Virus record (IMG/VR): IMGVR_UViG_3300031787_000101
Coordinates: 1 to 64,000 of that record
Length of the DNA: 64,000 bases
Origin: a virus
Direction: 5' to 3' (one strand)
The first letter of the stretch is position 1. Each line of letters begins with the position of its first letter. Positions 1-64,000 of the stretch are shown piece after piece. Under the pieces are notes generated by a model. It saw only the letters and a program-made list of their open reading frames with translations. It did not search any database and was not told where the DNA came from. Made by a program: the position numbers and the translations under genes.

Positions 1-87
1 TAATCAACCCGAAGGTCTCATAATCAACTACTGAATGGATAATCTTTTTGTTTCAAAGAACGTATCGGACATTTCCGATTTGTTTTA

Positions 88-118
88 CAAACTTACGACT
101 TTTTTTTCAATCTGTCAA
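88..118 (-). promoter_or_regulatory. Leftward promoter P2 (TTG-N20-TAAGTTTG)
   Basis: Read on the minus strand, TTG at 118-116 is followed after exactly 20 nt by TAAGTTTG at 95-88. This fits the Bacteroidota primary-sigma consensus (TTTG or TTG near -33, TAnnTTTG near -7). The predicted +1 is near 84. It shares an extended core, TAAGTTTGTAAAA, with the upstream promoter at 190-221. It would transcribe leftward out of the window. Confidence 0.55.
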
Positions 119-189
119 GTAATTTGTGAACTTTTTTTTTGATTTAACTACCGAGTATCTTTCATTCCCTATAAGTGTTAAATCTTTTA

Positions 190-221
190 CAAACTTACAG
201 CAAATATTCCGTAGTGTCAAA
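190..221 (-). promoter_or_regulatory. Leftward promoter P1 (TTTG-N20-TAAGTTTG)
   Basis: On the minus strand TTTGAC (221-216) has its TTTG at 221-218, followed after 20 nt by TAAGTTTG at 197-190, a complete match to the Bacteroidota -33/-7 consensus. The predicted +1 is near 186. It lies about 100 bp upstream of a near-identical promoter, so the two are a tandem pair feeding whatever lies left of coordinate 1. Confidence 0.6.
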
Positions 222-238
222 TAAATATATCGAAAAAA

Positions 239-649
239 TCAAAAATTTAACACGTCAGTTAAAACTTCCTTAATACCTGATGACATATTAAGTTCTTTAA
301 TCTCTTCTAAAGTCATATAATCACATTCTGTGTGCTCAAAACCGTCCATAGCATTCTCTAAATCAGGAATGATTTTGGTGTCAGTCTTTAAAAGGAATAC
401 ATGTAGAATAGTTTTTATCCCACCTAATTTATTATAACGATTAATTTTACCCAAAGGTTTAATATCTTCCTCAACTGGAACACCCATCTCCTCATAGAAC
501 TCTCTATACGCTGCATCCTTTGGGTCTTCACCTTCTTCTATTCCACCCATAGGTATTGCCCACTTTGATGGTTCATTAATCTCAGCAGTTCTCTTACAAA
601 CTAAACATTTATCATTTACTTTCACAATTATTCCAGCACTTTGTTTCAT
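239..649 (-). CDS. NUDIX hydrolase
   Basis: A 136-residue single-domain NUDIX protein. The complete box GX5EX7REUXEEXGU is present at residues 35-57 (G35, E41, R49, E50, E53, E54, G56), so the Mg-binding catalytic glutamates are intact. NUDIX enzymes cleave nucleoside diphosphates linked to another moiety; the substrate here cannot be told, and damaged dNTPs, ADP-ribose and sugar nucleotides are all possible. It stands alone on the minus strand, back to back with the DUF192 gene at 670, with 20 bp between the two starts. Phage NUDIX proteins are common in large genomes and are usually assigned to nucleotide-pool cleaning. Confidence 0.9.
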   Translation of the reverse strand: MKQSAGIIVKVNDKCLVCKRTAEINEPSKWAIPMGGIEEGEDPKDAAYREFYEEMGVPVEEDIKPLGKINRYNKLGGIKTILHVFLLKTDTKIIPDLENAMDGFEHTECDYMTLEEIKELNMSSGIKEVLTDVLNF

Positions 650-669
650 AGAAATATTTATTAATAAGT

Positions 670-1017
670 ATGTTGTTAAAAATAAATAAAAATAGTTTTA
701 ATGTCAAAGTATTAATTGAAAGTTCTGAAACCAGTGAAGGTATGATGAACAAAACTTTTGACAATTTTGACGGTATGTTGTTCATCATGGGTGATGGTTC
801 ACATAGTTTTTGGATGATGAATTGTATTATCCCTTTAGATATAATCTTTATTGATAAGAACTTTAAAATAACTAAAATACATCATTACTGTGAGCCATGT
901 GAGGTTCAACCTTGTGAAAGGTTTGTAGGTAAAGGAATGTATGTCTTAGAACTTGAGGGTGGTTCTTGTGAAGAGTTAGGTATCAGAGAAGGACAAGTTT
1001 GTGAATTCTTTAAATAA
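670..1017 (+). CDS. DUF192 family protein
   Basis: A 115-residue protein matching the DUF192 pattern: a GM-K start of the domain near residue 24, the core FWMMNCIIPLDIIFID at 47-62, a cysteine-rich stretch at 74-82, and YVLELEGGS at 91-99 followed by GIREGQ. DUF192 proteins are small beta-rich proteins of unknown function, usually chromosomal and often exported; this copy has no signal peptide and carries four cysteines in residues 74-100. A TATTTATT element ends about 8 nt upstream of the ATG. The gene converges on the DHH gene with a 1-bp gap between stops. Finding DUF192 in a phage is unusual, and its role is unknown. Confidence 0.75.
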   Translation: MLLKINKNSFNVKVLIESSETSEGMMNKTFDNFDGMLFIMGDGSHSFWMMNCIIPLDIIFIDKNFKITKIHHYCEPCEVQPCERFVGKGMYVLELEGGSCEELGIREGQVCEFFK

Positions 1018-1018
1018 A

Positions 1019-2422
1019 TTACTTACTTTCTTCAATCTTCTGTTGTAAAACATTAACAAATCTATTCTGTAACATCTTCAAAAACTTGATATAAGGTGAG
1101 TCTTCTTTTTCAGACTCGTACTTGTACTTACCTTGTGGTGGTCTCTTACTTCTTCCAATATAATTTAATCCTGATATATTTGTAATACACTTGTGTCCAC
1201 CTGAATTGGCTTGGATAACTTCCCATACAGGAACTGAAACACTATCTAACACACTCCATTCTTCTTCAGTCAGTTCAGTTGATTTCTTTTCCATCAAAGA
1301 TTTAATATCCATAAGTTCCTCAACACCATCTTTTTTATCCAAGTATTTGTCTCCGTATATTGCAGCAAAATCTTTAAAGGTAAATCCAACTGACTCTTCT
1401 TTTGCAGCAGTTTCAGAAACCCATTTAATTGTTGATAGTGGAACTTGTTTTTCTTTTAATTGTGATTCCCAATGTCCCAATACTTCTTGAGCAATTTCTC
1501 CCAAGTTAACACCTTTAAGTTCTCTTTCTTTTTTGAAAGGGTTACATGACGCTTGTAATAAACCAAGTGGCCAAGCAATAACAAGGAAGTCTGCTTCAGG
1601 GTTGTTTCTAAATGGGGTGTATCTATCATATGAGCCAGGTTTCATCATACTTCCACCACCATATTGAACAATAATATTATCTTTAACCTGAACATTCTTA
1701 TGTCCTTTCATTGTCTGAACATAATCTTCTTTATTCTTTTCTAATGAAGATATGTCAGCATACCTATTTGTCTTCATTAATTCCTTAATCTTATTGAAGA
1801 TTGAGAGGAGTGAAGGTTTACAATCTAACACTAATGTCTCTAAAAACCCTGGTTTACTTTTGAATGCTAATAATAATTTGTTTGTAACCAAACCTAATAA
1901 CATTCTATTTTCTTTAGCACTCTTTTCTTTTGATGTCCCATAAACATAATTCATCACCATTTCAGGTGTGATGTTTTTGGAAGCGTAATCAGCACTATCA
2001 ACCATAGATATTGTCGCAACATCTTCAGGTGTAAAAATTTCAGAAGCCGGAACAATCTGTGATAGAGTTTCAACATTTGAACGAGCTCCTCTGAACTGAG
2101 TTGACTTAGTTTCGTCAGCTCCGGCTTGTCTATCGTGGTGGTCGGTATGAACCACAAACATTGGTTTTCCGTGAGCAAAGTCTACAAGGACTGGCATAAT
2201 TTCACCTTCAGCATCTGCTTTCTTAACCGCAAATTCCTTATCTCCGTATTGGATTACTTCAACATCAACAACTTTGATTCCGTTGTCTTCTAAATACTTT
2301 TTCATCGCTAATGCAGTTGCAACACCGTCTAAATCTTGGTGGAAGTATATCTTCGCTTTTTTGTATCTATCAGAAAGTTCTCTTATGTTTCTGATACCAC
2401 CTTCGGAAATTATCTTTTTCAT
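1019..2422 (-). CDS. DHH-family phosphoesterase
   Basis: A 467-residue DHH-superfamily protein. Motif I HQDLDG lies at residues 29-34, VDFAHG at 80-85 and the name-giving HTDHHD at 92-97; a further aspartate sits in the MVDSADYA segment, and a C-terminal NSGGHKC resembles the DHHA1 substrate-binding GGH motif. Family members are Mn-dependent phosphoesterases such as RecJ exonuclease, NrnA oligoribonuclease and c-di-AMP phosphodiesterase; which activity applies is not clear. The frame extends 21 bp upstream to 2443, but I place the start at 2422 because the residues from there (MKKII) begin a normal N-terminus and a TATTTATT element lies 4 nt before it. Confidence 0.8.
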   Translation of the reverse strand: MKKIISEGGIRNIRELSDRYKKAKIYFHQDLDGVATALAMKKYLEDNGIKVVDVEVIQYGDKEFAVKKADAEGEIMPVLVDFAHGKPMFVVHTDHHDRQAGADETKSTQFRGARSNVETLSQIVPASEIFTPEDVATISMVDSADYASKNITPEMVMNYVYGTSKEKSAKENRMLLGLVTNKLLLAFKSKPGFLETLVLDCKPSLLSIFNKIKELMKTNRYADISSLEKNKEDYVQTMKGHKNVQVKDNIIVQYGGGSMMKPGSYDRYTPFRNNPEADFLVIAWPLGLLQASCNPFKKERELKGVNLGEIAQEVLGHWESQLKEKQVPLSTIKWVSETAAKEESVGFTFKDFAAIYGDKYLDKKDGVEELMDIKSLMEKKSTELTEEEWSVLDSVSVPVWEVIQANSGGHKCITNISGLNYIGRSKRPPQGKYKYESEKEDSPYIKFLKMLQNRFVNVLQQKIEESK

Positions 2423-2441
2423 TAATAATAAATATTGTAAC

Positions 2442-2469
2442 AAAAAAAAAGTTCATCATTACGATGAAC
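2442..2469 (-). terminator. Rho-independent terminator of the Dps-like gene
   Basis: On the minus strand a perfect 7-bp stem (GTTCATC/GATGAAC at 2451-2457 and 2463-2469, loop 5 nt) is followed by nine U residues (A-run at 2442-2450). It lies downstream of the stop of the gene at 2498 and upstream of the DHH start, separating the two units. Confidence 0.8.
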
Positions 2470-2497
2470 CTTTTAAAGTAAAAAAGTAATATACCTC

Positions 2498-2869
2498 TTA
2501 TTTTAAAGTTAACAAGTATTTCAACTTGTTAATTTCCGCTAACATTTCGTCTCTAATGTTTAATAAATCCGAGTCCATCTTTGGGTCATAGTCTTCAGAC
2601 AATCCAACCAAATATTCACAAACTGAATTGATATATTCAGTTAACTCAAGTTCTTCAATATCACTACCACCTAAAGTATATCCACCTGAAAAACTAGGTC
2701 TTCCGTGTTTACCCATACAAACTTCAACAAACTTATCAATCAAATCATCAAGTGATTCGTATATTCCACCATAAGCAGAATGTCTAGCAAATGATTTTGT
2801 TTGCCAGTGTAATACTCTGAATTGAGTTTGTGTTTCTAATAAAAATTTAACAACTTCCGAATTTTTCAT
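2498..2869 (-). CDS. Ferritin-like (Dps/DUF5856-type) phage protein
   Basis: A 123-residue helical protein. Residues 13-55 (LLETQTQFRVLHWQTKSF, then ARHSAYGGIYESLDDLIDKF) follow the first helices of Dps-like ferritins, in which an HWQT segment and a Y-x3-Y/D-E pattern surround the ferroxidase site; the pattern is the one seen in phage DUF5856 proteins. Full iron chemistry cannot be claimed because only part of the diiron ligand set is recognisable. It may have a DNA-protection or metal-storage role. A TATAAATA/TATTTATA element is 13 nt upstream of the ATG, and the gene has its own terminator. Confidence 0.6.
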   Translation of the reverse strand: MKNSEVVKFLLETQTQFRVLHWQTKSFARHSAYGGIYESLDDLIDKFVEVCMGKHGRPSFSGGYTLGGSDIEELELTEYINSVCEYLVGLSEDYDPKMDSDLLNIRDEMLAEINKLKYLLTLK

Positions 2870-2913
2870 TACAATATTTTATTATAAATATATCAATAAA
2901 TGAAAAATGGTGG

Positions 2914-3771
2914 TTATTGACCCCCATTTTCAAATTCTAATTTCTGTTGACTCTTTTGGTCAACAAAACTTTGTATTCGTTGTTTAGCAATTTCACAATA
3001 GTTTTCACTCAATTCAATACCAACCCATCTTCTGTCATGAACAACTGCCGCCACACAACTGGTTCCTGAGCCATTGAAAGGGTCTAAAACAATATCATTT
3101 CTATATGATAATATCTTAATTGCCTTTTCGGGAATATCCATCGAGAACGTTGCCTTTGTTAATGAACGAGTGTCAGCAAAGTATTTCCATTGTCCAAACA
3201 CCAATTCCATAAACTCTTTCTTATCTTGTTCAGAATAAGCAACTTTGTTCTTCCCTTCTTCGGTTAGATAAGGTTCACCCTTCCATTGTGGTTCACCTTT
3301 AACTTTCTTGATGTGATTTTTCTTATAAGCAAGTATCACACATTCTTTTGGGTTGTAGATGTAAGGAGCTGATGGACTCATCCAAGAACCCCAAGCGGTT
3401 GTCTTACTTCTATGTGGTGAGTTCTCTTCAAGGTCAACAATACCATAAAACTTAAACCCAACTTTTTTCATCACCTGATAAAGTTCTGAAGCGAAGAATA
3501 CTCTACCACCTCTGTCCTGTACGTTAACTTCATAGGGTATGTTAATCGCAATCCTACCGTCATCTTTTAATAAACGATAAGCCTCAGTTAACCATTTCTT
3601 CGACCACTTCCAATATTCATCCATAACAATTTCATCGTTATGTGTATCGTATTGGATACCTACATTATATGGTGGTGATGTTACAATCAAGTCAACCCAA
3701 CCTTCAGGCATTTCACTCATCACCTCAATGGTATCACCATTCAGGACTCTGTTAATATAATTCTCAATCAT
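2914..3771 (-). CDS. DNA methyltransferase, beta class (N6-adenine or N4-cytosine)
   Basis: A 285-residue enzyme with catalytic motif IV TSPPYN at residues 31-36 placed before the AdoMet-binding motif I DPFNGSGT at 230-237, the order that defines beta-class amino-methyltransferases. A target-recognition segment lies between. It is followed by GIELSENYCEIAKQRI, the usual end of motif II. No restriction endonuclease is adjacent, so it looks like an orphan phage methyltransferase, as used to protect phage DNA from host restriction or to mark it. Its start overlaps the stop of the DUF3310 gene by 8 bp, indicating translational coupling. A second, Dam-type methyltransferase lies at 15548. Confidence 0.92.
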   Translation of the reverse strand: MIENYINRVLNGDTIEVMSEMPEGWVDLIVTSPPYNVGIQYDTHNDEIVMDEYWKWSKKWLTEAYRLLKDDGRIAINIPYEVNVQDRGGRVFFASELYQVMKKVGFKFYGIVDLEENSPHRSKTTAWGSWMSPSAPYIYNPKECVILAYKKNHIKKVKGEPQWKGEPYLTEEGKNKVAYSEQDKKEFMELVFGQWKYFADTRSLTKATFSMDIPEKAIKILSYRNDIVLDPFNGSGTSCVAAVVHDRRWVGIELSENYCEIAKQRIQSFVDQKSQQKLEFENGGQ

Positions 3772-3991
3772 TCTGTAATTTTTCTATCTTTTTTTCAATA
3801 TACCATATGGCTTTCTTCAAGTCCTGAACCACGTTATCTTTTTTACCTGCACGTGATAGGTATTTAACCGCGTTACCCAAATAAAAATCTTTATCTAAAT
3901 CCCAAGCGTCGATTACTTTGATTGCTTCATATGGATTATCTTTACCACCATAGTGTGATGGGTGATTAACCATTTCTTTTTGTTCTGACAT
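3764..3991 (-). CDS. DUF3310 phage protein
   Basis: About 75 residues with the DUF3310 signature: VNHPSHY near the N-terminus, then AIKVIDAW, FYLGNAVKYLSRAGKK and a C-terminal helix. DUF3310 is a small helical family found almost only in phages, often near nucleotide metabolism or replication genes; its function is not known. The frame is open further upstream (to 4033), but the ATG at 3991 or 3973 gives the short overlap with the preceding gene that is normal here, and the conserved part starts right after. The previous gene's stop is at 3966. Confidence 0.85.
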   Translation of the reverse strand: MSEQKEMVNHPSHYGGKDNPYEAIKVIDAWDLDKDFYLGNAVKYLSRAGKKDNVVQDLKKAIWYIEKKIEKLQND

Positions 3992-4166
3992 AATATTCTT
4001 TTCCATATTTACTTTCTTCAAGTGTACCCTCACTTACAAGTTTTTCAATTCGTTTTCTTGTTTCATCGATTCCAACTCGTAGGATATAATCAGAAATATA
4101 ATTAATATGAACTGGTTTTTCAAGTTTTCTTAACAGAACTTCACTAGGGTCTACATTGTTTCTCAT
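3966..4166 (-). CDS. Small protein with winged-helix-like C-terminus, unknown function
   Basis: About 66 residues from the ATG at 4166 (an upstream in-frame ATG at 4190 is possible but would overlap the previous gene more). The sequence contains a helix-turn-helix-like run: INYISDYILRVGIDETRKR, then EKLVSEGTLEESKYGKEYYV, which reads like recognition helix plus wing of a small winged-helix protein. That suggestion is by pattern only. It is the second gene of the small operon starting at 4302. Confidence 0.45.
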   Translation of the reverse strand: MRNNVDPSEVLLRKLEKPVHINYISDYILRVGIDETRKRIEKLVSEGTLEESKYGKEYYVRTKRNG

Positions 4167-4302
4167 ACTCTTTAAATTTTTTGGCAACATCGTTATTTGT
4201 GAAAATGATGGAATCGGCTTTGAGGTAGTGATTAATAATAGTTAAATCTTTTTCTAAACTTTTGATTTGTTCTTCCCCTATTATTTTTTTGTTGAATCCC
4301 AT
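4144..4302 (-). CDS. Small hypothetical protein (52 aa)
   Basis: A 52-residue frame, mostly charged (KKIIGEEQIKSLEKDL near the N-terminus), without a recognised domain. It fills the gap between the 253-residue gene and the winged-helix-like gene, overlapping the latter by 23 bp, and starts directly below the promoter at 4307-4337. Position and overlap support it; sequence similarity cannot be judged. The predicted +1 lies about 1 nt before the ATG, so its mRNA would be essentially leaderless. Confidence 0.55.
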   Translation of the reverse strand: MGFNKKIIGEEQIKSLEKDLTIINHYLKADSIIFTNNDVAKKFKEYEKQCRP

Positions 4303-4306
4303 ATTA

Positions 4307-4337
4307 CAAAAATACTAATCTTTTTTTAGATTTACAA
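4307..4337 (-). promoter_or_regulatory. Leftward promoter (TTG-N20-TATTTTTG)
   Basis: On the minus strand TTG (4337-4335), 20 nt spacer, TATTTTTG (4314-4307). The predicted +1 near 4303 is adjacent to the ATG at 4302. The promoter overlaps the 3' end of the upstream gene at 4315. Confidence 0.55.
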
Positions 4338-5076
4338 TTGTTTTTTTCTGAATTATGTAACTTAATACCTTTCTTTTAAAGATTGGTAGAAGTGTGTTTT
4401 CAAATGGTAGGTCGTTGGATGACATTAATTCAAAGATGGGTAAACTTATATCTTGAGTTAATTCATTTAATATTGTTCTGATTACCTTTTTACTTTCACC
4501 ATCAAATATCAACTGAACCGAAAACTTACTGTCGTGTTTAACCGTATCAATACCGCCAGTTGTATATTTCCAAATCTTTTTGTTGTTTCCGTTAAGTGTA
4601 AAGAAGTAACCTCTTTCTAAATCCTGTTTCTTATTTTCGTTGGTGTGTTTGATTGAAACCGAGTCGTAGGTTAGTGTCCAAAGAGCTTTGATAACATTAA
4701 AGTATTCAAAAAACTTCGGTCCAGCATATTTTAATATCTTATTTAATTCTTCCAACTCATCGTCATTTAATGCTGGGATGGGTGTGAATTTAAGTTCATT
4801 AATTAATATTTCATCATCAATAACTTCAAACTTCTTGTTAACAACGATGTATTTAAACTCCGAAGACATCACTTGTAGATTAGCCAAGTGTAATGACATT
4901 TCACTAAATAAGGGATATAACTCAAACTTCTCAATCTTATCGTCACAGAACTTTAAAAAGTCCATCAACATATAATATTTGTGTTCGTAGTCAATTGGTT
5001 CTGTTAATAACCAGTCTGTCGTTAATCTGAAATGATTATTTTTTTTCGTTCTTCTTTTTTTTGGTTTGGTTTCCAT
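4315..5076 (-). CDS. Hypothetical protein (253 aa)
   Basis: I do not recognise this protein. It starts with a very basic tail (KPKKRRTKKNN), followed by about 240 residues of mixed alpha/beta character without membrane segments or repeats. Its start is 1 bp below the stop of the acidic 433-residue gene at 5078, so the two are probably co-translated. The basic N-terminus would suit binding to nucleic acid or to the acidic neighbour, but that is inference from charge only. Confidence 0.5.
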   Translation of the reverse strand: METKPKKRRTKKNNHFRLTTDWLLTEPIDYEHKYYMLMDFLKFCDDKIEKFELYPLFSEMSLHLANLQVMSSEFKYIVVNKKFEVIDDEILINELKFTPIPALNDDELEELNKILKYAGPKFFEYFNVIKALWTLTYDSVSIKHTNENKKQDLERGYFFTLNGNNKKIWKYTTGGIDTVKHDSKFSVQLIFDGESKKVIRTILNELTQDISLPIFELMSSNDLPFENTLLPIFKRKVLSYIIQKKTIVNLKKD

Positions 5077-5077
5077 T

Positions 5078-6379
5078 TTACCCTTCTATTTGTAAAATGT
5101 AATATGTTTCATCATTAAATTCAATAGTATCGTAATCACCATCGTAAGTGTTCAATGTGTGACCGATACCATCAGAACGAAGTAATCCTTCTTTGAACCC
5201 TTGTGTGTCTATATAATTTTCAATCTCCAAACCATAATTTTCTATTACGCTCATAGGGTCATCAACCAAATCATTAACTAAATCTTCAACCTTTTCCTCA
5301 ATTAAATTTTCAGGAATAGTTTTATCACTATCTTTTAATTCATCCAACTCTTCGTTTAATTCATCATATTGTTCTTGTGATAAATTTTCCGAATCTTTCA
5401 AAAACAATTCAATTTCTTCAATTCTTTCTTGAACTGCTGGGTCTTCATATTCAAACTCATCTTCATCAAAATAGTCTTCTAAATTTTCTCTTACATTATC
5501 TTCTTCACTCTCTCTAAAATAGTCTTTAAGTTCTTCAACATCAATATAATCTTCAACAAAACTTTGATTAAAACCTTTCATTCCAATATCATCAATTAAT
5601 TCATCAATTCTTTCATATGCGGACATGTGGGTGTCGTAATTATCACCAACCGCCCATCTTTCTTTTGATTCTTCTAAGTCGTTGGTTAACACATAGAAAA
5701 CTCTCATACTATAATATTTGTAGGCGTAAACCAAGTTATATACGTCAATTCTTTTTTCAAGGTATTCAATTTCTTCTTCAACCGCTTCTAAATCCATCAG
5801 ATTTTCATTATCTTCCGTTTCTCTTTCAATTTCTTCCATTCTTTCTTTTTCAGCGTAAAGTTGTTGTAACCTAGCATCATCACCAGGTTCTTTAGCCTCA
5901 TAATCACCAGAAGATGAAGTCAAAAATTCAAATAAAACATTTGCCAAAATCGCAATCTCACTAGTTGCAGTTTCTAAATTCCACTCGTCCTCTTGTCGTA
6001 AATCGTTTTGTTTGGCTAATTCAATCTGTCTTTGTTTTTTGATTTGAATTTTTTCATACGGTGTTCCATATGTTGAAATATACTTATATTTAACACCCTC
6101 AAGAGAATTAATATTGGTATATGATAAATCTAAACTACCATTAACTGTGATATTTGTGATGTTATTAGCATCCGTATTTCTCAGACTTAAATCACCATCA
6201 ATAACAATTCGTTTACCTCTGAATTGTTTCATATTTTGAACCAATTTACCGTTATAATTAGTGAACTTTAAAAAATTAATATATTGCTCAGGTGTTATAA
6301 CAACACTCTCTTGTCCTTCTTCCTCAACCAACATCTGAACAACCTTTTGTATTTGTGATATATCTATACTAACTCTCAT
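5078..6379 (-). CDS. Acidic protein with short beta-solenoid/LRR-like N-terminus, unknown function
   Basis: A 433-residue strongly acidic protein. Residues about 70-110 hold two to three LRR- or pentapeptide-like turns (IDGDLSLRNTD, then VNGSLDLSYTNINSLEGV). A charged coiled-coil-like stretch follows (about 165-215), then a long Asp/Glu-rich region with repeated DYFxE/EDYFDED segments. No enzyme motif is seen. The EL-DYF...ED-V-E-LEDYFD segment weakly resembles EL-QFF...ED-I-E-L-DYDGYF in the protein at 6724, so the two may belong to one phage family. It reads divergently from the minigenes at 6470. An AATAAATA element lies 15 nt upstream of the ATG. Confidence 0.5.
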   Translation of the reverse strand: MRVSIDISQIQKVVQMLVEEEGQESVVITPEQYINFLKFTNYNGKLVQNMKQFRGKRIVIDGDLSLRNTDANNITNITVNGSLDLSYTNINSLEGVKYKYISTYGTPYEKIQIKKQRQIELAKQNDLRQEDEWNLETATSEIAILANVLFEFLTSSSGDYEAKEPGDDARLQQLYAEKERMEEIERETEDNENLMDLEAVEEEIEYLEKRIDVYNLVYAYKYYSMRVFYVLTNDLEESKERWAVGDNYDTHMSAYERIDELIDDIGMKGFNQSFVEDYIDVEELKDYFRESEEDNVRENLEDYFDEDEFEYEDPAVQERIEEIELFLKDSENLSQEQYDELNEELDELKDSDKTIPENLIEEKVEDLVNDLVDDPMSVIENYGLEIENYIDTQGFKEGLLRSDGIGHTLNTYDGDYDTIEFNDETYYILQIEG

Positions 6380-6469
6380 GATAAAAATTATATTAATAAA
6401 TATTAAAATAACTATATTATTTACTATTAAATCACATGTGGTAAATATTTATAATAAAATACCAACAAC

Positions 6470-6595
6470 ATGGGATGTGGATGTAAAAAACAAAACGCTT
6501 CACCTGAACAGGTGAAAAAGTTAAGAACTGAGAGTATTAAAAACGCAGTTCAGAGTACTATTGATAAGTACTACAACAAAAACAAGAAAAAGTAA
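6470..6595 (+). CDS. MGCGC minigene protein (41 aa)
   Basis: A 41-residue protein beginning MGCGCKK, followed by a basic amphipathic helix (EQVKKLRTESIKNAVQSTID) and a KNKKK tail. No known domain is recognised. Two closely spaced cysteines at positions 3 and 5 could bind metal or become modified. A TATTTATA element is 16 nt upstream of the ATG. It is followed 24 bp later by a second, even smaller Cys-Gly peptide gene and a shared terminator, so the two form a two-gene unit. Confidence 0.55.
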   Translation: MGCGCKKQNASPEQVKKLRTESIKNAVQSTIDKYYNKNKKK

Positions 6596-6619
6596 TAAAC
6601 CTCTAATAAATTAAAAACA

Positions 6620-6661
6620 ATGAAAAACAACGGCGGTGGTGGTTGCGGATGTGGAAAATAA
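6620..6661 (+). CDS. 13-residue Gly/Cys minipeptide
   Basis: ATG to TAA encodes MKNNGGGGCGCGK. It would easily be dismissed, but it repeats the CGC motif of the preceding 41-residue protein, sits between that gene and a strong terminator, and is preceded by an A-rich stretch like other starts here. A translated minipeptide is plausible; it could also be chance. No function can be assigned. Confidence 0.35.
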   Translation: MKNNGGGGCGCGK

Positions 6662-6685
6662 TCTTTCCCGCAACATAAGAAAACT

Positions 6686-6711
6686 AAAAGGGGAATTTTT
6701 CCCCTTTTTTT
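6686..6711 (+). terminator. Rho-independent terminator
   Basis: AAAAGGGG (6686-6693), 7-nt loop, CCCCTTTT (6701-6708), with the T-run continuing to 6711. It ends the minigene transcript immediately before the element and start of the next gene (6724). Confidence 0.85.
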
Positions 6712-6723
6712 ATATTTATAATT

Positions 6724-7836
6724 ATGGAATTTAAAATTTTCAAAAAATTAAACGAAGAAGAGGAAAAACCAGCACTAACATCTTTCCAAAATAAGTTAGT
6801 AAAACTTATTACTCTATTCCAAAACGGAGATGTTACTGAAGAGGATATTGAAAATGCCATGGGTAGTTTTGATAAATTTTTTGAGTTAATAGTTAAATAT
6901 GATTTATCACATTATATTGACCCTTTTAATTCTGATTGGGCTGATTATCAAAATAAAATAATTTATCAAATTATACAGAAAGACCCAAATTACATCTATA
7001 AGATGATGGAAATGGAATTTTCAGATATAACTGAAATTGATGGGAAATATTATGTTGATTTAGAAGATTCAGGTGAACTAGCACAATTCTTCAGTAGTGG
7101 TAGAAACGATATTAGTGAAGATAGAATTGCCGAAATATTAAATGGAGATTATGATGGTTATTTTTATGGTGATTTAACAAATGATGTATTCAAAGATGTT
7201 TATGAAGACCTAGAACCAGAATACCAACAACAAATAAAAAATTATCTTAAAGAAGAATTACTTAAACTTGGTGAGTTATCTGTTGAATATAAAACACCTG
7301 AATTCATAGAAGATTTAGCTAAAGAACAAGGTGATGAGTCAACACTTAAATTAGATGATAATATTGTAACACAAATTATTAATGACAACAATTGTTTGGA
7401 ATATTGTTTGAATAATCTTAGTTTAGACCTGAACCATGATTTATACTCATTATACTCAAGTTGTTATTCGTCGGTTTATGCTAACGAATTGTATGAATCA
7501 CTTATAGGACAATTAGTCGGTGAGGTTATTGATAATAAAAAATCAGAAGAGTATAAATACAAAAAATACAACAACTCTAAAATTGGATACACAGATAGAT
7601 ATGGTGTAAGATATGAAGTTACAAACACCGCATATCATAATATTCAACTTTGGTTGGAAAGTAACGTAAATAACCAATATGAAAATTTAAATTATTTCAG
7701 AGGTTATCTCGACTTACTTAAAAACTTATTTGATAATGGTGACTTAACTTGGTTGAGTTCTGGTAGAGTTCCTGACTACCCCGATTTAGGTGACGTTAAA
7801 AAATGTCTTAATATTGAGTTTAATAGTTATTTATAA
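6724..7836 (+). CDS. Hypothetical acidic phage protein (370 aa)
   Basis: A 370-residue acidic, Asn/Tyr-rich protein with no membrane segment and no recognised enzyme motif. The segment DLEDSGELAQFF, followed by DISEDRIAEILNGDYDGYF, is of a type I associate with uncharacterised phage proteins and is weakly echoed in the 433-residue protein at 5078. The gene follows a terminator directly, with TATTTATA 3 nt before the ATG, so it probably has its own promoter or an AU-rich translation start. A hairpin follows its stop. Confidence 0.5.
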   Translation: MEFKIFKKLNEEEEKPALTSFQNKLVKLITLFQNGDVTEEDIENAMGSFDKFFELIVKYDLSHYIDPFNSDWADYQNKIIYQIIQKDPNYIYKMMEMEFSDITEIDGKYYVDLEDSGELAQFFSSGRNDISEDRIAEILNGDYDGYFYGDLTNDVFKDVYEDLEPEYQQQIKNYLKEELLKLGELSVEYKTPEFIEDLAKEQGDESTLKLDDNIVTQIINDNNCLEYCLNNLSLDLNHDLYSLYSSCYSSVYANELYESLIGQLVGEVIDNKKSEEYKYKKYNNSKIGYTDRYGVRYEVTNTAYHNIQLWLESNVNNQYENLNYFRGYLDLLKNLFDNGDLTWLSSGRVPDYPDLGDVKKCLNIEFNSYL

Positions 7837-7861
7837 TAACAAATTTATTCAAGATTTGTTA
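7837..7861 (+). terminator. Hairpin after stop codon, possible weak terminator
   Basis: TAACAAAT (7837-7844) and ATTTGTTA (7854-7861) form an 8-bp stem with a 9-nt loop immediately after the stop codon. No clean T-run follows (AATAATTCC), so it may be an RNA-end stabiliser rather than a terminator. Confidence 0.3.
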
Positions 7862-7906
7862 ATAATTCCTTAACACACTTTCAACATTCCATACCTATAT
7901 ATTGGT

Positions 7907-8002
7907 ATGATTAGTTTAATTTTTATTTCGATATTTTTATTTTTTAACGTTTCTTTAGTCATCCGAGACAGAAAAGAATATTTTAAATACAATAGAAAAT
8001 AA
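7907..8002 (+). CDS. Small single-span membrane peptide (31 aa)
   Basis: A 31-residue frame: about 18 hydrophobic residues (LIFISIFLFFNVSLVI) then a basic tail RDRKEYFKYNRK, the layout of a small N-out membrane peptide obeying the positive-inside rule. It lies in the 200-bp gap before the gene at 8044 on the same strand. No homology can be judged; holin-like, antiholin-like and sORF regulators all look like this. Confidence 0.4.
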   Translation: MISLIFISIFLFFNVSLVIRDRKEYFKYNRK

Positions 8003-8043
8003 TTTACACTTTAACCTTTAAAATTTTAGTTTTAAAATTGAGT

Positions 8044-8670
8044 ATGGAAAAAGAGAGTTGTATTTTAAATCAGGAATTTGTTAATAAGTTTGCAGATTTC
8101 TTATGTCAAGAAATAAGTGAAAATAATACTTACAAAACTAAACTATCCGTCGTTGATTGTAATAGTTTATTCATAATCAAAGGTTATACCAAGAACCCAA
8201 ACGTACTTGTCCTTAACAACTTAACTGATAAGTTCATAGAACAAGAACAAGATAATTATTCAGACCTAACAGGACTTAACCTTAAGACATTAGACATCAT
8301 AGATTACGACACTAAAGACGTGAACTTTGAGGACACTAATTTTGTATATAAGTTCCCTGAAAAGTTTGAAGTAAATAAACTATCCTCAATCACAATCCAA
8401 TCAACTTTCCCTCACGGATATTCTAAAAATTACTTGGGTAATCTATACTCATACTTAACATTAATATCTCAGAAGACACAACCATACTTTAAATTCAAAA
8501 ACCTATCTTTAGAATTTAAAACAGACAATGGTAATCTAACATTCACCAAACTGAATTCAGATAGTTACTATAGTCCTCAGTTACTACTTGAGATACTCAA
8601 CGATAACTTTGAAGGGACTATCCCTGAAGATTTACATCTACCATCCAACCTGTTCTTAAACGTTCTTTAA
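8044..8670 (+). CDS. Hypothetical protein (208 aa)
   Basis: About 208 residues from the ATG at 8044; the frame also permits TTG at 8038, two codons earlier, which I think less likely. The protein is soluble, with alternating beta and loop segments, and is rich in Leu, Asn and Asp. I do not recognise a family. The first 60 residues (FVNKFADFLCQEISEN, then LFIIKGYT) vaguely recall the N-terminal layout of methionine adenosyltransferase, but catalytic motifs are missing. Its last codons overlap the convergent gene at 8667 by 4 bp. Confidence 0.45.
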   Translation: MEKESCILNQEFVNKFADFLCQEISENNTYKTKLSVVDCNSLFIIKGYTKNPNVLVLNNLTDKFIEQEQDNYSDLTGLNLKTLDIIDYDTKDVNFEDTNFVYKFPEKFEVNKLSSITIQSTFPHGYSKNYLGNLYSYLTLISQKTQPYFKFKNLSLEFKTDNGNLTFTKLNSDSYYSPQLLLEILNDNFEGTIPEDLHLPSNLFLNVL

Positions 8671-9194
8671 ACACGTTTAGAATAACCTACGATTTGGTAG
8701 AAGTCCCTCTCACCATCAATATATTGTTTAACCATAACCAACAGATTTCTAAACATGAACGCTCCTGGTGTTTGTTTTTCACACTTGGAGAACAACTCAA
8801 CAAACGAAATTAAAACTTCAATAGAATAATAACCACATCCTTGTAACTCAAGATACTTTGGTGTTAGTTTATTAACATACTGTAACTGGTAGGTATCTCT
8901 TGATGTCTCACAATTAAATGGTTCGGTTTCATCATAGATTTTTATCAGGTCATCAATAAACCCTTTAATAACATTCGGAGCACATTGTTTCTTAGCAATC
9001 AAATCAACAATCCAATGTGTATGTGATGGTGTCCGTAATCTCTTACCTTCTTCCTTATGTTTTACGATAAAATCCAAATCAGGACGAGCTCCTCTTCCAC
9101 CTTGATAGATAGCAATCTTTGATGTGGGGTCAACTTGCCAAAATGTCAAAGGGGTATGAACTACCCCTTTCTTTTTAAATGTTAGTTCCTTCAT
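8667..9194 (-). CDS. Conserved-looking hypothetical protein (175 aa)
   Basis: A 175-residue soluble protein. Residues about 32-67 contain a compact run, GGRGARPDLDFIVKHKEEG followed by KRLRTPSHTHWIVDLI, with the look of a nucleic-acid- or nucleotide-binding core, but I cannot name the family. The C-terminal half is helical. It has its own promoter (9199-9229) inside the end of the upstream glutaredoxin gene, with +1 predicted one nucleotide before the ATG. Confidence 0.5.
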   Translation of the reverse strand: MKELTFKKKGVVHTPLTFWQVDPTSKIAIYQGGRGARPDLDFIVKHKEEGKRLRTPSHTHWIVDLIAKKQCAPNVIKGFIDDLIKIYDETEPFNCETSRDTYQLQYVNKLTPKYLELQGCGYYSIEVLISFVELFSKCEKQTPGAFMFRNLLVMVKQYIDGERDFYQIVGYSKRV

Positions 9195-9198
9195 GGAA

Positions 9199-9229
9199 CA
9201 AAACTACAAAATATTTTTGATAATTCCAA
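9199..9229 (-). promoter_or_regulatory. Leftward promoter (TTG-N20-TAGTTTTG), leaderless layout
   Basis: On the minus strand TTG (9229-9227), 20-nt spacer, TAGTTTTG (9206-9199). The predicted +1 near 9195 abuts the ATG at 9194. Most of the promoter lies within the 3' end of the glutaredoxin-like gene. Confidence 0.55.
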
Positions 9230-9476
9230 CAGCTTCGTTTATGTCTTGGAAATCTCTGTCGGGAGCAAATAACTTCGCTTCTTCTGTTTCAGTATCAACA
9301 ATCATAAATGCCGGAACAAAATCATTACCAGTCACTTCAACAAAAAGGTTATACTCCTCTTCGTGTTTTTCGATGTCTCTTTCCTTAAATTTAATCTTGT
9401 TTTCTTTGAGTTGTTTTTTAAACTCCGTACACCAATGACATCCTTTCATAGTATACGCAACCAATAAATTAGCCAT
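9204..9476 (-). CDS. Glutaredoxin-like thiol oxidoreductase
   Basis: A 90-residue thioredoxin-fold protein with the active site CHWC at residues 14-17 after a first strand (LLVAYTMKG), and a cis-proline context DFVPAFMIVD near residue 55. Length and layout match glutaredoxin and NrdH-type proteins. Such phage proteins usually donate electrons to ribonucleotide reductase or keep proteins reduced; no reductase gene is in this window. The start codon overlaps the thioredoxin stop (TAATG), so the two redox proteins are translationally coupled. Confidence 0.85.
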   Translation of the reverse strand: MANLLVAYTMKGCHWCTEFKKQLKENKIKFKERDIEKHEEEYNLFVEVTGNDFVPAFMIVDTETEEAKLFAPDRDFQDINEAVGIIKNIL

Positions 9477-9781
9477 TAGTTCTCAATGTGTTCAAGGATT
9501 AGTGATGATACGGTATCTGCCGGTTTTAAACCAACCATTGTATGTGTGTCAACACCTTCTTTATAGAATTTTAAAACTGGTACATTTCTAACGCCCAAAC
9601 TTTTTGAGAAATTAATATCACTCTCAACGTCAAACTCATAAATTGGTACCTCAGTTGTAATTTTCTTTAATTCTTCTGTTAATTGTTTACAAGGGCCACA
9701 CCATGTGGCATACATCTTTAATATAAAATCTTCCCCGTTATTAATTTTTTCTTGTATCTGAATACTTGTTAATTGTTCCAT
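9476..9781 (-). CDS. Thioredoxin
   Basis: A 101-residue classical thioredoxin: active site WCGPC in the context YATWCGPCKQLTEEL (about residues 24-38), conserved cis-proline in RNVPVLKFYK (about 69-78), and the glycine of the last strand in MVGLKP. All key residues are present. It is likely a hydrogen donor for ribonucleotide reductase or a processivity or repair partner, as for phage T4 and T7 relatives. It is the first of a coupled pair with the glutaredoxin-like gene. Confidence 0.93.
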   Translation of the reverse strand: MEQLTSIQIQEKINNGEDFILKMYATWCGPCKQLTEELKKITTEVPIYEFDVESDINFSKSLGVRNVPVLKFYKEGVDTHTMVGLKPADTVSSLILEHIEN

Positions 9782-9785
9782 AACT

Positions 9786-10127
9786 TTAAATATTTTTACT
9801 TTCTTTTTTTTGTTTCAAAAGTTGTGCAATGAAGAACTTAACCTCATTCAACTTTTCAGCATTATAATATATTTTTATTTTATATTCAACCCCATCAGTT
9901 TTAGATAAATAAATAAAACTACCATTAGGTAGTTTACATATCAAATCAGATATAATTTCACCATCTGAATATTGGGTGGAATTGATAAATACTTTTTGAA
10001 TATTATCCCTTTCAATAAAATCTTTTGGTATAAACTTATGTCCGTCAGATAGTTCTAAGATTGAAAGTAATCCTTCCTTTTCTAAAAACTTTTCTTCAAA
10101 TAGAAATATCTTTTTTTCGTTTACCAT
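9786..10127 (-). CDS. Hypothetical protein (113 aa)
   Basis: A 113-residue soluble protein, beta-rich in the middle (VFINSTQYSDGEIISDLI, FIYLSKTDGVEYKIKIYY) with a charged helical C-terminus ending in a Lys/Ser-rich tail. No family recognised. Its start overlaps the PcfJ-like gene's stop by 7 bp, placing it in the same transcript as the DUF932/PcfJ-like genes upstream and the thioredoxin gene 4 bp downstream. Confidence 0.5.
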   Translation of the reverse strand: MVNEKKIFLFEEKFLEKEGLLSILELSDGHKFIPKDFIERDNIQKVFINSTQYSDGEIISDLICKLPNGSFIYLSKTDGVEYKIKIYYNAEKLNEVKFFIAQLLKQKKESKNI

Positions 10128-11815
10128 TCAAAGTCAATGTAAGGTAAGTCGTCCCCAATGTCAATTGAATTTGTTAAATGTTCCCAGTTAAGTTGTCCGT
10201 CTTTATCAAAAACAAAGTTATATTCTTTTCTTCCACCACCAGTAACAAACTCAGCAATAGGATTACCCCACACTCCGGTAGTGATTGTTTTTAATGTAAC
10301 ATCTAAATAAAAAATTGCATCATCCCAAGTATCATCTAACACATTATTAAACCTTCCAAGTGTCTGAACTCGTTTAAAATTAATTGGTTGGTTAACATTC
10401 ATACCAAACTTACCGATTGACGGTCTATATTCAATTGACGCTCTCTCCCCGTCTTCCTTACGAAGTGATATAATTAATGATGAAGGTCTATCTTGATAAG
10501 TTCTAACACAATTAGACTGATGTACTGACTCATTAACATATTCTTCACTACTTTGTAAAACAACAGGGGTAAATACCATACCATCTTTTGTTATAATTGG
10601 TCTTGAAACTCGTTCAACAAATTCATTGGAGTATTGTCTTGAATATTTTCCTCTGGTGTAAAAGTCAACTTTATCTGACCAAGTACTATGTTCAGCGTTA
10701 AATTCTTTCAAAGTTTTAGACATCCATTTAATCGGCTCGTTTCTTGATAGAACATCAAAAAATCTTACGTGGTCGTAAAAACTATGAGTAGATGCTAAAT
10801 GGTCTGTTTTAGATATTAAGTAAATCTGATAACAATTACTCATATCCCTTTTACTGAAATTTTCAAAGTAATGTCTTACAGGTTGAAATGGTGATTCGTC
10901 AATTTTAGTATTAAAAATAATACACAATTCTTCTTCAGGTCTTTGTAAAATAAAATCTCTCCCAAAGATATCCATCAACATTTTAATACTTTTGAAACAA
11001 GGGTTTTGGACTTTGTGTAACACTTTTTTGATTTTCTCTGAACTTACATTGTGTAATTTCATGTAAGTATCAACCATCTTAAACCCGTTTTTCTGATAAT
11101 CTTTTTTAGTTGGTTTTGGATATACCTTGTAATACCCTCTCCAATTGTCAGGTTTCTTAACACCTTGTTTGTCCAACAAACATCCAAATAAAGACATCGG
11201 TAACTCAGTGTAGTTTAAAACTTTTTCAGCTCCGATTTTAGATAAAAATAGATTAATACCTTCAATAATTTCCAAATTATATTTTTGGGTATCATCTAAC
11301 CCATTCATAAATGAATGATAAGCATCCGTAGTTAACGATATCGGGAATGAGTTTCGTCTAAGAACACTACCCTTACCCTTACCTCTTTTTTTATGGTATT
11401 CAGTGTTTTTACCAACCGTAAAAATATTGGTTTTCTTATTAAATGTAATGTAGTTTAATTTGGTACTTTTACGAAAAAATACTTCTCCAGCCTTTCTATG
11501 TTTCCCACAATAGAATACTTTTAAGCAAATCTTATCCTCATTCTCCTCAACAACAAAAGTACTTCTTTGTACAGTTACCTCACAAAGAGGATTACCATAG
11601 TTTTTTTCAAACTCTTCTTTACTACCATTTACAGATTTATCAAACGTATAAAACAAATGTTTACCATCAAAATGGTCTCTAGGATTTGACTTACGTAATG
11701 TAAATAATGGCTCGTCATCCTCATTAAAATCGGAATTATTCTCCCCCACCGAATTGTAGGGGAGATAGTGACCGACATAATATTTTTCGTTGATGAGTGT
11801 GAATAGGTTGTCCAT
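10121..11815 (-). CDS. PcfJ-like protein
   Basis: A 564-residue protein. The C-terminal third matches the PcfJ-like pattern: a stretch of the kind ESVHQSNCVRTYQ (His and Cys conserved), then LIISLRKEDGERASIEYRP, a QTLGRFNN segment and a final helix. The N-terminal two thirds are basic and of unknown fold. PcfJ was named from the Enterococcus plasmid pCF10 and relatives are common in phages and plasmids; the molecular function is not established. I place the start at 11815 because its ATG overlaps the DUF932 stop (TAATG). Confidence 0.65.
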   Translation of the reverse strand: MDNLFTLINEKYYVGHYLPYNSVGENNSDFNEDDEPLFTLRKSNPRDHFDGKHLFYTFDKSVNGSKEEFEKNYGNPLCEVTVQRSTFVVEENEDKICLKVFYCGKHRKAGEVFFRKSTKLNYITFNKKTNIFTVGKNTEYHKKRGKGKGSVLRRNSFPISLTTDAYHSFMNGLDDTQKYNLEIIEGINLFLSKIGAEKVLNYTELPMSLFGCLLDKQGVKKPDNWRGYYKVYPKPTKKDYQKNGFKMVDTYMKLHNVSSEKIKKVLHKVQNPCFKSIKMLMDIFGRDFILQRPEEELCIIFNTKIDESPFQPVRHYFENFSKRDMSNCYQIYLISKTDHLASTHSFYDHVRFFDVLSRNEPIKWMSKTLKEFNAEHSTWSDKVDFYTRGKYSRQYSNEFVERVSRPIITKDGMVFTPVVLQSSEEYVNESVHQSNCVRTYQDRPSSLIISLRKEDGERASIEYRPSIGKFGMNVNQPINFKRVQTLGRFNNVLDDTWDDAIFYLDVTLKTITTGVWGNPIAEFVTGGGRKEYNFVFDKDGQLNWEHLTNSIDIGDDLPYIDFEW

Positions 11816-12561
11816 TAGCAAAATGTTTCAGCTAGTTCCCAAAGTTTTGTGTTAATCATGTTATCCATATTCAAGGATTGGATACCCTTTACTGAACGAG
11901 TGTTACGTCCTTGTTGTTTGATGAACCCTCCACGGATTAACTTCTCTTGTACCACGTTGAAGGTAGTCCAAAGGTTGTCATCACTATCACCATCACGAAG
12001 TGGGTCAATGATTGTTTCTAAAGTTAGAGTTGAAATATCCTCGGTGTTCTTCCAACGGATACCAACTGCCTTAGATACGAAGTCAATCTTTCTTTCAGTA
12101 TCCATAGTCACTTCCATCATACGGGTTACTGACTTTTGGATTTTTGGAGTATTCAATACAAACTGCTCAGTAATCAATTCAACATCACTCATACTCAAGT
12201 TCAAGTGAGTTTGTTTCATGTCCCCAAAGGTTGATACAGGAACAGTCAAACCGTTACTACATACAAGTCGGAATAAACCTGCCCCTACTTGGAGAGTTGA
12301 AGTTCCGTTGTGTGAGTTGGTGATTACCGCCTCTAATAACGAGTCACCTACTTGTGGAAGTTCTGCGTTACGAAGACGAACTTGGTGTTTACCAAATGAG
12401 CTCTTACCCACTTGTTTTGCTCCGCTCACTTGCCATCCGTTTTGGATGAACTTGTCAACTACATCAATGGTAGGAACCATAGTGTAACGGTCAGACAATT
12501 TTGAAAGTTTTTCAGTTTGGAATAACGCTGGTACTGTTGTTTTTAAATCTTGTAGGTTCAT
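11815..12561 (-). CDS. DUF932 family protein
   Basis: A 248-residue protein with the DUF932 layout: RYTMVPTIDVVDKFIQNGW near residues 25-43, GKHQVRLRN, an ITNSHNGTSTLQVGAGLFR segment, and LVCSNGLTVP around residues 108-117, followed by a helical C-terminus. The family occurs in phages and plasmids and its function is unknown. The next gene is PcfJ-like and overlaps it by one base; such coupling suggests that the two proteins act together. A possible promoter with TATATTTG lies at 12584. Confidence 0.8.
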   Translation of the reverse strand: MNLQDLKTTVPALFQTEKLSKLSDRYTMVPTIDVVDKFIQNGWQVSGAKQVGKSSFGKHQVRLRNAELPQVGDSLLEAVITNSHNGTSTLQVGAGLFRLVCSNGLTVPVSTFGDMKQTHLNLSMSDVELITEQFVLNTPKIQKSVTRMMEVTMDTERKIDFVSKAVGIRWKNTEDISTLTLETIIDPLRDGDSDDNLWTTFNVVQEKLIRGGFIKQQGRNTRSVKGIQSLNMDNMINTKLWELAETFC

Positions 12562-12583
12562 AGTGTTTATTGTTTTATTTCTA

Positions 12584-12613
12584 CAAATATAGTAAACTTT
12601 TTTAGATGTGCAG
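12584..12613 (-). promoter_or_regulatory. Possible leftward promoter (CTG-N19-TATATTTG)
   Basis: On the minus strand TATATTTG (12591-12584) is an exact -7 match. The -33 position after a 19-nt spacer reads CTG rather than TTG. The predicted +1 is near 12580, leaving a 19-nt leader before the DUF932 start. Confidence 0.4.
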
Positions 12614-12639
12614 CATATTTATTTAGAAAATAACAAACT

Positions 12640-13254
12640 ATGAAAAAACTATTAGATATTTCTTCTGAAGAAAGAAACAGAATACTTGAAATGCACCAAG
12701 AAGCTACAAGAAAAAATTATTTGACTGAAGCACCATTAGAAACACCACTTGGTAGTGCTAGAATTGCTAATCCACAATTACCTATAAATTCAGCACCAAT
12801 GTTTTATATTACAAGTTTATTTGCGCCTAACGAACTTATTAAGTCAACATTGTATTTGTATAACCCTAATACTCCAACACTAAGACAAAGTTCAGGAGAA
12901 GCTAAAATTTTAAGTAGAGCAGTAACTGTGACCGAGTATGGTAAAAAATTAGGGATTGACCAAAGTAAAGTTAAAGTAACAATACCAACTGGTAGTATAT
13001 ATTATGGAGTCCAACCAGGTACTAAACTTGGCGAAGTTGTTACACAAAAAATAGGTGATTATATAGTAGCACCTGTCACAGTATCATTCCCAGCACCTCA
13101 AACACCATTTAAAAGTACACCAGAAACCGCTAAACAACCGGTTATGACAGTTACTTTTGAAACTAATGATAAAAATAAACCTACTCAATCTATAAATGTT
13201 TATTTTGCAGATAAAGCAGGTGTTGCGGTAGGAGCAGAAACAACACCTCGATAA
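12640..13254 (+). CDS. Hypothetical protein (204 aa), possibly virion-associated
   Basis: A 204-residue protein. The N-terminus (LLDISSEERNRILEMHQEAT) is a short amphipathic helix of a type that looks like an assembly or targeting tag; the rest is Pro/Thr-rich beta structure (VTIPTGSIYYG, IVAPVTVSFPAPQTPF) without charge clusters, compatible with a structural protein. No family is recognised. A TATTTATT element sits 16 nt before the ATG. The gene is isolated on the plus strand and ends at a strong bidirectional terminator. Confidence 0.45.
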   Translation: MKKLLDISSEERNRILEMHQEATRKNYLTEAPLETPLGSARIANPQLPINSAPMFYITSLFAPNELIKSTLYLYNPNTPTLRQSSGEAKILSRAVTVTEYGKKLGIDQSKVKVTIPTGSIYYGVQPGTKLGEVVTQKIGDYIVAPVTVSFPAPQTPFKSTPETAKQPVMTVTFETNDKNKPTQSINVYFADKAGVAVGAETTPR

Positions 13255-13272
13255 ATTTTAAAAAAATATAAC

Positions 13273-13308
13273 AAAAAAAAGGTCTTTTTAAAAGACCTTT
13301 TTTTTGTT
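13273..13308. terminator. Bidirectional terminator
   Basis: A run of eight A residues, GGTCTTT, a TTA loop, AAAGACC and eight T residues form a long symmetrical stem usable on both strands. It lies between the convergent genes ending at 13254 (+) and 13318 (-). Confidence 0.85.
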
Positions 13309-13317
13309 TATTAATTT

Positions 13318-13752
13318 TTAATTAACAATTTTAAATTTTGTAAAGTTCCAAGCCATTGTTTTACCTGTAACCTCATTAAAGTATGTGTAAACAACGGTGT
13401 TTTTATTATTATCAATTATCAACTTTACATTTGTGTTATCTTTAGTTCCTCCGTAAGTATCAATAATAACTACTTCAAAGACCCCATCATTCTCACTAAA
13501 AGATTTAATCTTCTTAGTACCTTTAGTTTCACGAATAACAAAATCAACAGTTTTATTAGTAGTGTCAATAACATAAGAAGTTTTAACTTCAAATGGGTCA
13601 TTATCCCACAATGGATTATCAATTACTTCAGTATAATCTACATTACCGTAGTGTGTAAACTCTTTAACTTCGGTTACATTAACCGTGATGGTTTGAGAAA
13701 ATACAAGAAGACTTACGACTGAAAACAAAAAACTCAAAATTAACTTTTTCAT
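13318..13752 (-). CDS. Exported hypothetical protein (144 aa)
   Basis: A 144-residue protein with a clear Sec signal peptide: KK, a hydrophobic stretch LILSFLFSVVSLLVF, and the cleavage context FSQ typical of Flavobacteriia. The mature part (about 124 residues) is beta-rich with many Val/Thr/Asp and no cysteine. No family is recognised. It is a stand-alone gene with its own promoter and a terminator, a layout seen for moron genes that change the infected cell's envelope. The plus-strand gene at 28181 encodes another exported protein of similar size with the same kind of signal peptide. Confidence 0.6.
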   Translation of the reverse strand: MKKLILSFLFSVVSLLVFSQTITVNVTEVKEFTHYGNVDYTEVIDNPLWDNDPFEVKTSYVIDTTNKTVDFVIRETKGTKKIKSFSENDGVFEVVIIDTYGGTKDNTNVKLIIDNNKNTVVYTYFNEVTGKTMAWNFTKFKIVN

Positions 13753-13791
13753 TGTGTTTAAGTATTAAAGGGTTAGTGACTAATTCTTTTA

Positions 13792-13822
13792 CAAATATAT
13801 ATGTTTTTTTTAATTCCACAAA
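13792..13822 (-). promoter_or_regulatory. Leftward promoter (TTTG-N19-TATATTTG)
   Basis: On the minus strand TTTG (13822-13819), 19-nt spacer, TATATTTG (13799-13792): both boxes match the Bacteroidota consensus. The predicted +1 is near 13788, giving a leader of about 36 nt for the exported protein gene. Confidence 0.6.
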
Positions 13823-13841
13823 CTTTTTTTTGATTTTTTTT

Positions 13842-14132
13842 TCAATTAAGAAAAATAATCCCATAGTTTGTTTTGATGACAGGTGTTTTAATCTCTATTG
13901 GATTAACCTTTTTGTTTGTTTCATCATACATACCAACAACAATATCAATAAGCTGTTGCTGAGTAAGGATAAGTTCCAAACCATTCTCAAGATTTTCGTA
14001 AACTTTTTCTTTAACCCTTTCGTAAAAAGTATTTTTCTTAAGTTTCCCAATTAAGTCAATCAAGTCGTTGGGGTTCTTTTCGAAGAACCCTATCAACTGA
14101 TTTAAGTAAATTTCCGCATCTACATTTTTCAT
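13842..14132 (-). CDS. Hypothetical protein (96 aa)
   Basis: A 96-residue predominantly helical protein (IYLNQLIGFFEKNPNDLIDL, then KKNTFYERVKEKVYENLE, then LILTQQQLIDIVVGMY) ending in a short beta segment. No known domain is recognised. A TATCTTTG box lies at 14152 with a weak -33 (ATG at spacer 19). Confidence 0.5.
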   Translation of the reverse strand: MKNVDAEIYLNQLIGFFEKNPNDLIDLIGKLKKNTFYERVKEKVYENLENGLELILTQQQLIDIVVGMYDETNKKVNPIEIKTPVIKTNYGIIFLN

Positions 14133-14151
14133 AGGCAGTAAGATTAGGAAA

Positions 14152-14181
14152 CAAAGATATAACTAATTTATTAAACTACAT
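14152..14181 (-). promoter_or_regulatory. Possible leftward promoter (ATG-N19-TATCTTTG)
   Basis: On the minus strand TATCTTTG (14159-14152) is an exact -7 match; the -33 has one mismatch (TATG). The predicted +1 is near 14148, leaving about 16 nt before the ATG at 14132. Confidence 0.4.
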
Positions 14182-15523
14182 AATAATAACCATCACCTTC
14201 CTCATGTAAAACATCTTTAAGTTCTTCAGGAAGTTTAACGTTACTTCCACTTACATTCAAGAAACCTAACATAGGTAAATCTTTAATACACGCTGGGATA
14301 GTCGTTAACTGAGGGTTGTTTGGTAAAGCAAGTAATAGTAAACTTGTCAAATTACAAATACTATCAGGAACAGATTTAACCATACCACCTAATAAAAGTG
14401 TTTGTAACTTATCAAATCTTCCAATACTTTCAGGAACTTCAAGAGCAATTGTTTCTTTAATGTTCTTTGAAGTTTGGATGATTAATTGCTCCAAGTCATC
14501 TGGTAGGTTGTCAAACAATTCTTTAAATCCATATAATCCAACAAACTTACCAGCCGAAGATTCAGGATAAACAATATCAACTCTCTTACCATTCTCTTTA
14601 GCCAATCCTTTAGCAAATTCAGGTTTGAAGAAATCTTTAAGTTCAGCCAACTTACCTTGTAACATTTCAACAATATTCACACTTCTATCGTGTCTATCCA
14701 TGAATTGATTAGACTGGAAGTGCCACTGGTATCTTTCAACAGGAAGACCTGATTTCTTACCCACGTCAGAACTGTCATTAGGTAAAATAACATATAATGG
14801 CCCTTGTTTAATATAAGTGTTAAAATAATTCAAACCAGGTGATGAAGTACACCATCTTGTTTCACCCATATCAGGTTCGTGATAACCACCAAAGAAACAA
14901 GCCGCATTTTTACCAAGTTCAGTTTGGTCTTCAATTTTAACCACAGTCCAGTTCGGCCCTTTAAATGCAACAGTCGAACCAGGGTATTGGTAAGTTGATT
15001 TAGCCTGTTCTTTTTCTTGTTTAGTTCCTTTTGTTTTTTCTAACTTAAAGTCCTTAACTGCATCAAATAATGTATCAACTGTCAATTTATTAATATCTCT
15101 TTTGTCAGCGTCTAATTGACCTTTGAATCTTTCAAACTTCTTTAAGTCGTCAGTAACCTTGTATAAATCCTCAAGATATAAATCACGATATCTTTTAACT
15201 AATTGTTTATATTCAGGTGAACCAACTTCAACATCCGCTCTTTCATCACTAAATGATGGTTTTAAGAAATTCTTTAATATCCAGTTAGTATACTTACCAA
15301 CCTTAACAATTTCCATTTGTTCAGGTGTTAAACTATTAATATTTTGAAGTAAACTTTGCGGAGCTCTTGTTGTAGGGTCAGCAAAGATAATAGTTCTCAA
15401 TGTTTCAAAAGGGATTTTACCTGGTTCAGGTTTTTTTCCACCTTTATCAACTAATTTATCATATAGAAGGTTAAATCTTGAATCTTCTAAAATAATGTTT
15501 GTTAAGATATTAGTAAATTTCAT
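14171..15523 (-). CDS. Leucine-rich-repeat protein with an uncharacterised central domain
   Basis: A 450-residue protein. About 90 C-terminal residues are LRR turns (FDKLQTLLLGG, LTSLLLLALPNN, LPMLGFLNVSGS) ending with a short cap. The central part (about residues 180-320) has a compact domain with the motif GETRWCTSSPG near residue 223 followed by YIKQGPLYVILP and a QWHFQSNQFMDRHDRS segment. I regard the central domain as an uncharacterised phage domain; its WC, H and D residues look catalytic or ligand-binding. The N-terminal 170 residues are helical and basic. It could be a protein-interaction or host-takeover factor; function unknown. TATAAATA at 15538 is 14 nt upstream. Confidence 0.55.
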   Translation of the reverse strand: MKFTNILTNIILEDSRFNLLYDKLVDKGGKKPEPGKIPFETLRTIIFADPTTRAPQSLLQNINSLTPEQMEIVKVGKYTNWILKNFLKPSFSDERADVEVGSPEYKQLVKRYRDLYLEDLYKVTDDLKKFERFKGQLDADKRDINKLTVDTLFDAVKDFKLEKTKGTKQEKEQAKSTYQYPGSTVAFKGPNWTVVKIEDQTELGKNAACFFGGYHEPDMGETRWCTSSPGLNYFNTYIKQGPLYVILPNDSSDVGKKSGLPVERYQWHFQSNQFMDRHDRSVNIVEMLQGKLAELKDFFKPEFAKGLAKENGKRVDIVYPESSAGKFVGLYGFKELFDNLPDDLEQLIIQTSKNIKETIALEVPESIGRFDKLQTLLLGGMVKSVPDSICNLTSLLLLALPNNPQLTTIPACIKDLPMLGFLNVSGSNVKLPEELKDVLHEEGDGYYYVV

Positions 15524-15547
15524 TTCTAAAGTTTTTATATAAATATA

Positions 15548-16387
15548 TCAATAATTCATAATTAATAGTTCTTCACCCATATTTTGGGACTTTCCTTTCT
15601 TCGCAGCCGCCGCTTTAGCGAATTCTTTCTTTTCCCATTTATATTCCTCCTTTGGGAACCACTCATTCAATAACTGAAAATCGTAGTAAGATAAACTAAA
15701 CTTACCCTGAATTCCTTTCAAACAATCTGCTAATCTTTCATGGTCTTCCCTATCAAAATCGTGGTTTGAGTAATAGTTCTCAGTCTTCCAATATGGTGGG
15801 TCAACATAAAAATATGTTGTCGGACTATCAAACTCTTTAATCACGTCTTCAAAATCACCCAATCTAAACTCTGATATTTTATTGAAATGTTCTACCCACT
15901 CAGGTTTAGATAATTTATCTCTAAAGGTAAGATATTTTGACTTATACTTACCCTTCAAATCAATAAAACTTGAGGTCTCAGGTTTTGAACCACTGAAAAC
16001 CTGTGTCAGAACATAGGCATATTTTGCTGCAACACCATAATCAGGATAGTTAATTGTTAAACCATGAGAGAAAATTTCCTTTTGAAACTCATTAAATTGT
16101 TCTTTGTAAACTGGTGGTGTCACTTCCACTCCTTGTTGTTGACACGGAATGTTATTAATCGCAGATAACAAAGTCTCAGGGTTCTGAAGACACATAAACA
16201 AATTATAGTTCAACGGATTGAAGTCGTTATAAACAACTCTTTTCAAATTAGGATATAATTTCAAATCCATATTGAAGAAACACCAAAACATACCACCAAA
16301 CGTTTCAACATACGTTTCCATATCTGTTGGGTAGAATGGGACAATCCACTTACCTATCTTACTCTTACCACCAATATAACTTAACAT
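15548..16387 (-). CDS. dam: DNA adenine methyltransferase, Dam/D12 class
   Basis: A 279-residue D12-class enzyme. The AdoMet-binding motif starts the protein (YIGGKSKIG at residues 4-12, the YxGGK form), and the catalytic motif DPPYW is at about residue 197 in TTYFYVDPPYW. Length and motif order (alpha class) match phage T4 Dam and bacterial Dam. No cognate endonuclease is visible. With the beta-class enzyme at 2914, the phage carries two unrelated orphan DNA methyltransferases. A promoter with exact spacing lies just upstream (16400-16430). Confidence 0.9.
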   Translation of the reverse strand: MLSYIGGKSKIGKWIVPFYPTDMETYVETFGGMFWCFFNMDLKLYPNLKRVVYNDFNPLNYNLFMCLQNPETLLSAINNIPCQQQGVEVTPPVYKEQFNEFQKEIFSHGLTINYPDYGVAAKYAYVLTQVFSGSKPETSSFIDLKGKYKSKYLTFRDKLSKPEWVEHFNKISEFRLGDFEDVIKEFDSPTTYFYVDPPYWKTENYYSNHDFDREDHERLADCLKGIQGKFSLSYYDFQLLNEWFPKEEYKWEKKEFAKAAAAKKGKSQNMGEELLIMNY

Positions 16388-16399
16388 ACTTTTTTTTCT

Positions 16400-16430
16400 A
16401 AAATATAGTTTTAATCTTGGTATATATCAA
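16400..16430 (-). promoter_or_regulatory. Leftward promoter of the Dam gene (TTG-N20-TATATTTT)
   Basis: On the minus strand TTG (16430-16428), 20-nt spacer, TATATTTT (16407-16400). The last base of the -7 differs from consensus. The predicted +1 near 16396 gives a 9-nt leader. It overlaps the end of the small gene at 16411. Confidence 0.5.
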
Positions 16431-16548
16431 CCTTATTAACTCTCTTACGGGAATAAACCTTACCTGATGGTACAACTTTTGTAATCATATTTCGTCTCAC
16501 AATTTGAGCGACGTGACGAAGATTAAGTGGTAGTGTTTCCTGTTTCAT
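16411..16548 (-). CDS. Small basic protein (45 aa)
   Basis: A 45-residue basic protein (NLRHVAQIVRRNMITKVVP, then GKVYSRKRVNK), isoelectric point clearly high. The first part reads like a short helix-turn-helix (LRHVAQIVRRN) of the type seen in small excisionase or DNA-binding proteins, but no family can be named at this length. It lies directly upstream of the Dam gene. A TATCTTTG box at 16553-16560 would place +1 one nucleotide before the ATG. Confidence 0.5.
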   Translation of the reverse strand: MKQETLPLNLRHVAQIVRRNMITKVVPSGKVYSRKRVNKVDIYQD

Positions 16549-16552
16549 AAGA

Positions 16553-16560
16553 CAAAGATA
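16553..16560 (-). promoter_or_regulatory. TATCTTTG -7 box, leaderless layout
   Basis: An exact TAnnTTTG on the minus strand directly before the 45-residue gene; no TTG at the expected -33 distance. The predicted +1 is at about 16549, adjacent to the ATG at 16548. Confidence 0.35.
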
Positions 16561-16607
16561 TATCAAAAAAAGTTTAAATTTTATTTTTTTATTCGGGATA
16601 TTCTATT

Positions 16608-16763
16608 TATATTTGTATTCAAGTTAAACGAATGGGGTCAACTTAATAACCCAACCAAATCATTAAGTCGGAATTGAACCACGGTGTGTTCAAAGGCAAA
16701 AGCCTCAACCGTTAGGTGAAAAAGATAGAAACCCTCATTACATCGGATGTTTTGGGGGTTTTT
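16608..16763 (+). ncRNA. Candidate structured small RNA
   Basis: A 216-bp stretch without a gene (16549-16764) contains, on the plus strand, a TATATTTG -7 box (16608-16615; predicted +1 near 16619), then folding segments: ACTTAAT/ATTAAGT (16641-16647 with 16662-16668); a longer stem ACC-ACGGT with ACCGT-TA-GGT (16678-16685 with 16708-16717) enclosing AGGC-AAAA-GCCT; an alternative stem TTGAAC/GTTCAA (16674-16679 with 16688-16693) that excludes part of it; and an AAACCC...GGGTTT hairpin (about 16728-16760) with nested ACATC/GATGT followed by TTT. Promoter, folds and terminator-like end are in the right order. No known RNA family is recognised; the minus strand has T-loop-like sequence but no tRNA fold. 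Confidence 0.35.
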
Positions 16764-16765
16764 AT

Positions 16766-17152
16766 TTATACGTAAATTTGGAAATCGTTTTTACCAGTGG
16801 TGTAAAATCTTTTCTTACGGATGGTAGTGACAATATTGATTTGGAAATTATAACAATCTTGTTCTTCTAAATTAGTAACAACATTGAGGAATGGATAATC
16901 TTTTTGTGAAACTACTATTGATGAATCTTGTCCTAACTCTCCCTCTTTAATACCATTTAATATTTCAGGTAATCCAAGATTTAATATGTTTAAGATTTCA
17001 TCATTAGTAATTACTTCATCTTTACCATGTCTAAACCTTTGTGTATTACCATGTGCCGAGTTTTCAATAGACACTTTTACTTTAATGTCCCCAAAAAGCT
17101 TTCCAATCCTTTCTTCCTTTATTATGTTTTTAATACAATTTAAAAGTCTCAT
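16766..17152 (-). CDS. Hypothetical protein (128 aa)
   Basis: A 128-residue soluble protein. The middle (HGNTQRFRHGKDEVITNDEI, followed by a hydrophobic helix NILNLGLPEIL) and C-terminal beta segments (FLNVVTNLEEQDCYNFQINI, then VTTIRKKRFYTT) give a helix-then-sheet layout loosely like DUF4258 or RelE-type small proteins, but without a match I would defend. TATAAATA/TATTTATA lies 3 nt upstream of the ATG and is shared with the divergent small gene at 17164. Confidence 0.45.
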   Translation of the reverse strand: MRLLNCIKNIIKEERIGKLFGDIKVKVSIENSAHGNTQRFRHGKDEVITNDEILNILNLGLPEILNGIKEGELGQDSSIVVSQKDYPFLNVVTNLEEQDCYNFQINIVTTIRKKRFYTTGKNDFQIYV

Positions 17153-17163
17153 AATTATAAATA

Positions 17164-17334
17164 ATGGAAAACATGGAAAATTTAAAAAATTCAGAAGAAA
17201 AAACTTGTACTAAATGTCAAAAAACAAGACAAAAAATGACACCATATATTATTATGTCTGTAGTTGTTTTAGGTTTAATAATTTATGCTGTAGTCGACAT
17301 CACAAAAAACATTATTGAATTACTTGCTAAGTAA
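17164..17334 (+). CDS. Small membrane protein with CxxC motif (56 aa)
   Basis: A 56-residue protein: a charged N-terminus with CTKC (residues 15-18), one hydrophobic span of about 20 residues (YIIMSVVVLGLIIYAVV), and a short C-terminal helix. The two cysteines before the membrane span could bind a metal or form a disulphide. It starts immediately after TATAAATA on its own strand. Its last 15 bp overlap the end of the convergent 710-residue glycosyltransferase gene, and both stops lie inside one terminator stem. Confidence 0.5.
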   Translation: MENMENLKNSEEKTCTKCQKTRQKMTPYIIMSVVVLGLIIYAVVDITKNIIELLAK

Positions 17335-17348
17335 TTCAATAATTTTTT
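17311..17348. terminator. Bidirectional terminator containing both stop codons
   Basis: A perfect 15-bp inverted repeat (17311-17325 with 17329-17343, loop GCT) followed by five T residues on the plus strand, and preceded by an A-run (17304-17309) that serves the minus strand. The TAA of the plus-strand membrane protein (17332-17334) and the TAA of the minus-strand glycosyltransferase (17322-17320) occupy symmetrical positions inside the stem. Confidence 0.85.
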
Positions 17349-19452
17349 CTTTTACCATATCCGATGTTATCTTTTTAGAACATTCAAACATCTTGTCATT
17401 TCCTTTATTTATAGGACACCAATTCCAATCACCTGGGTCTAATCTAAATTTATTAGCACATCCTCTACAAGTATTTTCAGGTGCGCTTACTTTATAAACG
17501 TTTTCATAAGGTTCGTTAAACTCTTCCGTAAATCCTGATATCAATACCGTTGGGATATCCAAAGCCCATGTAACCCATGAAATACCACTTGATATTCCAA
17601 TAAAGAATTCACAGGTGGATAGTTCTTCTATCAGTTTATAGATTGAGCCAGGAGGGTTTTGTTTAGCACCTTTAGGATAATAATTACCCATATACCCATC
17701 TTCCTCTTTTGAATAGATAATCACCTCATAACCAAGAGATATTAGATAATCAGTAATCTCTTGCCACCCATTTGGGTTGTTCCAGTATTTTGATTGGGCA
17801 GTTGAGTGAATACCAAGTCCAACTCGTTTTTTCTTTATCTTATTAGGATTTTTAATTAAAGGTTTTACCTCTTTATATTCTAATCCTAAAATATCTGTTG
17901 CAGTTTTTTGTAGTGGGCCTAATTTGAAATCACTTGGGTGTCTATCCGTTCTAACATTATCACCATCATAGAACCAACCTATCTCATACATTGCATATAG
18001 ATTATGAACGGTACTTCCAGGTGAAACAAATTGTATCTCAGGATATTGTTTTACAAATAAATCATTAAAGAATGTTGAACAAATAACCTTACAATTGTGT
18101 TTCTTTCTGAATTCCTCAGCGTAAGGTACCCAAGCAAATGTATCACCCAAAGATTTTGAATCTAATGCAATATATACTCGTTTGTTTTCAGCGTTGTATT
18201 TCTTTTCACTGATTAAATTACCTTCAGAATAAATTTTTAAAGTATATTCATCAAAATACTTCTTACTTAATCTGACCCACATATTACAACCAATCTCCTC
18301 ACGATATTCACAGTTACCATCCTGATTCCAAAACTCAACCAAATATCGTTTATCACTATTACCTTTAATCTCTACCAACGCTCCGTTGATGTAATGATTA
18401 ATTACTTCAATTTTTTCAACCATCTCTTTTGGTTTTATTTCAGTATTTTCAAATACTTTATCAAATCTTTGTTTTGTCTCAAGACTATTCAAATTTTTTC
18501 TACTGTTAATAAGGTCTTCGTAAATTCTAACCATCCTTCTGGTAATAACACTCCAATCGTATTTTTGTCTATCTAATTCAGTGTTATTTAAATATAAATC
18601 ATAGTTGTCAATTACTTGTTTAATACCACTAACTATTTGATTTACATCTCTTTCAACTACAACCATTCCTTCTATTGTTTGTGAACCCAAATAAGTACCA
18701 ACAACTGGCATATTACAAGACACAGCTTCTAATAATGTTAGGTTTGGGTGACCAGCTTCTAACATAGAAGGATGTAAGAATATTGAATGACTTTTATATA
18801 ATTCTAATATCTGTTCTTCATTCGGATTTGAGAACATTAAAGTTAATTTATCGTAATTTAATAAGTCGTTATGATGTTCAAAAAATATTCTATTGTTTTC
18901 AGGGCCGGCAACAGTAATAGGTAAATCTAATTTGATTGCCGCTTCAATAGCATATCTAAATCCTTTTCTATCGTAGGTTGAATCACCTCCAATACCATTG
19001 TTCGCTAAACATAATAATTTATGTTCAGTTCTTTTTGGGTTATCATTCTTAAAGAACTCTGTATTAACCCCGTGTGATAAATAAAACAATTTATCTGTTT
19101 CATCAAAGTAATCAACTAAAAACTCAGCATGAGTAAAAGATACCACAGACCTTTTAATTGCCTCTAAATTTTGTTGGTAGTTAGATGAGTCCTTACCATA
19201 ATAAACAACGTGGTGGTCATGTAACGAGAAGATATAAGGGATACCTCTGTTTGCAGCCTCAATAGCTAAGTTAGCCATATGAATATGAATAATATCACTA
19301 CTATTAATATCCACTTCATTAAGATATTTTATATCACATTGGTGTCCTAATTCTTTAATGTTATTGTAATATTCCCATATTACTTTTTCAACTGCACCCC
19401 ATCCATTCGGTGGTATTGTAATTATTCCTGGTGTTACTTGTGTTATTCTCAT
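17320..19452 (-). CDS. GT4 glycosyltransferase fused to TibC/BAHT-type O-heptosyltransferase
   Basis: A 710-residue two-enzyme protein. Residues 1-about 330 are a GT4 glycosyltransferase: GGW-like N-terminal loop (PPNGWGAVEKVIWEYY), HIHMAN strand, LSHGVN, and the donor-site segment FLHPSMLEAGHPNLTLLEA. A linker beta domain follows, then a GT9-like C-terminal half carrying the hallmarks of bacterial autotransporter heptosyltransferases (TIGR04414, TibC/Aah): IALDSKSLGDTFAW near 434, HSTAQSKYWNNPNGW, FIGISSGISW, and the metal-binding cysteines CRGC (about 662), WCP and FECSK. TibC-type enzymes attach heptose to Ser/Thr of repeat-rich surface proteins. It is the last gene of the nine-gene glycan operon and ends in a strong terminator. 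Likely acceptor: the phage's own Ser/Thr-rich fibres (inference). Confidence 0.85.
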   Translation of the reverse strand: MRITQVTPGIITIPPNGWGAVEKVIWEYYNNIKELGHQCDIKYLNEVDINSSDIIHIHMANLAIEAANRGIPYIFSLHDHHVVYYGKDSSNYQQNLEAIKRSVVSFTHAEFLVDYFDETDKLFYLSHGVNTEFFKNDNPKRTEHKLLCLANNGIGGDSTYDRKGFRYAIEAAIKLDLPITVAGPENNRIFFEHHNDLLNYDKLTLMFSNPNEEQILELYKSHSIFLHPSMLEAGHPNLTLLEAVSCNMPVVGTYLGSQTIEGMVVVERDVNQIVSGIKQVIDNYDLYLNNTELDRQKYDWSVITRRMVRIYEDLINSRKNLNSLETKQRFDKVFENTEIKPKEMVEKIEVINHYINGALVEIKGNSDKRYLVEFWNQDGNCEYREEIGCNMWVRLSKKYFDEYTLKIYSEGNLISEKKYNAENKRVYIALDSKSLGDTFAWVPYAEEFRKKHNCKVICSTFFNDLFVKQYPEIQFVSPGSTVHNLYAMYEIGWFYDGDNVRTDRHPSDFKLGPLQKTATDILGLEYKEVKPLIKNPNKIKKKRVGLGIHSTAQSKYWNNPNGWQEITDYLISLGYEVIIYSKEEDGYMGNYYPKGAKQNPPGSIYKLIEELSTCEFFIGISSGISWVTWALDIPTVLISGFTEEFNEPYENVYKVSAPENTCRGCANKFRLDPGDWNWCPINKGNDKMFECSKKITSDMVKEKIIELLSK

Positions 19453-19470
19453 ATTACTATAATAATATTT

Positions 19471-20496
19471 TTAGTTATTAACATAAACAGGTATATTAAA
19501 ATTTAAAGACAAATCTTCATATTCTTTTAATGTATTGTTATATATTTGATTATCATCAATAAAAATTCTAATTTCAACGTCGTCAGTATATAATTGATTA
19601 TCATACGGGTCAATAATATCAAATTTATACCAACCATTACTAAAAGTTTCAAAATATTTAAGAATAGTCCTACCTTTATTAAAATTTTGTAAAATTGCAA
19701 TTTTAATTACAAATTTATTTTCAGACAATAATTCAACAAAAAAATCAGATATATTTTTTTTAATTTTTATTTCAAAATTTGTTAATTTTTCAGTTAAATT
19801 AAAATCAACTATTTCAGTTTCAAAATTTTTTAAGTATTCACCATAATGTATATCACCAAATGACTGACTCGAATCTCCCCATGAATTAAAAATTTCATCA
19901 GAATGATTAGTATGTCGTTTACTAATTTTTTTGTGGGTAAATAAATCTTTATTTATATAAATTTTTTTATCTACTATTTTGTATTTTCTATTAAAAATAG
20001 AATATGATATGTGTTTTAAATTTTCCGATTTTGACAAATAATAAATGTATTTGTCATAATTATAACCCCACCAAACAGCCTTTTTAAAATGAGATAACCT
20101 TATTGCAAAATCATCATCTTCAAATTCAGCCCCAATAAATTTCTCATCTAGCATTCCAACCCTTCTAATTAATTCTTTCGAAAATCCAAAAAATCCAAAA
20201 CTAACAACTGACACAAAACAATACCCATTTGAAAGTTTATCTATCATAAATTCAATATCTTTAGATGTGAAATTTGTTTTAGGATTACAAAAAATCATAA
20301 ATTCACTGTCAGTATCATCTATCGCATCATTAATCATTTGAGAAAATGAAACATACTTAGATAGATTCCTGTCTTTTCTATACCATCTTTCAATTTGAAA
20401 TTTATCCGAAAGTTTTGTTAATTCACATTCTTGTCTTTCAATATCTGTATCATACTGTGACAAAAAACAAAAAGCAAAATTATTAATTACTATCAT
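19471..20496 (-). CDS. GT-A-type glycosyltransferase (GT2-like) with C-terminal extension
   Basis: A 341-residue protein. The first 200 residues have features of a GT-A fold: SEFMIFCNPKTNF in place of the usual DDD/DxD strand, SFGFFGFSKELIRRVGMLDE, and FEDDDFAIRLSHF, the acceptor-site motif typical of GT2 proteins. The donor-binding DxD is weak, so activity is uncertain. The C-terminal 120 residues form a beta-rich domain resembling those found at the ends of its neighbours (segments such as GWYKFDIIDPYDNQLYTDDV). It is co-transcribed with its neighbours, with an 18-bp gap to the next gene. Base composition is more AT-rich than the flanking genes. Confidence 0.7.
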   Translation of the reverse strand: MIVINNFAFCFLSQYDTDIERQECELTKLSDKFQIERWYRKDRNLSKYVSFSQMINDAIDDTDSEFMIFCNPKTNFTSKDIEFMIDKLSNGYCFVSVVSFGFFGFSKELIRRVGMLDEKFIGAEFEDDDFAIRLSHFKKAVWWGYNYDKYIYYLSKSENLKHISYSIFNRKYKIVDKKIYINKDLFTHKKISKRHTNHSDEIFNSWGDSSQSFGDIHYGEYLKNFETEIVDFNLTEKLTNFEIKIKKNISDFFVELLSENKFVIKIAILQNFNKGRTILKYFETFSNGWYKFDIIDPYDNQLYTDDVEIRIFIDDNQIYNNTLKEYEDLSLNFNIPVYVNN

Positions 20497-20508
20497 AATA
20501 TTTTTAAT

Positions 20509-21228
20509 TTATTTTAAAAATATTTTATTTTCTTTATCAATAAATGACTCACCATCAGCCTGAGTCGTTATTCTCTTCTTTAGAACACCCATAGTTAATC
20601 TCTGTTCCGCACATATAATATTAAAAAATGTGTCAGCACAGTCCCATCTATGCGTTCTCAACTGATTCATAATTGTTTTACGTGATTTTTTTGAGAACAT
20701 AATACATTGTAAACCAATTATTTTATTTGTTATAAACAATAAATCCTGATTAGGTATTTCTCTAACAACATCTGATTGATGCCATCCGTAATCTAAAGTC
20801 TTAGTATCACCAAATGAAAAATAAGAAATATCTTCCTGATTAACAATACTACAAACCTGATTAACTTTATCTATAAATTCTTCAATTGGAACTTCAATAA
20901 TACAGTCCCCTTCACATACAATTAAAAAATCCAAATCGTTATCAAATTCTGATAATATCCCAATTTTAAACGCCTCAAAACATCCATAGTGAGCCGGAGT
21001 TAAAGCGTTTCCATATTCAGGGTCATTAACGTCTTCATATTTACCCATCCTAACATTATGTGGTCTAACACTGGTATGAACAGGTGGTAATGAAATATAT
21101 AATTCATTTTGATGTAACACATATTCAATTCCATAAGGAATTACCTGTTGTACAGATTTTCTCGATTCTTTTTCTCTGTGTTCATTTTGTGTTGTCTGTA
21201 AATGAACTAATTTAATTTTATAATTCAT
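20509..21228 (-). CDS. Glycosyltransferase-like protein (GT25-type layout)
   Basis: A 239-residue protein. YGNALTPAHYGCFEAFKIGI (about residues 73-92) corresponds to the LTxGExGCxxSH acceptor region of GT25 enzymes, and DLDFLIVCEGDCII supplies an acidic metal-binding strand in place of the usual EDD. A C-terminal helix-rich part contains HRWDCADTFFN. I favour a GT25-like or related GT-A glycosyltransferase; the family call is by pattern. Two bp separate its start region from the operon neighbour downstream of it on the minus strand. Confidence 0.6.
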   Translation of the reverse strand: MNYKIKLVHLQTTQNEHREKESRKSVQQVIPYGIEYVLHQNELYISLPPVHTSVRPHNVRMGKYEDVNDPEYGNALTPAHYGCFEAFKIGILSEFDNDLDFLIVCEGDCIIEVPIEEFIDKVNQVCSIVNQEDISYFSFGDTKTLDYGWHQSDVVREIPNQDLLFITNKIIGLQCIMFSKKSRKTIMNQLRTHRWDCADTFFNIICAEQRLTMGVLKKRITTQADGESFIDKENKIFLK

Positions 21229-21229
21229 A

Positions 21230-21802
21230 TCAATTTTTTATAAACGAACCCCATAAAACTTGTTTAAAATCATCATACATGTATGTACTTAAATTAAGTT
21301 CAGGTAAATATCTTTCAATATTTTTATAATGCGACTCTGAGTTTGTTGGCCAATTTATTCTTTGTTTAATAACATTATATTCTTCATCACTATGTGAATA
21401 ATCGTGAAGCATTATAACATCATTCTTTTTCAAGTACTTTGAATATAATCGAAACTCAAGTTCCTTGTCCCCACCATCACATAAAAAAAGAGTTCTCCCT
21501 GAATTATTAATTAAATCACGAATATCTCTCATAATATCAATATCAAAACAATCTCCAATTCTTAATTCAGTGTCTTTAAGATTATTAACTTCACAATAAT
21601 CAGGATTAATATCGTAAGAAATTATTTTACAATTGTCTGATTTATTTTCAGACAACCATAAAGTGAACGCACCTGTAAATGTTCCAATTTCAATTATTAA
21701 TTCGAAATTTTTTAATATTTTAGGAAAAACATCAACAACAAATTGACTTTGTGCCGACCTATGATAAGTGGTCTTTGGCACCCATAAAAAATTGTAATCC
21801 AT
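21230..21802 (-). CDS. Class I SAM-dependent methyltransferase (CmcI/Methyltransf_24-like)
   Basis: A 190-residue Rossmann-fold methyltransferase: motif I IIEIGTFTGAFTLWLSE near residues 35-51, an acidic residue after strand 2 (SYDINPDYC), RIGDCFD for strand 3, and TLFLCDGGDKELEF then VIMLHDYSH for strands 4 and 5. The layout resembles CmcI-type and Methyltransf_24 proteins that methylate sugars or small molecules. In this operon the most likely job is O-methylation of a glycan. Its ATG overlaps the stop of the upstream gene by one base. Confidence 0.75.
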   Translation of the reverse strand: MDYNFLWVPKTTYHRSAQSQFVVDVFPKILKNFELIIEIGTFTGAFTLWLSENKSDNCKIISYDINPDYCEVNNLKDTELRIGDCFDIDIMRDIRDLINNSGRTLFLCDGGDKELEFRLYSKYLKKNDVIMLHDYSHSDEEYNVIKQRINWPTNSESHYKNIERYLPELNLSTYMYDDFKQVLWGSFIKN

Positions 21803-22569
21803 TATCTTAAAGAATTGTTTAAATTATATGATGAATTTTCATCTCCAATATGATAACAAATTCTTTCTGAATGTAAAAAAGATTTGAATCTTTTTGAGAA
21901 TCTTATTGCAAATTCTAATTCAAAAGAATCCATATTATTATTAAAAGTGTCAATTTGATTTAATTTATTTACATCATGAATTGCCGGTCTAAAACCAAAG
22001 TATGGCCAATTAATATATTTAATCCACAATCCCTTAACCGCATGTAAATCTTCTTCAACAGTATCATCAAACAAAGGTTCGTTTAAATAATGTTTATCAG
22101 AATAATACCATTCCCAAAAATTACCAATCACTCTCGGTTGAAATAACTCTTTTGGGAATATCTTTTTTTTCCAAGAGAATCCTACCATACCAACATCTTC
22201 ATTATTTTTTAATAATTCAACTCCTTCATAAAGGTTAAATGGATTTTCAAAAAACCAATCATCTTCCAAATGAAAAACATAATCAATATTAAAAAATTTA
22301 ATATCTTCTTTCCATTTTTTCATTATTTCCAAATGTCTTCGATTAGTATTAAATGAATTAGTATTAAATCTTTTAGACACTATTAAAGTTTCAGGAAATA
22401 ATCTATTCAGTAAAGAAAACATTATATCTCTATCTTCTAAAGAAGAAGAATCATCGTAGTGGATTATAATATCAATTAAATTTAAATCTTCACATTCTTT
22501 GGTAAAAGAAATTATTGTTTTTTCAAATAAATCAATTCGTTTACAAGTTGTTATAGTTAATCCAATCAT
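21802..22569 (-). CDS. GT-A glycosyltransferase (GT2-like)
   Basis: A 255-residue glycosyltransferase. The N-terminal strand and first loop are GLTITTCKRIDLFEKTI, then IIIHYDDSS, and the metal/donor-binding acid motif sits in YVFHLEDDWFF (about residues 95-105). The acceptor part contains MVGFSWKKK and GLWIKYINWPYFGFRPA. Single catalytic domain, no membrane span. It overlaps the preceding GT2 gene by 4 bp (ATGA) and the following methyltransferase by 1 bp. Confidence 0.75.
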   Translation of the reverse strand: MIGLTITTCKRIDLFEKTIISFTKECEDLNLIDIIIHYDDSSSLEDRDIMFSLLNRLFPETLIVSKRFNTNSFNTNRRHLEIMKKWKEDIKFFNIDYVFHLEDDWFFENPFNLYEGVELLKNNEDVGMVGFSWKKKIFPKELFQPRVIGNFWEWYYSDKHYLNEPLFDDTVEEDLHAVKGLWIKYINWPYFGFRPAIHDVNKLNQIDTFNNNMDSFELEFAIRFSKRFKSFLHSERICYHIGDENSSYNLNNSLR

Positions 22570-24302
22570 GAAAAAATAATGTAATCAAGAATATTTTTAT
22601 TTATAAAATCATATAAAAATTCATCATCTTGAGTATCGTACACTGATATTTTTTCAACTTTATTTTCAAAAATATTAAATGACCAATGTCCATAATTTTC
22701 TAACCCGTGGTATATAGTTTCTAAACTACCATCAATATAGTTAACAACTATTTTTCTTTCCGACCTAAAATGATTGTAATTGTAGGATAATAACATTATA
22801 GAATTTTGTCCTGACATATTATAAAGTTTTGTAGAACATCCTTTGAATTTTGAAGATACATTACTAACAGTTGTTTCCGTATTCCATAAGGTATTTTGGA
22901 AATCAGTGTTCATATCAACTTCTCCGTCTTTTCGAATTATTAAACCATAATCTTTTCTATTTATGTTATCATAAAGATATTTTTCAACATTTATAAAGTC
23001 AGTACCATACCCATTATTTTGTAAATAATTTTTATAATCTTCCTCACAATTAATCCTATTAATTATCTGTTGGAAGTATTCTATTTCACAATAAAAATAA
23101 TGGAACGAAACATCTCTACCTTCATTAAAATAAAACATTCCCTTTTTGTTTTGAGTAGAACAAATCACTGGTACAGTTGTCATATATTCATAACCTTCTT
23201 CACTATATAAATCATCAACTTCAATTCTTTGGAAATGTGTAAACCCAAATGACTTACACAAATCTAATGAGTTAAACAAATTAACCATAACAGGTAATCC
23301 ATGTTTTTGTATTGTGTTTGTAACTTCATGAGTTGTTAATGAACCAAGGTTTTTCCAAAAAATAACTGGTTCGGAATTAGTGTATTCACCTTCAAAAAGA
23401 ATATTATTTGAGTTATATAAATGATAATCAACAATTTTTAATATATGTTCAGGAACAATAGTATTAGACACAAGAAGTATTGTATGGTTATACTTTTTTA
23501 AGTTATTAACACATAACTCCAACTTATTTAAAACATTTTCATTATGAATAAAACAATCAACTATTGTTATTGTTTTAAACTCATCTTTAATATTTTGTTT
23601 TTTGAGTTCATTAGAAACTATTATGTTTTTTTTGTTTTTTTCCTCTTCTGAAACATTTGAAAACATACCATCATTTGATATTCGATAAATTCCCCCACAT
23701 TTATGAATACACTTAATTAAACCGTGTTTACTAATTTCATAATTGAGTGGCCAATCAACATAAGGTAAATTTGTAAAATAATCCTTTATTAAATTTGGAA
23801 TGTTTCTAAACACCCTTGCAAAAGATGCGTGATTGATAGTTAATAAATCATTTGTTGTTACATCGTCAAGAAATGAACTAATAAACAATTCAGGCACTGT
23901 AGGTATCTTGGTACCATCAGGATACAAGTATCTTGTTCCTGTACAGACCATACTATAATTTGGGCTGTTTTCTAAAAACTCAACTTCTTCATTTAAGATT
24001 GTATAATTATCAAAATAATCATCACCATCAATATATGCAATGTATTTTGTTTTACAGTAATTTAATAAAGTTCTAATATTTTCAAGAGCACCTAAATTAA
24101 CATCACCATTTAAAATAACTAAATCAGGATACTTTTCTTTTAATTCAACTAAAACATCTTTAGTATTGTCTGTTGAACAATCATCTCTAACTACTACCTG
24201 AAAACCATAGGTGATTTTTTGTTTATAAATTGAATCAACACACTCCTTGAGGTATTTCTCAAAATTATATGACGATACAATGACCGAAAGTAATTTTTCC
24301 AT
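22566..24302 (-). CDS. GT2 glycosyltransferase with a second C-terminal module
   Basis: A 578-residue protein. Residues 1-about 230 are a classic GT2 domain: LLSVIVSSYNFEKYLKECVD, VVVRDDCSTDNTK and the DxD-type motif IAYIDGDDYF at about 90. The remainder is not a second GT2: it includes a Rossmann-like segment (TITIVDCFIHNENVLNKLEL), a long unassigned part, and a beta-rich C-terminus (SIMLLSYNYNHFRSERKIVV) similar in style to the terminal beta domains of the 341- and 710-residue proteins. It overlaps the acetyltransferase gene by one base. Confidence 0.8.
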   Translation of the reverse strand: MEKLLSVIVSSYNFEKYLKECVDSIYKQKITYGFQVVVRDDCSTDNTKDVLVELKEKYPDLVILNGDVNLGALENIRTLLNYCKTKYIAYIDGDDYFDNYTILNEEVEFLENSPNYSMVCTGTRYLYPDGTKIPTVPELFISSFLDDVTTNDLLTINHASFARVFRNIPNLIKDYFTNLPYVDWPLNYEISKHGLIKCIHKCGGIYRISNDGMFSNVSEEEKNKKNIIVSNELKKQNIKDEFKTITIVDCFIHNENVLNKLELCVNNLKKYNHTILLVSNTIVPEHILKIVDYHLYNSNNILFEGEYTNSEPVIFWKNLGSLTTHEVTNTIQKHGLPVMVNLFNSLDLCKSFGFTHFQRIEVDDLYSEEGYEYMTTVPVICSTQNKKGMFYFNEGRDVSFHYFYCEIEYFQQIINRINCEEDYKNYLQNNGYGTDFINVEKYLYDNINRKDYGLIIRKDGEVDMNTDFQNTLWNTETTVSNVSSKFKGCSTKLYNMSGQNSIMLLSYNYNHFRSERKIVVNYIDGSLETIYHGLENYGHWSFNIFENKVEKISVYDTQDDEFLYDFINKNILDYIIFS

Positions 24303-24889
24303 TATTTAATTTTATTTACAGGAACCCCAACATAAGTTCCAGGTTTATCTATATCTTTAACAACACTTCCATTCATCCCAATTATAACATCATCACAAAT
24401 TGTTATCTTTTCTCTTATTGATGAGTTATTACCCATATAACAATTATCACCAATTAAAACACTACCTGAAACAACAGAACCAGCCATAGCACTAAAACAA
24501 TCACCTATTACAACATCGTGTCCGATATTAACATTTCTATTTAAAATAGCATGATTACCAATCTTAACATTAGTAGTTATAACACAATTAGCTCCAATAA
24601 ATGAACCTTCACCAATTACAATATTTCTATTCAGTAAAATTGATGATGGGTGGATAAATGAAAAATATTTAGTATCTTCAGGTAATGATTTTTGAATTCT
24701 TGACCTAACCTGACTATCAGCAATTGCAATCATAATTGAATATTCTTTTGAATTAAATTGTGATAATGGTAATGTTTTATCCTCCCCTTTGAAATACTCA
24801 TCTTCAACAAATCTAGTTACATCATAATTTGTATGTGCAATTACTTCCCTTAAATGACCTCCATTACCAATAAACGCTTTCTTAATCAT
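24302..24889 (-). CDS. NeuD/PglD-type sugar O- or N-acetyltransferase
   Basis: A 195-residue protein of the NeuD/PglD family. An N-terminal Rossmann-like substrate domain (KKAFIGNGGHLREVI; GNGGH replaces the usual GAGGH) is followed by about 100 residues of left-handed hexapeptide repeats (IVIGEGSFIGANCVITTN, then ILNRNVNIGHDVVIGD) and the family C-terminus DKPGTYVGVPVNKIK. The catalytic histidine is in NIGHDV. These enzymes transfer acetyl from acetyl-CoA to an amino or hydroxyl sugar. With the DegT-type domain next door it points to synthesis of an N-acylated amino sugar. It overlaps its neighbours by 1 and 4 bp. Confidence 0.88.
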   Translation of the reverse strand: MIKKAFIGNGGHLREVIAHTNYDVTRFVEDEYFKGEDKTLPLSQFNSKEYSIMIAIADSQVRSRIQKSLPEDTKYFSFIHPSSILLNRNIVIGEGSFIGANCVITTNVKIGNHAILNRNVNIGHDVVIGDCFSAMAGSVVSGSVLIGDNCYMGNNSSIREKITICDDVIIGMNGSVVKDIDKPGTYVGVPVNKIK

Positions 24890-25509
24890 ATTTTTTTTAA
24901 ATAAAATGCATCACCCCAAACACCGTCAACATTCCATGTCTCTTGTCTTTGAAATCCAAATGGCAATAAAAACTCATCAAGTTGTTCAATAGACGGACAA
25001 CCATCATACATTTCAATCAAATTAAACTCTGTAAATATATAATCAATATTCTTTAAAGTATTAATTGAACCTTTAAGAGCATTTAACTCATATCCTTGTG
25101 TATCTAAAACTAAAACATTACAAGAAGTTATATTATAAAAATCTAATGTACTTAAAGTAATGTTAATAGTGTTTTCATCACTAAATTTAATATGTGGGTA
25201 AAAACTTTGATGTTCCTTAGGTTTCAATAATGAAGAACTTTGTTGTCCATTACCTTCATCAAGATACATTTTGTGTATACCATTTCTTTCACCTATCGCA
25301 ACATTATAATAAAATGTGTTAGGTTTACCATTTAAATTTTTAGATAGTTCTTTATACACATGTGGTATAGGTTCAAACCAATATGTAGATATCATACCAA
25401 ATGTTCTTAAATATTCATCATACTCTTGACCAACATGGGCACCAACATGAATTACACCAGTAACATTAAAGTTGTACTTATGTTTATATTCGTTGAAACC
25501 TACAATCAT
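24886..25509 (-). CDS. FkbM-family methyltransferase
   Basis: A 207-residue FkbM methyltransferase: motif I GVIHVGAHVGQEYDEY (about residues 17-32), STYWFEPIPHVYKEL for motif II, VAIGERNGIHKMYLDEGN, and VLVLDTQGYELNALKGS, the family's DxxGxE motif. Such enzymes O-methylate sugars and polyketides. It overlaps the trifunctional gene by 4 bp (ATGA) and the acetyltransferase gene by 4 bp. A second, independent FkbM domain lies inside the neighbouring trifunctional protein, so this island encodes two. Confidence 0.87.
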   Translation of the reverse strand: MIVGFNEYKHKYNFNVTGVIHVGAHVGQEYDEYLRTFGMISTYWFEPIPHVYKELSKNLNGKPNTFYYNVAIGERNGIHKMYLDEGNGQQSSSLLKPKEHQSFYPHIKFSDENTINITLSTLDFYNITSCNVLVLDTQGYELNALKGSINTLKNIDYIFTEFNLIEMYDGCPSIEQLDEFLLPFGFQRQETWNVDGVWGDAFYLKKI

Positions 25510-28106
25510 TTATAGATATCAAATTTTGATAGGTCAGGGTATGGTAATTCCAAATCCTCGTTGTGTTTAGGTGTACCATCCATATTATAGAACTGATTCA
25601 TAAGTAATAAACCTCTTGAAGCAATTTCAGGCATCATGTAAAAATTCCATCCTAACATGTCAAAATTATCATCATGATATGAAACTTCATTTCTACCTGA
25701 GTATCTCGCCCGTTTAAACCATTTATAAGCCTCAAAGTCATCAGTTAGGATTGCTCCACCCTTACCTAGTTTCAAGTGTTTATACGGTCCAGTAAAAGAT
25801 AAACACATATGAGTTCCTGGTATATACATGTCATTGGTGAATCTTAGTGCTGAATCCCAAACATTTGTTGGTGATAGTTGGTAAGCTCCTTTAATCGTAG
25901 AACCATAGACTGGTTCAAATTCAACTTTACCACCAGCATGGATAATCTCACAAGGAACTGATGGATATGTTCTACTTGGTATTTTAATTGTTTTACCAGT
26001 AATTTTTTCATAATACAATGCTAAGAACAAAGCGTTACTTTGATTATCAATCGTAACTGCGTAAGGTGCTCCTGTATATTCTGCTAATCGTTCTTCAAAA
26101 CTCTTTGTAACATCATAAACGGATTTAGATAGTGTACCAGGTGTTCTTAATTTAACATTTTTAGGTTTAGCAAAAATAACTCCGTGTTTAGCATTTTTAT
26201 TTGACTTAGTTTTTTTACCTAATTCATAAACAATAATATCATATTCAAAATTATTTCTATCTAATTTTTCAAGTATAATATTAATTTCACCGTTAGTATT
26301 TTCATGAAACTCAATCATAAATCTATCCACCAATCCAATTTGTTCATCAGTAATTGATTCAAAAATTGGGTACTCACCACCCTCAATATCACATTTAAAT
26401 AATGATATCCTACCATAGTTATTATCTTTGTAGATATCATCAATAGTAATAGTATCACAACTAATTAAATTATTAAGTTGTCCATATTCTCCCACATTAC
26501 CGTCAAAAACATTTGACCCAATAGTTGAATTTTCTTTTGAAAATCTGAAATCAATCTTGGTATGTTCCTTATAAACAGGATTCATATAGATAGTTGATTT
26601 ATTCAAATCACCATCTAAATGATATTCAATACTTTCTCTTAAGTATGGATTTGCTTCAACTAAAATAACTTTTTTAGCGTTTACCGAATACATATACTTA
26701 GCAAATAACCCAACATTAGCACCAATATCTATTACCGTATCAAGATTTTCTAACTTTAAATCATCAAAACATCTATCAACAAAAAACTCATAATAGTTAA
26801 TGTAGTTACAGTCCAAAGGTTTAAATTTAAACTCAGGTATTCTTGGGTAAAAATTAGGATTAACAATCAACTCTTGACCAAAAACTAACTCATTTGTTTG
26901 AGAATCATAAAACTCAACTAAGAATCCTCTAAAATTACGATTATCTTTGAATTTCTTAATGTGTATTGGAATAGGTATTGTCCAATAAAATATTGGGTAC
27001 TCCAATGGTAAATTAAACCAATACATTGGAGCCTTTGAAGTCATATCTCTAATACTAACATTAAAATCAAACTTTTGGTTACCGGTATAGTTAATAGTAA
27101 TTTGATTATTATCACCATTGAAACCAAAACTGAAAAGAGAGTCAATACCCCCCACATTTAACACATCCATCATATTATTTACATCTTTATCTATATCTCC
27201 AGTTAAAAATGTAACTTGAGGTAGTTTATCATATTTTCCACAATACACATCCAAATTATACATCATCATAGGAATACCATATTCAATGGCTTCCTTAATT
27301 GCAATTGGATTTAATTCTTTATTATTTCTATCACCTTTTGATGGGAACATGAACAAATCGGACGCTTCTAAAAATTCATTTACATTATCCTTTTCACCCC
27401 AAACAATACAGTTTTCAGGTTTATTGTTCATCAATGGTTCCCAATAACTTCTAAAGTTATCTGCTTGATTTCCAATAAAATGAAATTTAATTTTGTTGTT
27501 TTCTAACTTACGAGCAATTTCAAAAATGTATTTTTGATTTTTTCTTTCAGTGAATAACCCGACATTAACAACGTGTTTCCACCCTTTATCGAACCCAAGT
27601 TTTTCTTGGAATAATTCCTTTCTCTTTTCTCGGTTTTCAATAGGATACTCAATTACCTCATAAGGTATGTCAAACATTGAATACTGAATAGCATTAAACA
27701 CACTAACAAAAATAAACTTGTCAGGAAACCAAACCTTAGATGTTGGTTTGAAACTTGAGTCGTGTGTTGTTTCAAATATTTTGTATGAACGGTTTTGTCT
27801 ATAAATTTGTCTTGTAATGTTGTTATCCATGAAAAATTCAGGGAACTCCTCCATCGATATAATATCAGGTTGGAAATCGTTAATAACATTAATCAAAACA
27901 TTCTTATCATCCCATAAAGTGATAAGATTATCTTCACCAATCATATTTTTAATTCTGTTCTTCTGAACAACAAAATCCCATGAATAACATCCGTATTCAA
28001 TACATTTTATAATATAATCATCTTTAAGAAGTTGAATCTTATTTGTAGTAACCTGTGGAAGTCCCCCTGTAGATAGATGTGGGACTATAAATAATATTTT
28101 CTTCAT
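25506..28106 (-). CDS. Trifunctional protein: GT4 glycosyltransferase + FkbM methyltransferase + DegT-like aminotransferase domain
   Basis: A 866-residue fusion from the ATG at 28106 (six codons after an alternative ATG). Residues 1-about 290: GT4 glycosyltransferase (VPHLSTGGLPQV, VGLFTERKNQKYIF, FMFPSKGDRNNKELNPIAIK with the donor-site E). About 330-430: beta-rich linker. About 430-640: FkbM methyltransferase with VIDIGANVGLFAKYMY near 456 and FKCDIEGGEYPIFE. About 665-866: DegT/DnrJ/EryC1-type PLP fold with GAPYAVTIDNQSNALFLALYY near 680, an acid in NVWDSALRF, and the PLP lysine in SFTGPYKHLKLGKGGAI near 775. The DegT part is only about 200 residues instead of about 370 and lacks the normal C-terminal domain, so its activity is uncertain. 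First gene of the nine-gene operon. Confidence 0.82.
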   Translation of the reverse strand: MKKILFIVPHLSTGGLPQVTTNKIQLLKDDYIIKCIEYGCYSWDFVVQKNRIKNMIGEDNLITLWDDKNVLINVINDFQPDIISMEEFPEFFMDNNITRQIYRQNRSYKIFETTHDSSFKPTSKVWFPDKFIFVSVFNAIQYSMFDIPYEVIEYPIENREKRKELFQEKLGFDKGWKHVVNVGLFTERKNQKYIFEIARKLENNKIKFHFIGNQADNFRSYWEPLMNNKPENCIVWGEKDNVNEFLEASDLFMFPSKGDRNNKELNPIAIKEAIEYGIPMMMYNLDVYCGKYDKLPQVTFLTGDIDKDVNNMMDVLNVGGIDSLFSFGFNGDNNQITINYTGNQKFDFNVSIRDMTSKAPMYWFNLPLEYPIFYWTIPIPIHIKKFKDNRNFRGFLVEFYDSQTNELVFGQELIVNPNFYPRIPEFKFKPLDCNYINYYEFFVDRCFDDLKLENLDTVIDIGANVGLFAKYMYSVNAKKVILVEANPYLRESIEYHLDGDLNKSTIYMNPVYKEHTKIDFRFSKENSTIGSNVFDGNVGEYGQLNNLISCDTITIDDIYKDNNYGRISLFKCDIEGGEYPIFESITDEQIGLVDRFMIEFHENTNGEINIILEKLDRNNFEYDIIVYELGKKTKSNKNAKHGVIFAKPKNVKLRTPGTLSKSVYDVTKSFEERLAEYTGAPYAVTIDNQSNALFLALYYEKITGKTIKIPSRTYPSVPCEIIHAGGKVEFEPVYGSTIKGAYQLSPTNVWDSALRFTNDMYIPGTHMCLSFTGPYKHLKLGKGGAILTDDFEAYKWFKRARYSGRNEVSYHDDNFDMLGWNFYMMPEIASRGLLLMNQFYNMDGTPKHNEDLELPYPDLSKFDIYK

Positions 28107-28130
28107 ACCTAAAAAAAATAACAATATTTA

Positions 28131-28161
28131 TTTCATAAATCCATAGAATACACTATCTTTA
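28131..28161 (+). promoter_or_regulatory. Possible rightward promoter (TTTC-N19-TATCTTTA)
   Basis: TTTC (28131-28134), 19-nt spacer, TATCTTTA (28154-28161): one mismatch in each box relative to TTTG/TAnnTTTG. The predicted +1 is near 28165, 16 nt before the ATG at 28181. Confidence 0.35.
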
Positions 28162-28180
28162 CAAAAAAATATATAACACA

Positions 28181-28567
28181 ATGAAAAAATTTATCTTATC
28201 AATCTTTTTGGTTCTTTCAACACTATTATCATTCTCTCAAGAAGTAGGTTTTGCTAAAGCCGTAGAACTCTATACAGGCTACAGAGACACAAATAACGAA
28301 ATCGTATGGAATGGTTCACCAACATCCGTAGACATCCTGATTAAACTTGAGGATGATAAAGTAACCATCTTTAGTCAACAAACACAAATATATCGTGTTG
28401 TTACTAAAATACGTGATGAAGAATCAATTATTACTTATAGAATGCTCGATTCAAATGGTATCAATTGTAACTTCCATATGGGACCATCTGAGACTCAAGG
28501 TTATATATTTATTGCAATTGAATACAGTGATTACGCTTGGATGTATCTAACAGAGATAGACGAATAA
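28181..28567 (+). CDS. Exported hypothetical protein (128 aa)
   Basis: A 128-residue protein with a Sec signal peptide (KKFILSIFLVLSTLLSFSQ, cleavage after FS) of the flavobacterial type. The mature domain of about 108 residues is beta-rich (VDILIKLEDDKVTIFSQQTQ, IEYSDYAWMYL) with a single cysteine. It is isolated on the plus strand between two leftward units. The same signal peptide style and a similar length are found in the protein at 13318. I do not recognise a family; an envelope-acting moron protein is a reasonable guess. Confidence 0.55.
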   Translation: MKKFILSIFLVLSTLLSFSQEVGFAKAVELYTGYRDTNNEIVWNGSPTSVDILIKLEDDKVTIFSQQTQIYRVVTKIRDEESIITYRMLDSNGINCNFHMGPSETQGYIFIAIEYSDYAWMYLTEIDE

Positions 28568-28569
28568 GT

Positions 28570-29490
28570 CTACCCCCTCTTATGTTTAACATACATCTTA
28601 ACATAAAAATCCCCAAGACCTTCATTTCTAAAACCCTTACCTTTAATACGTAAGGGTTTTTGTGTATCTATAGTTTCAGGTAATTTAATATTCAAATTTC
28701 CCGATGGGTGTGGTATATCTAAATTATCTTTATTAAAGTCATCTAAAGACATTTGATAGTTGTAAACTAAATCATTATTAAGTTTTTCAAAACCATTTTG
28801 TTCAACCACTTGAACTTTCAAAATTGCATCCCCAAACATACCATCGTGCCAGTCACCATAACCTGAAGCTTTAATCATTTGACCATCGCTAATTCCATGT
28901 GGGATATTTAAATTAATGGTTTGCATTTCATTATTCTTACCTTCACCCGCACATGAATAACAAACATTTTTAAGATTAAATCCCTTACCATTACAACTAT
29001 TACAAGTAACTTGAAAAATGTTTGAGAAGAATGAATTACCAACTCTTTGAGTTATTCTACCAGACCCATTACAAGTGTTACAAGTAGTTCTTTCACCACC
29101 TTGTCCCCCACAACTATTACACATATTTTTACGTTGGAATCTTATGTCTATGTTTTTACTCAAGAATGAATCAAGAGTTCCTATCTGAACATCAATAACT
29201 TTATCAGGTGCCTTTCTAACTCTTTGCCCTGTCATGTTTGAAAAGAAGTCCCCAAACGATGAAAATGGGTCACCTCCCATATCACCAAAAGGATTACTTC
29301 TTCTCATATCATAATCTTTTCTTTTTTGTTCATCACCTAAGGTATCATAGGCTTCAGATATTTTTTTAAATATTTCTTCATCTCCACCTTTATCAGGGTG
29401 TGATTCAACGGCTTTTTTTCTATAAGCCTTTTTAATTTCATCCTGTGATGCCGTTTCTGTAACACCTAAAATATCGTAAAAATTTTCCAA
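28570..29490 (-). CDS. dnaJ: DnaJ-type co-chaperone
   Basis: A 306-residue type I J-protein. The J domain (1-about 65) has the HPD motif (SHPDKGGD) and YDILGV start; a short Gly/Phe-rich linker (NPFGDMGGDPFSSFGDFF) follows; the zinc domain has all four CxxCxGxG repeats (CNSCGGQG, CNTCNGSG, CNSCNGKG, CYSCAGEG); and the C-terminal peptide-binding domains end at a normal but slightly shortened position. It would recruit host DnaK (Hsp70) to phage substrates, for example in replication-complex remodelling or capsid and fibre folding. No DnaK or GrpE is in the window. It lies 2 bp from the convergent exported protein gene. Confidence 0.95.
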   Translation of the reverse strand: MENFYDILGVTETASQDEIKKAYRKKAVESHPDKGGDEEIFKKISEAYDTLGDEQKRKDYDMRRSNPFGDMGGDPFSSFGDFFSNMTGQRVRKAPDKVIDVQIGTLDSFLSKNIDIRFQRKNMCNSCGGQGGERTTCNTCNGSGRITQRVGNSFFSNIFQVTCNSCNGKGFNLKNVCYSCAGEGKNNEMQTINLNIPHGISDGQMIKASGYGDWHDGMFGDAILKVQVVEQNGFEKLNNDLVYNYQMSLDDFNKDNLDIPHPSGNLNIKLPETIDTQKPLRIKGKGFRNEGLGDFYVKMYVKHKRG

Positions 29491-29528
29491 CTGTTTTTAT
29501 TTTTGAAAAGTTTATTAATTTATATTCT

Positions 29529-30161
29529 ATGAACGATAAATTTCATATATACATCTTTAAGAATAATAAAAAAAAGAAAAAACTCAAATCCTTTGTGAGA
29601 GAAAAACTTGCAAAAGATTATTACGAAAATTTAATTAAAAAGTCAAATGAAATAATTTTTGATAAGAAATTTGAATCAGGTAAAGAATGTCGTTTTCACA
29701 TTGCACTTATCACCAATAAATTTATTGATGGTAACATTCATTATTTAGATGAATTTGGTAGGAATATCACAATATCCCCTAAAATTGATGATACAAATTA
29801 TATCCAAATTATTAAAACGTATAAAGTTGAAGAATCAATATATGATGTAAAAAATGATACCCGTATTTCAATTGACGACTTTTTTAAACAATACATTAAA
29901 AAAGATAAAATATATATGGTCTCTCAACTTAAGAATAAATTTATACTTCAAAATGATGATGATTATAAATTATTCTCTTTAAAAAATTCTGAAGATTGTG
30001 ATAGATTATTGGAAATATTCACAACACTTAGAGATAAAGGTAATATGATAATAGTTAAAGATATCTCAACTGTTCAAAGAAAATATCTCTATAATTTACT
30101 TATTGAAAGGGGGTTTAATAAGAAATTTTTATATACAAGTTACACTACTTATCCAAGATAA
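29529..30161 (+). CDS. Hypothetical protein (210 aa)
   Basis: A 210-residue, Lys/Ile/Asp-rich protein with a basic N-terminus (KNNKKKKKLKSF). Its content is mixed helix and strand, with segments such as FHIALITNKFIDGN and DNTRISIDDFF-like loops; no catalytic motif is recognised and no membrane span is present. It is divergent from dnaJ (38-bp gap) and its stop region overlaps the convergent small gene at 30145 by 17 bp. Confidence 0.45.
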   Translation: MNDKFHIYIFKNNKKKKKLKSFVREKLAKDYYENLIKKSNEIIFDKKFESGKECRFHIALITNKFIDGNIHYLDEFGRNITISPKIDDTNYIQIIKTYKVEESIYDVKNDTRISIDDFFKQYIKKDKIYMVSQLKNKFILQNDDDYKLFSLKNSEDCDRLLEIFTTLRDKGNMIIVKDISTVQRKYLYNLLIERGFNKKFLYTSYTTYPR

Positions 30162-30360
30162 AAATAAAATCAGTTCCTGAGATGTCAATTTTAAACGTCT
30201 CACTATCATAGTTACCATCAACATTTGCAACTACATGATAATACTCTTGTTCTTTTAATTCAAATATAACACTCGCCTTACCATTAAAAAGGTTTTGTGA
30301 TGCATCCGCAATTATTGCTAATTTACTTAAAAGTTCAGTACCTTCTTTATCCTTTGCCAT
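30145..30360 (-). CDS. Small hypothetical protein (71 aa)
   Basis: A 71-residue protein: a helical N-terminus (TELLSKLAIIADASQNLF) then a compact beta sheet (ASVIFELKEQEYYHVVANVD, ending FIFILDK). It has the look of a small single-domain protein but no family is recognised. It overlaps the 63-residue gene upstream by 34 bp in another frame, and the plus-strand gene by 17 bp. Confidence 0.5.
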   Translation of the reverse strand: MAKDKEGTELLSKLAIIADASQNLFNGKASVIFELKEQEYYHVVANVDGNYDSETFKIDISGTDFIFILDK

Positions 30361-30518
30361 AATGTTATTTTTTTTGGTTTTTCAAACAAATCGTCTTTTT
30401 TTAACTCTTTGAAGAAGTTTGCCGTGTTTTCTTTTTCTCTTTTTAAATCTTCATTGAGTTTATTCCTCAATGAGTTCAGAGATTCCAGCTGTTTCTGTAT
30501 TTCCTTGTTTTGGTCCAT
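30327..30518 (-). CDS. Small coiled-coil protein (63 aa), overlapped on both ends
   Basis: A 63-residue, highly charged helix (QKQLESLNSLRNKLNEDLKR) ending in KPKKITLWQRIKKVLNF, an amphipathic basic tail of the kind that attaches small proteins to membranes or to other helices. Its first 59 bp overlap the end of the 145-residue gene, and its last 34 bp overlap the start of the 71-residue gene, so about half of its coding sequence is shared. The consistent amphipathic pattern argues that it is real. Confidence 0.5.
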   Translation of the reverse strand: MDQNKEIQKQLESLNSLRNKLNEDLKREKENTANFFKELKKDDLFEKPKKITLWQRIKKVLNF

Positions 30519-30897
30519 TGTCAACTAAAACATTTTGTGTTAATTCAAATTTTAATTTCTTAAGATTTTCTAAATTTTCTTTATCAAATATATTTTTAAG
30601 TTCAGAAACTCTATCTTCAAATAGTTTTTCCTTAGCCTCTCTTTCTAAATTGTATCTAACAATACCTAATATATTATTCTGAATTAAGTTAAGATTATTC
30701 TCATCAAAATCAGAAACAAATGATAAATATAATTTATCTTCTAAAGTTCCATTATTCAAAAATTTATCTTCAACTATATATTTTTTAGGTATTTTCCATG
30801 TTTTAGAAAATAACACATCGAAAACAATATAGTTTTCAAGTTTTCTAACTTGGTGTAGGTAGTCAAATATTGGACTAATTTCTTTGTAAAAACTCAT
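30460..30897 (-). CDS. Hypothetical protein (145 aa)
   Basis: A 145-residue soluble protein: an alpha/beta N-terminal half (SPIFDYLHQVRKLENYIVFD, KLYLSFVSDFDENNLNL) and a C-terminal coiled-coil-like helix (ERVSELKNIF and following). No known family is recognised. It starts 4 bp inside the end of the small membrane protein gene at 30894 (ATGA-type overlap), in one operon with the Hc1-like gene. Confidence 0.5.
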   Translation of the reverse strand: MSFYKEISPIFDYLHQVRKLENYIVFDVLFSKTWKIPKKYIVEDKFLNNGTLEDKLYLSFVSDFDENNLNLIQNNILGIVRYNLEREAKEKLFEDRVSELKNIFDKENLENLKKLKFELTQNVLVDNGPKQGNTETAGISELIEE

Positions 30898-31085
30898 ACT
30901 GAAAGTATTATATATGTAATAAAATAAGTTAATGTAAAATGGAATAAAAAAGCTTCCCCATTACCTAACACCATTTTTTTAGGTGGTGTTTGTAATAGGG
31001 AAGTTATAAACACTGTTGAAATTTTCAAAACATTTAAAATGCTAAATACAAAAATAAATAAAAATAAATTTTCTAAATTAATCAT
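30894..31085 (-). CDS. Small membrane protein (63 aa)
   Basis: About 63 residues from the ATG at 31085, with two hydrophobic spans (LENLFLFIFVFSILNVL and FLFHFTLTYFITYIILSV) separated by a short loop with PPKK. It overlaps the end of the Hc1-like gene by 8 bp. Two-span proteins of this size include holins, but it is far from the lysis cassette and no function is assigned. Confidence 0.5.
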   Translation of the reverse strand: MINLENLFLFIFVFSILNVLKISTVFITSLLQTPPKKMVLGNGEAFLFHFTLTYFITYIILSV

Positions 31086-31254
31086 TTTGTTTTCTTCCTT
31101 GTAAAATTTCACCTCTGAACTGTTGAAGTAACGCTTTCAATTCTTGAGCAGTTTTTCTTGCTCTAGTACCAGCACTTTTGTTGCCATTATAGAACTTACC
31201 AGCATCAACAGAAAGAGATTCAGTCAATTCTTTGATTTTGTCTACTGTTTCCAT
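31078..31254 (-). CDS. Histone H1 (Hc1)-like DNA-binding protein
   Basis: A 58-residue protein matching the small histone H1-like (Hc1-type) proteins of Bacteroidota along its whole length: VDKIKELTESLSVDAGKFY, then GNKSAGTRARKTAQELK (the family's GNKAAGTRARKAS core), then LLQQFRGEILQ. Bacterial relatives are small helical proteins thought to bind DNA or pack the nucleoid. In a phage it could help to condense phage DNA or act on the host nucleoid. Its promoter (31260-31290) predicts +1 about 2 nt before the ATG. It begins an operon with a membrane protein and three small soluble proteins. Confidence 0.8.
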   Translation of the reverse strand: METVDKIKELTESLSVDAGKFYNGNKSAGTRARKTAQELKALLQQFRGEILQGRKQND

Positions 31255-31259
31255 TTTCT

Positions 31260-31290
31260 TAAATATAAAATTTGTTTATTACACTATCAA
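31260..31290 (-). promoter_or_regulatory. Leftward promoter of the Hc1-like gene (TTG-N20-TATATTTA)
   Basis: On the minus strand TTG (31290-31288), 20-nt spacer, TATATTTA (31267-31260). The predicted +1 near 31256 lies 2 nt upstream of the ATG at 31254, so the transcript would be practically leaderless. Confidence 0.5.
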
Positions 31291-31307
31291 GAGTAAGGAT
31301 TATTTAT

Positions 31308-31781
31308 CTATTGTAAACTTAATTTTAAAGATTTATCTAATGATTTGTAAATTGATGTTAGTAAATCTAAATCTGACTTTGTTGGTGATTTATCAAGATT
31401 AAAAACCTCATCAAAAAACTTATTCAAAGACATTTTAACTTCTTTAATCTTTTGTCTATAAAAAGTTTCTTCTAAAAAACTTTTCATAAAATCTTTATGG
31501 TCACCCTTTTCACCAAAAAAGATACCCTCTTTATTAAAATTTTCAATTGTTTTACCCCAACACCATTCAAAGTGTTTGATATTATCCTCATCTGTTATGT
31601 TTATATTAGTTTCTTGACCTTCTGGGTCACCTAAATAGGTTTTATATACCAAGGAAACCAAAGATTTAACAAAGTCTTCAAACAACTCTAATTTTTGATG
31701 ACAGATATCATTACTATCAATCCAAAATTGTAGCTCTTCGTCAGTAACTGGCTTAGATATATAAGAAAAAAAATTCTCCAT
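31308..31781 (-). CDS. Hypothetical protein (157 aa)
   Basis: A 157-residue helical, acidic protein (DEELQFWIDSNDICHQKLEL, EDNIKHFEWCWGKTIENFNK) without a recognised domain. The sequence following the N-terminus suggests a helical bundle; three Trp and two Cys are spread through it. Its ATG lies within the 3' arm of a perfect 10-bp hairpin (31772-31797), which could hide the start codon from ribosomes. Confidence 0.5.
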   Translation of the reverse strand: MENFFSYISKPVTDEELQFWIDSNDICHQKLELFEDFVKSLVSLVYKTYLGDPEGQETNINITDEDNIKHFEWCWGKTIENFNKEGIFFGEKGDHKDFMKSFLEETFYRQKIKEVKMSLNKFFDEVFNLDKSPTKSDLDLLTSIYKSLDKSLKLSLQ

Positions 31782-31797
31782 AGTTATATGGAGAATT
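31772..31797 (-). promoter_or_regulatory. Hairpin covering a start codon
   Basis: AATTCTCCAT (31772-31781) and ATGGAGAATT (31788-31797) pair perfectly over 10 bp with a 6-nt loop. On the minus strand the start codon of the 157-residue gene (31781-31779) is the first triplet after the loop, within the stem. A translation-control role, for example inhibition until processed or melted, is possible. Confidence 0.5.
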
Positions 31798-31825
31798 ATA
31801 ATTTAAAATATTTTAAAGTAACTAA

Positions 31826-33322
31826 TTATTTTTTATACTGATAACCAATTAACTTTTTCATGTTTTCCATTTCTTCATTCAACAATTTACTTGTTTCACT
31901 TTCTTTTGATTCTCCAAGATTATTCAATATTTTTTCAGCCTTATTAACTGAAGAAGTTTTTGAACCTTTTTTCTTAATAGAACCCTTTTGAGTCGTTTCA
32001 CCAGCAACATCAACAGGTTGTGATTGTCTCTTATATGACGCTTCTAATTGTTCAGCACCATATAAATTTTCTTCATAGTTCTTATAAAATTTATCACCTG
32101 TCTCTGTTGGTACAACATTACCAAGTGGGTTACCGTCGGCATCAACTTGAGCGTTTCCAGTTTTAGAACTACCTTTTAGATTCATTTCAATCCACTCATC
32201 ATTTGGTTTGATTTCATCGAATACAAGATTTGTCTGTCCAGGATAAGCAAAAGCATCTACATATTCATCAACATATTCTGATGGAATATACGCCTTTTTA
32301 CTCATTTTAGAAATTTCACCATTACCTTTTGGAAACATTACAGGATTAGATTCAAACTTACCTTTAGAACCATCCTTAACGTACTCTGCCATTTTTTTGA
32401 ATGAATCTTTATTTGCTTTAGAGTTTTCATTTTTTTCTTTTTTAGAAACTCTGTCATATTGAACCATTCCAGCAGATTTACCCGTCTTCTTAAGATTATC
32501 CTTAGTTTTTTCTTCAAGAACTAATTCTTCAATCATTTCAATTAATTCAGATTCCTTTAAATCAAGAAAATCACCATCACCCATTTTAATTCTATAATTA
32601 ATTGAATCTTTATCGTCACCCGAAACAAAATCAACTTCTTGGTCAACTTCTTCAGGATAATTTCTCATGTACTTTTTCTTCAACGATTGTACTCTTGGGT
32701 TTTCATCATCAGATAGATTAATATCTTCAAAGTCATCGTGTCCCATACCTAAACCCATACCACCTAAATCTTCAGTCACTTCATATTCTTTACCATCAAC
32801 TTCAAAAGATTTTTTACCTTCTTTTTTCGCCTTTGCTAAAGCCCCAGTAAAAGCATTTCCTTCTTCCACTTCTTCTTCCATTTTTTGTAATTTTAAAAAA
32901 TCCGCTTTAGTGAGTTTACCTTTAGGTTCTGCAACATCTAATTTTTTTTGACCACCATGTAGTCTTTCAGTTGTTTCACTTCTTGCATCTTTAGAATCTA
33001 ACGCTAATGCTAAATCAGTGTCTTGGTCTTCTTTAATTCTTTTTTTCATGTTTGATATTTGTTTTTCACCAAAGGCGACTTCGCCACCTTTTTTATTTCT
33101 TTTAAAATGAAACGGCCCATGTGACGAATGTTTACCTCTTCTCATAAACGTATAATCTTCTTCGTCATCATCAAAAACATAGTCATTACCAACTTCTAAA
33201 TCGTACTTATCAACATCTTCATTTGATTCAATTTTTTTGTTGATAGTGTCAGTAATTTCGTTAGCCCTTTCAGTTAAACTTTCATTAACTAAACTTTTTA
33301 TTATTTCATCAAATTTTGACAT
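31826..33322 (-). CDS. Virion-assembly-like protein (498 aa)
   Basis: A 498-residue charged, low-complexity protein with repeated Lys/Glu-rich segments. The portion EEGNAFTGALAKAKKEGKKS followed by FEVDGKEYEV (about residues 155-180) is a module I associate with prohead-core or scaffold-like phage proteins, and the C-terminus ends in a short helix (ENMKKLIGYQYKK). No catalytic motif and no membrane span. It could be a scaffold, an internal head protein, or a precursor cleaved during assembly. TATAAATA lies 12 nt upstream of the ATG. It is followed upstream by a protein with repeated EATGA motifs. Confidence 0.5.
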   Translation of the reverse strand: MSKFDEIIKSLVNESLTERANEITDTINKKIESNEDVDKYDLEVGNDYVFDDDEEDYTFMRRGKHSSHGPFHFKRNKKGGEVAFGEKQISNMKKRIKEDQDTDLALALDSKDARSETTERLHGGQKKLDVAEPKGKLTKADFLKLQKMEEEVEEGNAFTGALAKAKKEGKKSFEVDGKEYEVTEDLGGMGLGMGHDDFEDINLSDDENPRVQSLKKKYMRNYPEEVDQEVDFVSGDDKDSINYRIKMGDGDFLDLKESELIEMIEELVLEEKTKDNLKKTGKSAGMVQYDRVSKKEKNENSKANKDSFKKMAEYVKDGSKGKFESNPVMFPKGNGEISKMSKKAYIPSEYVDEYVDAFAYPGQTNLVFDEIKPNDEWIEMNLKGSSKTGNAQVDADGNPLGNVVPTETGDKFYKNYEENLYGAEQLEASYKRQSQPVDVAGETTQKGSIKKKGSKTSSVNKAEKILNNLGESKESETSKLLNEEMENMKKLIGYQYKK

Positions 33323-33343
33323 TTATGTTTTATATATAAATAC

Positions 33344-33874
33344 TTAATTAATTGAGTTTTTTAAAATATCTTCTTTAATTATTTTACTTAAAATATTTTT
33401 GTCAATTTGGTATTCCTTTGATAATTTTTCAAGTAAACTTTCAAAAATATCTAATTCAGTTAATTTTAAAGCGTTAATATCTCCTTGATTACAATATGGG
33501 TATTTTAAACATTTCTTTTTTACTTTAACAAACTTACCACCTTTATATAAAGGTTTTGAAGCTCCTCTCCAATCTTTCTTACTTTGGGATTTAGCTAAAA
33601 ATGATGGCCCTGAATATTGTCCCGCAGAAGACGCCCCTGTCGCCTCAGTCGCTTCAACTTTTTTAATGTCATCAGAATTTTCTTCTTCCATTTTACTACC
33701 AAATAACGGTGCCGAAAAACTACCAGCACTACCAGCACCAGTCGCTTCAGTATTCTCTTCTTTTTTCTCACTCAGTTCTTCTGAGAATTTGTTAAAATCA
33801 CGAATTGAATCTGAATCTTTTGTTGTATAATTTGACTTAATCGCCTTCATTAAATTTTGTTTCAAGTTTTCCAT
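33344..33874 (-). CDS. Hypothetical protein with repeated EATGA motifs (176 aa)
   Basis: A 176-residue protein. Two copies of EATGAxSAGx(Y/F)SxPxF occur at residues 43-58 and about 79-94, embedded in Glu/Lys/Ser-rich linkers, and a basic segment with two cysteines follows (KKKCLKYPYCNQGD). The C-terminal 50 residues are helical. The repeats look like short peptide tags, perhaps binding or cleavage sites in virion assembly, rather than a folded domain. It stands next to the assembly-like protein at 31826 and is probably co-transcribed with the lysis genes upstream. Confidence 0.5.
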   Translation of the reverse strand: MENLKQNLMKAIKSNYTTKDSDSIRDFNKFSEELSEKKEENTEATGAGSAGSFSAPLFGSKMEEENSDDIKKVEATEATGASSAGQYSGPSFLAKSQSKKDWRGASKPLYKGGKFVKVKKKCLKYPYCNQGDINALKLTELDIFESLLEKLSKEYQIDKNILSKIIKEDILKNSIN

Positions 33875-33879
33875 CTCTA

Positions 33880-34122
33880 TTATTTTTTAATTTTTGATTC
33901 CCAAACACTTCTATTCATCCAAAGATATTCATAGAAATCTTTCATGGATTTTGCGATTAAATCTCTAACATTTTTTTCTAACTTACCTCTTTCAATTTCT
34001 TTGGAAATTAACTCTAACATTTTGTTTTCAAATTGTTTAACAGTTTGTGAATCTAAAAAACTTTTGATTTCAGATTTAACAATTTTTTCTATTTCGTTTT
34101 TTTCAGATTGATTGAAAGCCAT
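33880..34122 (-). CDS. Small helical protein (80 aa)
   Basis: About 80 residues from the ATG at 34122, which is 2 bp below the stop of the upstream coiled-coil protein gene. It is entirely helical and charged (EKNEIEKIVKSEIKSFLDSQ, KMLELISKEIERGKLEKNV) with a Trp-rich end (YEYLWMNRSVWESKIKK). The family is unknown. Position in the lysis and assembly region is the only functional hint. Confidence 0.5.
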   Translation of the reverse strand: MAFNQSEKNEIEKIVKSEIKSFLDSQTVKQFENKMLELISKEIERGKLEKNVRDLIAKSMKDFYEYLWMNRSVWESKIKK

Positions 34123-34123
34123 T

Positions 34124-34546
34124 TTAAAATGCAAGTATTAATAATAATAGTGTTAATCCTCCACCTGTGAAGGTTCCGACTTTCCACCATTTAGTTTTAT
34201 CGTTATTGGTTTTAATCTCATCTTTTAAATCATCAGTCATATTAACATACAAACCAATTTGTTTATCTTTCTCCCCAATGATTATTTGATTGTTTTTATC
34301 TTTCTCTTCTAAAATCTCAATCTTCTTATCTTTATCCCCTTCTCTCTTTTCTAATAAGGAAATTTTAGAATATAATTGTTGGTTTTCTTCAACACAACCA
34401 TCTAACTTAATTAAATCTTTGGCAATCTTTCTTGCAACTTCAGAACTGATAACAACCTTTGTAGTATCTTTACTTACCGTATTTGTCTGTGAAAAAATGT
34501 TGAAGCTCATCATTACCGAGATTATCAACAGAAGCAACTTTTTCAT
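34124..34546 (-). CDS. Candidate spanin-like protein: signal, coiled coil, C-terminal membrane anchor
   Basis: A 140-residue protein: Sec signal (KKLLLLIISVMMSFNIFSQ, flavobacterial FSQ cleavage), a periplasmic coiled coil (residues about 50-110, with heptad-like ISLLEKREGDKDKKIEILEE), and a C-terminal hydrophobic span (GTFTGGGLTLLLLILAF). The two membrane ends with a periplasmic coil suit a protein linking or fusing membranes in lysis. Its first 77 bp overlap the end of the preceding N-anchored coiled-coil gene in another frame, as seen in Rz/Rz1 pairs. An outer-membrane lipobox is absent, so the role is inferred. Confidence 0.5.
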   Translation of the reverse strand: MKKLLLLIISVMMSFNIFSQTNTVSKDTTKVVISSEVARKIAKDLIKLDGCVEENQQLYSKISLLEKREGDKDKKIEILEEKDKNNQIIIGEKDKQIGLYVNMTDDLKDEIKTNNDKTKWWKVGTFTGGGLTLLLLILAF

Positions 34547-34814
34547 TTGTTTTCTTTTTAATTACGTTTATGTTGTTATCAACTAATTGAATTTCTTGAG
34601 TTATTTCAGATATATTAACATCAAGTTCTACCAATTTATTATCCAATTCTTTGTTTAGAATTGAAACTGAATCAATTTTTGTTTGAATACTATCAATTGA
34701 GTTTTGATACTTTTCAACATCAGTTTTAATTTGGTTTGTCGTAATAATATTATAGACAAACAAACCAATAATAATTAAAAATAAAATTCCAATTATATTA
34801 TTCTTATTGCTCAT
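34470..34814 (-). CDS. Candidate i-spanin-like protein (N-terminal anchor plus coiled coil)
   Basis: A 114-residue protein: a single N-terminal membrane span (NIIGILFLIIIGLFVYNII), then about 85 residues of coiled coil (VEKYQNSIDSIQTKIDSVSI, LDNKLVELDVNISEITQEIQ). This is the architecture of Rz-type inner-membrane spanins. It overlaps the next gene by 77 bp in a different frame, is near a PGRP-type amidase (35402), and shares the transcript with other coiled-coil envelope proteins. Alternative: a baseplate or tail accessory membrane protein. Confidence 0.5.
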   Translation of the reverse strand: MSNKNNIIGILFLIIIGLFVYNIITTNQIKTDVEKYQNSIDSIQTKIDSVSILNKELDNKLVELDVNISEITQEIQLVDNNINVIKKKTNEKVASVDNLGNDELQHFFTDKYGK

Positions 34815-35412
34815 TTGTCTCAGGTTTTGTTTTCTTTCTACTAGCGATTATTTTAGCCCATTTAGACTTAAACTTTTCATAATAGGTTTGTAACTTATTA
34901 ATTGCTTCAGTAAAGTTTTCATCAACTTTCACCATATCACCACTAATATATAATCCGTTATTCTCACCAATAGTGAAATAGAATTCAATATCAAAATCAA
35001 CAATTTTACCACTCCAATCAACATTATTTTGATAAACGTTTAATTGATTAAAATTAACCAAATCTGAAACTTCGGCAACAAACTCATCCATTGTTTCTTG
35101 GAAAGCTTTCTTATCATCCGTTGTTAATTCAACATCTTTTCTATCTTTTCCGTGTATAGTTAAAATACCTCCTGAAATTCTGTAACCTTGTTCGATTTCA
35201 TTTTTCTTTTCTTCATCGTCTTGAATTTCATCTTCAACAGCCGCAGGTACATTATACTTTGTTGCAATTGTATCAACTTCAGGTTTTTCAGATTGTTCAA
35301 ACAAATAAGTTTTCTTTATCTCTTGGATATGTTCCTTAACAACAGAATTATTGTTGTTAACCAAATCTCTCATTTTTTTAATTTGGTCTTTAATGTCTTG
35401 GTTATCTCTCAT
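34804..35412 (-). CDS. Hypothetical protein (202 aa)
   Basis: A 202-residue soluble protein. The N-terminus is a charged helix (DQIKKMRDLVNNNNSVVKEH), a middle low-complexity acidic linker follows (EDEIQDDEEKKNEIEQGYRI), then a beta-rich domain (GILTIHGKDRKDVELTTDD, YFTIGENNGLYISGDMVK) and a final helix with a Lys-rich tail. The family is not recognised. It overlaps its neighbours by 11 bp on each side; it is probably a virion or lysis-associated protein. Confidence 0.45.
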   Translation of the reverse strand: MRDNQDIKDQIKKMRDLVNNNNSVVKEHIQEIKKTYLFEQSEKPEVDTIATKYNVPAAVEDEIQDDEEKKNEIEQGYRISGGILTIHGKDRKDVELTTDDKKAFQETMDEFVAEVSDLVNFNQLNVYQNNVDWSGKIVDFDIEFYFTIGENNGLYISGDMVKVDENFTEAINKLQTYYEKFKSKWAKIIASRKKTKPETNEQ

Positions 35413-36004
35413 CATTTTCTATTAAGTTTTTAAATTTTTCATAATCAAATGCCGGACTTATATCGGTATATCTACTATTATAATTACTTCTACATACAAT
35501 ACCGTTGAATAATTTAACACCATCAACTTTTGTATTATGTCCAATAAACTTATTGTCTATTGAAAATTTTACAAGTAATTTTTTTGAGAGCTCTACAAGT
35601 GAATTTAATTGTTCTTCACTATATGGTTCCCAATATAACTTATCCTTCCATTTTTTTTGAAAAATAGATTTACTATAAATATCCCCAATCCAATTAGAAT
35701 ACGATAAACCTAATGGTGTTTTTTGTAACCATCCAAGATTTTCTAAACAAATTACGATTGAATTTCGATTTACCTCTTGGTCATCAAAATAGTTAGTATA
35801 ACTATCATCTGAAATTAAGTTTAAAATATTCCCTTCTTTTGTTATAAAGTAGTTCGGTATCTTATCATAAGAACCATTCTTACGATATTTTAATGAATTA
35901 AGAAAATTTTCAGCGGGACGAAAACTATGACAAAGAACTATTTGTCTTTTTTTCTTATTTTTTTCAAACTTAGGAAACTTTCCATATTTTTTAATATTAA
36001 GCAT
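35402..36004 (-). CDS. N-acetylmuramoyl-L-alanine amidase (endolysin, Amidase_2/PGRP fold)
   Basis: A 200-residue single-domain amidase. The Zn-binding His of the first strand is at RQIVLCHSFRP (H26), the second His in KFIGHNTKVDG (about residue 156), and the family end SRYTDISPAFDYEKF carries the acidic third ligand region; SIVICLENLG is the central strand. Such enzymes cut the amide bond between muramic acid and the peptide stem. No signal peptide, so it depends on a holin-type pore. It lies between a four-span membrane protein (35997, overlap 8 bp) and coiled-coil membrane proteins, forming a lysis cassette. Confidence 0.85.
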   Translation of the reverse strand: MLNIKKYGKFPKFEKNKKKRQIVLCHSFRPAENFLNSLKYRKNGSYDKIPNYFITKEGNILNLISDDSYTNYFDDQEVNRNSIVICLENLGWLQKTPLGLSYSNWIGDIYSKSIFQKKWKDKLYWEPYSEEQLNSLVELSKKLLVKFSIDNKFIGHNTKVDGVKLFNGIVCRSNYNSRYTDISPAFDYEKFKNLIENDER

Positions 36005-36935
36005 CCCTCTTTGTATAGTTTAAAACCTTGTAAACTTCACCCTGTTCGGAAAGTTCATTATTTTTTTTTTCAACCTCTTCAGGTTGTATATCAATTTCTT
36101 TATCAAGTAATCCCATGTAGACAGTATTATCATACTGACTTTCTTCAGTAATAGGTTTAATTTCTTCGATAGGTTCTTCTACAACATCTTTAGTTATTAT
36201 TTGATTATTATTAATATTTTCATTAACAATTTCAGTATAAGCATTTAAAACTTCTTCAATTTTACGTAAATCTTCTTCTGATGGTTGGTATGGGTTACTT
36301 TTAGATTTTTGTTCAACAGGATAGTTATTTTTTATTATTTCCTCTAACTTATCCAATTCTTCACTAGTAGGTGTCCATTTTTCTTTCTCTTTCTCTTTAA
36401 TTTGTTCTTCAAATATCTTTTGAACATCTTCCTCGGTCAATTCAGTTTTAATATCCTCAACCACTTCTTTATTCTTTTCAGTAAATTTAACCAACATGTG
36501 AGCAAATGTAAGAGAGATGATTGGTAGTAATCCACCAGTTAAAAAAGCTAAAACTGTCTTATGACTATTCAAATCAGTTTTTTCAATTCCCATATTCTCA
36601 AACAAACCTCCAACCATTGAAATCCAATCTTGGAATGTTTGTGATGTTTCATCAATATATGTAAATGAAAAGAATATGTTCCCCAACATTTGAATAAATG
36701 TTACGATGATAAACGGGAAATAAACAAACCTACCCATGTTAACTGACACCGCTGCCAAGGCCGATAATGCCGCAATTTCAATACCCACCGAAAGGTATAT
36801 AGCCCAAGTAAAAGGATTAGATAAACCATAAAAACTCGTAACGTGTGATATAGACACAAACGCTACGAGTAATATTGGAATAACAAAAGCTAAAGAAATT
36901 ATGTTTGTTAAATTTCTACTAAACCAATTTTTCAT
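35997..36935 (-). CDS. Polytopic membrane protein with long cytoplasmic tail (holin-like candidate)
   Basis: A 312-residue protein. Residues 1-about 160 contain four hydrophobic spans (NIISLAFVIPILLVAFVSI, FTWAIYLSVGIEIAALSALA, FVYFPFIIVTFIQMLGNIFF, FLTGGLLPIISLTFAHMLV); the remaining 150 residues are acidic and coiled (TEEDVQKIFEEQIKEKEKEK, EEDLRKIEEVLNAYTEIV). It is next to the amidase and overlaps its start by 8 bp, and overlaps the anchored small protein by 4 bp. Placement argues for holin or lysis regulation; a superinfection-exclusion function is an alternative. Confidence 0.45.
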   Translation of the reverse strand: MKNWFSRNLTNIISLAFVIPILLVAFVSISHVTSFYGLSNPFTWAIYLSVGIEIAALSALAAVSVNMGRFVYFPFIIVTFIQMLGNIFFSFTYIDETSQTFQDWISMVGGLFENMGIEKTDLNSHKTVLAFLTGGLLPIISLTFAHMLVKFTEKNKEVVEDIKTELTEEDVQKIFEEQIKEKEKEKWTPTSEELDKLEEIIKNNYPVEQKSKSNPYQPSEEDLRKIEEVLNAYTEIVNENINNNQIITKDVVEEPIEEIKPITEESQYDNTVYMGLLDKEIDIQPEEVEKKNNELSEQGEVYKVLNYTKRDA

Positions 36936-37210
36936 TGACCCAACTCATTCTTGTAATGGTTTATGGGCATATGATTCTTATCCGACAATTCTTCAATTTC
37001 CAAAGTTTTCCAACTTGGAGTTTCTTTGATAATGTTAACTAGTTTATCTTGAGATACTACGATAGTACTTAAAGAGTCAACTTTCTTTGTTAACAACTCA
37101 ACTTGTTTTTCGGTTGTCTTAACTTGTGTTGATGTTCCACATCCTTTAAAAAAGGATAGTAATACGATTACTAAAATCGCGGGAATAAAGTATTTCTGTA
37201 ATTTTTCCAT
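36932..37210 (-). CDS. Small membrane-anchored coiled-coil protein, possible o-spanin or lipoprotein
   Basis: A 92-residue protein: an N-terminal hydrophobic span (YFIPAILVIVLLSFF) ending in KGCGTS, which is lipobox-like but has Lys at -2, then a coiled-coil-like stretch (KTTEKQVELLTKKVDSLSTI). Either a lipoprotein of the o-spanin type or a simple N-anchored protein. First gene of the lysis cluster. The upstream gap (37211-37258) is AT-rich with a near-palindrome but no clear promoter. Confidence 0.45.
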   Translation of the reverse strand: MEKLQKYFIPAILVIVLLSFFKGCGTSTQVKTTEKQVELLTKKVDSLSTIVVSQDKLVNIIKETPSWKTLEIEELSDKNHMPINHYKNELGQ

Positions 37211-37258
37211 AATGTTTTTATATAATTTAAAATTAAATTTATAACAATAAATAGTTGA

Positions 37259-38059
37259 TTACATATAATCGAACAAGGTAACACTCTCATTACGTAACTT
37301 ACGAAGAGCTTTTTCTTTGATTTGTCTAACTCTTTCTTTAGTTAAACTGAAATCTGAACCGATATCTTCAAGTGTTCTTGGGGTACCTGAAATACCATAG
37401 TAATCTTCAATAATCTGTCTTTCTCGTTCATCTAAAATATTCATGATGTTGAATAACCCGTCTTTAAGTTGTTGGTCATTATTGAATACTTCATCAGGCA
37501 TATCACTATCCTTATTCACAATCAAATCAATCAATGTATCACCATCCTCATTAATCTGAGTTTGTAGGTTAATCGTTGATGGTAGGTTAGCAAATCGGTC
37601 ATCAATTCTTTCACCTGTCTTATCTGTACGTTTTTTCTCTTTGTATAAGTCTTGGATGACATTTACAGGAATACGAATTGTTCTTGAGTGTTCGTTCAAA
37701 GATTGTAGGATAGATTGTCTAATCCACCATACCGCATATGATATAAAACGAAGGTTCTTTGTCCAATCAAAACTTTGAATTGCTTTCATAAGTCCGATAT
37801 TACCTTCAGCAACTAAGTCACTGAAATCAACACCCTGCCCTTGATATTGTTTAGCGACTGTAATAACAAATCGTAGGTTACCTTCTAACAATTCTTTACA
37901 TATACCCGCCTTTTCACTATCCGATGTTTCAGGACTTTGCATCTTCGCAGATAATTCCCTTTCTCTCTCAGGAGTCATTACCTTAATACGTCTAAGTTCT
38001 TTAAGGTAGATTTGTACTTCGTCTTGATTAATTGGTATAACTTGGTTTTTTTCCATCAT
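37259..38059 (-). CDS. RNA polymerase sigma factor, primary type of Bacteroidota style
   Basis: A 266-residue sigma-70 protein. Region 1.2 (VQIYLKELRRIKVMTPERE), region 2 (GNLRFVITVAKQYQGQG, then DFSDLVAEGNIGLMKAIQSF, FISYAVWWIRQSILQSLNEH) and region 4 with its helix-turn-helix (RTLEDIGSDFSLTKERVRQI) are complete, while region 3 is short and divergent. It is closest in style to the short primary sigma of Bacteroidota and not to T4 gp55. It could redirect host polymerase to phage promoters; candidates are the TTG-N20-TAnnTTT and TATTTATA elements listed here. The start overlaps the preceding gene's stop by 4 bp (ATGA). Confidence 0.92.
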   Translation of the reverse strand: MMEKNQVIPINQDEVQIYLKELRRIKVMTPERERELSAKMQSPETSDSEKAGICKELLEGNLRFVITVAKQYQGQGVDFSDLVAEGNIGLMKAIQSFDWTKNLRFISYAVWWIRQSILQSLNEHSRTIRIPVNVIQDLYKEKKRTDKTGERIDDRFANLPSTINLQTQINEDGDTLIDLIVNKDSDMPDEVFNNDQQLKDGLFNIMNILDERERQIIEDYYGISGTPRTLEDIGSDFSLTKERVRQIKEKALRKLRNESVTLFDYM

Positions 38060-38604
38060 ATTATTTGTTTTGAGTAAATTTCTAATTGTTTTAATTGGTT
38101 TGCCGACAAACTATCTATACCTTTCTCTTTAATCTTATCCAATAAATCATTAAGCGTCATGACTGGTTCTTCTTGAATAACTTCTTCATAAAAGAGCTTA
38201 AAGAAATCATCAAAAGAACGAGACTTGTGAATATGAATACCTCCGAAAAATTCTGGAATTCCCGTACTATCACTTGTGTATTTATTATATTTTAATTCTT
38301 CTTTTTCTGTCAAAATGTCAGTGTTTCCAAACAAATGTTTTTCTATCTCTTCGTTCATAGAATATATCATGTCAGGGTCAATAGGAAAAACAAAATACAT
38401 TGCCGTTAATTTAACAATATTTTTTTTCATATAGTCGTCTATATGTTCCCAATCCAACTTCGTGCCAAATGTTATTATGACACCACTATCCCCATGTTGG
38501 AATTTTATCTCACCATTTGATATCTGTGATACTGTTTCAGTTAAAAGGTTTAAAGCCTGTGGGTTTTCTTTATATTCCCCGAATGCGAATAATATGTAAT
38601 CCAT
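38056..38604 (-). CDS. Hypothetical protein co-transcribed with the sigma factor (182 aa)
   Basis: About 182 residues from the ATG at 38604, chosen because the promoter at 38618 predicts +1 near 38614. The body is alpha/beta (VSQISNGEIKFQHGDSGVII, TAMYFVFPIDPDMIYS). The C-terminus LDKIKEKGIDSLSANQLKQL is a helix-turn motif also seen at the ends of some Bacteroidota proteins, where it follows other domains. Function unknown; translational coupling to the sigma gene suggests a partner, for example a regulator. Confidence 0.5.
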   Translation of the reverse strand: MDYILFAFGEYKENPQALNLLTETVSQISNGEIKFQHGDSGVIITFGTKLDWEHIDDYMKKNIVKLTAMYFVFPIDPDMIYSMNEEIEKHLFGNTDILTEKEELKYNKYTSDSTGIPEFFGGIHIHKSRSFDDFFKLFYEEVIQEEPVMTLNDLLDKIKEKGIDSLSANQLKQLEIYSKQII

Positions 38605-38617
38605 AATCATAGTTCTA

Positions 38618-38648
38618 CAAAGATAATACAATTTTTTAATTTACCAAA
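38618..38648 (-). promoter_or_regulatory. Leftward promoter of the sigma-factor unit (TTTG-N19-TATCTTTG)
   Basis: On the minus strand TTTG (38648-38645), 19-nt spacer, TATCTTTG (38625-38618). Both boxes are complete. The predicted +1 is near 38614, 10 nt before the ATG at 38604. The promoter sits across the stop of the upstream SbcC-like gene and would give the sigma unit independent, host-driven expression. Confidence 0.65.
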
Positions 38649-38649
38649 C

Positions 38650-40977
38650 TTATTGTGAAACTTTGGAAATGTTGTCAGTTTTTGTAATCTTGATAATGTT
38701 ATCAGACCAATTCGAAATCATAGGGTTGTGAGTAATAACAAGTATGTTTTCAAAGTATTCTTTAATCTTAATAAAGAACTCATAAACCATTTCTAAGTTG
38801 TCGTTAGAAATCTTACCAAATACCTCATCAAATACTGTAATGTTTGGTTTAGGTAAAGAACATACTTTAGCCATCACCGCTCTCAATGCCAGTGACGCAA
38901 TTGTCTTTTCATATCCTGAACCTGAAGTCATTAACTTTTCAATTTGAGTATTATTGTCTATCATCCAAAATTCAACCTCATTCTTTTCACTAATACGAAT
39001 TTCCAATCTGAAGTAACAAGAGTCCTGCAATAATCGTTGAAGTTCAGAGTTAATCAAAGGCATCATACTCTTCATAATTCTTTTTGAAATACCGTTCTTA
39101 CCAAACAACTCTAAATAAACTTTATACTTAACTTCTTTTTGTTGTTCTTCGGAAATCTTAATGATTAAGTTGTTGTTAGAATTAATCTTTTCAAGGTTAT
39201 TAGTTATCTTAAATCTTGTATTAGAAACCTCTTGTTGGACAAGTTGTTCCTCTCGTTTTAATTCTTCTAATCTTAGATTTGCCTTAATAATTTGACTTTC
39301 AATCTGTTCGTTAGATTTAATAACATCTTGTAGCTCATCATACCTTTTTAACTTGTCTAACAAACTTTCTTTCTTTAATTCAAAGTTTTCAATAGTCGCT
39401 TGGTATTTTTCGTATACAAGTTTGTTTCTTTCATACTCATCAAAGTCCTTTTTAAGTTTAACAAATCCTTGTTCTTTGTCCGATAATTCTTGCATTAACC
39501 CCTCAATTTGGGTTTTTTTCCCGATAAGTCCGTCAAGTTCAGCAATTCTTGATTGGGTAATTGCGGCGTTCATAAGTTCAATACCACAGTGTTCACACTT
39601 GATACCACCACTTACCGAACTCTTTAACTTTTGAATGGATGATATGTTGGTATCTAACTCAACCTTTTGCTTATAGGTTTTCTGATACTCTTCCTTAACC
39701 TTATCATGTTCATTCTCATAATAAAACTCCGAAGGTTCAACAATCTTAACACCATCTCTTAACTGAACGTTTTGTTTGATTTGATGTTCAAAGTTTTCAA
39801 CTTCTTTCTTTGTATTGTCAGGATTAAGTAATGAAATTTCTCTATCAACAACAACCTTTGATTTCAAAAGATTATCACGATATTCTTGTCCTTTAACAAT
39901 CCTACCCTTAACATCTTCAATCTTAACTTCACTTTCTATAATGTTCTTTTCAAACTCTTGGTTTTTAACCAATAGTTCTTCGTTCTCATTCTTCAATGTT
40001 TCAGTATTGTAAATGTTTGAAATCATTGACTTGGAAAACTCTGAATAGATTTCTTTACCAGTCTCTTCTTTTCTTTTAAGAAAATCTAATCCTAAAAATC
40101 TTGATAGGACTTGTCCACGAGCCGTTGGTTTTGCCTCCAACAAGTCCTCAAGGTTAGTACCAGTAGTTAATATCGTCATCAAGAAGTCCTCATAACTTCC
40201 AATGGATGTCTTAATGAACTTTTCAGTTTCACGTCGTTGTTCACCTGTAAATTTAACCAATGAACCATCGGGAAACTTCTTAAAAAAATCTAATTCTGTT
40301 TTAACATTCCATTCACCTGACTTAGATTTCTTACGTTCAAGTTCACGAACAATAATATAATCTTCACCATCAATCACAATTTCACCTCGAACAGATACTT
40401 TATCTTTGTCAGAATATCTGTTGAATATTTCTTCAGCTTTGTTTGTTTTTGTTGTTGTATTGAAAAACAAGAACATTAACAAATCCACAGACAACACAGT
40501 TTTACCTCCAAAGTTAGGTGGGTCTGATTCAATCACAGTAATCCCACCCAACTTTTCGAAGTTTATATGTTGGTTTTCACCATAAGATAGAAAGTTAGAA
40601 AACTCAATCTTCTTGATATACCACTTTTTAAATGAAGCAATCTCATCTTGTTCGGCAATCATCTTATTGTTTACCGCCGAGTCAATCTTCAGTATATCTT
40701 CGTAAAGGTTTTCTTGAGATTTAGATTGAAGGATGGACTTAATCAAATCGTGTTGATAGTTCTCGTCCATAATGTTGATAGTTACATCAACATTGTCTTG
40801 TACCTCTTCTGTTTTCTTTAACTTGGTAATAACATTTACGCTTGTAGTTGAATACTTTTTTTGAAAGTATGCTTTCACACTTTTTAACTTTTCTTGTGTA
40901 AAATTCTCTGGTGTGTCTTCCCATACTACTTGTACGTAAGGATTCTCAAGTTTTGAAAAATCTAAATCTTTTATCAT
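38650..40977 (-). CDS. SbcC/Rad50-like recombination nuclease subunit (gp46-like)
   Basis: A 775-residue ATPase from the ATG at 40977 (the frame is open to 41031, but that would overlap the preceding small gene). Its N-terminal 110 residues are an extra domain. The ATPase core starts at WYIKKIEFSNFLSYGE; the Walker A reads ESDPPNFGGKTVLSV rather than the normal GPNGSGKS. Two coiled coils flank a zinc hook CEHCG (about residue 470). The C-terminal half has the signature SGSGYEKTIASLALR and Walker B NITVFDEVFG. With the gp47-like protein (41968) it forms the Mre11-Rad50-type nuclease complex used in phage recombination and end processing. T4 gp46 is 560 residues; this one is clearly longer. Confidence 0.9.
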   Translation of the reverse strand: MIKDLDFSKLENPYVQVVWEDTPENFTQEKLKSVKAYFQKKYSTTSVNVITKLKKTEEVQDNVDVTINIMDENYQHDLIKSILQSKSQENLYEDILKIDSAVNNKMIAEQDEIASFKKWYIKKIEFSNFLSYGENQHINFEKLGGITVIESDPPNFGGKTVLSVDLLMFLFFNTTTKTNKAEEIFNRYSDKDKVSVRGEIVIDGEDYIIVRELERKKSKSGEWNVKTELDFFKKFPDGSLVKFTGEQRRETEKFIKTSIGSYEDFLMTILTTGTNLEDLLEAKPTARGQVLSRFLGLDFLKRKEETGKEIYSEFSKSMISNIYNTETLKNENEELLVKNQEFEKNIIESEVKIEDVKGRIVKGQEYRDNLLKSKVVVDREISLLNPDNTKKEVENFEHQIKQNVQLRDGVKIVEPSEFYYENEHDKVKEEYQKTYKQKVELDTNISSIQKLKSSVSGGIKCEHCGIELMNAAITQSRIAELDGLIGKKTQIEGLMQELSDKEQGFVKLKKDFDEYERNKLVYEKYQATIENFELKKESLLDKLKRYDELQDVIKSNEQIESQIIKANLRLEELKREEQLVQQEVSNTRFKITNNLEKINSNNNLIIKISEEQQKEVKYKVYLELFGKNGISKRIMKSMMPLINSELQRLLQDSCYFRLEIRISEKNEVEFWMIDNNTQIEKLMTSGSGYEKTIASLALRAVMAKVCSLPKPNITVFDEVFGKISNDNLEMVYEFFIKIKEYFENILVITHNPMISNWSDNIIKITKTDNISKVSQ

Positions 40978-40993
40978 TCTAACTTTTGTGAAA

Positions 40994-41176
40994 TTAATTT
41001 GCGGGCTGAACAGGTCCATTTGTTTCTTCACCTTCTGTTTTTTCAGAAGCCGCTTGTCTCATTTTTTCAAACAATTCTGACATTGTTCTTTGATAGCGTC
41101 TTTCAGCATGGATGTTTCTTAATTTCCACGCAGCAACCTTCTGCTTGTGGTTTGGTCTTAATCTTGACTTTGGCAT
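40994..41176 (-). CDS. Small basic protein (60 aa)
   Basis: A 60-residue protein: strongly basic first half (RLRPNHKQKVAAWKLRNIHA, ERRYQRT) then an acidic, Pro/Gly-rich tail (SEKTEGEETNGPVQPAN). It lies between the SbcC-like gene and the membrane protein gene in the replication-recombination operon. No known family is recognised; a DNA- or RNA-binding accessory is plausible. Confidence 0.5.
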   Translation of the reverse strand: MPKSRLRPNHKQKVAAWKLRNIHAERRYQRTMSELFEKMRQAASEKTEGEETNGPVQPAN

Positions 41177-41196
41177 ATATTTATTTGGTTTTTAAA

Positions 41197-41547
41197 TTAA
41201 TCTATTTTAGCTGGTCGGTTTACTTCAAACCATTCGATGAAAGCGTTGATTGCCCATACCGCACCTGACGCGAATAATCCGTCAAAGAACCATGAAATGT
41301 ATGGACTTGTTCCGAAAAATTGATATGTAGGTGAGAATAAAACTGCTCCCACGAAAAATCCTACCCAAGTGGAACAACACATCATACAGGATAAAATACC
41401 TGAAATAAAATTGAATGTGTCTGAAAAAATTAAATCGGAGTTTCCATAAGCTTTGATAAAATCTCTCATTCCTTTAAAGATGGTTCCATAAACCATAATT
41501 GTTGAAAACCCGTAGGCTAAAATCATAAATAATACTAACTGTGTCAT
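41197..41547 (-). CDS. Membrane protein, DUF1360-like (116 aa)
   Basis: A 116-residue protein with three hydrophobic spans: MTQLVLFMILAYGFSTIMV, FNFISGILSCMMCCSTWVGF, and SWFFDGLFASGAVWAINAF. The central CMMCCSTWVGFFVG, a cysteine cluster at a membrane boundary, resembles DUF1360 proteins. No function is known. It overlaps the coiled-coil gene upstream by 4 bp, within the recombination operon. Confidence 0.6.
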   Translation of the reverse strand: MTQLVLFMILAYGFSTIMVYGTIFKGMRDFIKAYGNSDLIFSDTFNFISGILSCMMCCSTWVGFFVGAVLFSPTYQFFGTSPYISWFFDGLFASGAVWAINAFIEWFEVNRPAKID

Positions 41548-42002
41548 ATTCTATTTGTTAAGTTTGAATTCTTCAGGTAGAAAGCATAAGAAGTTTTTGT
41601 CATATCTTCAAGCTCATTCACCTTTCTTGTTAATTCTTTTATTGTGTTATTTTTATCACTTAATTGTCTGTTTAGTTCAAAAAGGGTTTCCTGTAGTTTA
41701 CCACATTCTACTTCCTTTTTATCTTCCAATTTACCTTTAAGAATGTAAATTTCATTTTGTAGTTCTTCAATCTTTGAGTTATCCTCAACAACAACTTCCT
41801 TTTCAAATTCTCTGTCAATTACATCAGGTAAGTTCCCTTGGTTAAGTAATCCATATTTTTCAATATAGTATCCTTTACGGAAACATAATTTAACAAAACC
41901 ATTAGGGTCGGTTATTTCATTAATCTTACAGAACGAGTTAAAATCCTCAACATCCTGTTTAGATAACTCAATAGTTAACGAATTTTTCTGTTCCATTTTC
42001 AA
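41544..42002 (-). CDS. Coiled-coil protein with ribbon-helix-helix-like N-terminus (152 aa)
   Basis: A 152-residue protein. Residues 6-50 (NSLTIELSKQDVEDFNSFCK and NGFVKLCFRKGYYIEKYG) read as a strand and two helices like a ribbon-helix-helix domain; residues 75-140 are coiled coil (IEELQNEIYILKGKLEDKKE, ELNRQLSDKNNTIKELTRK). It overlaps the gp47-like gene by 35 bp. It may be an adaptor of the nuclease complex or a DNA-binding protein; unproven. Confidence 0.5.
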   Translation of the reverse strand: MKMEQKNSLTIELSKQDVEDFNSFCKINEITDPNGFVKLCFRKGYYIEKYGLLNQGNLPDVIDREFEKEVVVEDNSKIEELQNEIYILKGKLEDKKEVECGKLQETLFELNRQLSDKNNTIKELTRKVNELEDMTKTSYAFYLKNSNLTNRI

Positions 42003-42747
42003 TATCTTCGTATGAGTTTATTCTAAATGATATGAAAGGTTTTGGGTTGAATAAATCAACTGTCGTGTATTCATCCTTTTCAACATCGTAAATTCCATAT
42101 CCGTGTTTGGTTACCGTTTCACCATAGTTCTGTCCAATGGTTGAACCAATCATATAAGCCTTCTTACCACCAGGTATATCAAAGATTTGTCTCTTGTGAA
42201 TATCACCACATAATACCAAGTCACATCCATCAAACTTTGATGTTTCAAACCCATCCTCAAACTTAAATCCTAAGTTGGTTGTAAGTCCCTGAACTGGCCC
42301 GTGAAATAATCCAATCTTAACTCTATCAGTTTTTTCAATTGTAGGTGGGATGTTATGGTCCATAAGTGAATACACACACCAATCAATGTTATCATCCTGA
42401 TACACACCTCTGTTCTTGTAGTAAACCACCATATCATTTTTAAGTGAATCAACCACAGGTGTTAGAGCGTCCAATCGTTCCATATTGTTTTCAAGGAAGT
42501 CGTGGTTACCAGGTATTAAGATTGTTTTAGCAATCTTTGAACACTCGGTCAATACCCACGCGATGAACTCAACAAGTTCAGGTGTCATTTGGTTCTTACT
42601 ATGAACCAAGTCACCAGTGAATACAATTCTATCAGGAGCAATATCTTTCCATTGTTTAAACGCCTCTTCTAAAATTGACTTATACAATTGGTGGTCTTTG
42701 AACAACCTAATGTGTAAATCAGAAAAATGAACTAATTTTTTTATCAT
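41968..42747 (-). CDS. SbcD/Mre11-like nuclease subunit (gp47-like)
   Basis: A 259-residue metallophosphoesterase. All phosphodiesterase motifs are present: FSDLHIR near residue 8, VFTGDLVHSKN, LIPGNHDFLENN, IGLFHGPV, and LVLCGDIHKRQ. It corresponds to T4 gp47 and bacterial SbcD (3'-5' exonuclease and endonuclease with the Rad50-like partner), but is shorter because the C-terminal capping part is reduced. It overlaps the zinc-ribbon gene by 4 bp (ATGA) and the coiled-coil gene by 35 bp. Confidence 0.92.
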   Translation of the reverse strand: MIKKLVHFSDLHIRLFKDHQLYKSILEEAFKQWKDIAPDRIVFTGDLVHSKNQMTPELVEFIAWVLTECSKIAKTILIPGNHDFLENNMERLDALTPVVDSLKNDMVVYYKNRGVYQDDNIDWCVYSLMDHNIPPTIEKTDRVKIGLFHGPVQGLTTNLGFKFEDGFETSKFDGCDLVLCGDIHKRQIFDIPGGKKAYMIGSTIGQNYGETVTKHGYGIYDVEKDEYTTVDLFNPKPFISFRINSYEDIENGTEKFVNY

Positions 42748-42977
42748 AGTTCTAATTTCGGAGATTCAATATGAAATGGGTTTAACTCTTCATTTACATT
42801 ACCACAAGCTAAACAAGCGTATGTTGGAAATGGTACAACGGTATCATCAGGTGAGCCAGTTAGTAACTTTGGTACACGTTTTAGGTAAGTGACTTCTTTA
42901 AACTCGTTATGACCACATTTGTCACAAACGATGAAATCCATTTCTCGTAAATTAATTCTTGGTTTTTCTAGTTCCAT
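42744..42977 (-). CDS. Small zinc-ribbon protein (77 aa)
   Basis: A 77-residue protein with two CxxC pairs: VCDKCGHNEF (residues 18-27) and YACLACGNVN (about 53-62), the spacing of a zinc ribbon. The rest is short and polar. In the recombination operon such a protein may bind DNA, RNA polymerase or a nuclease; no family can be named. It overlaps the gp47-like gene by 4 bp. Confidence 0.6.
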   Translation of the reverse strand: MELEKPRINLREMDFIVCDKCGHNEFKEVTYLKRVPKLLTGSPDDTVVPFPTYACLACGNVNEELNPFHIESPKLEL

Positions 42978-42978
42978 A

Positions 42979-43176
42979 TTATTCTTCTATAAACATTATT
43001 GTATTATTAATCGGTACTCTAAGTACTGGTTTAGATTTCTCATCAATTTTAATCATTACTTCGTAGTAACCTTCCCTTACTTGTACGGTTGACACATTAA
43101 GATAGTTATTACTCGTTTGATTTCCAAAATCAACAAACGCTGTTTTGTCTGTTGTGTTAAATGTTAGTTTTATCAT
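42979..43176 (-). CDS. Small beta-rich protein (65 aa)
   Basis: A 65-residue protein of alternating beta strands (KLTFNTTDKTAFVDFG, VQVREGYYEVMIKID, VLRVPINNTIMFIE), no cysteine, no membrane span. The family is unknown. It opens the recombination unit below the promoter at 43183; the predicted +1 is 3 nt before the ATG. Confidence 0.5.
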   Translation of the reverse strand: MIKLTFNTTDKTAFVDFGNQTSNNYLNVSTVQVREGYYEVMIKIDEKSKPVLRVPINNTIMFIEE

Positions 43177-43182
43177 AGTTGT

Positions 43183-43213
43183 TAAATATATAACTTTTTA
43201 GTGGGATTGTCAA
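43183..43213 (-). promoter_or_regulatory. Leftward promoter of the gp47/gp46-like unit (TTG-N20-TATATTTA)
   Basis: On the minus strand TTGAC begins at 43213, with TTG at 43213-43211, a 20-nt spacer and TATATTTA at 43190-43183. The predicted +1 near 43179 is 3 nt upstream of the ATG at 43176. The -33 box overlaps the end of the nuclease gene at 43210. Confidence 0.5.
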
Positions 43214-44064
43214 TTCAGATAGTCCTTTACATTCATAGTCATCACAGTATCTATCACATCTTGTGGTACTCTAAACTCTTTGAACTCTGAATCCTCTTGC
43301 AATAATACGACAATACATCCATATAATTTCATGTTTTCGTATTTTGTTCCTTCCAACATTTTTAAGATTAACTTACCGTATAAAGGTAGTTGAACATAAT
43401 AGTGCCCAAGAGCCGTATTTGGTAGGTTTTGGAATGGTTTATACATAGGTTTTGTAAAGTTATTACTTTCAAAGTTTTTAGGTTTGTTTGTCTTCCAGTC
43501 AGTTATCAATAACCCAAACCCGTCTTTCTTCTTATTTATCACTAACCAAACCTTATCGGGTTGTCCTGTATATCCTAATTCAGGATGACCCAAAACAATC
43601 TCCGTATCCAACAAAACAACTTCACGTTCTTTCATTAGTTTTAGAAATTTGGAACCTGCAGTAATCATACTATCACCCTTTAGAATCTGTGTAACATCAC
43701 AATCAAAAATTGGTTGACGAACTTCTTTATAACTTCCACTACTTTCAATCAACTTCTTCTCCAAAAAGAAGTGAACCCTACTACCCATATTGGTAGAATA
43801 ATCACCAGCGGCCGCCCATTCCTCAATCAGTTGTTGTTTAATTACAGGGTCACCTTTTGATTTCTTTTCCGCAGCTTCGTCAGTTGGGAACTCAGGGTAG
43901 AACTTCTTTAACACCTTTGATACTGATGGGAAATTGTTTTTAACAACACCATCAACATCTTTCATAAAATACGTGTGGGTATCCTCAATAAAGGTTAACT
44001 CCAACTCTTTTCTTTTGTTCTCTAAAATTTCTCGTAATTCTAAAGCAATTTCTTTTAATTCCAT
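43210..44064 (-). CDS. PD-(D/E)XK nuclease (RecB/Cas4-type fold)
   Basis: A 284-residue nuclease. The helix GSRVHFFLEKKL carries the His used in Cas4/RecB-like folds; the acidic motif II is GQPDKVWLV near residue 169, preceded by DTEIVLGHPELGYT; and motif III is LLITDWKTNK near 188. A C-terminal LGHYYVQLPLYGKLIL supplies the QxxxY motif typical of RecB-family nucleases. It is 1 bp from the primase gene and upstream of the gp46/gp47-like unit, supporting a role in recombination or DNA end processing. Confidence 0.85.
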   Translation of the reverse strand: MELKEIALELREILENKRKELELTFIEDTHTYFMKDVDGVVKNNFPSVSKVLKKFYPEFPTDEAAEKKSKGDPVIKQQLIEEWAAAGDYSTNMGSRVHFFLEKKLIESSGSYKEVRQPIFDCDVTQILKGDSMITAGSKFLKLMKEREVVLLDTEIVLGHPELGYTGQPDKVWLVINKKKDGFGLLITDWKTNKPKNFESNNFTKPMYKPFQNLPNTALGHYYVQLPLYGKLILKMLEGTKYENMKLYGCIVVLLQEDSEFKEFRVPQDVIDTVMTMNVKDYLN

Positions 44065-44065
44065 T

Positions 44066-44962
44066 TTAATAACTCATTTCATAAAAATAATCATCTATCT
44101 TACCTTTCAAATCTGCAATGTCAGAATCTTTTGGTAATTTTAGAATCTTCACTCTCCCTCTTAACTTCCCTCCATTTAGTTGGTTATAAAGTTTTTGAGC
44201 GTCTTTCCAAGCATCAGCGTCCAAACATATAATAACATCGGACTTAGCTTTGGTATATATTGTTTCAAATAATAAATCGGATAGCACCTTACCTAATAGA
44301 ACAACAGGGTTAGGTGTAAAGTACCCATCTATGGCGCCTTCACAGATATAAATAGGTTTCTCCCAATCAATTAGTTTCTCATTGAATATAATTGTTTCCT
44401 TTGGGTATTCAGGGTTTTTATATTTGTTCTTTGTCTTAAACCAAGCTCTTGAAATAAAGTAATTAATCTCTCCGTCTAATCCATATGACGGCATAATAAT
44501 TCGTCCACCATATTCACCTTCAGTTGCAAAACCAATGTTAAACTTTTCAATCATCTCATCAGTAATACCACGTGTCTTAATATATTTTAAAACTTCTCTA
44601 TGTGGAATATGAAGTGGGTTAGCATCCTTAATAGAAATAAACTCTTTTGGTAACTTTAACTTTTTTAATTCAACATGTTTTGATTTGTGTTCTTCAGGTT
44701 TAAATAAATCGTAAGTTTTCTTTTGATTTTTTGTCCCAAATAAATCAATTAGTTTACCTAAAACACCATGTGTCCCGTTGAACTCAGAACAAGCCCAACA
44801 TTTATAAACGTGTTCATTAATATTAATCTCAAGATTCCCCTTGTTTTTTCCATCATCACAATAAGGACAATTTACAGAAATCTGACCCTTTGAAGCATAA
44901 TAATGTTTCTCTTTACCAAATAAGTCCCTTATAATTTCAAGTAAAATTTCGTCTTCGTCCAT
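44066..44962 (-). CDS. DNA primase (zinc-ribbon plus TOPRIM)
   Basis: A 298-residue primase. A CHC2-like zinc ribbon lies at the N-terminus (CPYC at 32-35, CWAC at 55-58). The TOPRIM domain has YICEGAIDGYF near 205 and CLDADAW near 246. No helicase domain is attached, as in T4 gp61. I set the start at 44962 instead of 44998 because it puts the zinc ribbon in the usual place. A weak promoter (TTGAC with TATTATTA at spacer 20) precedes it. Together with the nuclease (1 bp away) and gp46/gp47-like proteins it forms the replication-recombination block. Confidence 0.9.
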   Translation of the reverse strand: MDEDEILLEIIRDLFGKEKHYYASKGQISVNCPYCDDGKNKGNLEININEHVYKCWACSEFNGTHGVLGKLIDLFGTKNQKKTYDLFKPEEHKSKHVELKKLKLPKEFISIKDANPLHIPHREVLKYIKTRGITDEMIEKFNIGFATEGEYGGRIIMPSYGLDGEINYFISRAWFKTKNKYKNPEYPKETIIFNEKLIDWEKPIYICEGAIDGYFTPNPVVLLGKVLSDLLFETIYTKAKSDVIICLDADAWKDAQKLYNQLNGGKLRGRVKILKLPKDSDIADLKGKIDDYFYEMSY

Positions 44963-45036
44963 TTTCTTAATAATAAGATAAAAACTTATTGTTGTCAAAC
45001 TTCACAAAGTTTTAAACCCTTTTATATTTATATCAT

Positions 45037-45261
45037 ATGCCAACAACAATTACACTAAGTAACGTTATTTCAGGAGCATCCCCCTTTGATGTTTATATAT
45101 GTCTTTCAGGTGGTTCTCCTTGTTATTATATTACAAGTATTGATAGCGGCGATTTACCTTATGATTTTACAGTTCCTTCTCCAATAGAAAAATTTACTTA
45201 CTATTGTATGAAGGTCGTTGATTCAGATGGGTGTATAATAACAGGTTGCACAAGTATATAA
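45037..45261 (+). CDS. Small secreted- or fibre-type domain protein (74 aa)
   Basis: A 74-residue protein with four cysteines: [52 protein letters not shown]. It has the same plan as the 73-residue protein at 52694 (ISGxPPFxIYxCD...C...P...CKVxDxxxC), so the two are paralogues framing the fibre region. Probably a single Ig-like or SprB-like beta domain used as a fibre subunit or cap. TATTTATA ends 4 nt before the ATG. The next gene begins 4 nt after the stop. Confidence 0.55.
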
Positions 45262-45265
45262 AAAA

Positions 45266-47722
45266 TTGGCATTAAGTTGGTATTCATTTTCGGGTTGTTG
45301 TAGTGGAACTACGTTCCAAATTCAATCAACGTATTCTGCTGGAACGTTCACTTCCGGTTATTCGTATTATTTGGTAACAGATTTTTACACAGGTTGTTCA
45401 CAATATATAACAACAGGTTTTGTAACAGGAACACCAATATACAATATTATATCTTTAGATGTAAAATCATATTCATCTTGTACCGCATGTACCACAGTTA
45501 ATCCTTGTGTCCCCGGTCCAACACCAACACCTACATCAACACCAGCGCCAAGCCCCACTCCAACAAAAACTCCAACACCTACTCCTACGGTAACAAAAAC
45601 CCCAACTAATACTCCAACACAAACTAAAACCCCAACACCAACCAAAACATCAACTAGTACTCCAACACCATCAGTAACCGCAACTATAACACCAACTCCA
45701 AGTATAACACCAACTAATACACCTACAGTAACAAAAACACCAACTAACACCCCAACACCAAGTATTACTCCAACACATACACCAACAAGAACGGTTACCC
45801 CAACACCAAGTGTTACACCAACAATAACACCAACAGCAACTGTAACAAGTTCACCAACACCAACTTTATCAATAACGCCAACAACAACTCCAACACCAAC
45901 AGTTACTAAAACACCTTTACCAACTTTTTGTGAAACACCAACACCAACATTATCAACAACTCCAACATCAACCCCAACACCATCACCTGTATATACCGCA
46001 TGTCCACAATCGAGTTATTGTGTATTCACAAATTTGAGTGGTTATACAAATTATGATGGCACTTATTACAACTATGATGTGTTTAATGGTAAAAATGTAT
46101 TTTATAAACCAGATAATACAAATCCTTATTACATATACTACAACACAGGTGAAACAAGATGGTGTCTATCAACTTGTGTAAACGGTGAATGTAAACTATT
46201 TGGGCCAACAGGTAGTAATACCGTTTGCCCTGATTTAGATGTAACCTATTTTGGGTCGTCATGTCCAACACCTACCCCATCAAATACCGACGCTTGTAAC
46301 ACTTTTGATTTTACAGCAGTATTTGATTGTAACGTAACTTCAGGAGCAACTCCGACACCAACACCAACGTTAACACCAACTAACACACCAACAACAACAC
46401 CTACACCAACTCCTTTATGTAATGGTAAATCATTATCGTTTAGTGGTGTAAACTACAATTATCCAGGTCCTTCACCAACACCAAGTGTAACACCGACAAA
46501 TGCAGTTAAAGGTGTTGTTGTAAGTGGTTCGGTAATATACGATACGTTTTCATCTAAATTTACAAGTTTATATTCAAAGTTACTTTTAGATTGTAACTCA
46601 TCTAACAAATACGTTGTCGGTGAAACAATACCTTTTAATACAGGTTCTACATTTAGCGCAATAATTGATTTTAAATCTGTTTGTGTAACTTACGATTCTG
46701 ATATTTTAGGTTCCCCTACTAATATTCTTCAATCTATTGAAAGTGGTAATTTATTTGATTGTGAGTTTTGTTCTCCAATTCCAACCGCAACACCAACACC
46801 AACTGTAACACCAACACCAACTGCCACTCAATCATGTCCAAACATAATACAAACAATATCAGTGGGAACAGGTCCATTCTTTATAGTATTTGACGAAGTT
46901 AATGAATACATGTATGTAATTAACGAAACAAGTAATAATGTTTCAGTAATCGATATTAATGATTACTCTATTGTATCAACAATTTCTGTTGGTAATCAAC
47001 CTAGAGGTGGGGTATTAAGTAATGATAGTAAATTACTATACGTTACTAATTTCGCAGATAATACAATATCAGTTATAAATCCTCTTACACTTACCGTTCT
47101 ATCAACAATACCTGTTGGTAATGGCCCTTATGGTTTAACATATGATACAGTTAATGAGGTATTATATGTTGCTGAATATAACGCAGGAACTGTGAGTTCA
47201 ATACCTGTTAGTACAATTGTTAACACTTACACTACCGGTACTAGACCAATTCAACCAGGATTTAATGAAAATAATTTACAAGTATACGTTCCAAATAGTT
47301 TAAGTAATACCGTCGTATCTATTGATACAATAAAAGGTATTACCGCATCAACTATAACAATGCCTTCAGGTTCTTTACCAAGATATTGTTTATATGTTCC
47401 AACAAATAATACGGTATACACAGTATTAAATGGTACTAACCAAGTAATAACAATTAATCCAGTAACAAATACAACAGGAACAACTATTACAGTTGGTATT
47501 GGTACAAATCCTCAAAGTATGGCATTTGATGTTAATAGTAATAGATTATATGTCACTAATTTAGTAACTGATAATGTATCAGTAATCGATATTAACACTA
47601 ATGAAGTCGTTAAAACAATCACTGTTGGTGACGGTCCAAGAGGTATTGCTTATGACGCTAAATACGATAGAATTTACGTTGAAAATAGTATATCAAATAC
47701 TGTATCAGTATTATGTACATAA
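45266..47722 (+). CDS. Pro-Thr-rich adhesin-like protein with seven-bladed YVTN propeller
   Basis: An 818-residue protein. Residues 1-83: a Cys-rich N-terminal module ([22 protein letters not shown]) resembling the start of the protein at 50617. Residues 84-241: almost pure Pro-Thr ([15 protein letters not shown] and variants). Residues about 245-530: Cys-containing domains separated by further PT linkers. Residues about 530-818: seven YVTN beta-propeller repeats (TISVG-xPxG...LYVTN...VSVID). There is no ATG before the propeller; translation must begin at TTG (45266), 4 nt after the upstream stop, probably by coupling. It is likely a surface or fibre protein; the PT linker is a candidate for O-glycosylation. 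Confidence 0.75.
45515..45988 (+). repeat. Pro-Thr-rich coding repeat
   Basis: About 158 codons in which Pro and Thr alternate with occasional Ser, Lys, Val, Ile or Asn. Codons for Thr (ACA, ACT, ACC) and Pro (CCA, CCT, CCC) vary, so the DNA is not a simple tandem repeat although the protein is. Shorter PT linkers recur at about 46345-46415, 46460-46500 and 46785-46830. Confidence 0.85.
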
Positions 47723-47727
47723 CAAAA

Positions 47728-47747
47728 AAGGTGTCGAATGACACCTT
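47728..47747. terminator. Bidirectional terminator between the propeller gene and the resolvase gene
   Basis: AAGGTGTC (47728-47735), loop GAAT, GACACCTT (47740-47747). On the minus strand it is followed by an uninterrupted U-run (A-run 47724-47729); on the plus strand by AAATTTT. It ends the convergent genes at 47722 (+) and 47769 (-). Confidence 0.8.
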
Positions 47748-47768
47748 AAATTTTAAATAAAAATCTTA

Positions 47769-48362
47769 TTATTTTTTAGCGTTTAGATAACTTAATACAA
47801 CAGTATAAGCATCTGTCATATCAAAATTCTCTTTCTTTAAAGTATTGTTTCTTGTATATAACCAATTAATTTGTGGTTCTCTTTTCGCAACAAGTTCCCA
47901 TATAATCATCTTCTTATCACAATCTTTTGGGTAACCACCAAATAAAACAAACTTACCTTTTTCGTTTTTTCTAACTAATTCAGGCCAAGCCTCTTTTCTT
48001 GAATTATACGTTGAGATATATTCAGGGACAATACCTAACACATCATATACCTCTTTACTAATCAATGTATTATATCGTAATAAAGTACCAATGGTATAAG
48101 CATTATTACTATTTAATAAAGGTTCTTCAATTACACATCTAACAACACCAACACCTTTATATTCCTCAAGCTTCTTTCTGAATGTTGCAGACTTAAGAAG
48201 TAGTTCCTCCATCTTATTATCGGGTTGAGGTTTCGGTTGTGGTGAAACATGTGTCAACTCTAATAAATCTCTTGAAGATAAATCAAATAACGCAACACCA
48301 ATAGTTTTAGTTGAAACGTCTAAACCCAAAATCTTAGGAGAATTTTTTATACTTTTTGCCAT
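47769..48362 (-). CDS. RuvC-like Holliday-junction resolvase
   Basis: A 197-residue RNase H-fold resolvase: first strand LGLDVSTKTIGVAL with Asp at 15, CVIEEPL with Glu at about 78-79, and the C-terminal acidic pair in NFDMTDAYTVVLSY near 180-184. The pattern matches phage RuvC-like proteins that resolve branched DNA before packaging. Isolated between virion genes, with its own terminator. An 8-bp hairpin (48363-48383) sits immediately before the ATG. Confidence 0.85.
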   Translation of the reverse strand: MAKSIKNSPKILGLDVSTKTIGVALFDLSSRDLLELTHVSPQPKPQPDNKMEELLLKSATFRKKLEEYKGVGVVRCVIEEPLLNSNNAYTIGTLLRYNTLISKEVYDVLGIVPEYISTYNSRKEAWPELVRKNEKGKFVLFGGYPKDCDKKMIIWELVAKREPQINWLYTRNNTLKKENFDMTDAYTVVLSYLNAKK

Positions 48363-48383
48363 ATCTAATATTAGTTATTAGAT
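48363..48383 (-). promoter_or_regulatory. Hairpin directly upstream of the resolvase start
   Basis: ATCTAATA (48363-48370) pairs with TATTAGAT (48376-48383), loop 5 nt. It ends at the base before the ATG on the minus strand, where the ribosome would bind, and may control translation. Confidence 0.4.
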
Positions 48384-48418
48384 TTAATATTAAAGTAATT
48401 AACTTAATTGTAAATAAT

Positions 48419-50590
48419 TTAGAAATCTAACTTAACAACTGCTTGTTGTATACCTTGTCTAACTTGAGGTGATTGGAATTTAGATAATACAAGTAAGTTT
48501 TTGTTAGCGTCATATAATCCTATTTCAGACATATAAGGTGTAACACCTTGTGTCCAAGTAGGATTTGATGAATTTACAAATTGAGCGTTTGGTAAATTTA
48601 TAAGATATCTCATTTCGTAAATTGTTGCCTGAATATCAGTATTAACATTTCCGTAGAAGAAATATTCATCACCAAAATATAATGTTGACGAACTACCACT
48701 AATAGTTGGTAATTCTAATTGATTACCTAAATTATATGTTGCCCCATTAGCATAAGTTGTAGGTGTAATTGTAAATGTTGTTGCCGTAAGACCTGATGGA
48801 TTGATATAACCACCTGATAATGCGGTAGAATAGTTCATTCTAACCCAATTGTTTGGATTAGGTCTATTCTGAGATGTTGTTCCTGTTTGTGCTAAAATGT
48901 AAAAGTCAGTTGCAGAAAATCCTTGTGTTGTACCTGTTGTCATACATTTAAATTCGTTTCCAAATTTAACTGTTACGTTTTGTTCAGTTAGACCACATCC
49001 AGTAACAGGCCCAATTATCTTTTGATAATAGTTACAATGCATCCCTGTCCAAGGACTATCAAAACCATATGTTACCCATACACATTGATTATCATTGTCA
49101 AGTAATCCATCAGTTGATGTATCGTTACAAAGTCCAGGTGCACTATATCCAAGTTTTGGTGCAGGTAGTGTATAGTTTCTATTTGCAACATAAGTCATTG
49201 CCGCAATAATTTCCTCATCATCAAAAACAATTACCTTATCATCAGGAAATACTTTACCAACTCTACTTGGTCTTCCATCAGGATTTGGGTGAGTATCATA
49301 TAAATGAAAATACCTAATACCCGGATTATTCATATCAAGATTTTCATTTGATTGAATATAATAAGGTGTTAATAAATCATATCCATCAAACCCTGGAGGG
49401 TCAATCCAAAATGTTTCTCCACTACAACAACTTATTGGATTTTTATGCCACATTAACCAAGGTAGGTTAATTGTAAAATTCCTTGCTTGTCCTGTTGCAC
49501 CAGGATTTGTTGTATCATATGCCTCACAAGCAAATTTCTCACCATAAAAATTAATTATTGTATTGTTTGTATAGTGAACAATTGAAATTGCTTTTTGTTC
49601 TTCAGGGGTTACTAATATTTGTTCACCGTATGAATTATAATATGTAACACCTGATGTATCTGTTTGTCCACTTGAAGACATATACCCGTAATATTCTTTG
49701 GTACTAATATAATCTTTGGAACCAAATTCACCATATTGACTATATAATGTGGAAATTAATCCCGCAGGACTTTCAGACCACGGAATATTCATATTCCAAA
49801 TTTTAACTAACCCATCTTCAGGTGTACAAACTGATTCATAATTAATAACACTATCACTCCAATAATTCATAGGTGTCGGTAAATCATAACCTGTCATACC
49901 TGATGGGTAGAAAAATAATCTAGCTTGACCAGTATTACCTGATAAATTAGGTAATAATCTATCAACAACAAGTTGTGTTGTTCCTGAATTCCAACTCTGA
50001 ACTTGGTAGGTTAATACAGGATAACAAGAATCAATACATCCACATGAACTTCCACCACTCATAAAAATAGTTACAAGAGTTCCCGCAGAAATAGTTGTTG
50101 CTGATACAGAATCAGGACAAGGATTAGAAATAAGTGTTAAAACTGAAGTGTTACCAGTTAATCCTGATAAGTTTACAACATATTCTGAATTATAGGTATA
50201 TGCACTTGTATGATAAGGACTAAAACAAGTAGATGCCGTACTCGCGGTTACAAAGAAACCGTTAGGTGATGCAGTATTAAATACTGACTCATCCGAAGAT
50301 GCCATAAATGGAATACCATAAGTTAGTCCTGAAGAACCTTGTAAATAAAAAGGATATTTTACATCATTTTTAGTTGAGTTAGGAACCCCTGTAGAATTTT
50401 GAGCATTATATGACGGTTCAAGTATTTGAAAATTAGTTATATCATAATTTGTAATTGCATTATAATTAACCTCACTATCTCCGATTTGAAAATAAGAAAC
50501 ATTAAAATTACCTTCAGAAATTTTTTTACGTCCAGTATCCGTTAATCTTGTAATTAATAATCCTTGATTTTCTTTTATAATATATCCCAT
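48419..50590 (-). CDS. Tail or baseplate structural protein (723 aa)
   Basis: A 723-residue virion-type protein. The N-terminus (LLITRLTDTGRKKISEGNFN, then YFQIGDSEV) has the pattern of phage tail-collar and tail-fibre N-terminal domains (LTxxGR-KIAxG...F-xGD). The middle is long, Cys-, Tyr- and Gly-rich beta structure; the C-terminus MSEIGLYDANKNLLVLSKF, then QQAVVKLDF, resembles the end of baseplate or tail-fibre connector proteins. No membrane or signal sequence. It is probably an attachment site for the fibre proteins encoded downstream of it on the minus strand. Confidence 0.65.
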   Translation of the reverse strand: MGYIIKENQGLLITRLTDTGRKKISEGNFNVSYFQIGDSEVNYNAITNYDITNFQILEPSYNAQNSTGVPNSTKNDVKYPFYLQGSSGLTYGIPFMASSDESVFNTASPNGFFVTASTASTCFSPYHTSAYTYNSEYVVNLSGLTGNTSVLTLISNPCPDSVSATTISAGTLVTIFMSGGSSCGCIDSCYPVLTYQVQSWNSGTTQLVVDRLLPNLSGNTGQARLFFYPSGMTGYDLPTPMNYWSDSVINYESVCTPEDGLVKIWNMNIPWSESPAGLISTLYSQYGEFGSKDYISTKEYYGYMSSSGQTDTSGVTYYNSYGEQILVTPEEQKAISIVHYTNNTIINFYGEKFACEAYDTTNPGATGQARNFTINLPWLMWHKNPISCCSGETFWIDPPGFDGYDLLTPYYIQSNENLDMNNPGIRYFHLYDTHPNPDGRPSRVGKVFPDDKVIVFDDEEIIAAMTYVANRNYTLPAPKLGYSAPGLCNDTSTDGLLDNDNQCVWVTYGFDSPWTGMHCNYYQKIIGPVTGCGLTEQNVTVKFGNEFKCMTTGTTQGFSATDFYILAQTGTTSQNRPNPNNWVRMNYSTALSGGYINPSGLTATTFTITPTTYANGATYNLGNQLELPTISGSSSTLYFGDEYFFYGNVNTDIQATIYEMRYLINLPNAQFVNSSNPTWTQGVTPYMSEIGLYDANKNLLVLSKFQSPQVRQGIQQAVVKLDF

Positions 50591-50616
50591 TGTTTATAAT
50601 TATCTTTGTTTCATTT

Positions 50617-52647
50617 TTATTGTGTGTTTTCTTCCGGTGGTGAAGGAGCACTTGGATTACAAATAAGTGACGTATTAGTTAGTGTAATTGGAATTGGTGG
50701 TGATGTTTTATTATACCTCATATGAACAGTAGATGTTCCAATAGTATAAGTAGGAGGTATGGTTATACAACACTGAGCCCCACTAGGAGTGATTGAATAC
50801 ATTTGAACTGTTACAATACCTCGTACATCTTTATTACTACAAAGACCGGATGGATTATTAAATACCCATGCAAAACCACAATTATTTATTTGAATTGTTG
50901 ACCCAAAAACATTTAGTGTATAATTTGTTGACTCGTAAACTTTAGTATAAATTACATATGGTGGACAATTACCAACCGCAGGTTGTGTTGTTGATTGGTC
51001 AATAATTAAGTTCCAAGTACCCGATGGTAATAATGGCGATATCCCAATACTTGCCGTGGCACCAGAGTAAAAATATTGATAAGTAATTCTAACTTTACCA
51101 ATTAGTTGACACGATGAAGGTATATTAGATATTACAGTTTTAAAATTCCATTTTTGATTACCACCTGTATTCAAATTAACAAGAGCCCCAGCAGAAAATG
51201 CACAATTTGAATACGTGATAGTTGAAGGTGTTGTTGATGTAATATTAAATGAAACAATATCACTTAAATTACCATCACCGTCTATTACTTGAGCTGTGTG
51301 TCCCCCACTACATAATCCAAAAAATACAGGTGAGTTTTGTTCAACATCATCAACAAAATAAATATATGGCCCACCAAATGATGAACTAGGTATTAAAGTT
51401 ACACCACCTTGACACTGTGTTGAATTATCACAATAATTTTCAACTTGTACAGTTAATGTAGGTGTTATTGCCGAGCAAACACCTGAAGTCACAATAATTG
51501 ATGATATACTTGGCCCAGGTGTAAATGTACCTGAACCGTACCAACCACTATCTTGTGGTTTAATCGCAAAAGGATTTTGAATAGTAAATGAAGAAGTTTG
51601 TTCTTGTTGACACTGTGTTGGTATTGGTAATGGAGCATTATGGTTTTCAACTGAACTTACCCAACTTGTATCCCAAAATAAACTCATTCCTGTAACAGAA
51701 ATCTCAGAAGGATTATCAAGAGTATATAACGGTCTTAAATTGTAGGTTGATGCACTTGTAAAATTCAAATAAAACTCAACACCACAATAATCAAAATTCA
51801 TACATAATTTATCAGGATAAATTATCTCAGCAGGATTCTCAACCAAACAAGATGTTGTTGCAGTTTGTGAATAAATTCCAATACCACTATCAACAACAGT
51901 TATGTTGTATGTTCCAGCACTTAAATTAGTAAGTGGTAATGTTATAGAAGAACCTGAGTAATAGTAATTATATGGTGGTGTTCCACCTGTAACATACAAT
52001 GTTAAACTACCATCATTAAATCCATTAATAGTAGGATTTGTAACCTGACACTCAGCATAAATGTTATCAGGTAACTCAGGAATAACACAATCAATAGTTT
52101 GTACATTATCACCATAATAGTCCGCAACTATTGTTGAGTATGTACCAGGTATAACATCATTATAAAGTAAATATGTATTATTTGTTGGCTCTATAGCTTG
52201 ACCAATTTGAGTTTCAGTTCCCGCACTATAAAAACTATATGGTGGTGTACCACCTGTAACAAATAAACTAACTGAACCAGTTGTTGACCCGTCTAATGTT
52301 GGGAACACACTATCACATTCAACATAGAATGGAAAAATTGTTTTAACAGTACATTCATTTACTGTTGTAAAAATACCTGTACTCTGACTACCAAAATCAA
52401 TTGTAATACCTGTTGGACAAGGATTTAATAAAATACAATTAGCACAAGATGTCTGTGCAGTCATACCAACTAAATCATAAATCAAAGGTTCATAAAATAA
52501 TTCAGGTAATTCAACGTATGTTCCACATAACGTATCACCTTGTGTTGTTTCAATATAATAAATTTCATATTCTGAAACAGAACCAGGTATACCATTTACA
52601 TAGAAATAGTCCTCAATATCACAACAATTTTGAAATCCAAAAGCCAT
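50617..52647 (-). CDS. Fibre or adhesin protein with SprB-type repeats (676 aa)
   Basis: A 676-residue protein. The N-terminal Cys-rich module (FQNCCDIEDYF, CANCILLNPC) resembles that of the propeller protein at 45266. Two SprB-type repeats follow: GSVSLFVTGGTPPYSFYSAG...PGTYSTIVAD and GSLTLYVTGGTPPYNYYYSG...LSAGTYNITVVD (residues about 135-275). Ig-like beta domains fill the rest, ending in Pro-rich SAPSPPEE. SprB repeats are known from the gliding adhesins of flavobacteria, so the phage fibre appears to share a host surface-adhesin module. TATAAATA is 4 nt upstream of the start. Confidence 0.75.
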   Translation of the reverse strand: MAFGFQNCCDIEDYFYVNGIPGSVSEYEIYYIETTQGDTLCGTYVELPELFYEPLIYDLVGMTAQTSCANCILLNPCPTGITIDFGSQSTGIFTTVNECTVKTIFPFYVECDSVFPTLDGSTTGSVSLFVTGGTPPYSFYSAGTETQIGQAIEPTNNTYLLYNDVIPGTYSTIVADYYGDNVQTIDCVIPELPDNIYAECQVTNPTINGFNDGSLTLYVTGGTPPYNYYYSGSSITLPLTNLSAGTYNITVVDSGIGIYSQTATTSCLVENPAEIIYPDKLCMNFDYCGVEFYLNFTSASTYNLRPLYTLDNPSEISVTGMSLFWDTSWVSSVENHNAPLPIPTQCQQEQTSSFTIQNPFAIKPQDSGWYGSGTFTPGPSISSIIVTSGVCSAITPTLTVQVENYCDNSTQCQGGVTLIPSSSFGGPYIYFVDDVEQNSPVFFGLCSGGHTAQVIDGDGNLSDIVSFNITSTTPSTITYSNCAFSAGALVNLNTGGNQKWNFKTVISNIPSSCQLIGKVRITYQYFYSGATASIGISPLLPSGTWNLIIDQSTTQPAVGNCPPYVIYTKVYESTNYTLNVFGSTIQINNCGFAWVFNNPSGLCSNKDVRGIVTVQMYSITPSGAQCCITIPPTYTIGTSTVHMRYNKTSPPIPITLTNTSLICNPSAPSPPEENTQ

Positions 52648-52693
52648 TACTTATAAATAACAAAAAAACTGTTTTTATCCACACTTAATTTAT

Positions 52694-52915
52694 TTAACAT
52701 GAAAGTATTTGAGTTGTTTCACAAGAATTACCATCAATAACTTTACAAAACACTGTTGTTGACCCTGTAAGAGATATAGGTAAATTAACAATAACAGGCC
52801 AATAAACAGGGTCATATTCCGTTTGAACCAAAGAACAATTATTACCCGCGAAATCACATAAATAAATTTGAAAGGGAGGTGTTCCATTAATATTGGATAT
52901 TTCAACGTATGTCAT
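52694..52915 (-). CDS. Small fibre-type domain protein (73 aa), paralogue of the gene at 45037
   Basis: A 73-residue protein: YVEISNINGTPPFQIYLCD, FAGNNCSLVQTEYD, VFCKVIDGNSCETTQILSC. It has the plan of the 74-residue protein at 45037: a PPF-x-IY-C start and four to five cysteines ending in SC. The other frame here (52690-52905) is a shadow. Its start is 9 bp from the next gene's stop; it lies between the SprB-type protein and three glycine-rich proteins and is likely a small fibre subunit. Confidence 0.6.
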   Translation of the reverse strand: MTYVEISNINGTPPFQIYLCDFAGNNCSLVQTEYDPVYWPVIVNLPISLTGSTTVFCKVIDGNSCETTQILSC

Positions 52916-52924
52916 ATTATATAA

Positions 52925-53803
52925 TTACCAACAAGTTACAATTACTAATCCATTTCCACCTCTCCCACCTGTTCCACCTGTGGTTCCAGCACCTCCACCA
53001 CCTCCACCACTACCAGGTCCTCCATCACCACCATTACCACCAGCAACGTTTGCCGAACCTCCTCCTGTACCACCAAGAGATACAAAAGGTTTCCACATAA
53101 ACATACCGTCAATACCTCTACCACCATCTGCTGCACCACCTGCGACATTTTGAACAAACCCTGCACCTGTAATAGAACCTCCAGCTGAGGTCACGTTACC
53201 TGCGGTACGACCCGCACCTCCACATCCCGAACCAAGTGGGACTACCCCTGTCCCGTATGTGTTTACAGTAGGAACACCAGTTGCACTACCCGCAATACCA
53301 TTAATACCCGCCCTTGCAACAAATTCACCTAAGGATGTCATGGCAGCTATGTTAGCCGCTGTGCCAGTACCCCCATTACCTCCTGTACCACCCGCACCTA
53401 CAGTTCCAGGGTTTCCACCTGAACCACCGTTAAGACTAATTAGTAGATACGTTTGTGCGTTTCCAACACCTCCAACATTTGTTGCAATTGAAGTTGAACC
53501 TCCGTTAGAACCAACAGTATTTGCAGCACCTCCAGCCCCACCAGCGCCAACAGTAACTATTAAATTATCAGTTAAAAATATCCTTGGAATAATAATACGG
53601 TTAATCGCACCTGAACCTCCACCTCCACCACCACCAGCAGCTCCAGTTGCATCTGTAAAACCTCCACCACCACCACCGCCTGGACTTATTAAAACAACAT
53701 GTACCATAGAAACACCGTTAGGTAATGCACAATTATGAACACCCGCACTACTGAAGATTTGTACTTTATGACCAATATTTGTTAAATTATATGCAAAATC
53801 CAT
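52925..53803 (-). CDS. Glycine-rich fibre tip or adhesin protein 1 (292 aa)
   Basis: First of three tandem paralogues. The N-terminus (FAYNLTNIGHKVQIFSSAGV) is followed by a strand MVHVVLISPGGGGGGGF and about 230 residues of Gly-rich loops (GGNGGDGGPGSGG and variants) ending NGLVIVTCW. Conserved parts: an IINRIIIPxIFLTDNLIVTVGAGG-like core and the CW terminus. Gly-rich blocks like these form polyglycine-II sandwiches in the adhesin gp38 of T-even phages, where they carry host specificity; by analogy this is a receptor-binding tip. The homology itself is not demonstrated. Confidence 0.65.
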   Translation of the reverse strand: MDFAYNLTNIGHKVQIFSSAGVHNCALPNGVSMVHVVLISPGGGGGGGFTDATGAAGGGGGGGSGAINRIIIPRIFLTDNLIVTVGAGGAGGAANTVGSNGGSTSIATNVGGVGNAQTYLLISLNGGSGGNPGTVGAGGTGGNGGTGTAANIAAMTSLGEFVARAGINGIAGSATGVPTVNTYGTGVVPLGSGCGGAGRTAGNVTSAGGSITGAGFVQNVAGGAADGGRGIDGMFMWKPFVSLGGTGGGSANVAGGNGGDGGPGSGGGGGGAGTTGGTGGRGGNGLVIVTCW

Positions 53804-53813
53804 AGTTATATTT

Positions 53814-54701
53814 TTACCAACACTGTATTATTACCAAACCATCACCACCTCTTCCACCAACACCTCCAACACCTGTGGGTGAAGTACCTGCACCACCTCC
53901 TCCACCACCACATCCAATATTACCATTACCACCAGCACCACCTGAAACAGGAGTTGTTCCTCCACCACCACCTCCACTTCCTCCGACAGAATAAAATGGT
54001 GTTAATGAAAATACACCAGGTGTCCCATCAGATGTTATAGTATTTCCAATACCGCCAGGATTTGTTGGTACAAAACCACCACCTGTCAAATTACCACCGT
54101 TTGTTGCCGTAGTCGCACCTGCTGCCATACCCCCTCCACCAGCACCTGATGTGAATGGTAACCCAATAGTCGCACCATAAGTAACTGAAGTGCCATTTGT
54201 AGTTGTTCCGTTACCACCACCTTGACCTCCAAGAGCAAACCATTGTCCTAATGTTGAATATAAAGCTTGAGCAACGTTAGCCGCGGTCGCACCAACTCCC
54301 CCTGTCGCACCAACACCACCTGTTCCCCCTGAAGCAACAACAACAAAAGTAGATACACCATTATTACGTGGAACTGGCATATCAACAGACGTGTTACCTC
54401 CCACACTACCTGAACCTGCACCTGAGGCTCCACCTGCCCCTCCTAAACCAATATTTATTATAAGTGAATCTGTTACAAACATTTCAGGAATTATTACTCT
54501 TGTAATCGCACCTGAACCTCCACCTCCACCACCTGACCTTGCGTTAGCGGATGTGTTTGTCGCACCACCAGCACCACCACCTCCAGCACCAATTGCCGTG
54601 ATAGATAACATAGTTATACCAGGTGGTTTTATCCAACTACCCGACTGATAAAACACACTCGTTTTATACGTTGTATCCGCTAAATTATATAAAAAACTCA
54701 T
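53814..54701 (-). CDS. Glycine-rich fibre tip or adhesin protein 2 (295 aa)
   Basis: Second paralogue: LYNLADTTYKTSVFYQSGS, then ITMLSITAIGAGGGGAGG, a core ITRVIIPEMFVTDSLIINIG, Gly/Thr/Ala-rich variable middle, and the ending GGRGGDGLVIIQCW. Compared with copy 1 the frame is conserved while loops differ (for example NTSANARSGG and TTNGTSVTYG), as expected for receptor-binding variants. It is 10 bp from copy 1 and 12 bp from copy 3. Confidence 0.65.
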   Translation of the reverse strand: MSFLYNLADTTYKTSVFYQSGSWIKPPGITMLSITAIGAGGGGAGGATNTSANARSGGGGGGSGAITRVIIPEMFVTDSLIINIGLGGAGGASGAGSGSVGGNTSVDMPVPRNNGVSTFVVVASGGTGGVGATGGVGATAANVAQALYSTLGQWFALGGQGGGNGTTTNGTSVTYGATIGLPFTSGAGGGGMAAGATTATNGGNLTGGGFVPTNPGGIGNTITSDGTPGVFSLTPFYSVGGSGGGGGGTTPVSGGAGGNGNIGCGGGGGGAGTSPTGVGGVGGRGGDGLVIIQCW

Positions 54702-54713
54702 ATTATATACTTA

Positions 54714-55622
54714 TTACCAACATGTAATTATTACCATACCAGGTCCACCATTTCCACCTGTTCCACCTGTGGTTCCAGCACCTCCACCTCCACCTCCACT
54801 TCCAATCTCACCCTTACCACCAGAACCTCCAGTACCACCAGCAACAGAACCACCACCAGCTCCACCAACACTATAAAAACCTTTTAATCTAGAAGTTCCG
54901 CTACCACCATTTTGAGCACCTCCAGCACCTCCACCTGTACCACCCACAGATGAAGGCATAAATAAAACACCTGAAACATTACCACCATTAAAATTTCCGT
55001 TAGCTGCACTTTTTCCACCTCCAGCGGCTCCTCCTGATACAGTTGTACTATTACCGTTAATTGTCACACTACCACCTATTGCCGCGTTAGCACCTGCGGC
55101 ACCCGCCTGACCTGCGATAGATAAAAAAGTCCCTAATGCTTGATAAACAGCGTTAGTCTGTGCACCAATAGCCCCTGCACCACCTCCAGCCGAAGCACCT
55201 CCCGCAACACCTACGTTACCACCTTGACCACCATTAGCCTGTATTACTCTTGTTGCCGCAACGTCACTACCTCTAGCACAATCAACAAAAGTATTACCCG
55301 CAGTTGCTCCTCCACTACCTCCAGAGCCACCAATACCACCCGCAGCGACAGTTATTTCTAAACTGTCGGTTAAAAAAATCGCAGGAATAGTAAGTCTTGT
55401 TATAGCCCCCGAGCCACCACCTGAACCACCAGACGCAGCGGTACTAACAGATGAGTTACCTGAACCACCTCCACCACCAGCACCAATTGCCGTGATGTGT
55501 ATCATGGTAATACCTCTTGGTTTAATCCAATAAAAAACGCTTGAAGCGGTATTATTACCAATAGGTCCAATAAAGACTTGGTCTTTATATTGATTATCCG
55601 CTAAATGATAATAATCTATCAT
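54714..55622 (-). CDS. Glycine-rich fibre tip or adhesin protein 3 (302 aa)
   Basis: Third paralogue: YYHLADNQYKDQVFIGPIG, then ITMIHITAIGAGGGGGSG, ITRLTIPAIFLTDSLEITVA, and the end GGNGGPGMVIITCW. It has the longest N-terminal insertion (NNTASSVFYWIKPRG). Together with copies 1 and 2 it forms a gene family created by duplication and then diverged; more than one adhesin may be displayed, or the genes may be alternatives. Confidence 0.65.
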   Translation of the reverse strand: MIDYYHLADNQYKDQVFIGPIGNNTASSVFYWIKPRGITMIHITAIGAGGGGGSGNSSVSTAASGGSGGGSGAITRLTIPAIFLTDSLEITVAAGGIGGSGGSGGATAGNTFVDCARGSDVAATRVIQANGGQGGNVGVAGGASAGGGAGAIGAQTNAVYQALGTFLSIAGQAGAAGANAAIGGSVTINGNSTTVSGGAAGGGKSAANGNFNGGNVSGVLFMPSSVGGTGGGAGGAQNGGSGTSRLKGFYSVGGAGGGSVAGGTGGSGGKGEIGSGGGGGGAGTTGGTGGNGGPGMVIITCW

Positions 55623-55628
55623 AATACA

Positions 55629-55817
55629 TTACGCCCATGATGGTGTTACTTTACGTGGTGGCGAATATTTAAATCTATATCCATACGGACCTTCTATAAC
55701 TAAAGTGTTACCACTTAAATCAGTTAATCTAAGTAACTCGGTACCTTCATTATTTAACTCTTGGTATCCTTCACTTACAGGACTACCGTATTCAAAAACA
55801 ATTTCATAGTATATCAT
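55629..55817 (-). CDS. Small hypothetical virion-region protein (62 aa)
   Basis: A 62-residue protein from the ATG at 55817, which overlaps the previous gene's stop (TAATG): IYYEIVFEYGSPVSEGYQEL, LLRLTDLSGNTLVIEGPYGY, ending RKVTPSWA. Compact, beta-rich, no cysteines. It may be a fibre chaperone or small tail component. The frame is open for 21 further codons upstream, but those are unlikely. Confidence 0.55.
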   Translation of the reverse strand: MIYYEIVFEYGSPVSEGYQELNNEGTELLRLTDLSGNTLVIEGPYGYRFKYSPPRKVTPSWA

Positions 55818-56236
55818 TAGTAATCTCCTCCTATAACTGTAGCTTGTATTCCCGCAACAACTGCTGTACCTATGGTACAATACATAATATATCCGGCAGG
55901 TAATGCAAAGTTTAATGGTAATTCATAGTTTGTTGACGCACTAGTTTGAGACGCAGTATTTGCAGCAATTGTGATTTCATCCCAAATTGTGCTGTTATTG
56001 GGAGTTGCCAAAGCGCCTCCATTATTTATAAAAACCCTAGCCATTGTAGCGGCATTATTCGTGTTAGTGGACTGATGTCTAAATCTTATCTTTTGAACAT
56101 AACTTCCGTTAGTATTCGCACTAAAAACCATATATGAAGTTCCCGCAGACAAGTTACCTGTATTGGCAACCGTCATATTAGTCGTCCACATAATCTCAGG
56201 TGTTAGTGTAAAAATTGGAGCTGTATTTGCTGGCAT
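55817..56236 (-). CDS. Virion-type beta protein (139 aa)
   Basis: A 139-residue Thr/Asn/Ala-rich protein: PANTAPIFTLTPEIMWTTNM, ARVFINNGGALATPNNSTIW, ending in a small beta sheet (PAGYIMYCTIGTAVVAGIQA). It resembles small tail or capsid decoration proteins with a jelly-roll-like layout, although no family can be named. TATAAATA lies 28 nt upstream. It opens a unit that continues into the glycine-rich genes. Confidence 0.5.
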   Translation of the reverse strand: MPANTAPIFTLTPEIMWTTNMTVANTGNLSAGTSYMVFSANTNGSYVQKIRFRHQSTNTNNAATMARVFINNGGALATPNNSTIWDEITIAANTASQTSASTNYELPLNFALPAGYIMYCTIGTAVVAGIQATVIGGDY

Positions 56237-56272
56237 ATTATTATATTAGTTTAATTTCTTTTATTATAAATA

Positions 56273-59200
56273 TTATATATAGTTAAAATTGTTTGCAGTT
56301 GTATAAACAAGTCCTAAAGTGAACGAACCACCCGCCGCTCCATCAACACCACTTGTTCCTGATGAACCTGAACCAGAACTTCCTGATGAACCACTTGAAC
56401 CAGAACCTGATGTTCCTGATGAACCAGCAGTACCTGAAGAACCACTTGAACCAGAACCTGATGTCCCAGATGAACCCGCGGTACCTGAAGAACCACTTGA
56501 GCCAGAACCTGAAGTCCCCGATGAACCCGCAGTACCTGAAGAACCACTTGAACCAGAACCTGATGTTCCTGATGAACCAGCAGTACCTGAACTACCTGAT
56601 GAACCCGAACTACCTGAAGTACCTGATGTTCCAGATGAACCGCTAGTACCACTACTTCCATTTGACCCTGAAGTTCCCGATGAACCTGAAGTACCTGATG
56701 ACCCTGAAGTTCCCGATGAACCACTAGTTCCTCTTGAACCCGTACTACCCGATGAACCAGAGCTTCCTGATGACCCACTTGAACCCGAACCAGATGTTCC
56801 TGAAGAACCTGAACCTGATGACCCACTTGAACCAGATGTTCCACTAATACCATCTAGACCACTTGTTCCTGAAGAACCTGAACCTGAACTTCCTGATGAC
56901 CCAGCACTTCCTGATGTTCCCGAAGAACCGCTAGTTCCTGATGAACCTGAACCAGAACTTCCCGATGACCCAGCGCTTCCTGATGTTCCTGAAGAACCAC
57001 TTGTTCCACTACTTCCTGTGATACCCGACGAACCAGAACTACCTGATGAGCCAGCACTTCCTGATGTTCCTGAAGAACCACTTGTTCCACTTGAACCAGA
57101 ACTACCCGATGACCCAGCGCTTCCTGAAGTTCCACTTGTACCGCTAGAACCTGAAGTTCCCGATGAACCACTGGTACCTCTTGACCCTGTACTTCCTGAA
57201 GAACCTGAACTTCCACTTGAGCCTGATGAACCTGATGTTCCCGAAGAGCCGCTAGACCCACTTGAACCTGATGAACCTGACGAGCCACTCGAACCAGATG
57301 TTCCTGATGAACCGCTAGTCCCCGAAGAACCTGAACCTGAACTTCCTGATGACCCAGCACTTCCACTTGAGCCAGAGGTACCCGAAGAACCTGACGTTCC
57401 GCTACTACCTGTAATACCCGATGAACCAGAACTTCCTGATGAACCACTACTACCTGATGTTCCTGAACTACCACTAGTTCCACTACTTCCTGTAATACCT
57501 GAAGAACCTGAACTACCACTACTTCCTGATGAACCACTAGTTCCACTACTTCCTGTAATACCTGAAGAACCACTACTTCCTGATGAACCACTAGTTCCTG
57601 ATGAGCCAGACGTTCCCGAAGAACCAGTATTTCCACTAGAACCTGAAGAACCACTTGTACCCGATGAACCCGATGTTCCACTAGAACCCGATGAACCACT
57701 TGAACCAGTGCTACCTGAAGAACCGCTAGTTCCTGATGTACCTGATGAACCTGAAGTTCCTCTTGAACCTGTACTTCCTGAAGAACCAGAACTTCCGCTT
57801 GAACCTGATGACCCACTTGAACCTGAAGTTCCTGATGAACCACTAGTTCCTGATGAGCCAGCACTTCCTGATGACCCTGAACTTCCTGAAGAACCTGAAG
57901 TCCCTGAACTACCACTAGTTCCACTACTTCCTGTTAAGCCTGAAGACCCACTACTTCCTGAAGAACCACTTGTTCCTGATGAACCTGATGTACCAGAACT
58001 ACCTGTATTACCTGAACTCCCACTTGAACCTGAACTTCCTGAAGAGCCTGAAGTTCCAGAACTACCACTTGTACCCGAAGAACCTGTATTACCCGAACTT
58101 CCACTTGAACCAGCACTACCTGATGAACCGCTAGTTCCAGAAGAACCTGATGTGCCAGAACTTCCAGTAATACCTGATGAACCTGAACTACCACTTGAAC
58201 CTGAGCTCCCTGAAGTTCCAGAACTTCCACTAGTACCCGATGAACCTGTATTTCCACTTGAACCTGAACTACCCGCACTTCCACTTGAACCCGATGTTCC
58301 TGAACTTCCACTTGTTCCTGATGAACCTGTATTACCCGAACTTCCGCTACTTCCTGAAGAACCACTTGACCCTGAAGTACCCGAAGAACCAGATGTTCCT
58401 GAACTTCCACTTGAACCAGAAGAACCGCTAGTCCCTGATGTACCTGAAGAACCACTTGTTCCTCTTGAGCCCGTACTACCTGATGACCCTGAGCTTCCAC
58501 TTGAACCTGAGCTTCCTGAAGTTCCAGAAGAACCACTTGTTCCACTACTTCCAGTATTACCTGACGAACCTGACGACCCACTTGAGCCAGAAGAACCTGA
58601 AGTTCCAGAAGAACCACTTGTTCCACTTGAGCCAGCACTTCCGCTAGACCCCGAACTACCTGAAGAGCCAGAAGAACCTGATGTTCCACTTGACCCAGAA
58701 GTTCCTGATGAACCACTATTACCCGAAGAACCTGAGCTTCCACTTGAACCAGAAGAACCTGATGTTCCTGAAGAACCTCCAGTACCACTTGAGCCAGTAC
58801 TTCCACTACTACCTGATGAACCCGAACTTCCTGATGTACCTGAACTACCACTAGTCCCTGAAGAACCTGTATTTCCACTTGAACCCGAACTACCCGAAGA
58901 ACCCGATGAACCTGTACTACCTGAACTTCCACTTGAGCCTGAAGACCCTGATGTTCCACTACTACCCGATGTACCTGAGCTTCCACTAGACCCTGACGAA
59001 CCACTTGAGCCAGAAGAACCTGATGTTCCAGAACTTCCACTAGTACCGGATGAGCCAGTGTTTCCGCTTGAACCTGAACTACCCGAGCTTCCTGAAGAAC
59101 CACTTGTACCTACTGAACCTGAAGTACCAGCACTACCGCTAGAACCACTACTTCCACTTGAACCTGATGAACCTGAGCTTCCACTAGAACCAGAACTACC

Positions 59201-62200
59201 TGATGTACCAGAACTTCCGTTAGAACCTGATGTACCTGAACTTCCTGATGTTCCTGATGAACCACTAGTTCCTCTTGAACCCGTACTACCTGATGAACCT
59301 GAACTTCCAGTTGACCCTGACGAACCACTTGAACCAGAACTACCAGATGTTCCTGACGAACCACTAGTACCCGATGAACCTGTATTTCCACTTGACCCTG
59401 AACTACCACTTGAACCAGAAGAACCTGATGTACCAGAACTACCATTAGAACCTGAAGTTCCAGATGAACCTGATGAACCTGAACTACCGCTTGAGCCAGC
59501 ACTTCCCGATGTTCCTGAACTACCGTTAGAACCTGATGTTCCACTTGAACCACTACTACCTGATGAACCTGTGCTACCACTTGAACCAGATGAACCACTT
59601 GTTCCAACACTTCCGCTAGACCCTGAACTACCCGAACTTCCTGATGAACCACTTGTACCTGATGACCCAGAAGTTCCTGACGAGCCAGATGAACCTGATG
59701 AACCAGCACTTCCCGAAGAGCCACTTGTCCCTACTGAACCCGATGTTCCGCTTGACCCTGTAATACCTGATGAACCCGAACTACCTGAAGACCCACTTGA
59801 ACCTGATGTTCCTGAACTTCCACTAACACCTGATGAGCCTGAACTTCCACTAGAACCTGATGACCCTGAAGTTCCTGTTGAGCCAGATGTTCCTGAACTA
59901 CCACTAGAACCAGATGACCCTGAGCTTCCTGATGACCCACTTGTTCCCACACTACCACTAGTTCCTGAAGAACCCGTACTACCACTTGAGCCAGAAGAAC
60001 CTGAACTTCCTGAAGTACCTGTTGAGCCAGATGTTCCTGAACTACCACTCGTACCTCTTGAACCTGTACTACCTGAACTTCCGCTTGAACCTGATGAACC
60101 GCTACTACCTGATGAACCACTTGTTCCAGAAGAACCTGATGTACCAGAACTTCCGCTTGAGCCAGATGAACCAGCACTACCACTTGAGCCAGATGTCCCT
60201 GATGAACCACTCGTTCCACTTGAGCCAGTATTACCTGACGAACCAGAACTACCCGAACTTCCGCTAGAACCACTTGTACCCGATGTTCCTGAAGAACCAC
60301 TAACACCTGATGACCCCGAACTCCCACTACTTCCACTTGAGCCAGAGCTTCCTGATGTACCACTTGAACCTGATGTTCCTGAAGACCCTGTACTACCACT
60401 TGAACCAGAAGAACCTGAACTACCCGATGTTCCAGCACTACCACTACTACCACTTGAACCTGATGTTCCAGCAGACCCCGATGTACCAAAACCTGATGAC
60501 CCCGAACTTCCTCCCGAACCTGAGCTTCCACTAGAACCTGAAGTTCCTGAACTACCGCTAGTACCTGAAGAACCTGATGTTCCACTAGAACCAGATGAAC
60601 CACTACTACCTGAAGAGCCAGATGAACCAGCACTTCCAGATGTACCAGAAGACCCTGAACTACCGCTAGAGCCTGAGGTACCACTTGTACCTACTGAACC
60701 TGATGTACCAGAACTTCCAGATGTCCCTGAAGTACCTCTCGACCCTGTTGAGCCTGAACTACCTGAAGACCCTGAACTTCCAGATGAACCTGATGTTCCG
60801 CTACTACCTGAAGTACCGGCAGAACCTGAACTTCCTGAACTACCATTAGAACCTGATGTTCCACTAGAACCTGCACTTCCCGAACTTCCACTTGAACCTG
60901 ATGTTCCTGCAGAACCCGATGCACCACCTGTTCTATAATAAGTTTTACCTGTATTATCTACAACAACAAATTTTGTTTGATTATCATCTTGAGTAATTTG
61001 AGCAATTGTTAATTCATTTGTTGTTGTTGCCGATGCAGTTATTTGATTAACATTAAATAAATCATTCCCTCCTAATCCTAAATCACCTGTCATTTGTCTT
61101 CCACCATCAACTAAAAGATATTGTTGGTGGTCATCAGCAGTTAAACCTAACAAATTACCGTGTACCGATGTCGCGTTAACACCACTTGACTTAAAACCAA
61201 TTACAGGTCTAATATCCTCAATTTGAACAATACCTCCAAATCCTTGTTGGATATAAACAGACGCAATTGATACCACACCATCCGTAAAATAATCAGGAGG
61301 TAATGGTAATGGAGCCGCCTCAGCTTCAACAAGAGTCGCATATTCTTGTTGACCTAAAACTAAAAAGTATTCTTCATTAATACCTTCACCGACAACATAT
61401 AATGTATGTTTAGTATAATACGATGTGGTTAATGCTGATAATGAATTTTCATTTTTATTATATTGAAAATTATTTACAAACGTAGTTGCACTTCTTGTCC
61501 AATTTGTACCATTGTTCCAATATTGTGTAAAACTTATTGGTGTTCCACCTGTTGGTGTAAAATTATTTTCTGATAACCAATAACTACCAGATGTCACATC
61601 AAGAGTAAATGATGTTGAACCTGTTGTAACAATAGAACCTGTTGAATAAACTGGACCTAACGCTTGTCTGTTAAAGCTTGATAATAAATTTGCAGTATGT
61701 TGAGCGTTGTATGGCGCAGCATCAATCAATTCAATACCTGTCGCGTTTGTAACTACTCGACCCATAATAATATTATAGAATGGGTCAGGTAATCCTGAAT
61801 TTGCAACTAACGTTCCGTTATTTGAAATATAAATGTAGTTATCAGTTTCAGCACTTAATGTTAACTGACCATCAACCCAATCATATCTTTTAATAATACT
61901 ATTATCTGTTTGGTCAGCTAAATATCCAAATCCTGCAGATGTATTGATTGTTCTACCACTAACAATAGTAATTGTACCACCACTTAATAATCCCATTGGA
62001 CTACCTTGAAAAATCAGTGTAGAAGCATCTGTATGTGTTCCATCTGCGAAAGTAACCGATAACTTTCTTGTTACGTCGTTCTCACCATCCGTATCATCCA
62101 AGAAGTTCCAATAAAAGTCCTCACTTGCTGTAATTATTTTTGAGTGGTCTGAAATACCCTGAAATCTACCTATTGTCGATGCGTTTTCAATTAAAAAGTC

Positions 62201-64000
62201 ATTAGTAATTGAATCGTGAATCATGGTACCAACCATTCTAAAAGTAGGCCCACCACCTGTATTTGGTACGTAAACGGCAATATCCCATTCTTGAATATCC
62301 ATACCTGTTCCTTCCAATACCGCAGAGTCTGATAACACAAATGCGGTTGAACCTGTTAGTAATGCACCTTCAAAAGTACACCCGTTGAACGATAAAAGTG
62401 TTCCAGAGCCAGTACCGCTATTACCAATAACATCATCATATGTTGGGAACAAGAAATAGTTTTCCATATTACCCAACGCCTGAAACCCATTAGTTGCTTC
62501 AACTTTTAATCCGTAACTAAACTCACCATTAACATCGACATATTCACCATAGAACTTGGTATCTTGTGTTGATGATTTTATCCATACACCAATATCTGAA
62601 TCATATATTGAAATCTTATGAGCTTGTCCAAAATCACCGATATCATCACAGTGAATTGCCGCATATCCTGCACCAGCACCTGATAATGTTAAAAACGATA
62701 CTTCGTTATTAATACCTATATTAATAATATGTTGAGTAGAACCCGTTGGGACAATTTGTGTAGTTTGAATATTACTACCCTCAATACTCACATACGGTTT
62801 TCCAGTTAAATTAATTTGTCCCTCAGAAAATAACCCAGGTCCAACTCTAACCAAAAAACGATTATTAATTGACGAACCTGTAATCCAATCAACTGCACTC
62901 TTAATAGATGTAAAGTCACCACCTTTTTTAGCGACCGTAATAACTCTTGGGTCTTGGTTAACTTCATATAACGGAGCGTCAATCGGTATTGTAGTTTTTA
63001 AGAATGTATCAGTACCTTCAATTTTACCTGTTGCAGTTGGATGTTCAACTAATACGTCTTGAGTATTATTTTCAAAGTTAAGAGCCGAACCAAATATACT
63101 TGGAGCTGAGCCCGTGTTTGGAGCATATATCGCAGTTACCCATCGTTGGAAATTAACTGCCGTTAATCTTAACGAACCTCCGTTTTCAACCCAAAATCCT
63201 GTTCCTGCCGCAACCCCAACAGCCTTTGTTAATAAACATCCGTTAACAATAAACGTACAACCTGGTTGGTCTGCCTTTGCAAATATTAATCCTGATGTCG
63301 TACTAACACCTCCATTAGTAGATGTAACGTTTCTAAGTTGCATCCTACCAATACCACTACCATCATTTGTAACATAGAAACCTATAGTAAATGGATATCC
63401 ACCATACTTAACGTTAGAACACTGTATGATACAGTTTCCACCACCTGTTCCAACAACTTTTGCGTGAGTATAGTTTGTACCAAATCTTACGTTTTCAACA
63501 TATGCAATTGCATTAGTTTGAGGAGTTGTCGATGATGAATAAACAATAGACGACGCACTTGTTCCTGATGAACCTTGAATTTGCATGTCCTGAACCATTG
63601 ATTGGTCGGCCATGATGAAAACACTATTATTAGGATTACTTGCTTGTAGGATAGTTGTTGTACTATCACCACCTCTAACCGTAATCCATGATTTCATTGT
63701 GATGGTATCTTCAATATATAAACCAGGATAAACTCTAACTTCCCAAGTACTATTTGGAGTTGCACCTGTTATACTATCTACCGCATCTTTAACGGAATTA
63801 AAGTCTGTTGAACTACCACTTAATCCAACAGTTACATAATTTTCTATAATTGTATTAAAATTATAACTTAACGATGTCCAATTTGTACCATCACTAGTTA
63901 TTTGAATTGAATCATTCTGAATTAATGTAACCGTAGTACTCCCATCTATAGTTTCACTACCATTTGGGTCAACAGTTATTGTACCGGTACCATTATTTTT
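56273..64000 (-). CDS. Giant tail-fibre protein with beta-helix N-terminal part and collagen-like Gly-Ser-Ser/Gly-Thr-Ser region (partial, 5' end beyond window)
   Basis: At least 2,575 residues; no stop or sure start is seen up to the right edge, so the N-terminus lies outside. Before the first internal Met (63697) the frame continues with IENYVTVGLSGSSTDFNSVK, typical of fibre repeats. Two pectin-lyase-like beta-helix segments follow (YPGLYIEDTIT...WITVRGGDST and VGPGLFSEGQINLTGKPYVS), then a collar-like segment with DGVVSIASVYIQQGFGGIV. From about 60930 down to 56325 it is almost only Gly-x-y triplets (GSS, GTS, with rare GSA, GSN, GNT, GSR), ending in SGVDGAAGGSFTLGLVYTT. Collagen-like triplets without proline are used in phage fibres as trimeric stalks. 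Ser and Thr exceed half the repeat residues, making it a prime O-glycosylation candidate. Confidence 0.85.
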   Translation of the reverse strand, partial: KNNGTGTITVDPNGSETIDGSTTVTLIQNDSIQITSDGTNWTSLSYNFNTIIENYVTVGLSGSSTDFNSVKDAVDSITGATPNSTWEVRVYPGLYIEDTITMKSWITVRGGDSTTTILQASNPNNSVFIMADQSMVQDMQIQGSSGTSASSIVYSSSTTPQTNAIAYVENVRFGTNYTHAKVVGTGGGNCIIQCSNVKYGGYPFTIGFYVTNDGSGIGRMQLRNVTSTNGGVSTTSGLIFAKADQPGCTFIVNGCLLTKAVGVAAGTGFWVENGGSLRLTAVNFQRWVTAIYAPNTGSAPSIFGSALNFENNTQDVLVEHPTATGKIEGTDTFLKTTIPIDAPLYEVNQDPRVITVAKKGGDFTSIKSAVDWITGSSINNRFLVRVGPGLFSEGQINLTGKPYVSIEGSNIQTTQIVPTGSTQHIINIGINNEVSFLTLSGAGAGYAAIHCDDIGDFGQAHKISIYDSDIGVWIKSSTQDTKFYGEYVDVNGEFSYGLKVEATNGFQALGNMENYFLFPTYDDVIGNSGTGSGTLLSFNGCTFEGALLTGSTAFVLSDSAVLEGTGMDIQEWDIAVYVPNTGGGPTFRMVGTMIHDSITNDFLIENASTIGRFQGISDHSKIITASEDFYWNFLDDTDGENDVTRKLSVTFADGTHTDASTLIFQGSPMGLLSGGTITIVSGRTINTSAGFGYLADQTDNSIIKRYDWVDGQLTLSAETDNYIYISNNGTLVANSGLPDPFYNIIMGRVVTNATGIELIDAAPYNAQHTANLLSSFNRQALGPVYSTGSIVTTGSTSFTLDVTSGSYWLSENNFTPTGGTPISFTQYWNNGTNWTRSATTFVNNFQYNKNENSLSALTTSYYTKHTLYVVGEGINEEYFLVLGQQEYATLVEAEAAPLPLPPDYFTDGVVSIASVYIQQGFGGIVQIEDIRPVIGFKSSGVNATSVHGNLLGLTADDHQQYLLVDGGRQMTGDLGLGGNDLFNVNQITASATTTNELTIAQITQDDNQTKFVVVDNTGKTYYRTGGASGSAGTSGSSGSSGSAGSSGTSGSNGSSGSSGSAGTSGSSGTSGSSGSSGSSGSSGSTGSRGTSGTSGSSGTSGSVGTSGTSGSSGSSGSSGTSGSAGSSGSSGSSGSSGSSGTSGSSGTSGSSGTSGSSGSSGSGGSSGSSGFGTSGSAGTSGSSGSSGSAGTSGSSGSSGSSGSTGSSGTSGSSGTSGSSGSSGSSGSSGSSGVSGSSGTSGTSGSSGSSGSSGSSGNTGSSGTSGSSGTSGSSGSAGSSGSSGSSGTSGSSGTSGSSGSSGSSGSSGSSGSTGSRGTSGSSGTSGSTGTSGSSGSSGSSGSTGSSGTSGSVGTSGSSGSSGSSGSSGSSGTSGSTGTSGSSGSSGSSGSSGVSGSSGTSGSSGSSGSSGSSGITGSSGTSGSVGTSGSSGSAGSSGSSGSSGTSGSSGTSGSSGSSGSSGSSGSVGTSGSSGSSGSTGSSGSSGSSGTSGSNGSSGTSGSAGSSGSSGSSGSSGTSGSNGSSGTSGSSGSSGSSGSSGNTGSSGTSGSSGTSGSSGSSGSSGSTGSSGSSGSTGSRGTSGSSGTSGSSGTSGSNGSSGTSGSSGSSGSSGSSGSSGSSGSSGSAGTSGSVGTSGSSGSSGSSGSSGNTGSSGTSGSSGTSGSSGSSGSSGSSGSSGTSGSSGTSGSSGSSGSSGSTGSSGSSGSSGSSGNTGSSGTSGSSGTSGSSGSSGSSGSTGSSGTGGSSGTSGSSGSSGSSGSSGNSGSSGTSGSSGTSGSSGSSGSSGSSGSAGSSGTSGSSGTSGSSGSSGSSGSSGNTGSSGTSGSSGTSGSSGSSGSSGSSGSTGSRGTSGSSGTSGTSGSSGSSGSSGTSGSSGTSGSSGSSGSSGSSGNTGSSGTSGSSGTSGSSGSAGSSGSSGNTGSSGTSGSSGTSGSSGSSGSSGSSGITGSSGTSGSSGTSGSSGSAGSSGSSGNTGSSGTSGSSGTSGSSGSSGSSGSSGNTGSSGTSGSSGTSGSSGSSGSSGLTGSSGTSGSSGTSGSSGSSGSSGSAGSSGTSGSSGTSGSSGSSGSSGSSGSSGSTGSRGTSGSSGTSGTSGSSGSTGSSGSSGSSGTSGSSGTSGSSGSSGNTGSSGTSGSSGTSGSSGSSGSSGITGSSGTSGSSGSSGSSGSSGITGSSGTSGSSGTSGSSGSSGSSGSSGITGSSGTSGSSGTSGSSGSAGSSGSSGSGSSGTSGSSGTSGSSGSSGSSGSSGSSGSSGTSGSSGSSGSSGSSGSTGSRGTSGSSGTSGSSGTSGTSGSAGSSGSSGSSGTSGSSGTSGSAGSSGSSGSSGITGSSGTSGSSGTSGSAGSSGSSGSGSSGTSGSSGTSGSAGSSGSSGSGSSGTSGLDGISGTSGSSGSSGSGSSGTSGSGSSGSSGSSGSSGSTGSRGTSGSSGTSGSSGTSGSSGTSGSNGSSGTSGSSGTSGTSGSSGSSGSSGTAGSSGTSGSGSSGSSGTAGSSGTSGSGSSGSSGTAGSSGTSGSGSSGSSGTAGSSGTSGSGSSGSSGSSGSGSSGTSGVDGAAGGSFTLGLVYTTANNFNYI
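56325..60930 (-). repeat. Gly-Ser-Ser/Gly-Thr-Ser triplet repeat with 27-residue super-repeat
   Basis: About 1,535 codons of G-x-y. A larger unit of nine triplets is visible in many places: G(N/I/S/L)T-GSS-GTS-GSS-GTS-GSS-GSS-GSS-GSS, i.e. 27 residues or 81 bp. A separate block G-S-T-G-S-R-G-T-S occurs about seven times and supplies nearly all charge. Synonymous codons for Ser and Gly vary between copies, so the protein is conserved more than the DNA. Confidence 0.9.

Follow-up and report, generated by a model that had tools for sequence, protein, structure and literature searches.

A phage glycosylation island with a TibC-type enzyme and a collagen-like Gly-Ser/Thr-X fibre as its probable acceptor

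Introduction

Glycosyltransferase islands of large phages are treated mainly as modifiers of DNA or of the host surface, and virion glycosylation is mentioned once, in the partial texts of PMC7029224 and PMC12619734. The 64,000-nucleotide stretch of viral DNA analysed here (the window) carries such an island, which raises the question of what it glycosylates. The original prediction, made from the sequence, named a TibC/BAHT-type O-heptosyltransferase and proposed two Ser/Thr-rich repeat proteins of the same phage as acceptors. Literature searches gave no relevant match on O-glycosylated collagen-like phage fibres, phage O-heptosyltransferases or heptosyltransferase-modified tail fibers.

Results

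Organisation of the island

Nine leftward ORFs occupied positions 17320-28124, spaced by 18, 12 and 1 bp and then overlapping by 1-4 bp, which agrees with the predicted nine-gene island with gaps of at most 18 bp or small overlaps. The last ORF has its first ATG at 28106 and a TTG start 18 bp upstream, at 28124. The genes are:

17320..19452, minus strand: fusion of an N-terminal GT4 domain and a TibC-type domain, 710 aa (Pfam GT4; TIGR04414, E 1.4e-78)
19471..20496, minus strand: protein of 341 aa, no profile match (Pfam, NCBIfam, PHROGs)
20509..21228, minus strand: probable GT-A fold glycosyltransferase, 239 aa (predicted fold and relatives)
21230..21802, minus strand: SAM methyltransferase-like protein, 190 aa (FtsJ, E 5.2e-5; 23.7 bits, cut-off 24.1)
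21802..22569, minus strand: possible GT2-like protein, 255 aa (PF13712, E 0.044, weak)
22566..24302, minus strand: GT2 glycosyltransferase with an extra part behind the GT2 domain (PF00535, E 2.5e-22)
24302..24889, minus strand: PglD/NeuD-like acetyltransferase (TIGR03570, 147.1 bits, below the cut-off of 160.8)
24886..25509, minus strand: FkbM methyltransferase (PF05050, E 1.5e-16)
25506..28124, minus strand: GT4, FkbM and short DegT-like protein, 872 aa (profile matches)

Three of the five predicted glycosyltransferase proteins were recovered by profile; the 20509 product was assigned by predicted fold alone, the 19471 product matched nothing, and the 21802 match was weak. The 20509 model was closest to the collagen galactosyltransferase GLT25D1 (E 1.2e-6, TMq 0.49), and in L054, L057, L063, L068 and L076 the GT4-type proteins encoded directly upstream of stand-alone TibC genes carry a relative of the 20509 protein as their C-terminal part (25-28% identity), so that this protein is probably a GT-A fold glycosyltransferase. 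Among 31 representative TibC loci, the 19471 protein had a counterpart only in L003, which is the same phage. Both predicted FkbM domains and the DegT-like domain were found, and the predicted NeuD-type acetyltransferase held as a PglD/NeuD-like protein, with hexapeptide repeats and PglD_N above the Pfam cut-off and the NeuD model below its own. The methyltransferase described as CmcI-like instead matched FtsJ and Methyltransf_24, both below cut-off. Parts of the island recur in fusions with TibC domains elsewhere: eight other loci have, fused to TibC, a domain similar to the portion of the 22566 protein behind GT2 (E 2e-8 to 6e-6, 23-31% identity), and in eight other phage loci it is the GT4 part of the 25506 protein that is joined to a TibC domain.

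The TibC-type domain

The TibC-type domain covers approximately residues 345-710 of the 17320 protein. TIGR04414 matched this protein with 264.5 bits (curated cut-off 200 bits), and the best solved structure was TibC itself (PDB 4rap, E 3.9e-54). Of the full-length model the TibC part alone was used, the GT4 half being of low quality (means over ten residues 27-81). Foldseek returned 4rap (E 3.6e-32), with 375 columns aligned to the 381-residue 4rap_D and a TMt of 0.81, and the modelled part comprised an N-terminal beta-barrel, with strands at 349-418, and a GT-B fold. The predicted fusion of GT4 to a TibC/Aah-type enzyme was confirmed by profile, and its TibC part also by structure comparison with TibC as reference. 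Searches with hhalign for the TibC beta-barrel in other island proteins gave no support in the 19471 (E 0.046, probability 1%) and 22566 (E 0.15, probability under 1%) proteins, and a weak match in the 25506 protein (E 4e-4, probability 34%) was dropped.

We then considered the active site in an alignment of 119 rows (29 phage, 80 cellular and 10 further phage), with the catalytic Asp column marked by the D110A entry 4rb4. Asp110 was invariant in all three sets, and the four-cysteine iron finger, which the original prediction had proposed, was kept in 119/119 rows, the window protein included. The sugar-site residues Thr226, Lys230 and Trp305 were present in the window protein and in 29/29 phage rows; Lys230 and Trp305 also occurred in the remaining 90/90, and Thr226 gave way to Ser in 44/80 cellular rows and in 4/10 of the further phage set. 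TibC Arg286, which contacts the adenine of ADP-heptose, is Leu in the window protein. It was kept in 1/29 phage, 6/10 further phage and 70/80 cellular rows, the other 28 phage homologues having V, L, I or A in this column. The name heptosyltransferase was therefore not upheld, and with Arg286 lost, heptose as the sugar is unproven. A Pfam scan of 19 window proteins found no autotransporter profile.

The proposed acceptor

The candidate acceptor lies elsewhere in the window:

56273..63697, minus strand: giant fibre gene, proposed acceptor (Pfam Collagen, 607 bits; several PHROGs tail-fibre families)
56351..60925, minus strand: Gly-Ser/Thr-X repeat region, proposed glycosylation sites (repeat composition)

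The fibre ORF begins at 64183 in the full record. Gene and island are separated by about 28 kb in the window and by about 38 kb in its own relative of 242 kb, G001. Its repeat region, predicted at about 1,535 residues, was counted at 1,525 (787 Ser, 159 Thr, 514 Gly and 0 Pro). Gly occupied every third residue in 496 triplets forming 9 runs, in which 92% of the X and Y positions were Ser/Thr; the repeat showed neither proline nor ionic stabilisation (Pro 0; charged residues 0.008 of X/Y). The second proposed acceptor, a Pro-Thr stretch, was present, measuring 136 residues by the rule used here against 158 claimed. Pro-Thr-rich ORFs occurred in the TibC-positive G001 and G082 and also in the TibC-negative relative G136, so that the Pro-Thr protein is not supported as acceptor; none was found in TibC-negative G140, nor in the 180 kb scanned of TibC-negative G147. 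Comparative genomics, described below, strongly supports the Gly-Ser/Thr fibre as acceptor and lends no support to the Pro-Thr protein.

Co-occurrence of enzyme and fibre

The Collagen profile was above cut-off in 15/15 TibC-positive phage records selected from 79 loci. Conversely, among 50 records picked by Ser/Thr-Gly-X-Y DNA alone, TIGR04414 was above cut-off in 20, compared with 0/50 random records; one further record scored 193 bits, below cut-off, and 29 had no match, some of which may be fragments. LR756504 had a TibC domain and no Collagen match, and in the TibC-positive G071 the stretch examined (L271) was mostly Pro-rich. A phage recorded from a cyanobacterium carries the same kind of gene. 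Microcystis phage Mel-JY01 (PP395634), whose record gives Microcystis elabens as host, is a TibC-positive phage, for which the literature gave no relevant match.

In a lineage control of 43 records, 12 had both TibC and collagen, 0 TibC only, 11 collagen only and 20 neither (Fisher p 1e-4), with 5 of the 11 collagen-only records being probable fragments of TibC-positive phages. All 12 TibC-positive records encoded a Ser/Thr-rich, proline-free Gly-X-Y fibre (S/T 0.51-0.97), and the 6 TibC-negative non-fragments with collagen had only proline-rich, Ser/Thr-poor fibres (S/T 0.09-0.23, Pro 0.11-0.17). The resulting contrast of 12/12 against 0/26 was left aside, 20 of those 26 being without any collagen. 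Restricted to records of at least 150 kb, the counts were 4/0/3/6 (n=13, p 0.07). Tree-based pair tests gave about 4.4 of 5 pairs in agreement and 0 opposite with fragments removed (median p 0.125), and 4.5 of 8 in agreement and 0 opposite with all 43 rows (median p 0.0625); both tests are too small to reach significance. GT4 was above cut-off in the 12 TibC-positive records of the gp46 lineage and in 1 other, so the effects of GT4 and TibC are inseparable there.

Adjacent enzyme and fibre genes

In five loci of other phages (L060, L064, L074, L079 and L081) the enzyme gene was directly followed by a fibre gene on the same strand after 57-63 bp, and in G143, G149 and G082 the sole Gly-X-Y gene found lay 2-3 kb from a TibC domain. 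The close relatives G125 and G131 share three proline-rich fibres, and the enzyme-bearing one has an extra Ser/Thr fibre, 25 bp from the enzyme. A small Gly-Ser/Thr-repeat protein adjoined 13/15 bacterial stand-alone homologues, compared with 0/63 of autotransporter type; together with a whole-genome repeat scan, these stand-alone loci showed the repeat to be the feature common to otherwise different neighbours. Examples of such pairs are L104 (enzyme 9950-11089, repeat protein 8560-8988) and, from Methylobacter luteus, L098. At the genome level the pairing is strong, and the enzyme appears to be a dedicated Ser/Thr-glycosylating enzyme for long collagen-like fibres in large phages and some bacteria.

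Alternative explanations

Surface glycan loci commonly encode GT2, GT4, NeuD and FkbM proteins, and the island might accordingly remodel a host surface glycan (O-antigen or capsule) against superinfection, its co-occurrence with fibres reflecting a shared host-recognition region. Pelagimyophage glycosyltransferases near tail fibres have been interpreted in this way (PMC7029224, partial text). However, no membrane segment was predicted in the nine island proteins, the characterised TibC family modifies proteins (PMC4358343, partial text), bacterial stand-alone enzymes are likewise paired with repeat proteins, and fibre composition follows TibC status in the lineage, which makes host-surface remodelling rather unlikely. 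Hypermodification of phage DNA, a function reported for phage glycosyltransferases (PMC12619734, partial text), is highly improbable: a thymidylate-synthase-family gene occurred in 12 of 28 TibC-positive records, but not in G001 or G002, Tet_JBP had no match in the 28 records, nor in control genomes, and the TibC family glycosylates proteins.

The TibC domain could also target another virion or host protein, with the Ser/Thr-GXY fibres merely co-travelling, as the tens of kb between the genes in the window's own lineage and the one TibC-positive record without collagen would allow. The repeat alone being common to differing bacterial neighbours and the direct enzyme/fibre gene pairs in several phage groups render this improbable. 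From the comparative sequence evidence, the island probably assembles an O-glycan on the collagen-like Gly-Ser/Thr-X fibre of the phage itself.

Discussion

From these data we infer that the Gly-Ser/Thr repeat is the acceptor, and the following order of steps. The TibC-type domain would place the first sugar on many repeat Ser/Thr residues in the cytoplasm of the infected cell, the fused GT4 and other island glycosyltransferases would extend the glycan, and the methyltransferases and the acetyltransferase would decorate it; the decorated chains would afterwards assemble into the fibre.

The closest known system is the BAHT family (TibC/AAH; TIGR04414), which shares with the window enzyme its sequence family, fold, beta-barrel, four-Cys iron finger and catalytic Asp, Lys and Trp, and in which the acceptor gene often follows the enzyme gene (PMC4358343, partial text). 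There, however, the acceptor is an autotransporter, whereas here it is proposed to be the Gly-Ser/Thr-X repeat; the window enzyme is also fused to another glycosyltransferase, has lost the adenine-contacting Arg and falls outside the autotransporter-type clade. Mimivirus L230, a collagen lysyl hydroxylase/glucosyltransferase likened here by description, is also a case of virus-encoded glycosylation of viral collagen-like proteins, but it adds glucose to hydroxylysine and has a hydroxylase domain (PMC4691112, partial text). Mycobacteriophage virions are glycosylated on subunits of the capsid and the tail tube, acceptors that differ from the Gly-Ser/Thr fibre, and Moraphages are likewise jumbo aquatic phages, with four core orthogroups of putative glycosyltransferases and, in some, DnaJ; the available part of that paper mentions no fibre acceptor and contains neither "heptosyl" nor "collagen" (both PMC12619734). 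The E. coli phage fibre EPclA is also a trimeric Gly-X-Y fibre, but it is Pro- and charge-rich and its recombinant form is not glycosylated; the same paper lists Thr glycosylation as another stabiliser (PMC3368898, partial text).

A sugar coating may be how proline-free fibres stay stiff and protected. Galactosyl-threonine stabilises a worm collagen. More speculatively, glycans could substitute for proline and charged residues as rod stabilisers in the phage fibre, and variable decorations might shield it or tune adsorption. We tentatively entertain, as a possibility somewhat short of even, a glycan-built collagen in phages and some bacteria, in which proline-free Gly-Ser/Thr-X rods are stabilised by dense TibC-type O-glycosylation as a further route beside hydroxyproline and proline/ionic pairs, and lineages switch designs by joint gain or loss of enzyme and fibre.

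The proposal gives the glycosyltransferase islands of large phages a testable acceptor. If true, it would extend the TibC family beyond autotransporters to collagen-like repeats, viral and bacterial, and, in the bacterial enzyme/repeat pairs, it would offer a compact way to produce O-glycosylated repeat proteins. Glycans would then be a design element of phage fibres, through which adsorption, shielding and stability may be affected.

The 17320 protein carries a TibC-type domain

Residues 369-705 of the 17320 protein matched TIGR04414 (autotransporter strand-loop-strand O-heptosyltransferase) at 264.5 bits (cut-off 200), and a PDB sequence search at E 0.01 returned only the TibC entries 4rap (E 3.9e-54) and 4rb4 (E 1.1e-53). 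The AlphaFold2 model had a mean pLDDT of 71, with 26 of the 30 ten-residue blocks of residues 351-650 above 85. A structure search with this model placed 4rap first (E 3.6e-32, TMt 0.81 over 375 columns), and heptosyltransferase WaaC came next after the TibC chains (E 6.9e-8). The TibC/BAHT-type domain of the original prediction was thus confirmed.

We aligned 29 phage, 80 cellular and 10 further phage rows, taking the key TibC residues from the available text of PMC4358343. Asp110, Lys230, Trp305 and Cys339/342/358/370 were invariant across all these rows, so the four metal-binding cysteines anticipated earlier are present; the Thr226 column held Thr or Ser. Arg286, which touches adenine in TibC and is linked to ADP-sugar use (PMC4358343, available text), was replaced by V, L, I or A in 28/29 phage rows (Leu in the window); Arg stood in 6/10 further phage and 70/80 cellular rows. 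Because the active-site residues are kept while Arg286 is replaced, the predicted TibC-type class, judged from sequence and model, is well supported, whereas ADP-heptose as donor of the window enzyme is not supported; the proposal of heptose as the transferred sugar was not upheld.

In a TibC tree (quick search, midpoint root), the 17 autotransporter-type rows including TibC formed one clade (SH-aLRT 99), from which phages and repeat-adjacent bacteria stood apart (fork 88), those bacteria in three places; bacterial locus L108 and one phage enzyme, L385, fell on the autotransporter side. Two TibC-domain matches passed the cut-off in each of four records (G082, G126, G151, G152), which also showed a short third match; such a set might serve two separate glycans or a pair of fibres.

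Partner enzymes in the island

The full IMG/VR virus record behind the window has 66,143 bases, of which the window is 1-64,000. The interval 17320-28124 is filled by nine leftward ORFs with gaps of 18, 12 and 1 bp, followed by overlaps of 1-4 bp. Profile matches, by lower coordinate of the gene, were:

17320, minus strand: GT4 and TibC domains
22566, minus strand: GT2
24302, minus strand: PglD/NeuD-like acetyltransferase
24886, minus strand: FkbM
25506, minus strand: GT4, FkbM and a short DegT domain

Genes 19471 and 20509 had no match in Pfam, NCBIfam or PHROGs at the limits used, and 21802 had two weak Pfam matches. The solved structure nearest to the predicted fold of 20509 (mean pLDDT 71.5; 9 sequences in the alignment) was human collagen galactosyltransferase GLT25D1 (E 1.2e-6, TMq 0.49, rmsd 6.9), with many other glycosyltransferases ranking after it; from the model we take 20509 as a GT-A fold, the GLT25D1 match being no proof of a collagen enzyme. 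A membrane segment is unlikely in the nine proteins, since no 19-residue Kyte-Doolittle window exceeded 1.5.

Island relatives were compared over 31 representative TibC loci. The GT4 part of 25506 was fused to the TibC domain in eight loci (L023, L025, L028, L029, L030, L042, L046, L052), and in five (L054, L057, L063, L068, L076) the gene directly upstream of a stand-alone TibC gene combined a 25506-type GT4 with a 20509-like domain. A fainter resemblance (23-31% identity) linked the post-GT2 part of 22566 to a domain that 8 further loci carry fused to TibC; 19471 and 21230 had no relatives beyond the window's lineage among the 31. By sequence comparison, the island genes and TibC appear to belong together. 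A DnaJ-like protein (by eye) adjoins the island at 28570-29490; DnaJ is also reported in moraphages (PMC12619734, available text).

TibC co-occurs with Ser/Thr-rich Gly-X-Y fibres

Collagen was over the cut-off in 15/15 TibC+ phage records, selected by us out of 79 loci. For a base rate, the 50 longest records of a random IMG/VR sample (15-mer scan) were scored: Collagen passed in 4/50, including 3/10 of those at least 60 kb long (two of these three, G020 and G025, resemble near-copies), and TIGR04414 in 0/50, with one weak match. In a reverse sample chosen solely by a DNA pattern for Ser/Thr-rich Gly-X-Y (the 50 longest among the matches listed), TIGR04414 passed in 20/50 and in 15/24 of those at least 60 kb; one more reached 193 bits, slightly below the cut-off, and 29/50 had no match. 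One of the 20 positives, G003, also belongs to the TibC set. Fisher tests gave P = 2e-7 (20/50 among the matches listed versus 0/50) and P = 7e-4 (15/24 versus 0/10), for records that are not independent and include many fragments. Among GenBank phages, Collagen passed in 2/3 records tested; LR756504 lacked it.

As a lineage control, we scored TibC and collagen in 43 records related through the window protein at 38650-41031, taken for a gp46-like recombination protein. TibC+ records numbered 12 with collagen and 0 without, and TibC- records 11 with and 20 without (P = 1e-4). In five of these 11 (G115, G117, G118, G119, G124), gp46 is identical to that of TibC+ records; on that identity, these five are probably fragments of the same phages. 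With fragments out, TibC needs 6 changes on the gp46 tree and collagen 7, and about 4.4 of 5 independent TibC-differing pairs differed the same way in collagen, 0 opposite (median P = 0.125); with all rows 4.5/8 agreed, 0 opposite (median P = 0.0625), these tests being too small in number for significance. GT4 (PF00534) was over the cut-off in the same 12 records plus one fragment, so TibC and GT4 are inseparable in this lineage. G137, G143 and G144 have identical gp46, yet TibC and collagen occur in G143 only; the records may be fragments, or the fibre and glycan region may be exchanged rapidly. GenBank phage matches to the gp46-like protein were only LR756508, Mel-JY01, LR756501 and LR756503, the last three also carrying a TibC domain.

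Fibre composition follows TibC within the lineage

We read ten TibC+ and six TibC- records for composition, whole or over the collagen-bearing stretch; of the 12 TibC+ lineage records, 9 were read whole and G080, G002 and G116 in part. Across the 12, Ser/Thr made up 0.51-0.97 of the X and Y positions in Gly-X-Y runs, and every record had at least one fibre ORF with Ser/Thr of at least 0.82 and Pro of at most 0.02. The six collagen-bearing TibC- records that are not taken for fragments (G131, G133, G135, G136 and G140 whole; G147 to 180,000 of 183,755) had Ser/Thr 0.09-0.23, Pro 0.11-0.17 and, in five, charged residues 0.32-0.40, with no fibre ORF above 0.28 Ser/Thr. The split gave P = 9e-4, over rows that are not independent, the TibC- ones forming two groups on the tree. 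According to the available text of PMC3368898, an E. coli phage collagen owes its stability to charged residues and to Pro in the X position; the TibC- fibres share this Pro/ionic design. The same text mentions Thr glycosylation as a further stabiliser, one that was not observed in that case. Beyond the gp46 lineage the split was unclean: TibC+ G071 was mostly Pro-rich in the stretch read (L271: Ser/Thr 0.17, Pro 0.34), and several Ser/Thr-rich records lacked TIGR04414 (e.g. L296, 148 kb).

A natural experiment is offered by G125 and G131, which are near neighbours on the gp46 tree. Both have three Pro-rich fibres (end regions 70-91% identical; Ser/Thr 0.15-0.28). In G125, a TibC fusion gene lies convergent with a Ser/Thr fibre 25 bp away (1,291 aa, truncated at the contig edge; Ser/Thr 0.91, Pro 0); G131 (117.6 kb, read whole, though it may itself be a fragment) had no TIGR04414 match over threshold and the three Pro-rich fibres only. 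Neither TibC nor collagen was found in G127-G130 and G148, records of up to 309 kb that share one identical gp46.

A 1,539-aa ORF at window 56319-60938 (plus strand), opposite the Gly-Ser/Thr repeat, looks like a by-product of the repeat codons; such ORFs may mislead gene callers. Elsewhere, 50617-52647 encodes a protein weakly matching SprB-repeat and Hoc-like head-decoration families, and 2914-3771 and 15548-16387 two DNA methyltransferase-like proteins (by eye).

Enzyme and repeat genes are paired in some phages and bacteria

In five phage loci (L060, L064, L074, L079, L081) a Ser/Thr fibre gene (Ser/Thr 0.94-0.99) lies 57-63 bp downstream of the enzyme gene on the same strand; spacing is 40 and 0 bp in L387 and L391, and 117-745 bp on opposite strands in L021, L025, L028 and L029. 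A single Gly-X-Y gene was found in each of G143 (256 kb), G149 (191 kb) and G082 (72 kb), at about 2.2, 3.1 and 2.0 kb, respectively, from a TibC domain. The window's own lineage lacks tight pairing: the fibre gene is some 28 kb from the island in the window, and the spacing reaches about 38 kb in its 242-kb relative G001, whose TibC domain is identical. Within the flanking sequence available, 24/41 distinct TibC loci, ten of these 24 from this lineage, had no Gly-X-Y gene. Microcystis phage Mel-JY01 (PP395634.1) has a TibC fusion at 4750-8430, annotated 'methyltransferase FkbM', 1.7 kb from a Ser/Thr Gly-X-Y ORF at 2-3052 (Ser/Thr 0.80); the annotation covers only its last part (2519-3052), with opposite-strand CDSs over most of the remainder.

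For bacteria, we compared the best 80 cellular TibC loci, setting aside L095 and L096, which group with phages in the tree; L096, on a contig binned as Bacteroidetes, groups with phage L031 and is probably a phage contig in a MAG. A Ser/Thr Gly-X-Y ORF lay 8-985 bp from the TibC gene in 13/15 loci of L097-L111 (misses: L097, L108) versus 0/63 of L112-L174 (P = 5e-13), three of the latter having other Gly-X-Y runs (Ser/Thr at most 0.10). Most of these neighbours are small, bear GTSGSS-type repeats and begin with what looks by eye like a signal or lipoprotein sequence; they come from Methylobacter luteus, other Methylococcaceae, and MAGs of further Gammaproteobacteria and Burkholderiales.

Whole genomes were scanned for repeats, with contigs matched by coordinates and a reversed control. 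In eight genomes (G161, G162, G166, G167, G168, G169, G171, G173) every strict match lay at most about 2 kb from the enzyme, and in G165 12/13 did; in G164, 8 of 23 matches were listed, those all at the enzyme locus. Matches lay about 17 kb away in G163, and a single one elsewhere in G160. G172 and the L097 genome (G159) had no strict match, and the L108 genome (G170) two. Among 17 genomes with autotransporter-type enzymes also scanned, G186 had real repeats, G179 one match not reading as Ser/Thr repeats, and G176 three, fewer than the reversed control.

Probable function

The original prediction had named two phage proteins as likely acceptors. We conclude that the Gly-Ser/Thr repeat is probably the acceptor of the TibC-type enzyme; no such support emerged for the plus-strand protein at 45266-47722, opposite to most neighbours, with its Pro-Thr stretch and lactonase-like beta-propeller. 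The remaining island enzymes would extend and decorate the glycan on the repeat. That the island instead modifies phage DNA is unlikely for this phage; in the Tet_JBP search, the control gave no match. A search of open-access literature (titles and abstract starts) found no report of a TibC-type enzyme acting on phage or collagen-like proteins; related work, as far as the available text goes, concerns moraphages (PMC12619734), pelagimyophages (PMC7029224) and Mimivirus collagen (PMC4691112).

More tentatively than for the acceptor, and with some doubt, the glycan might stabilise the proline-free rod, whose triple helix is putative from sequence. Shielding or adsorption tuning by the glycan would also fit, in agreement with the variable set of partner enzymes.
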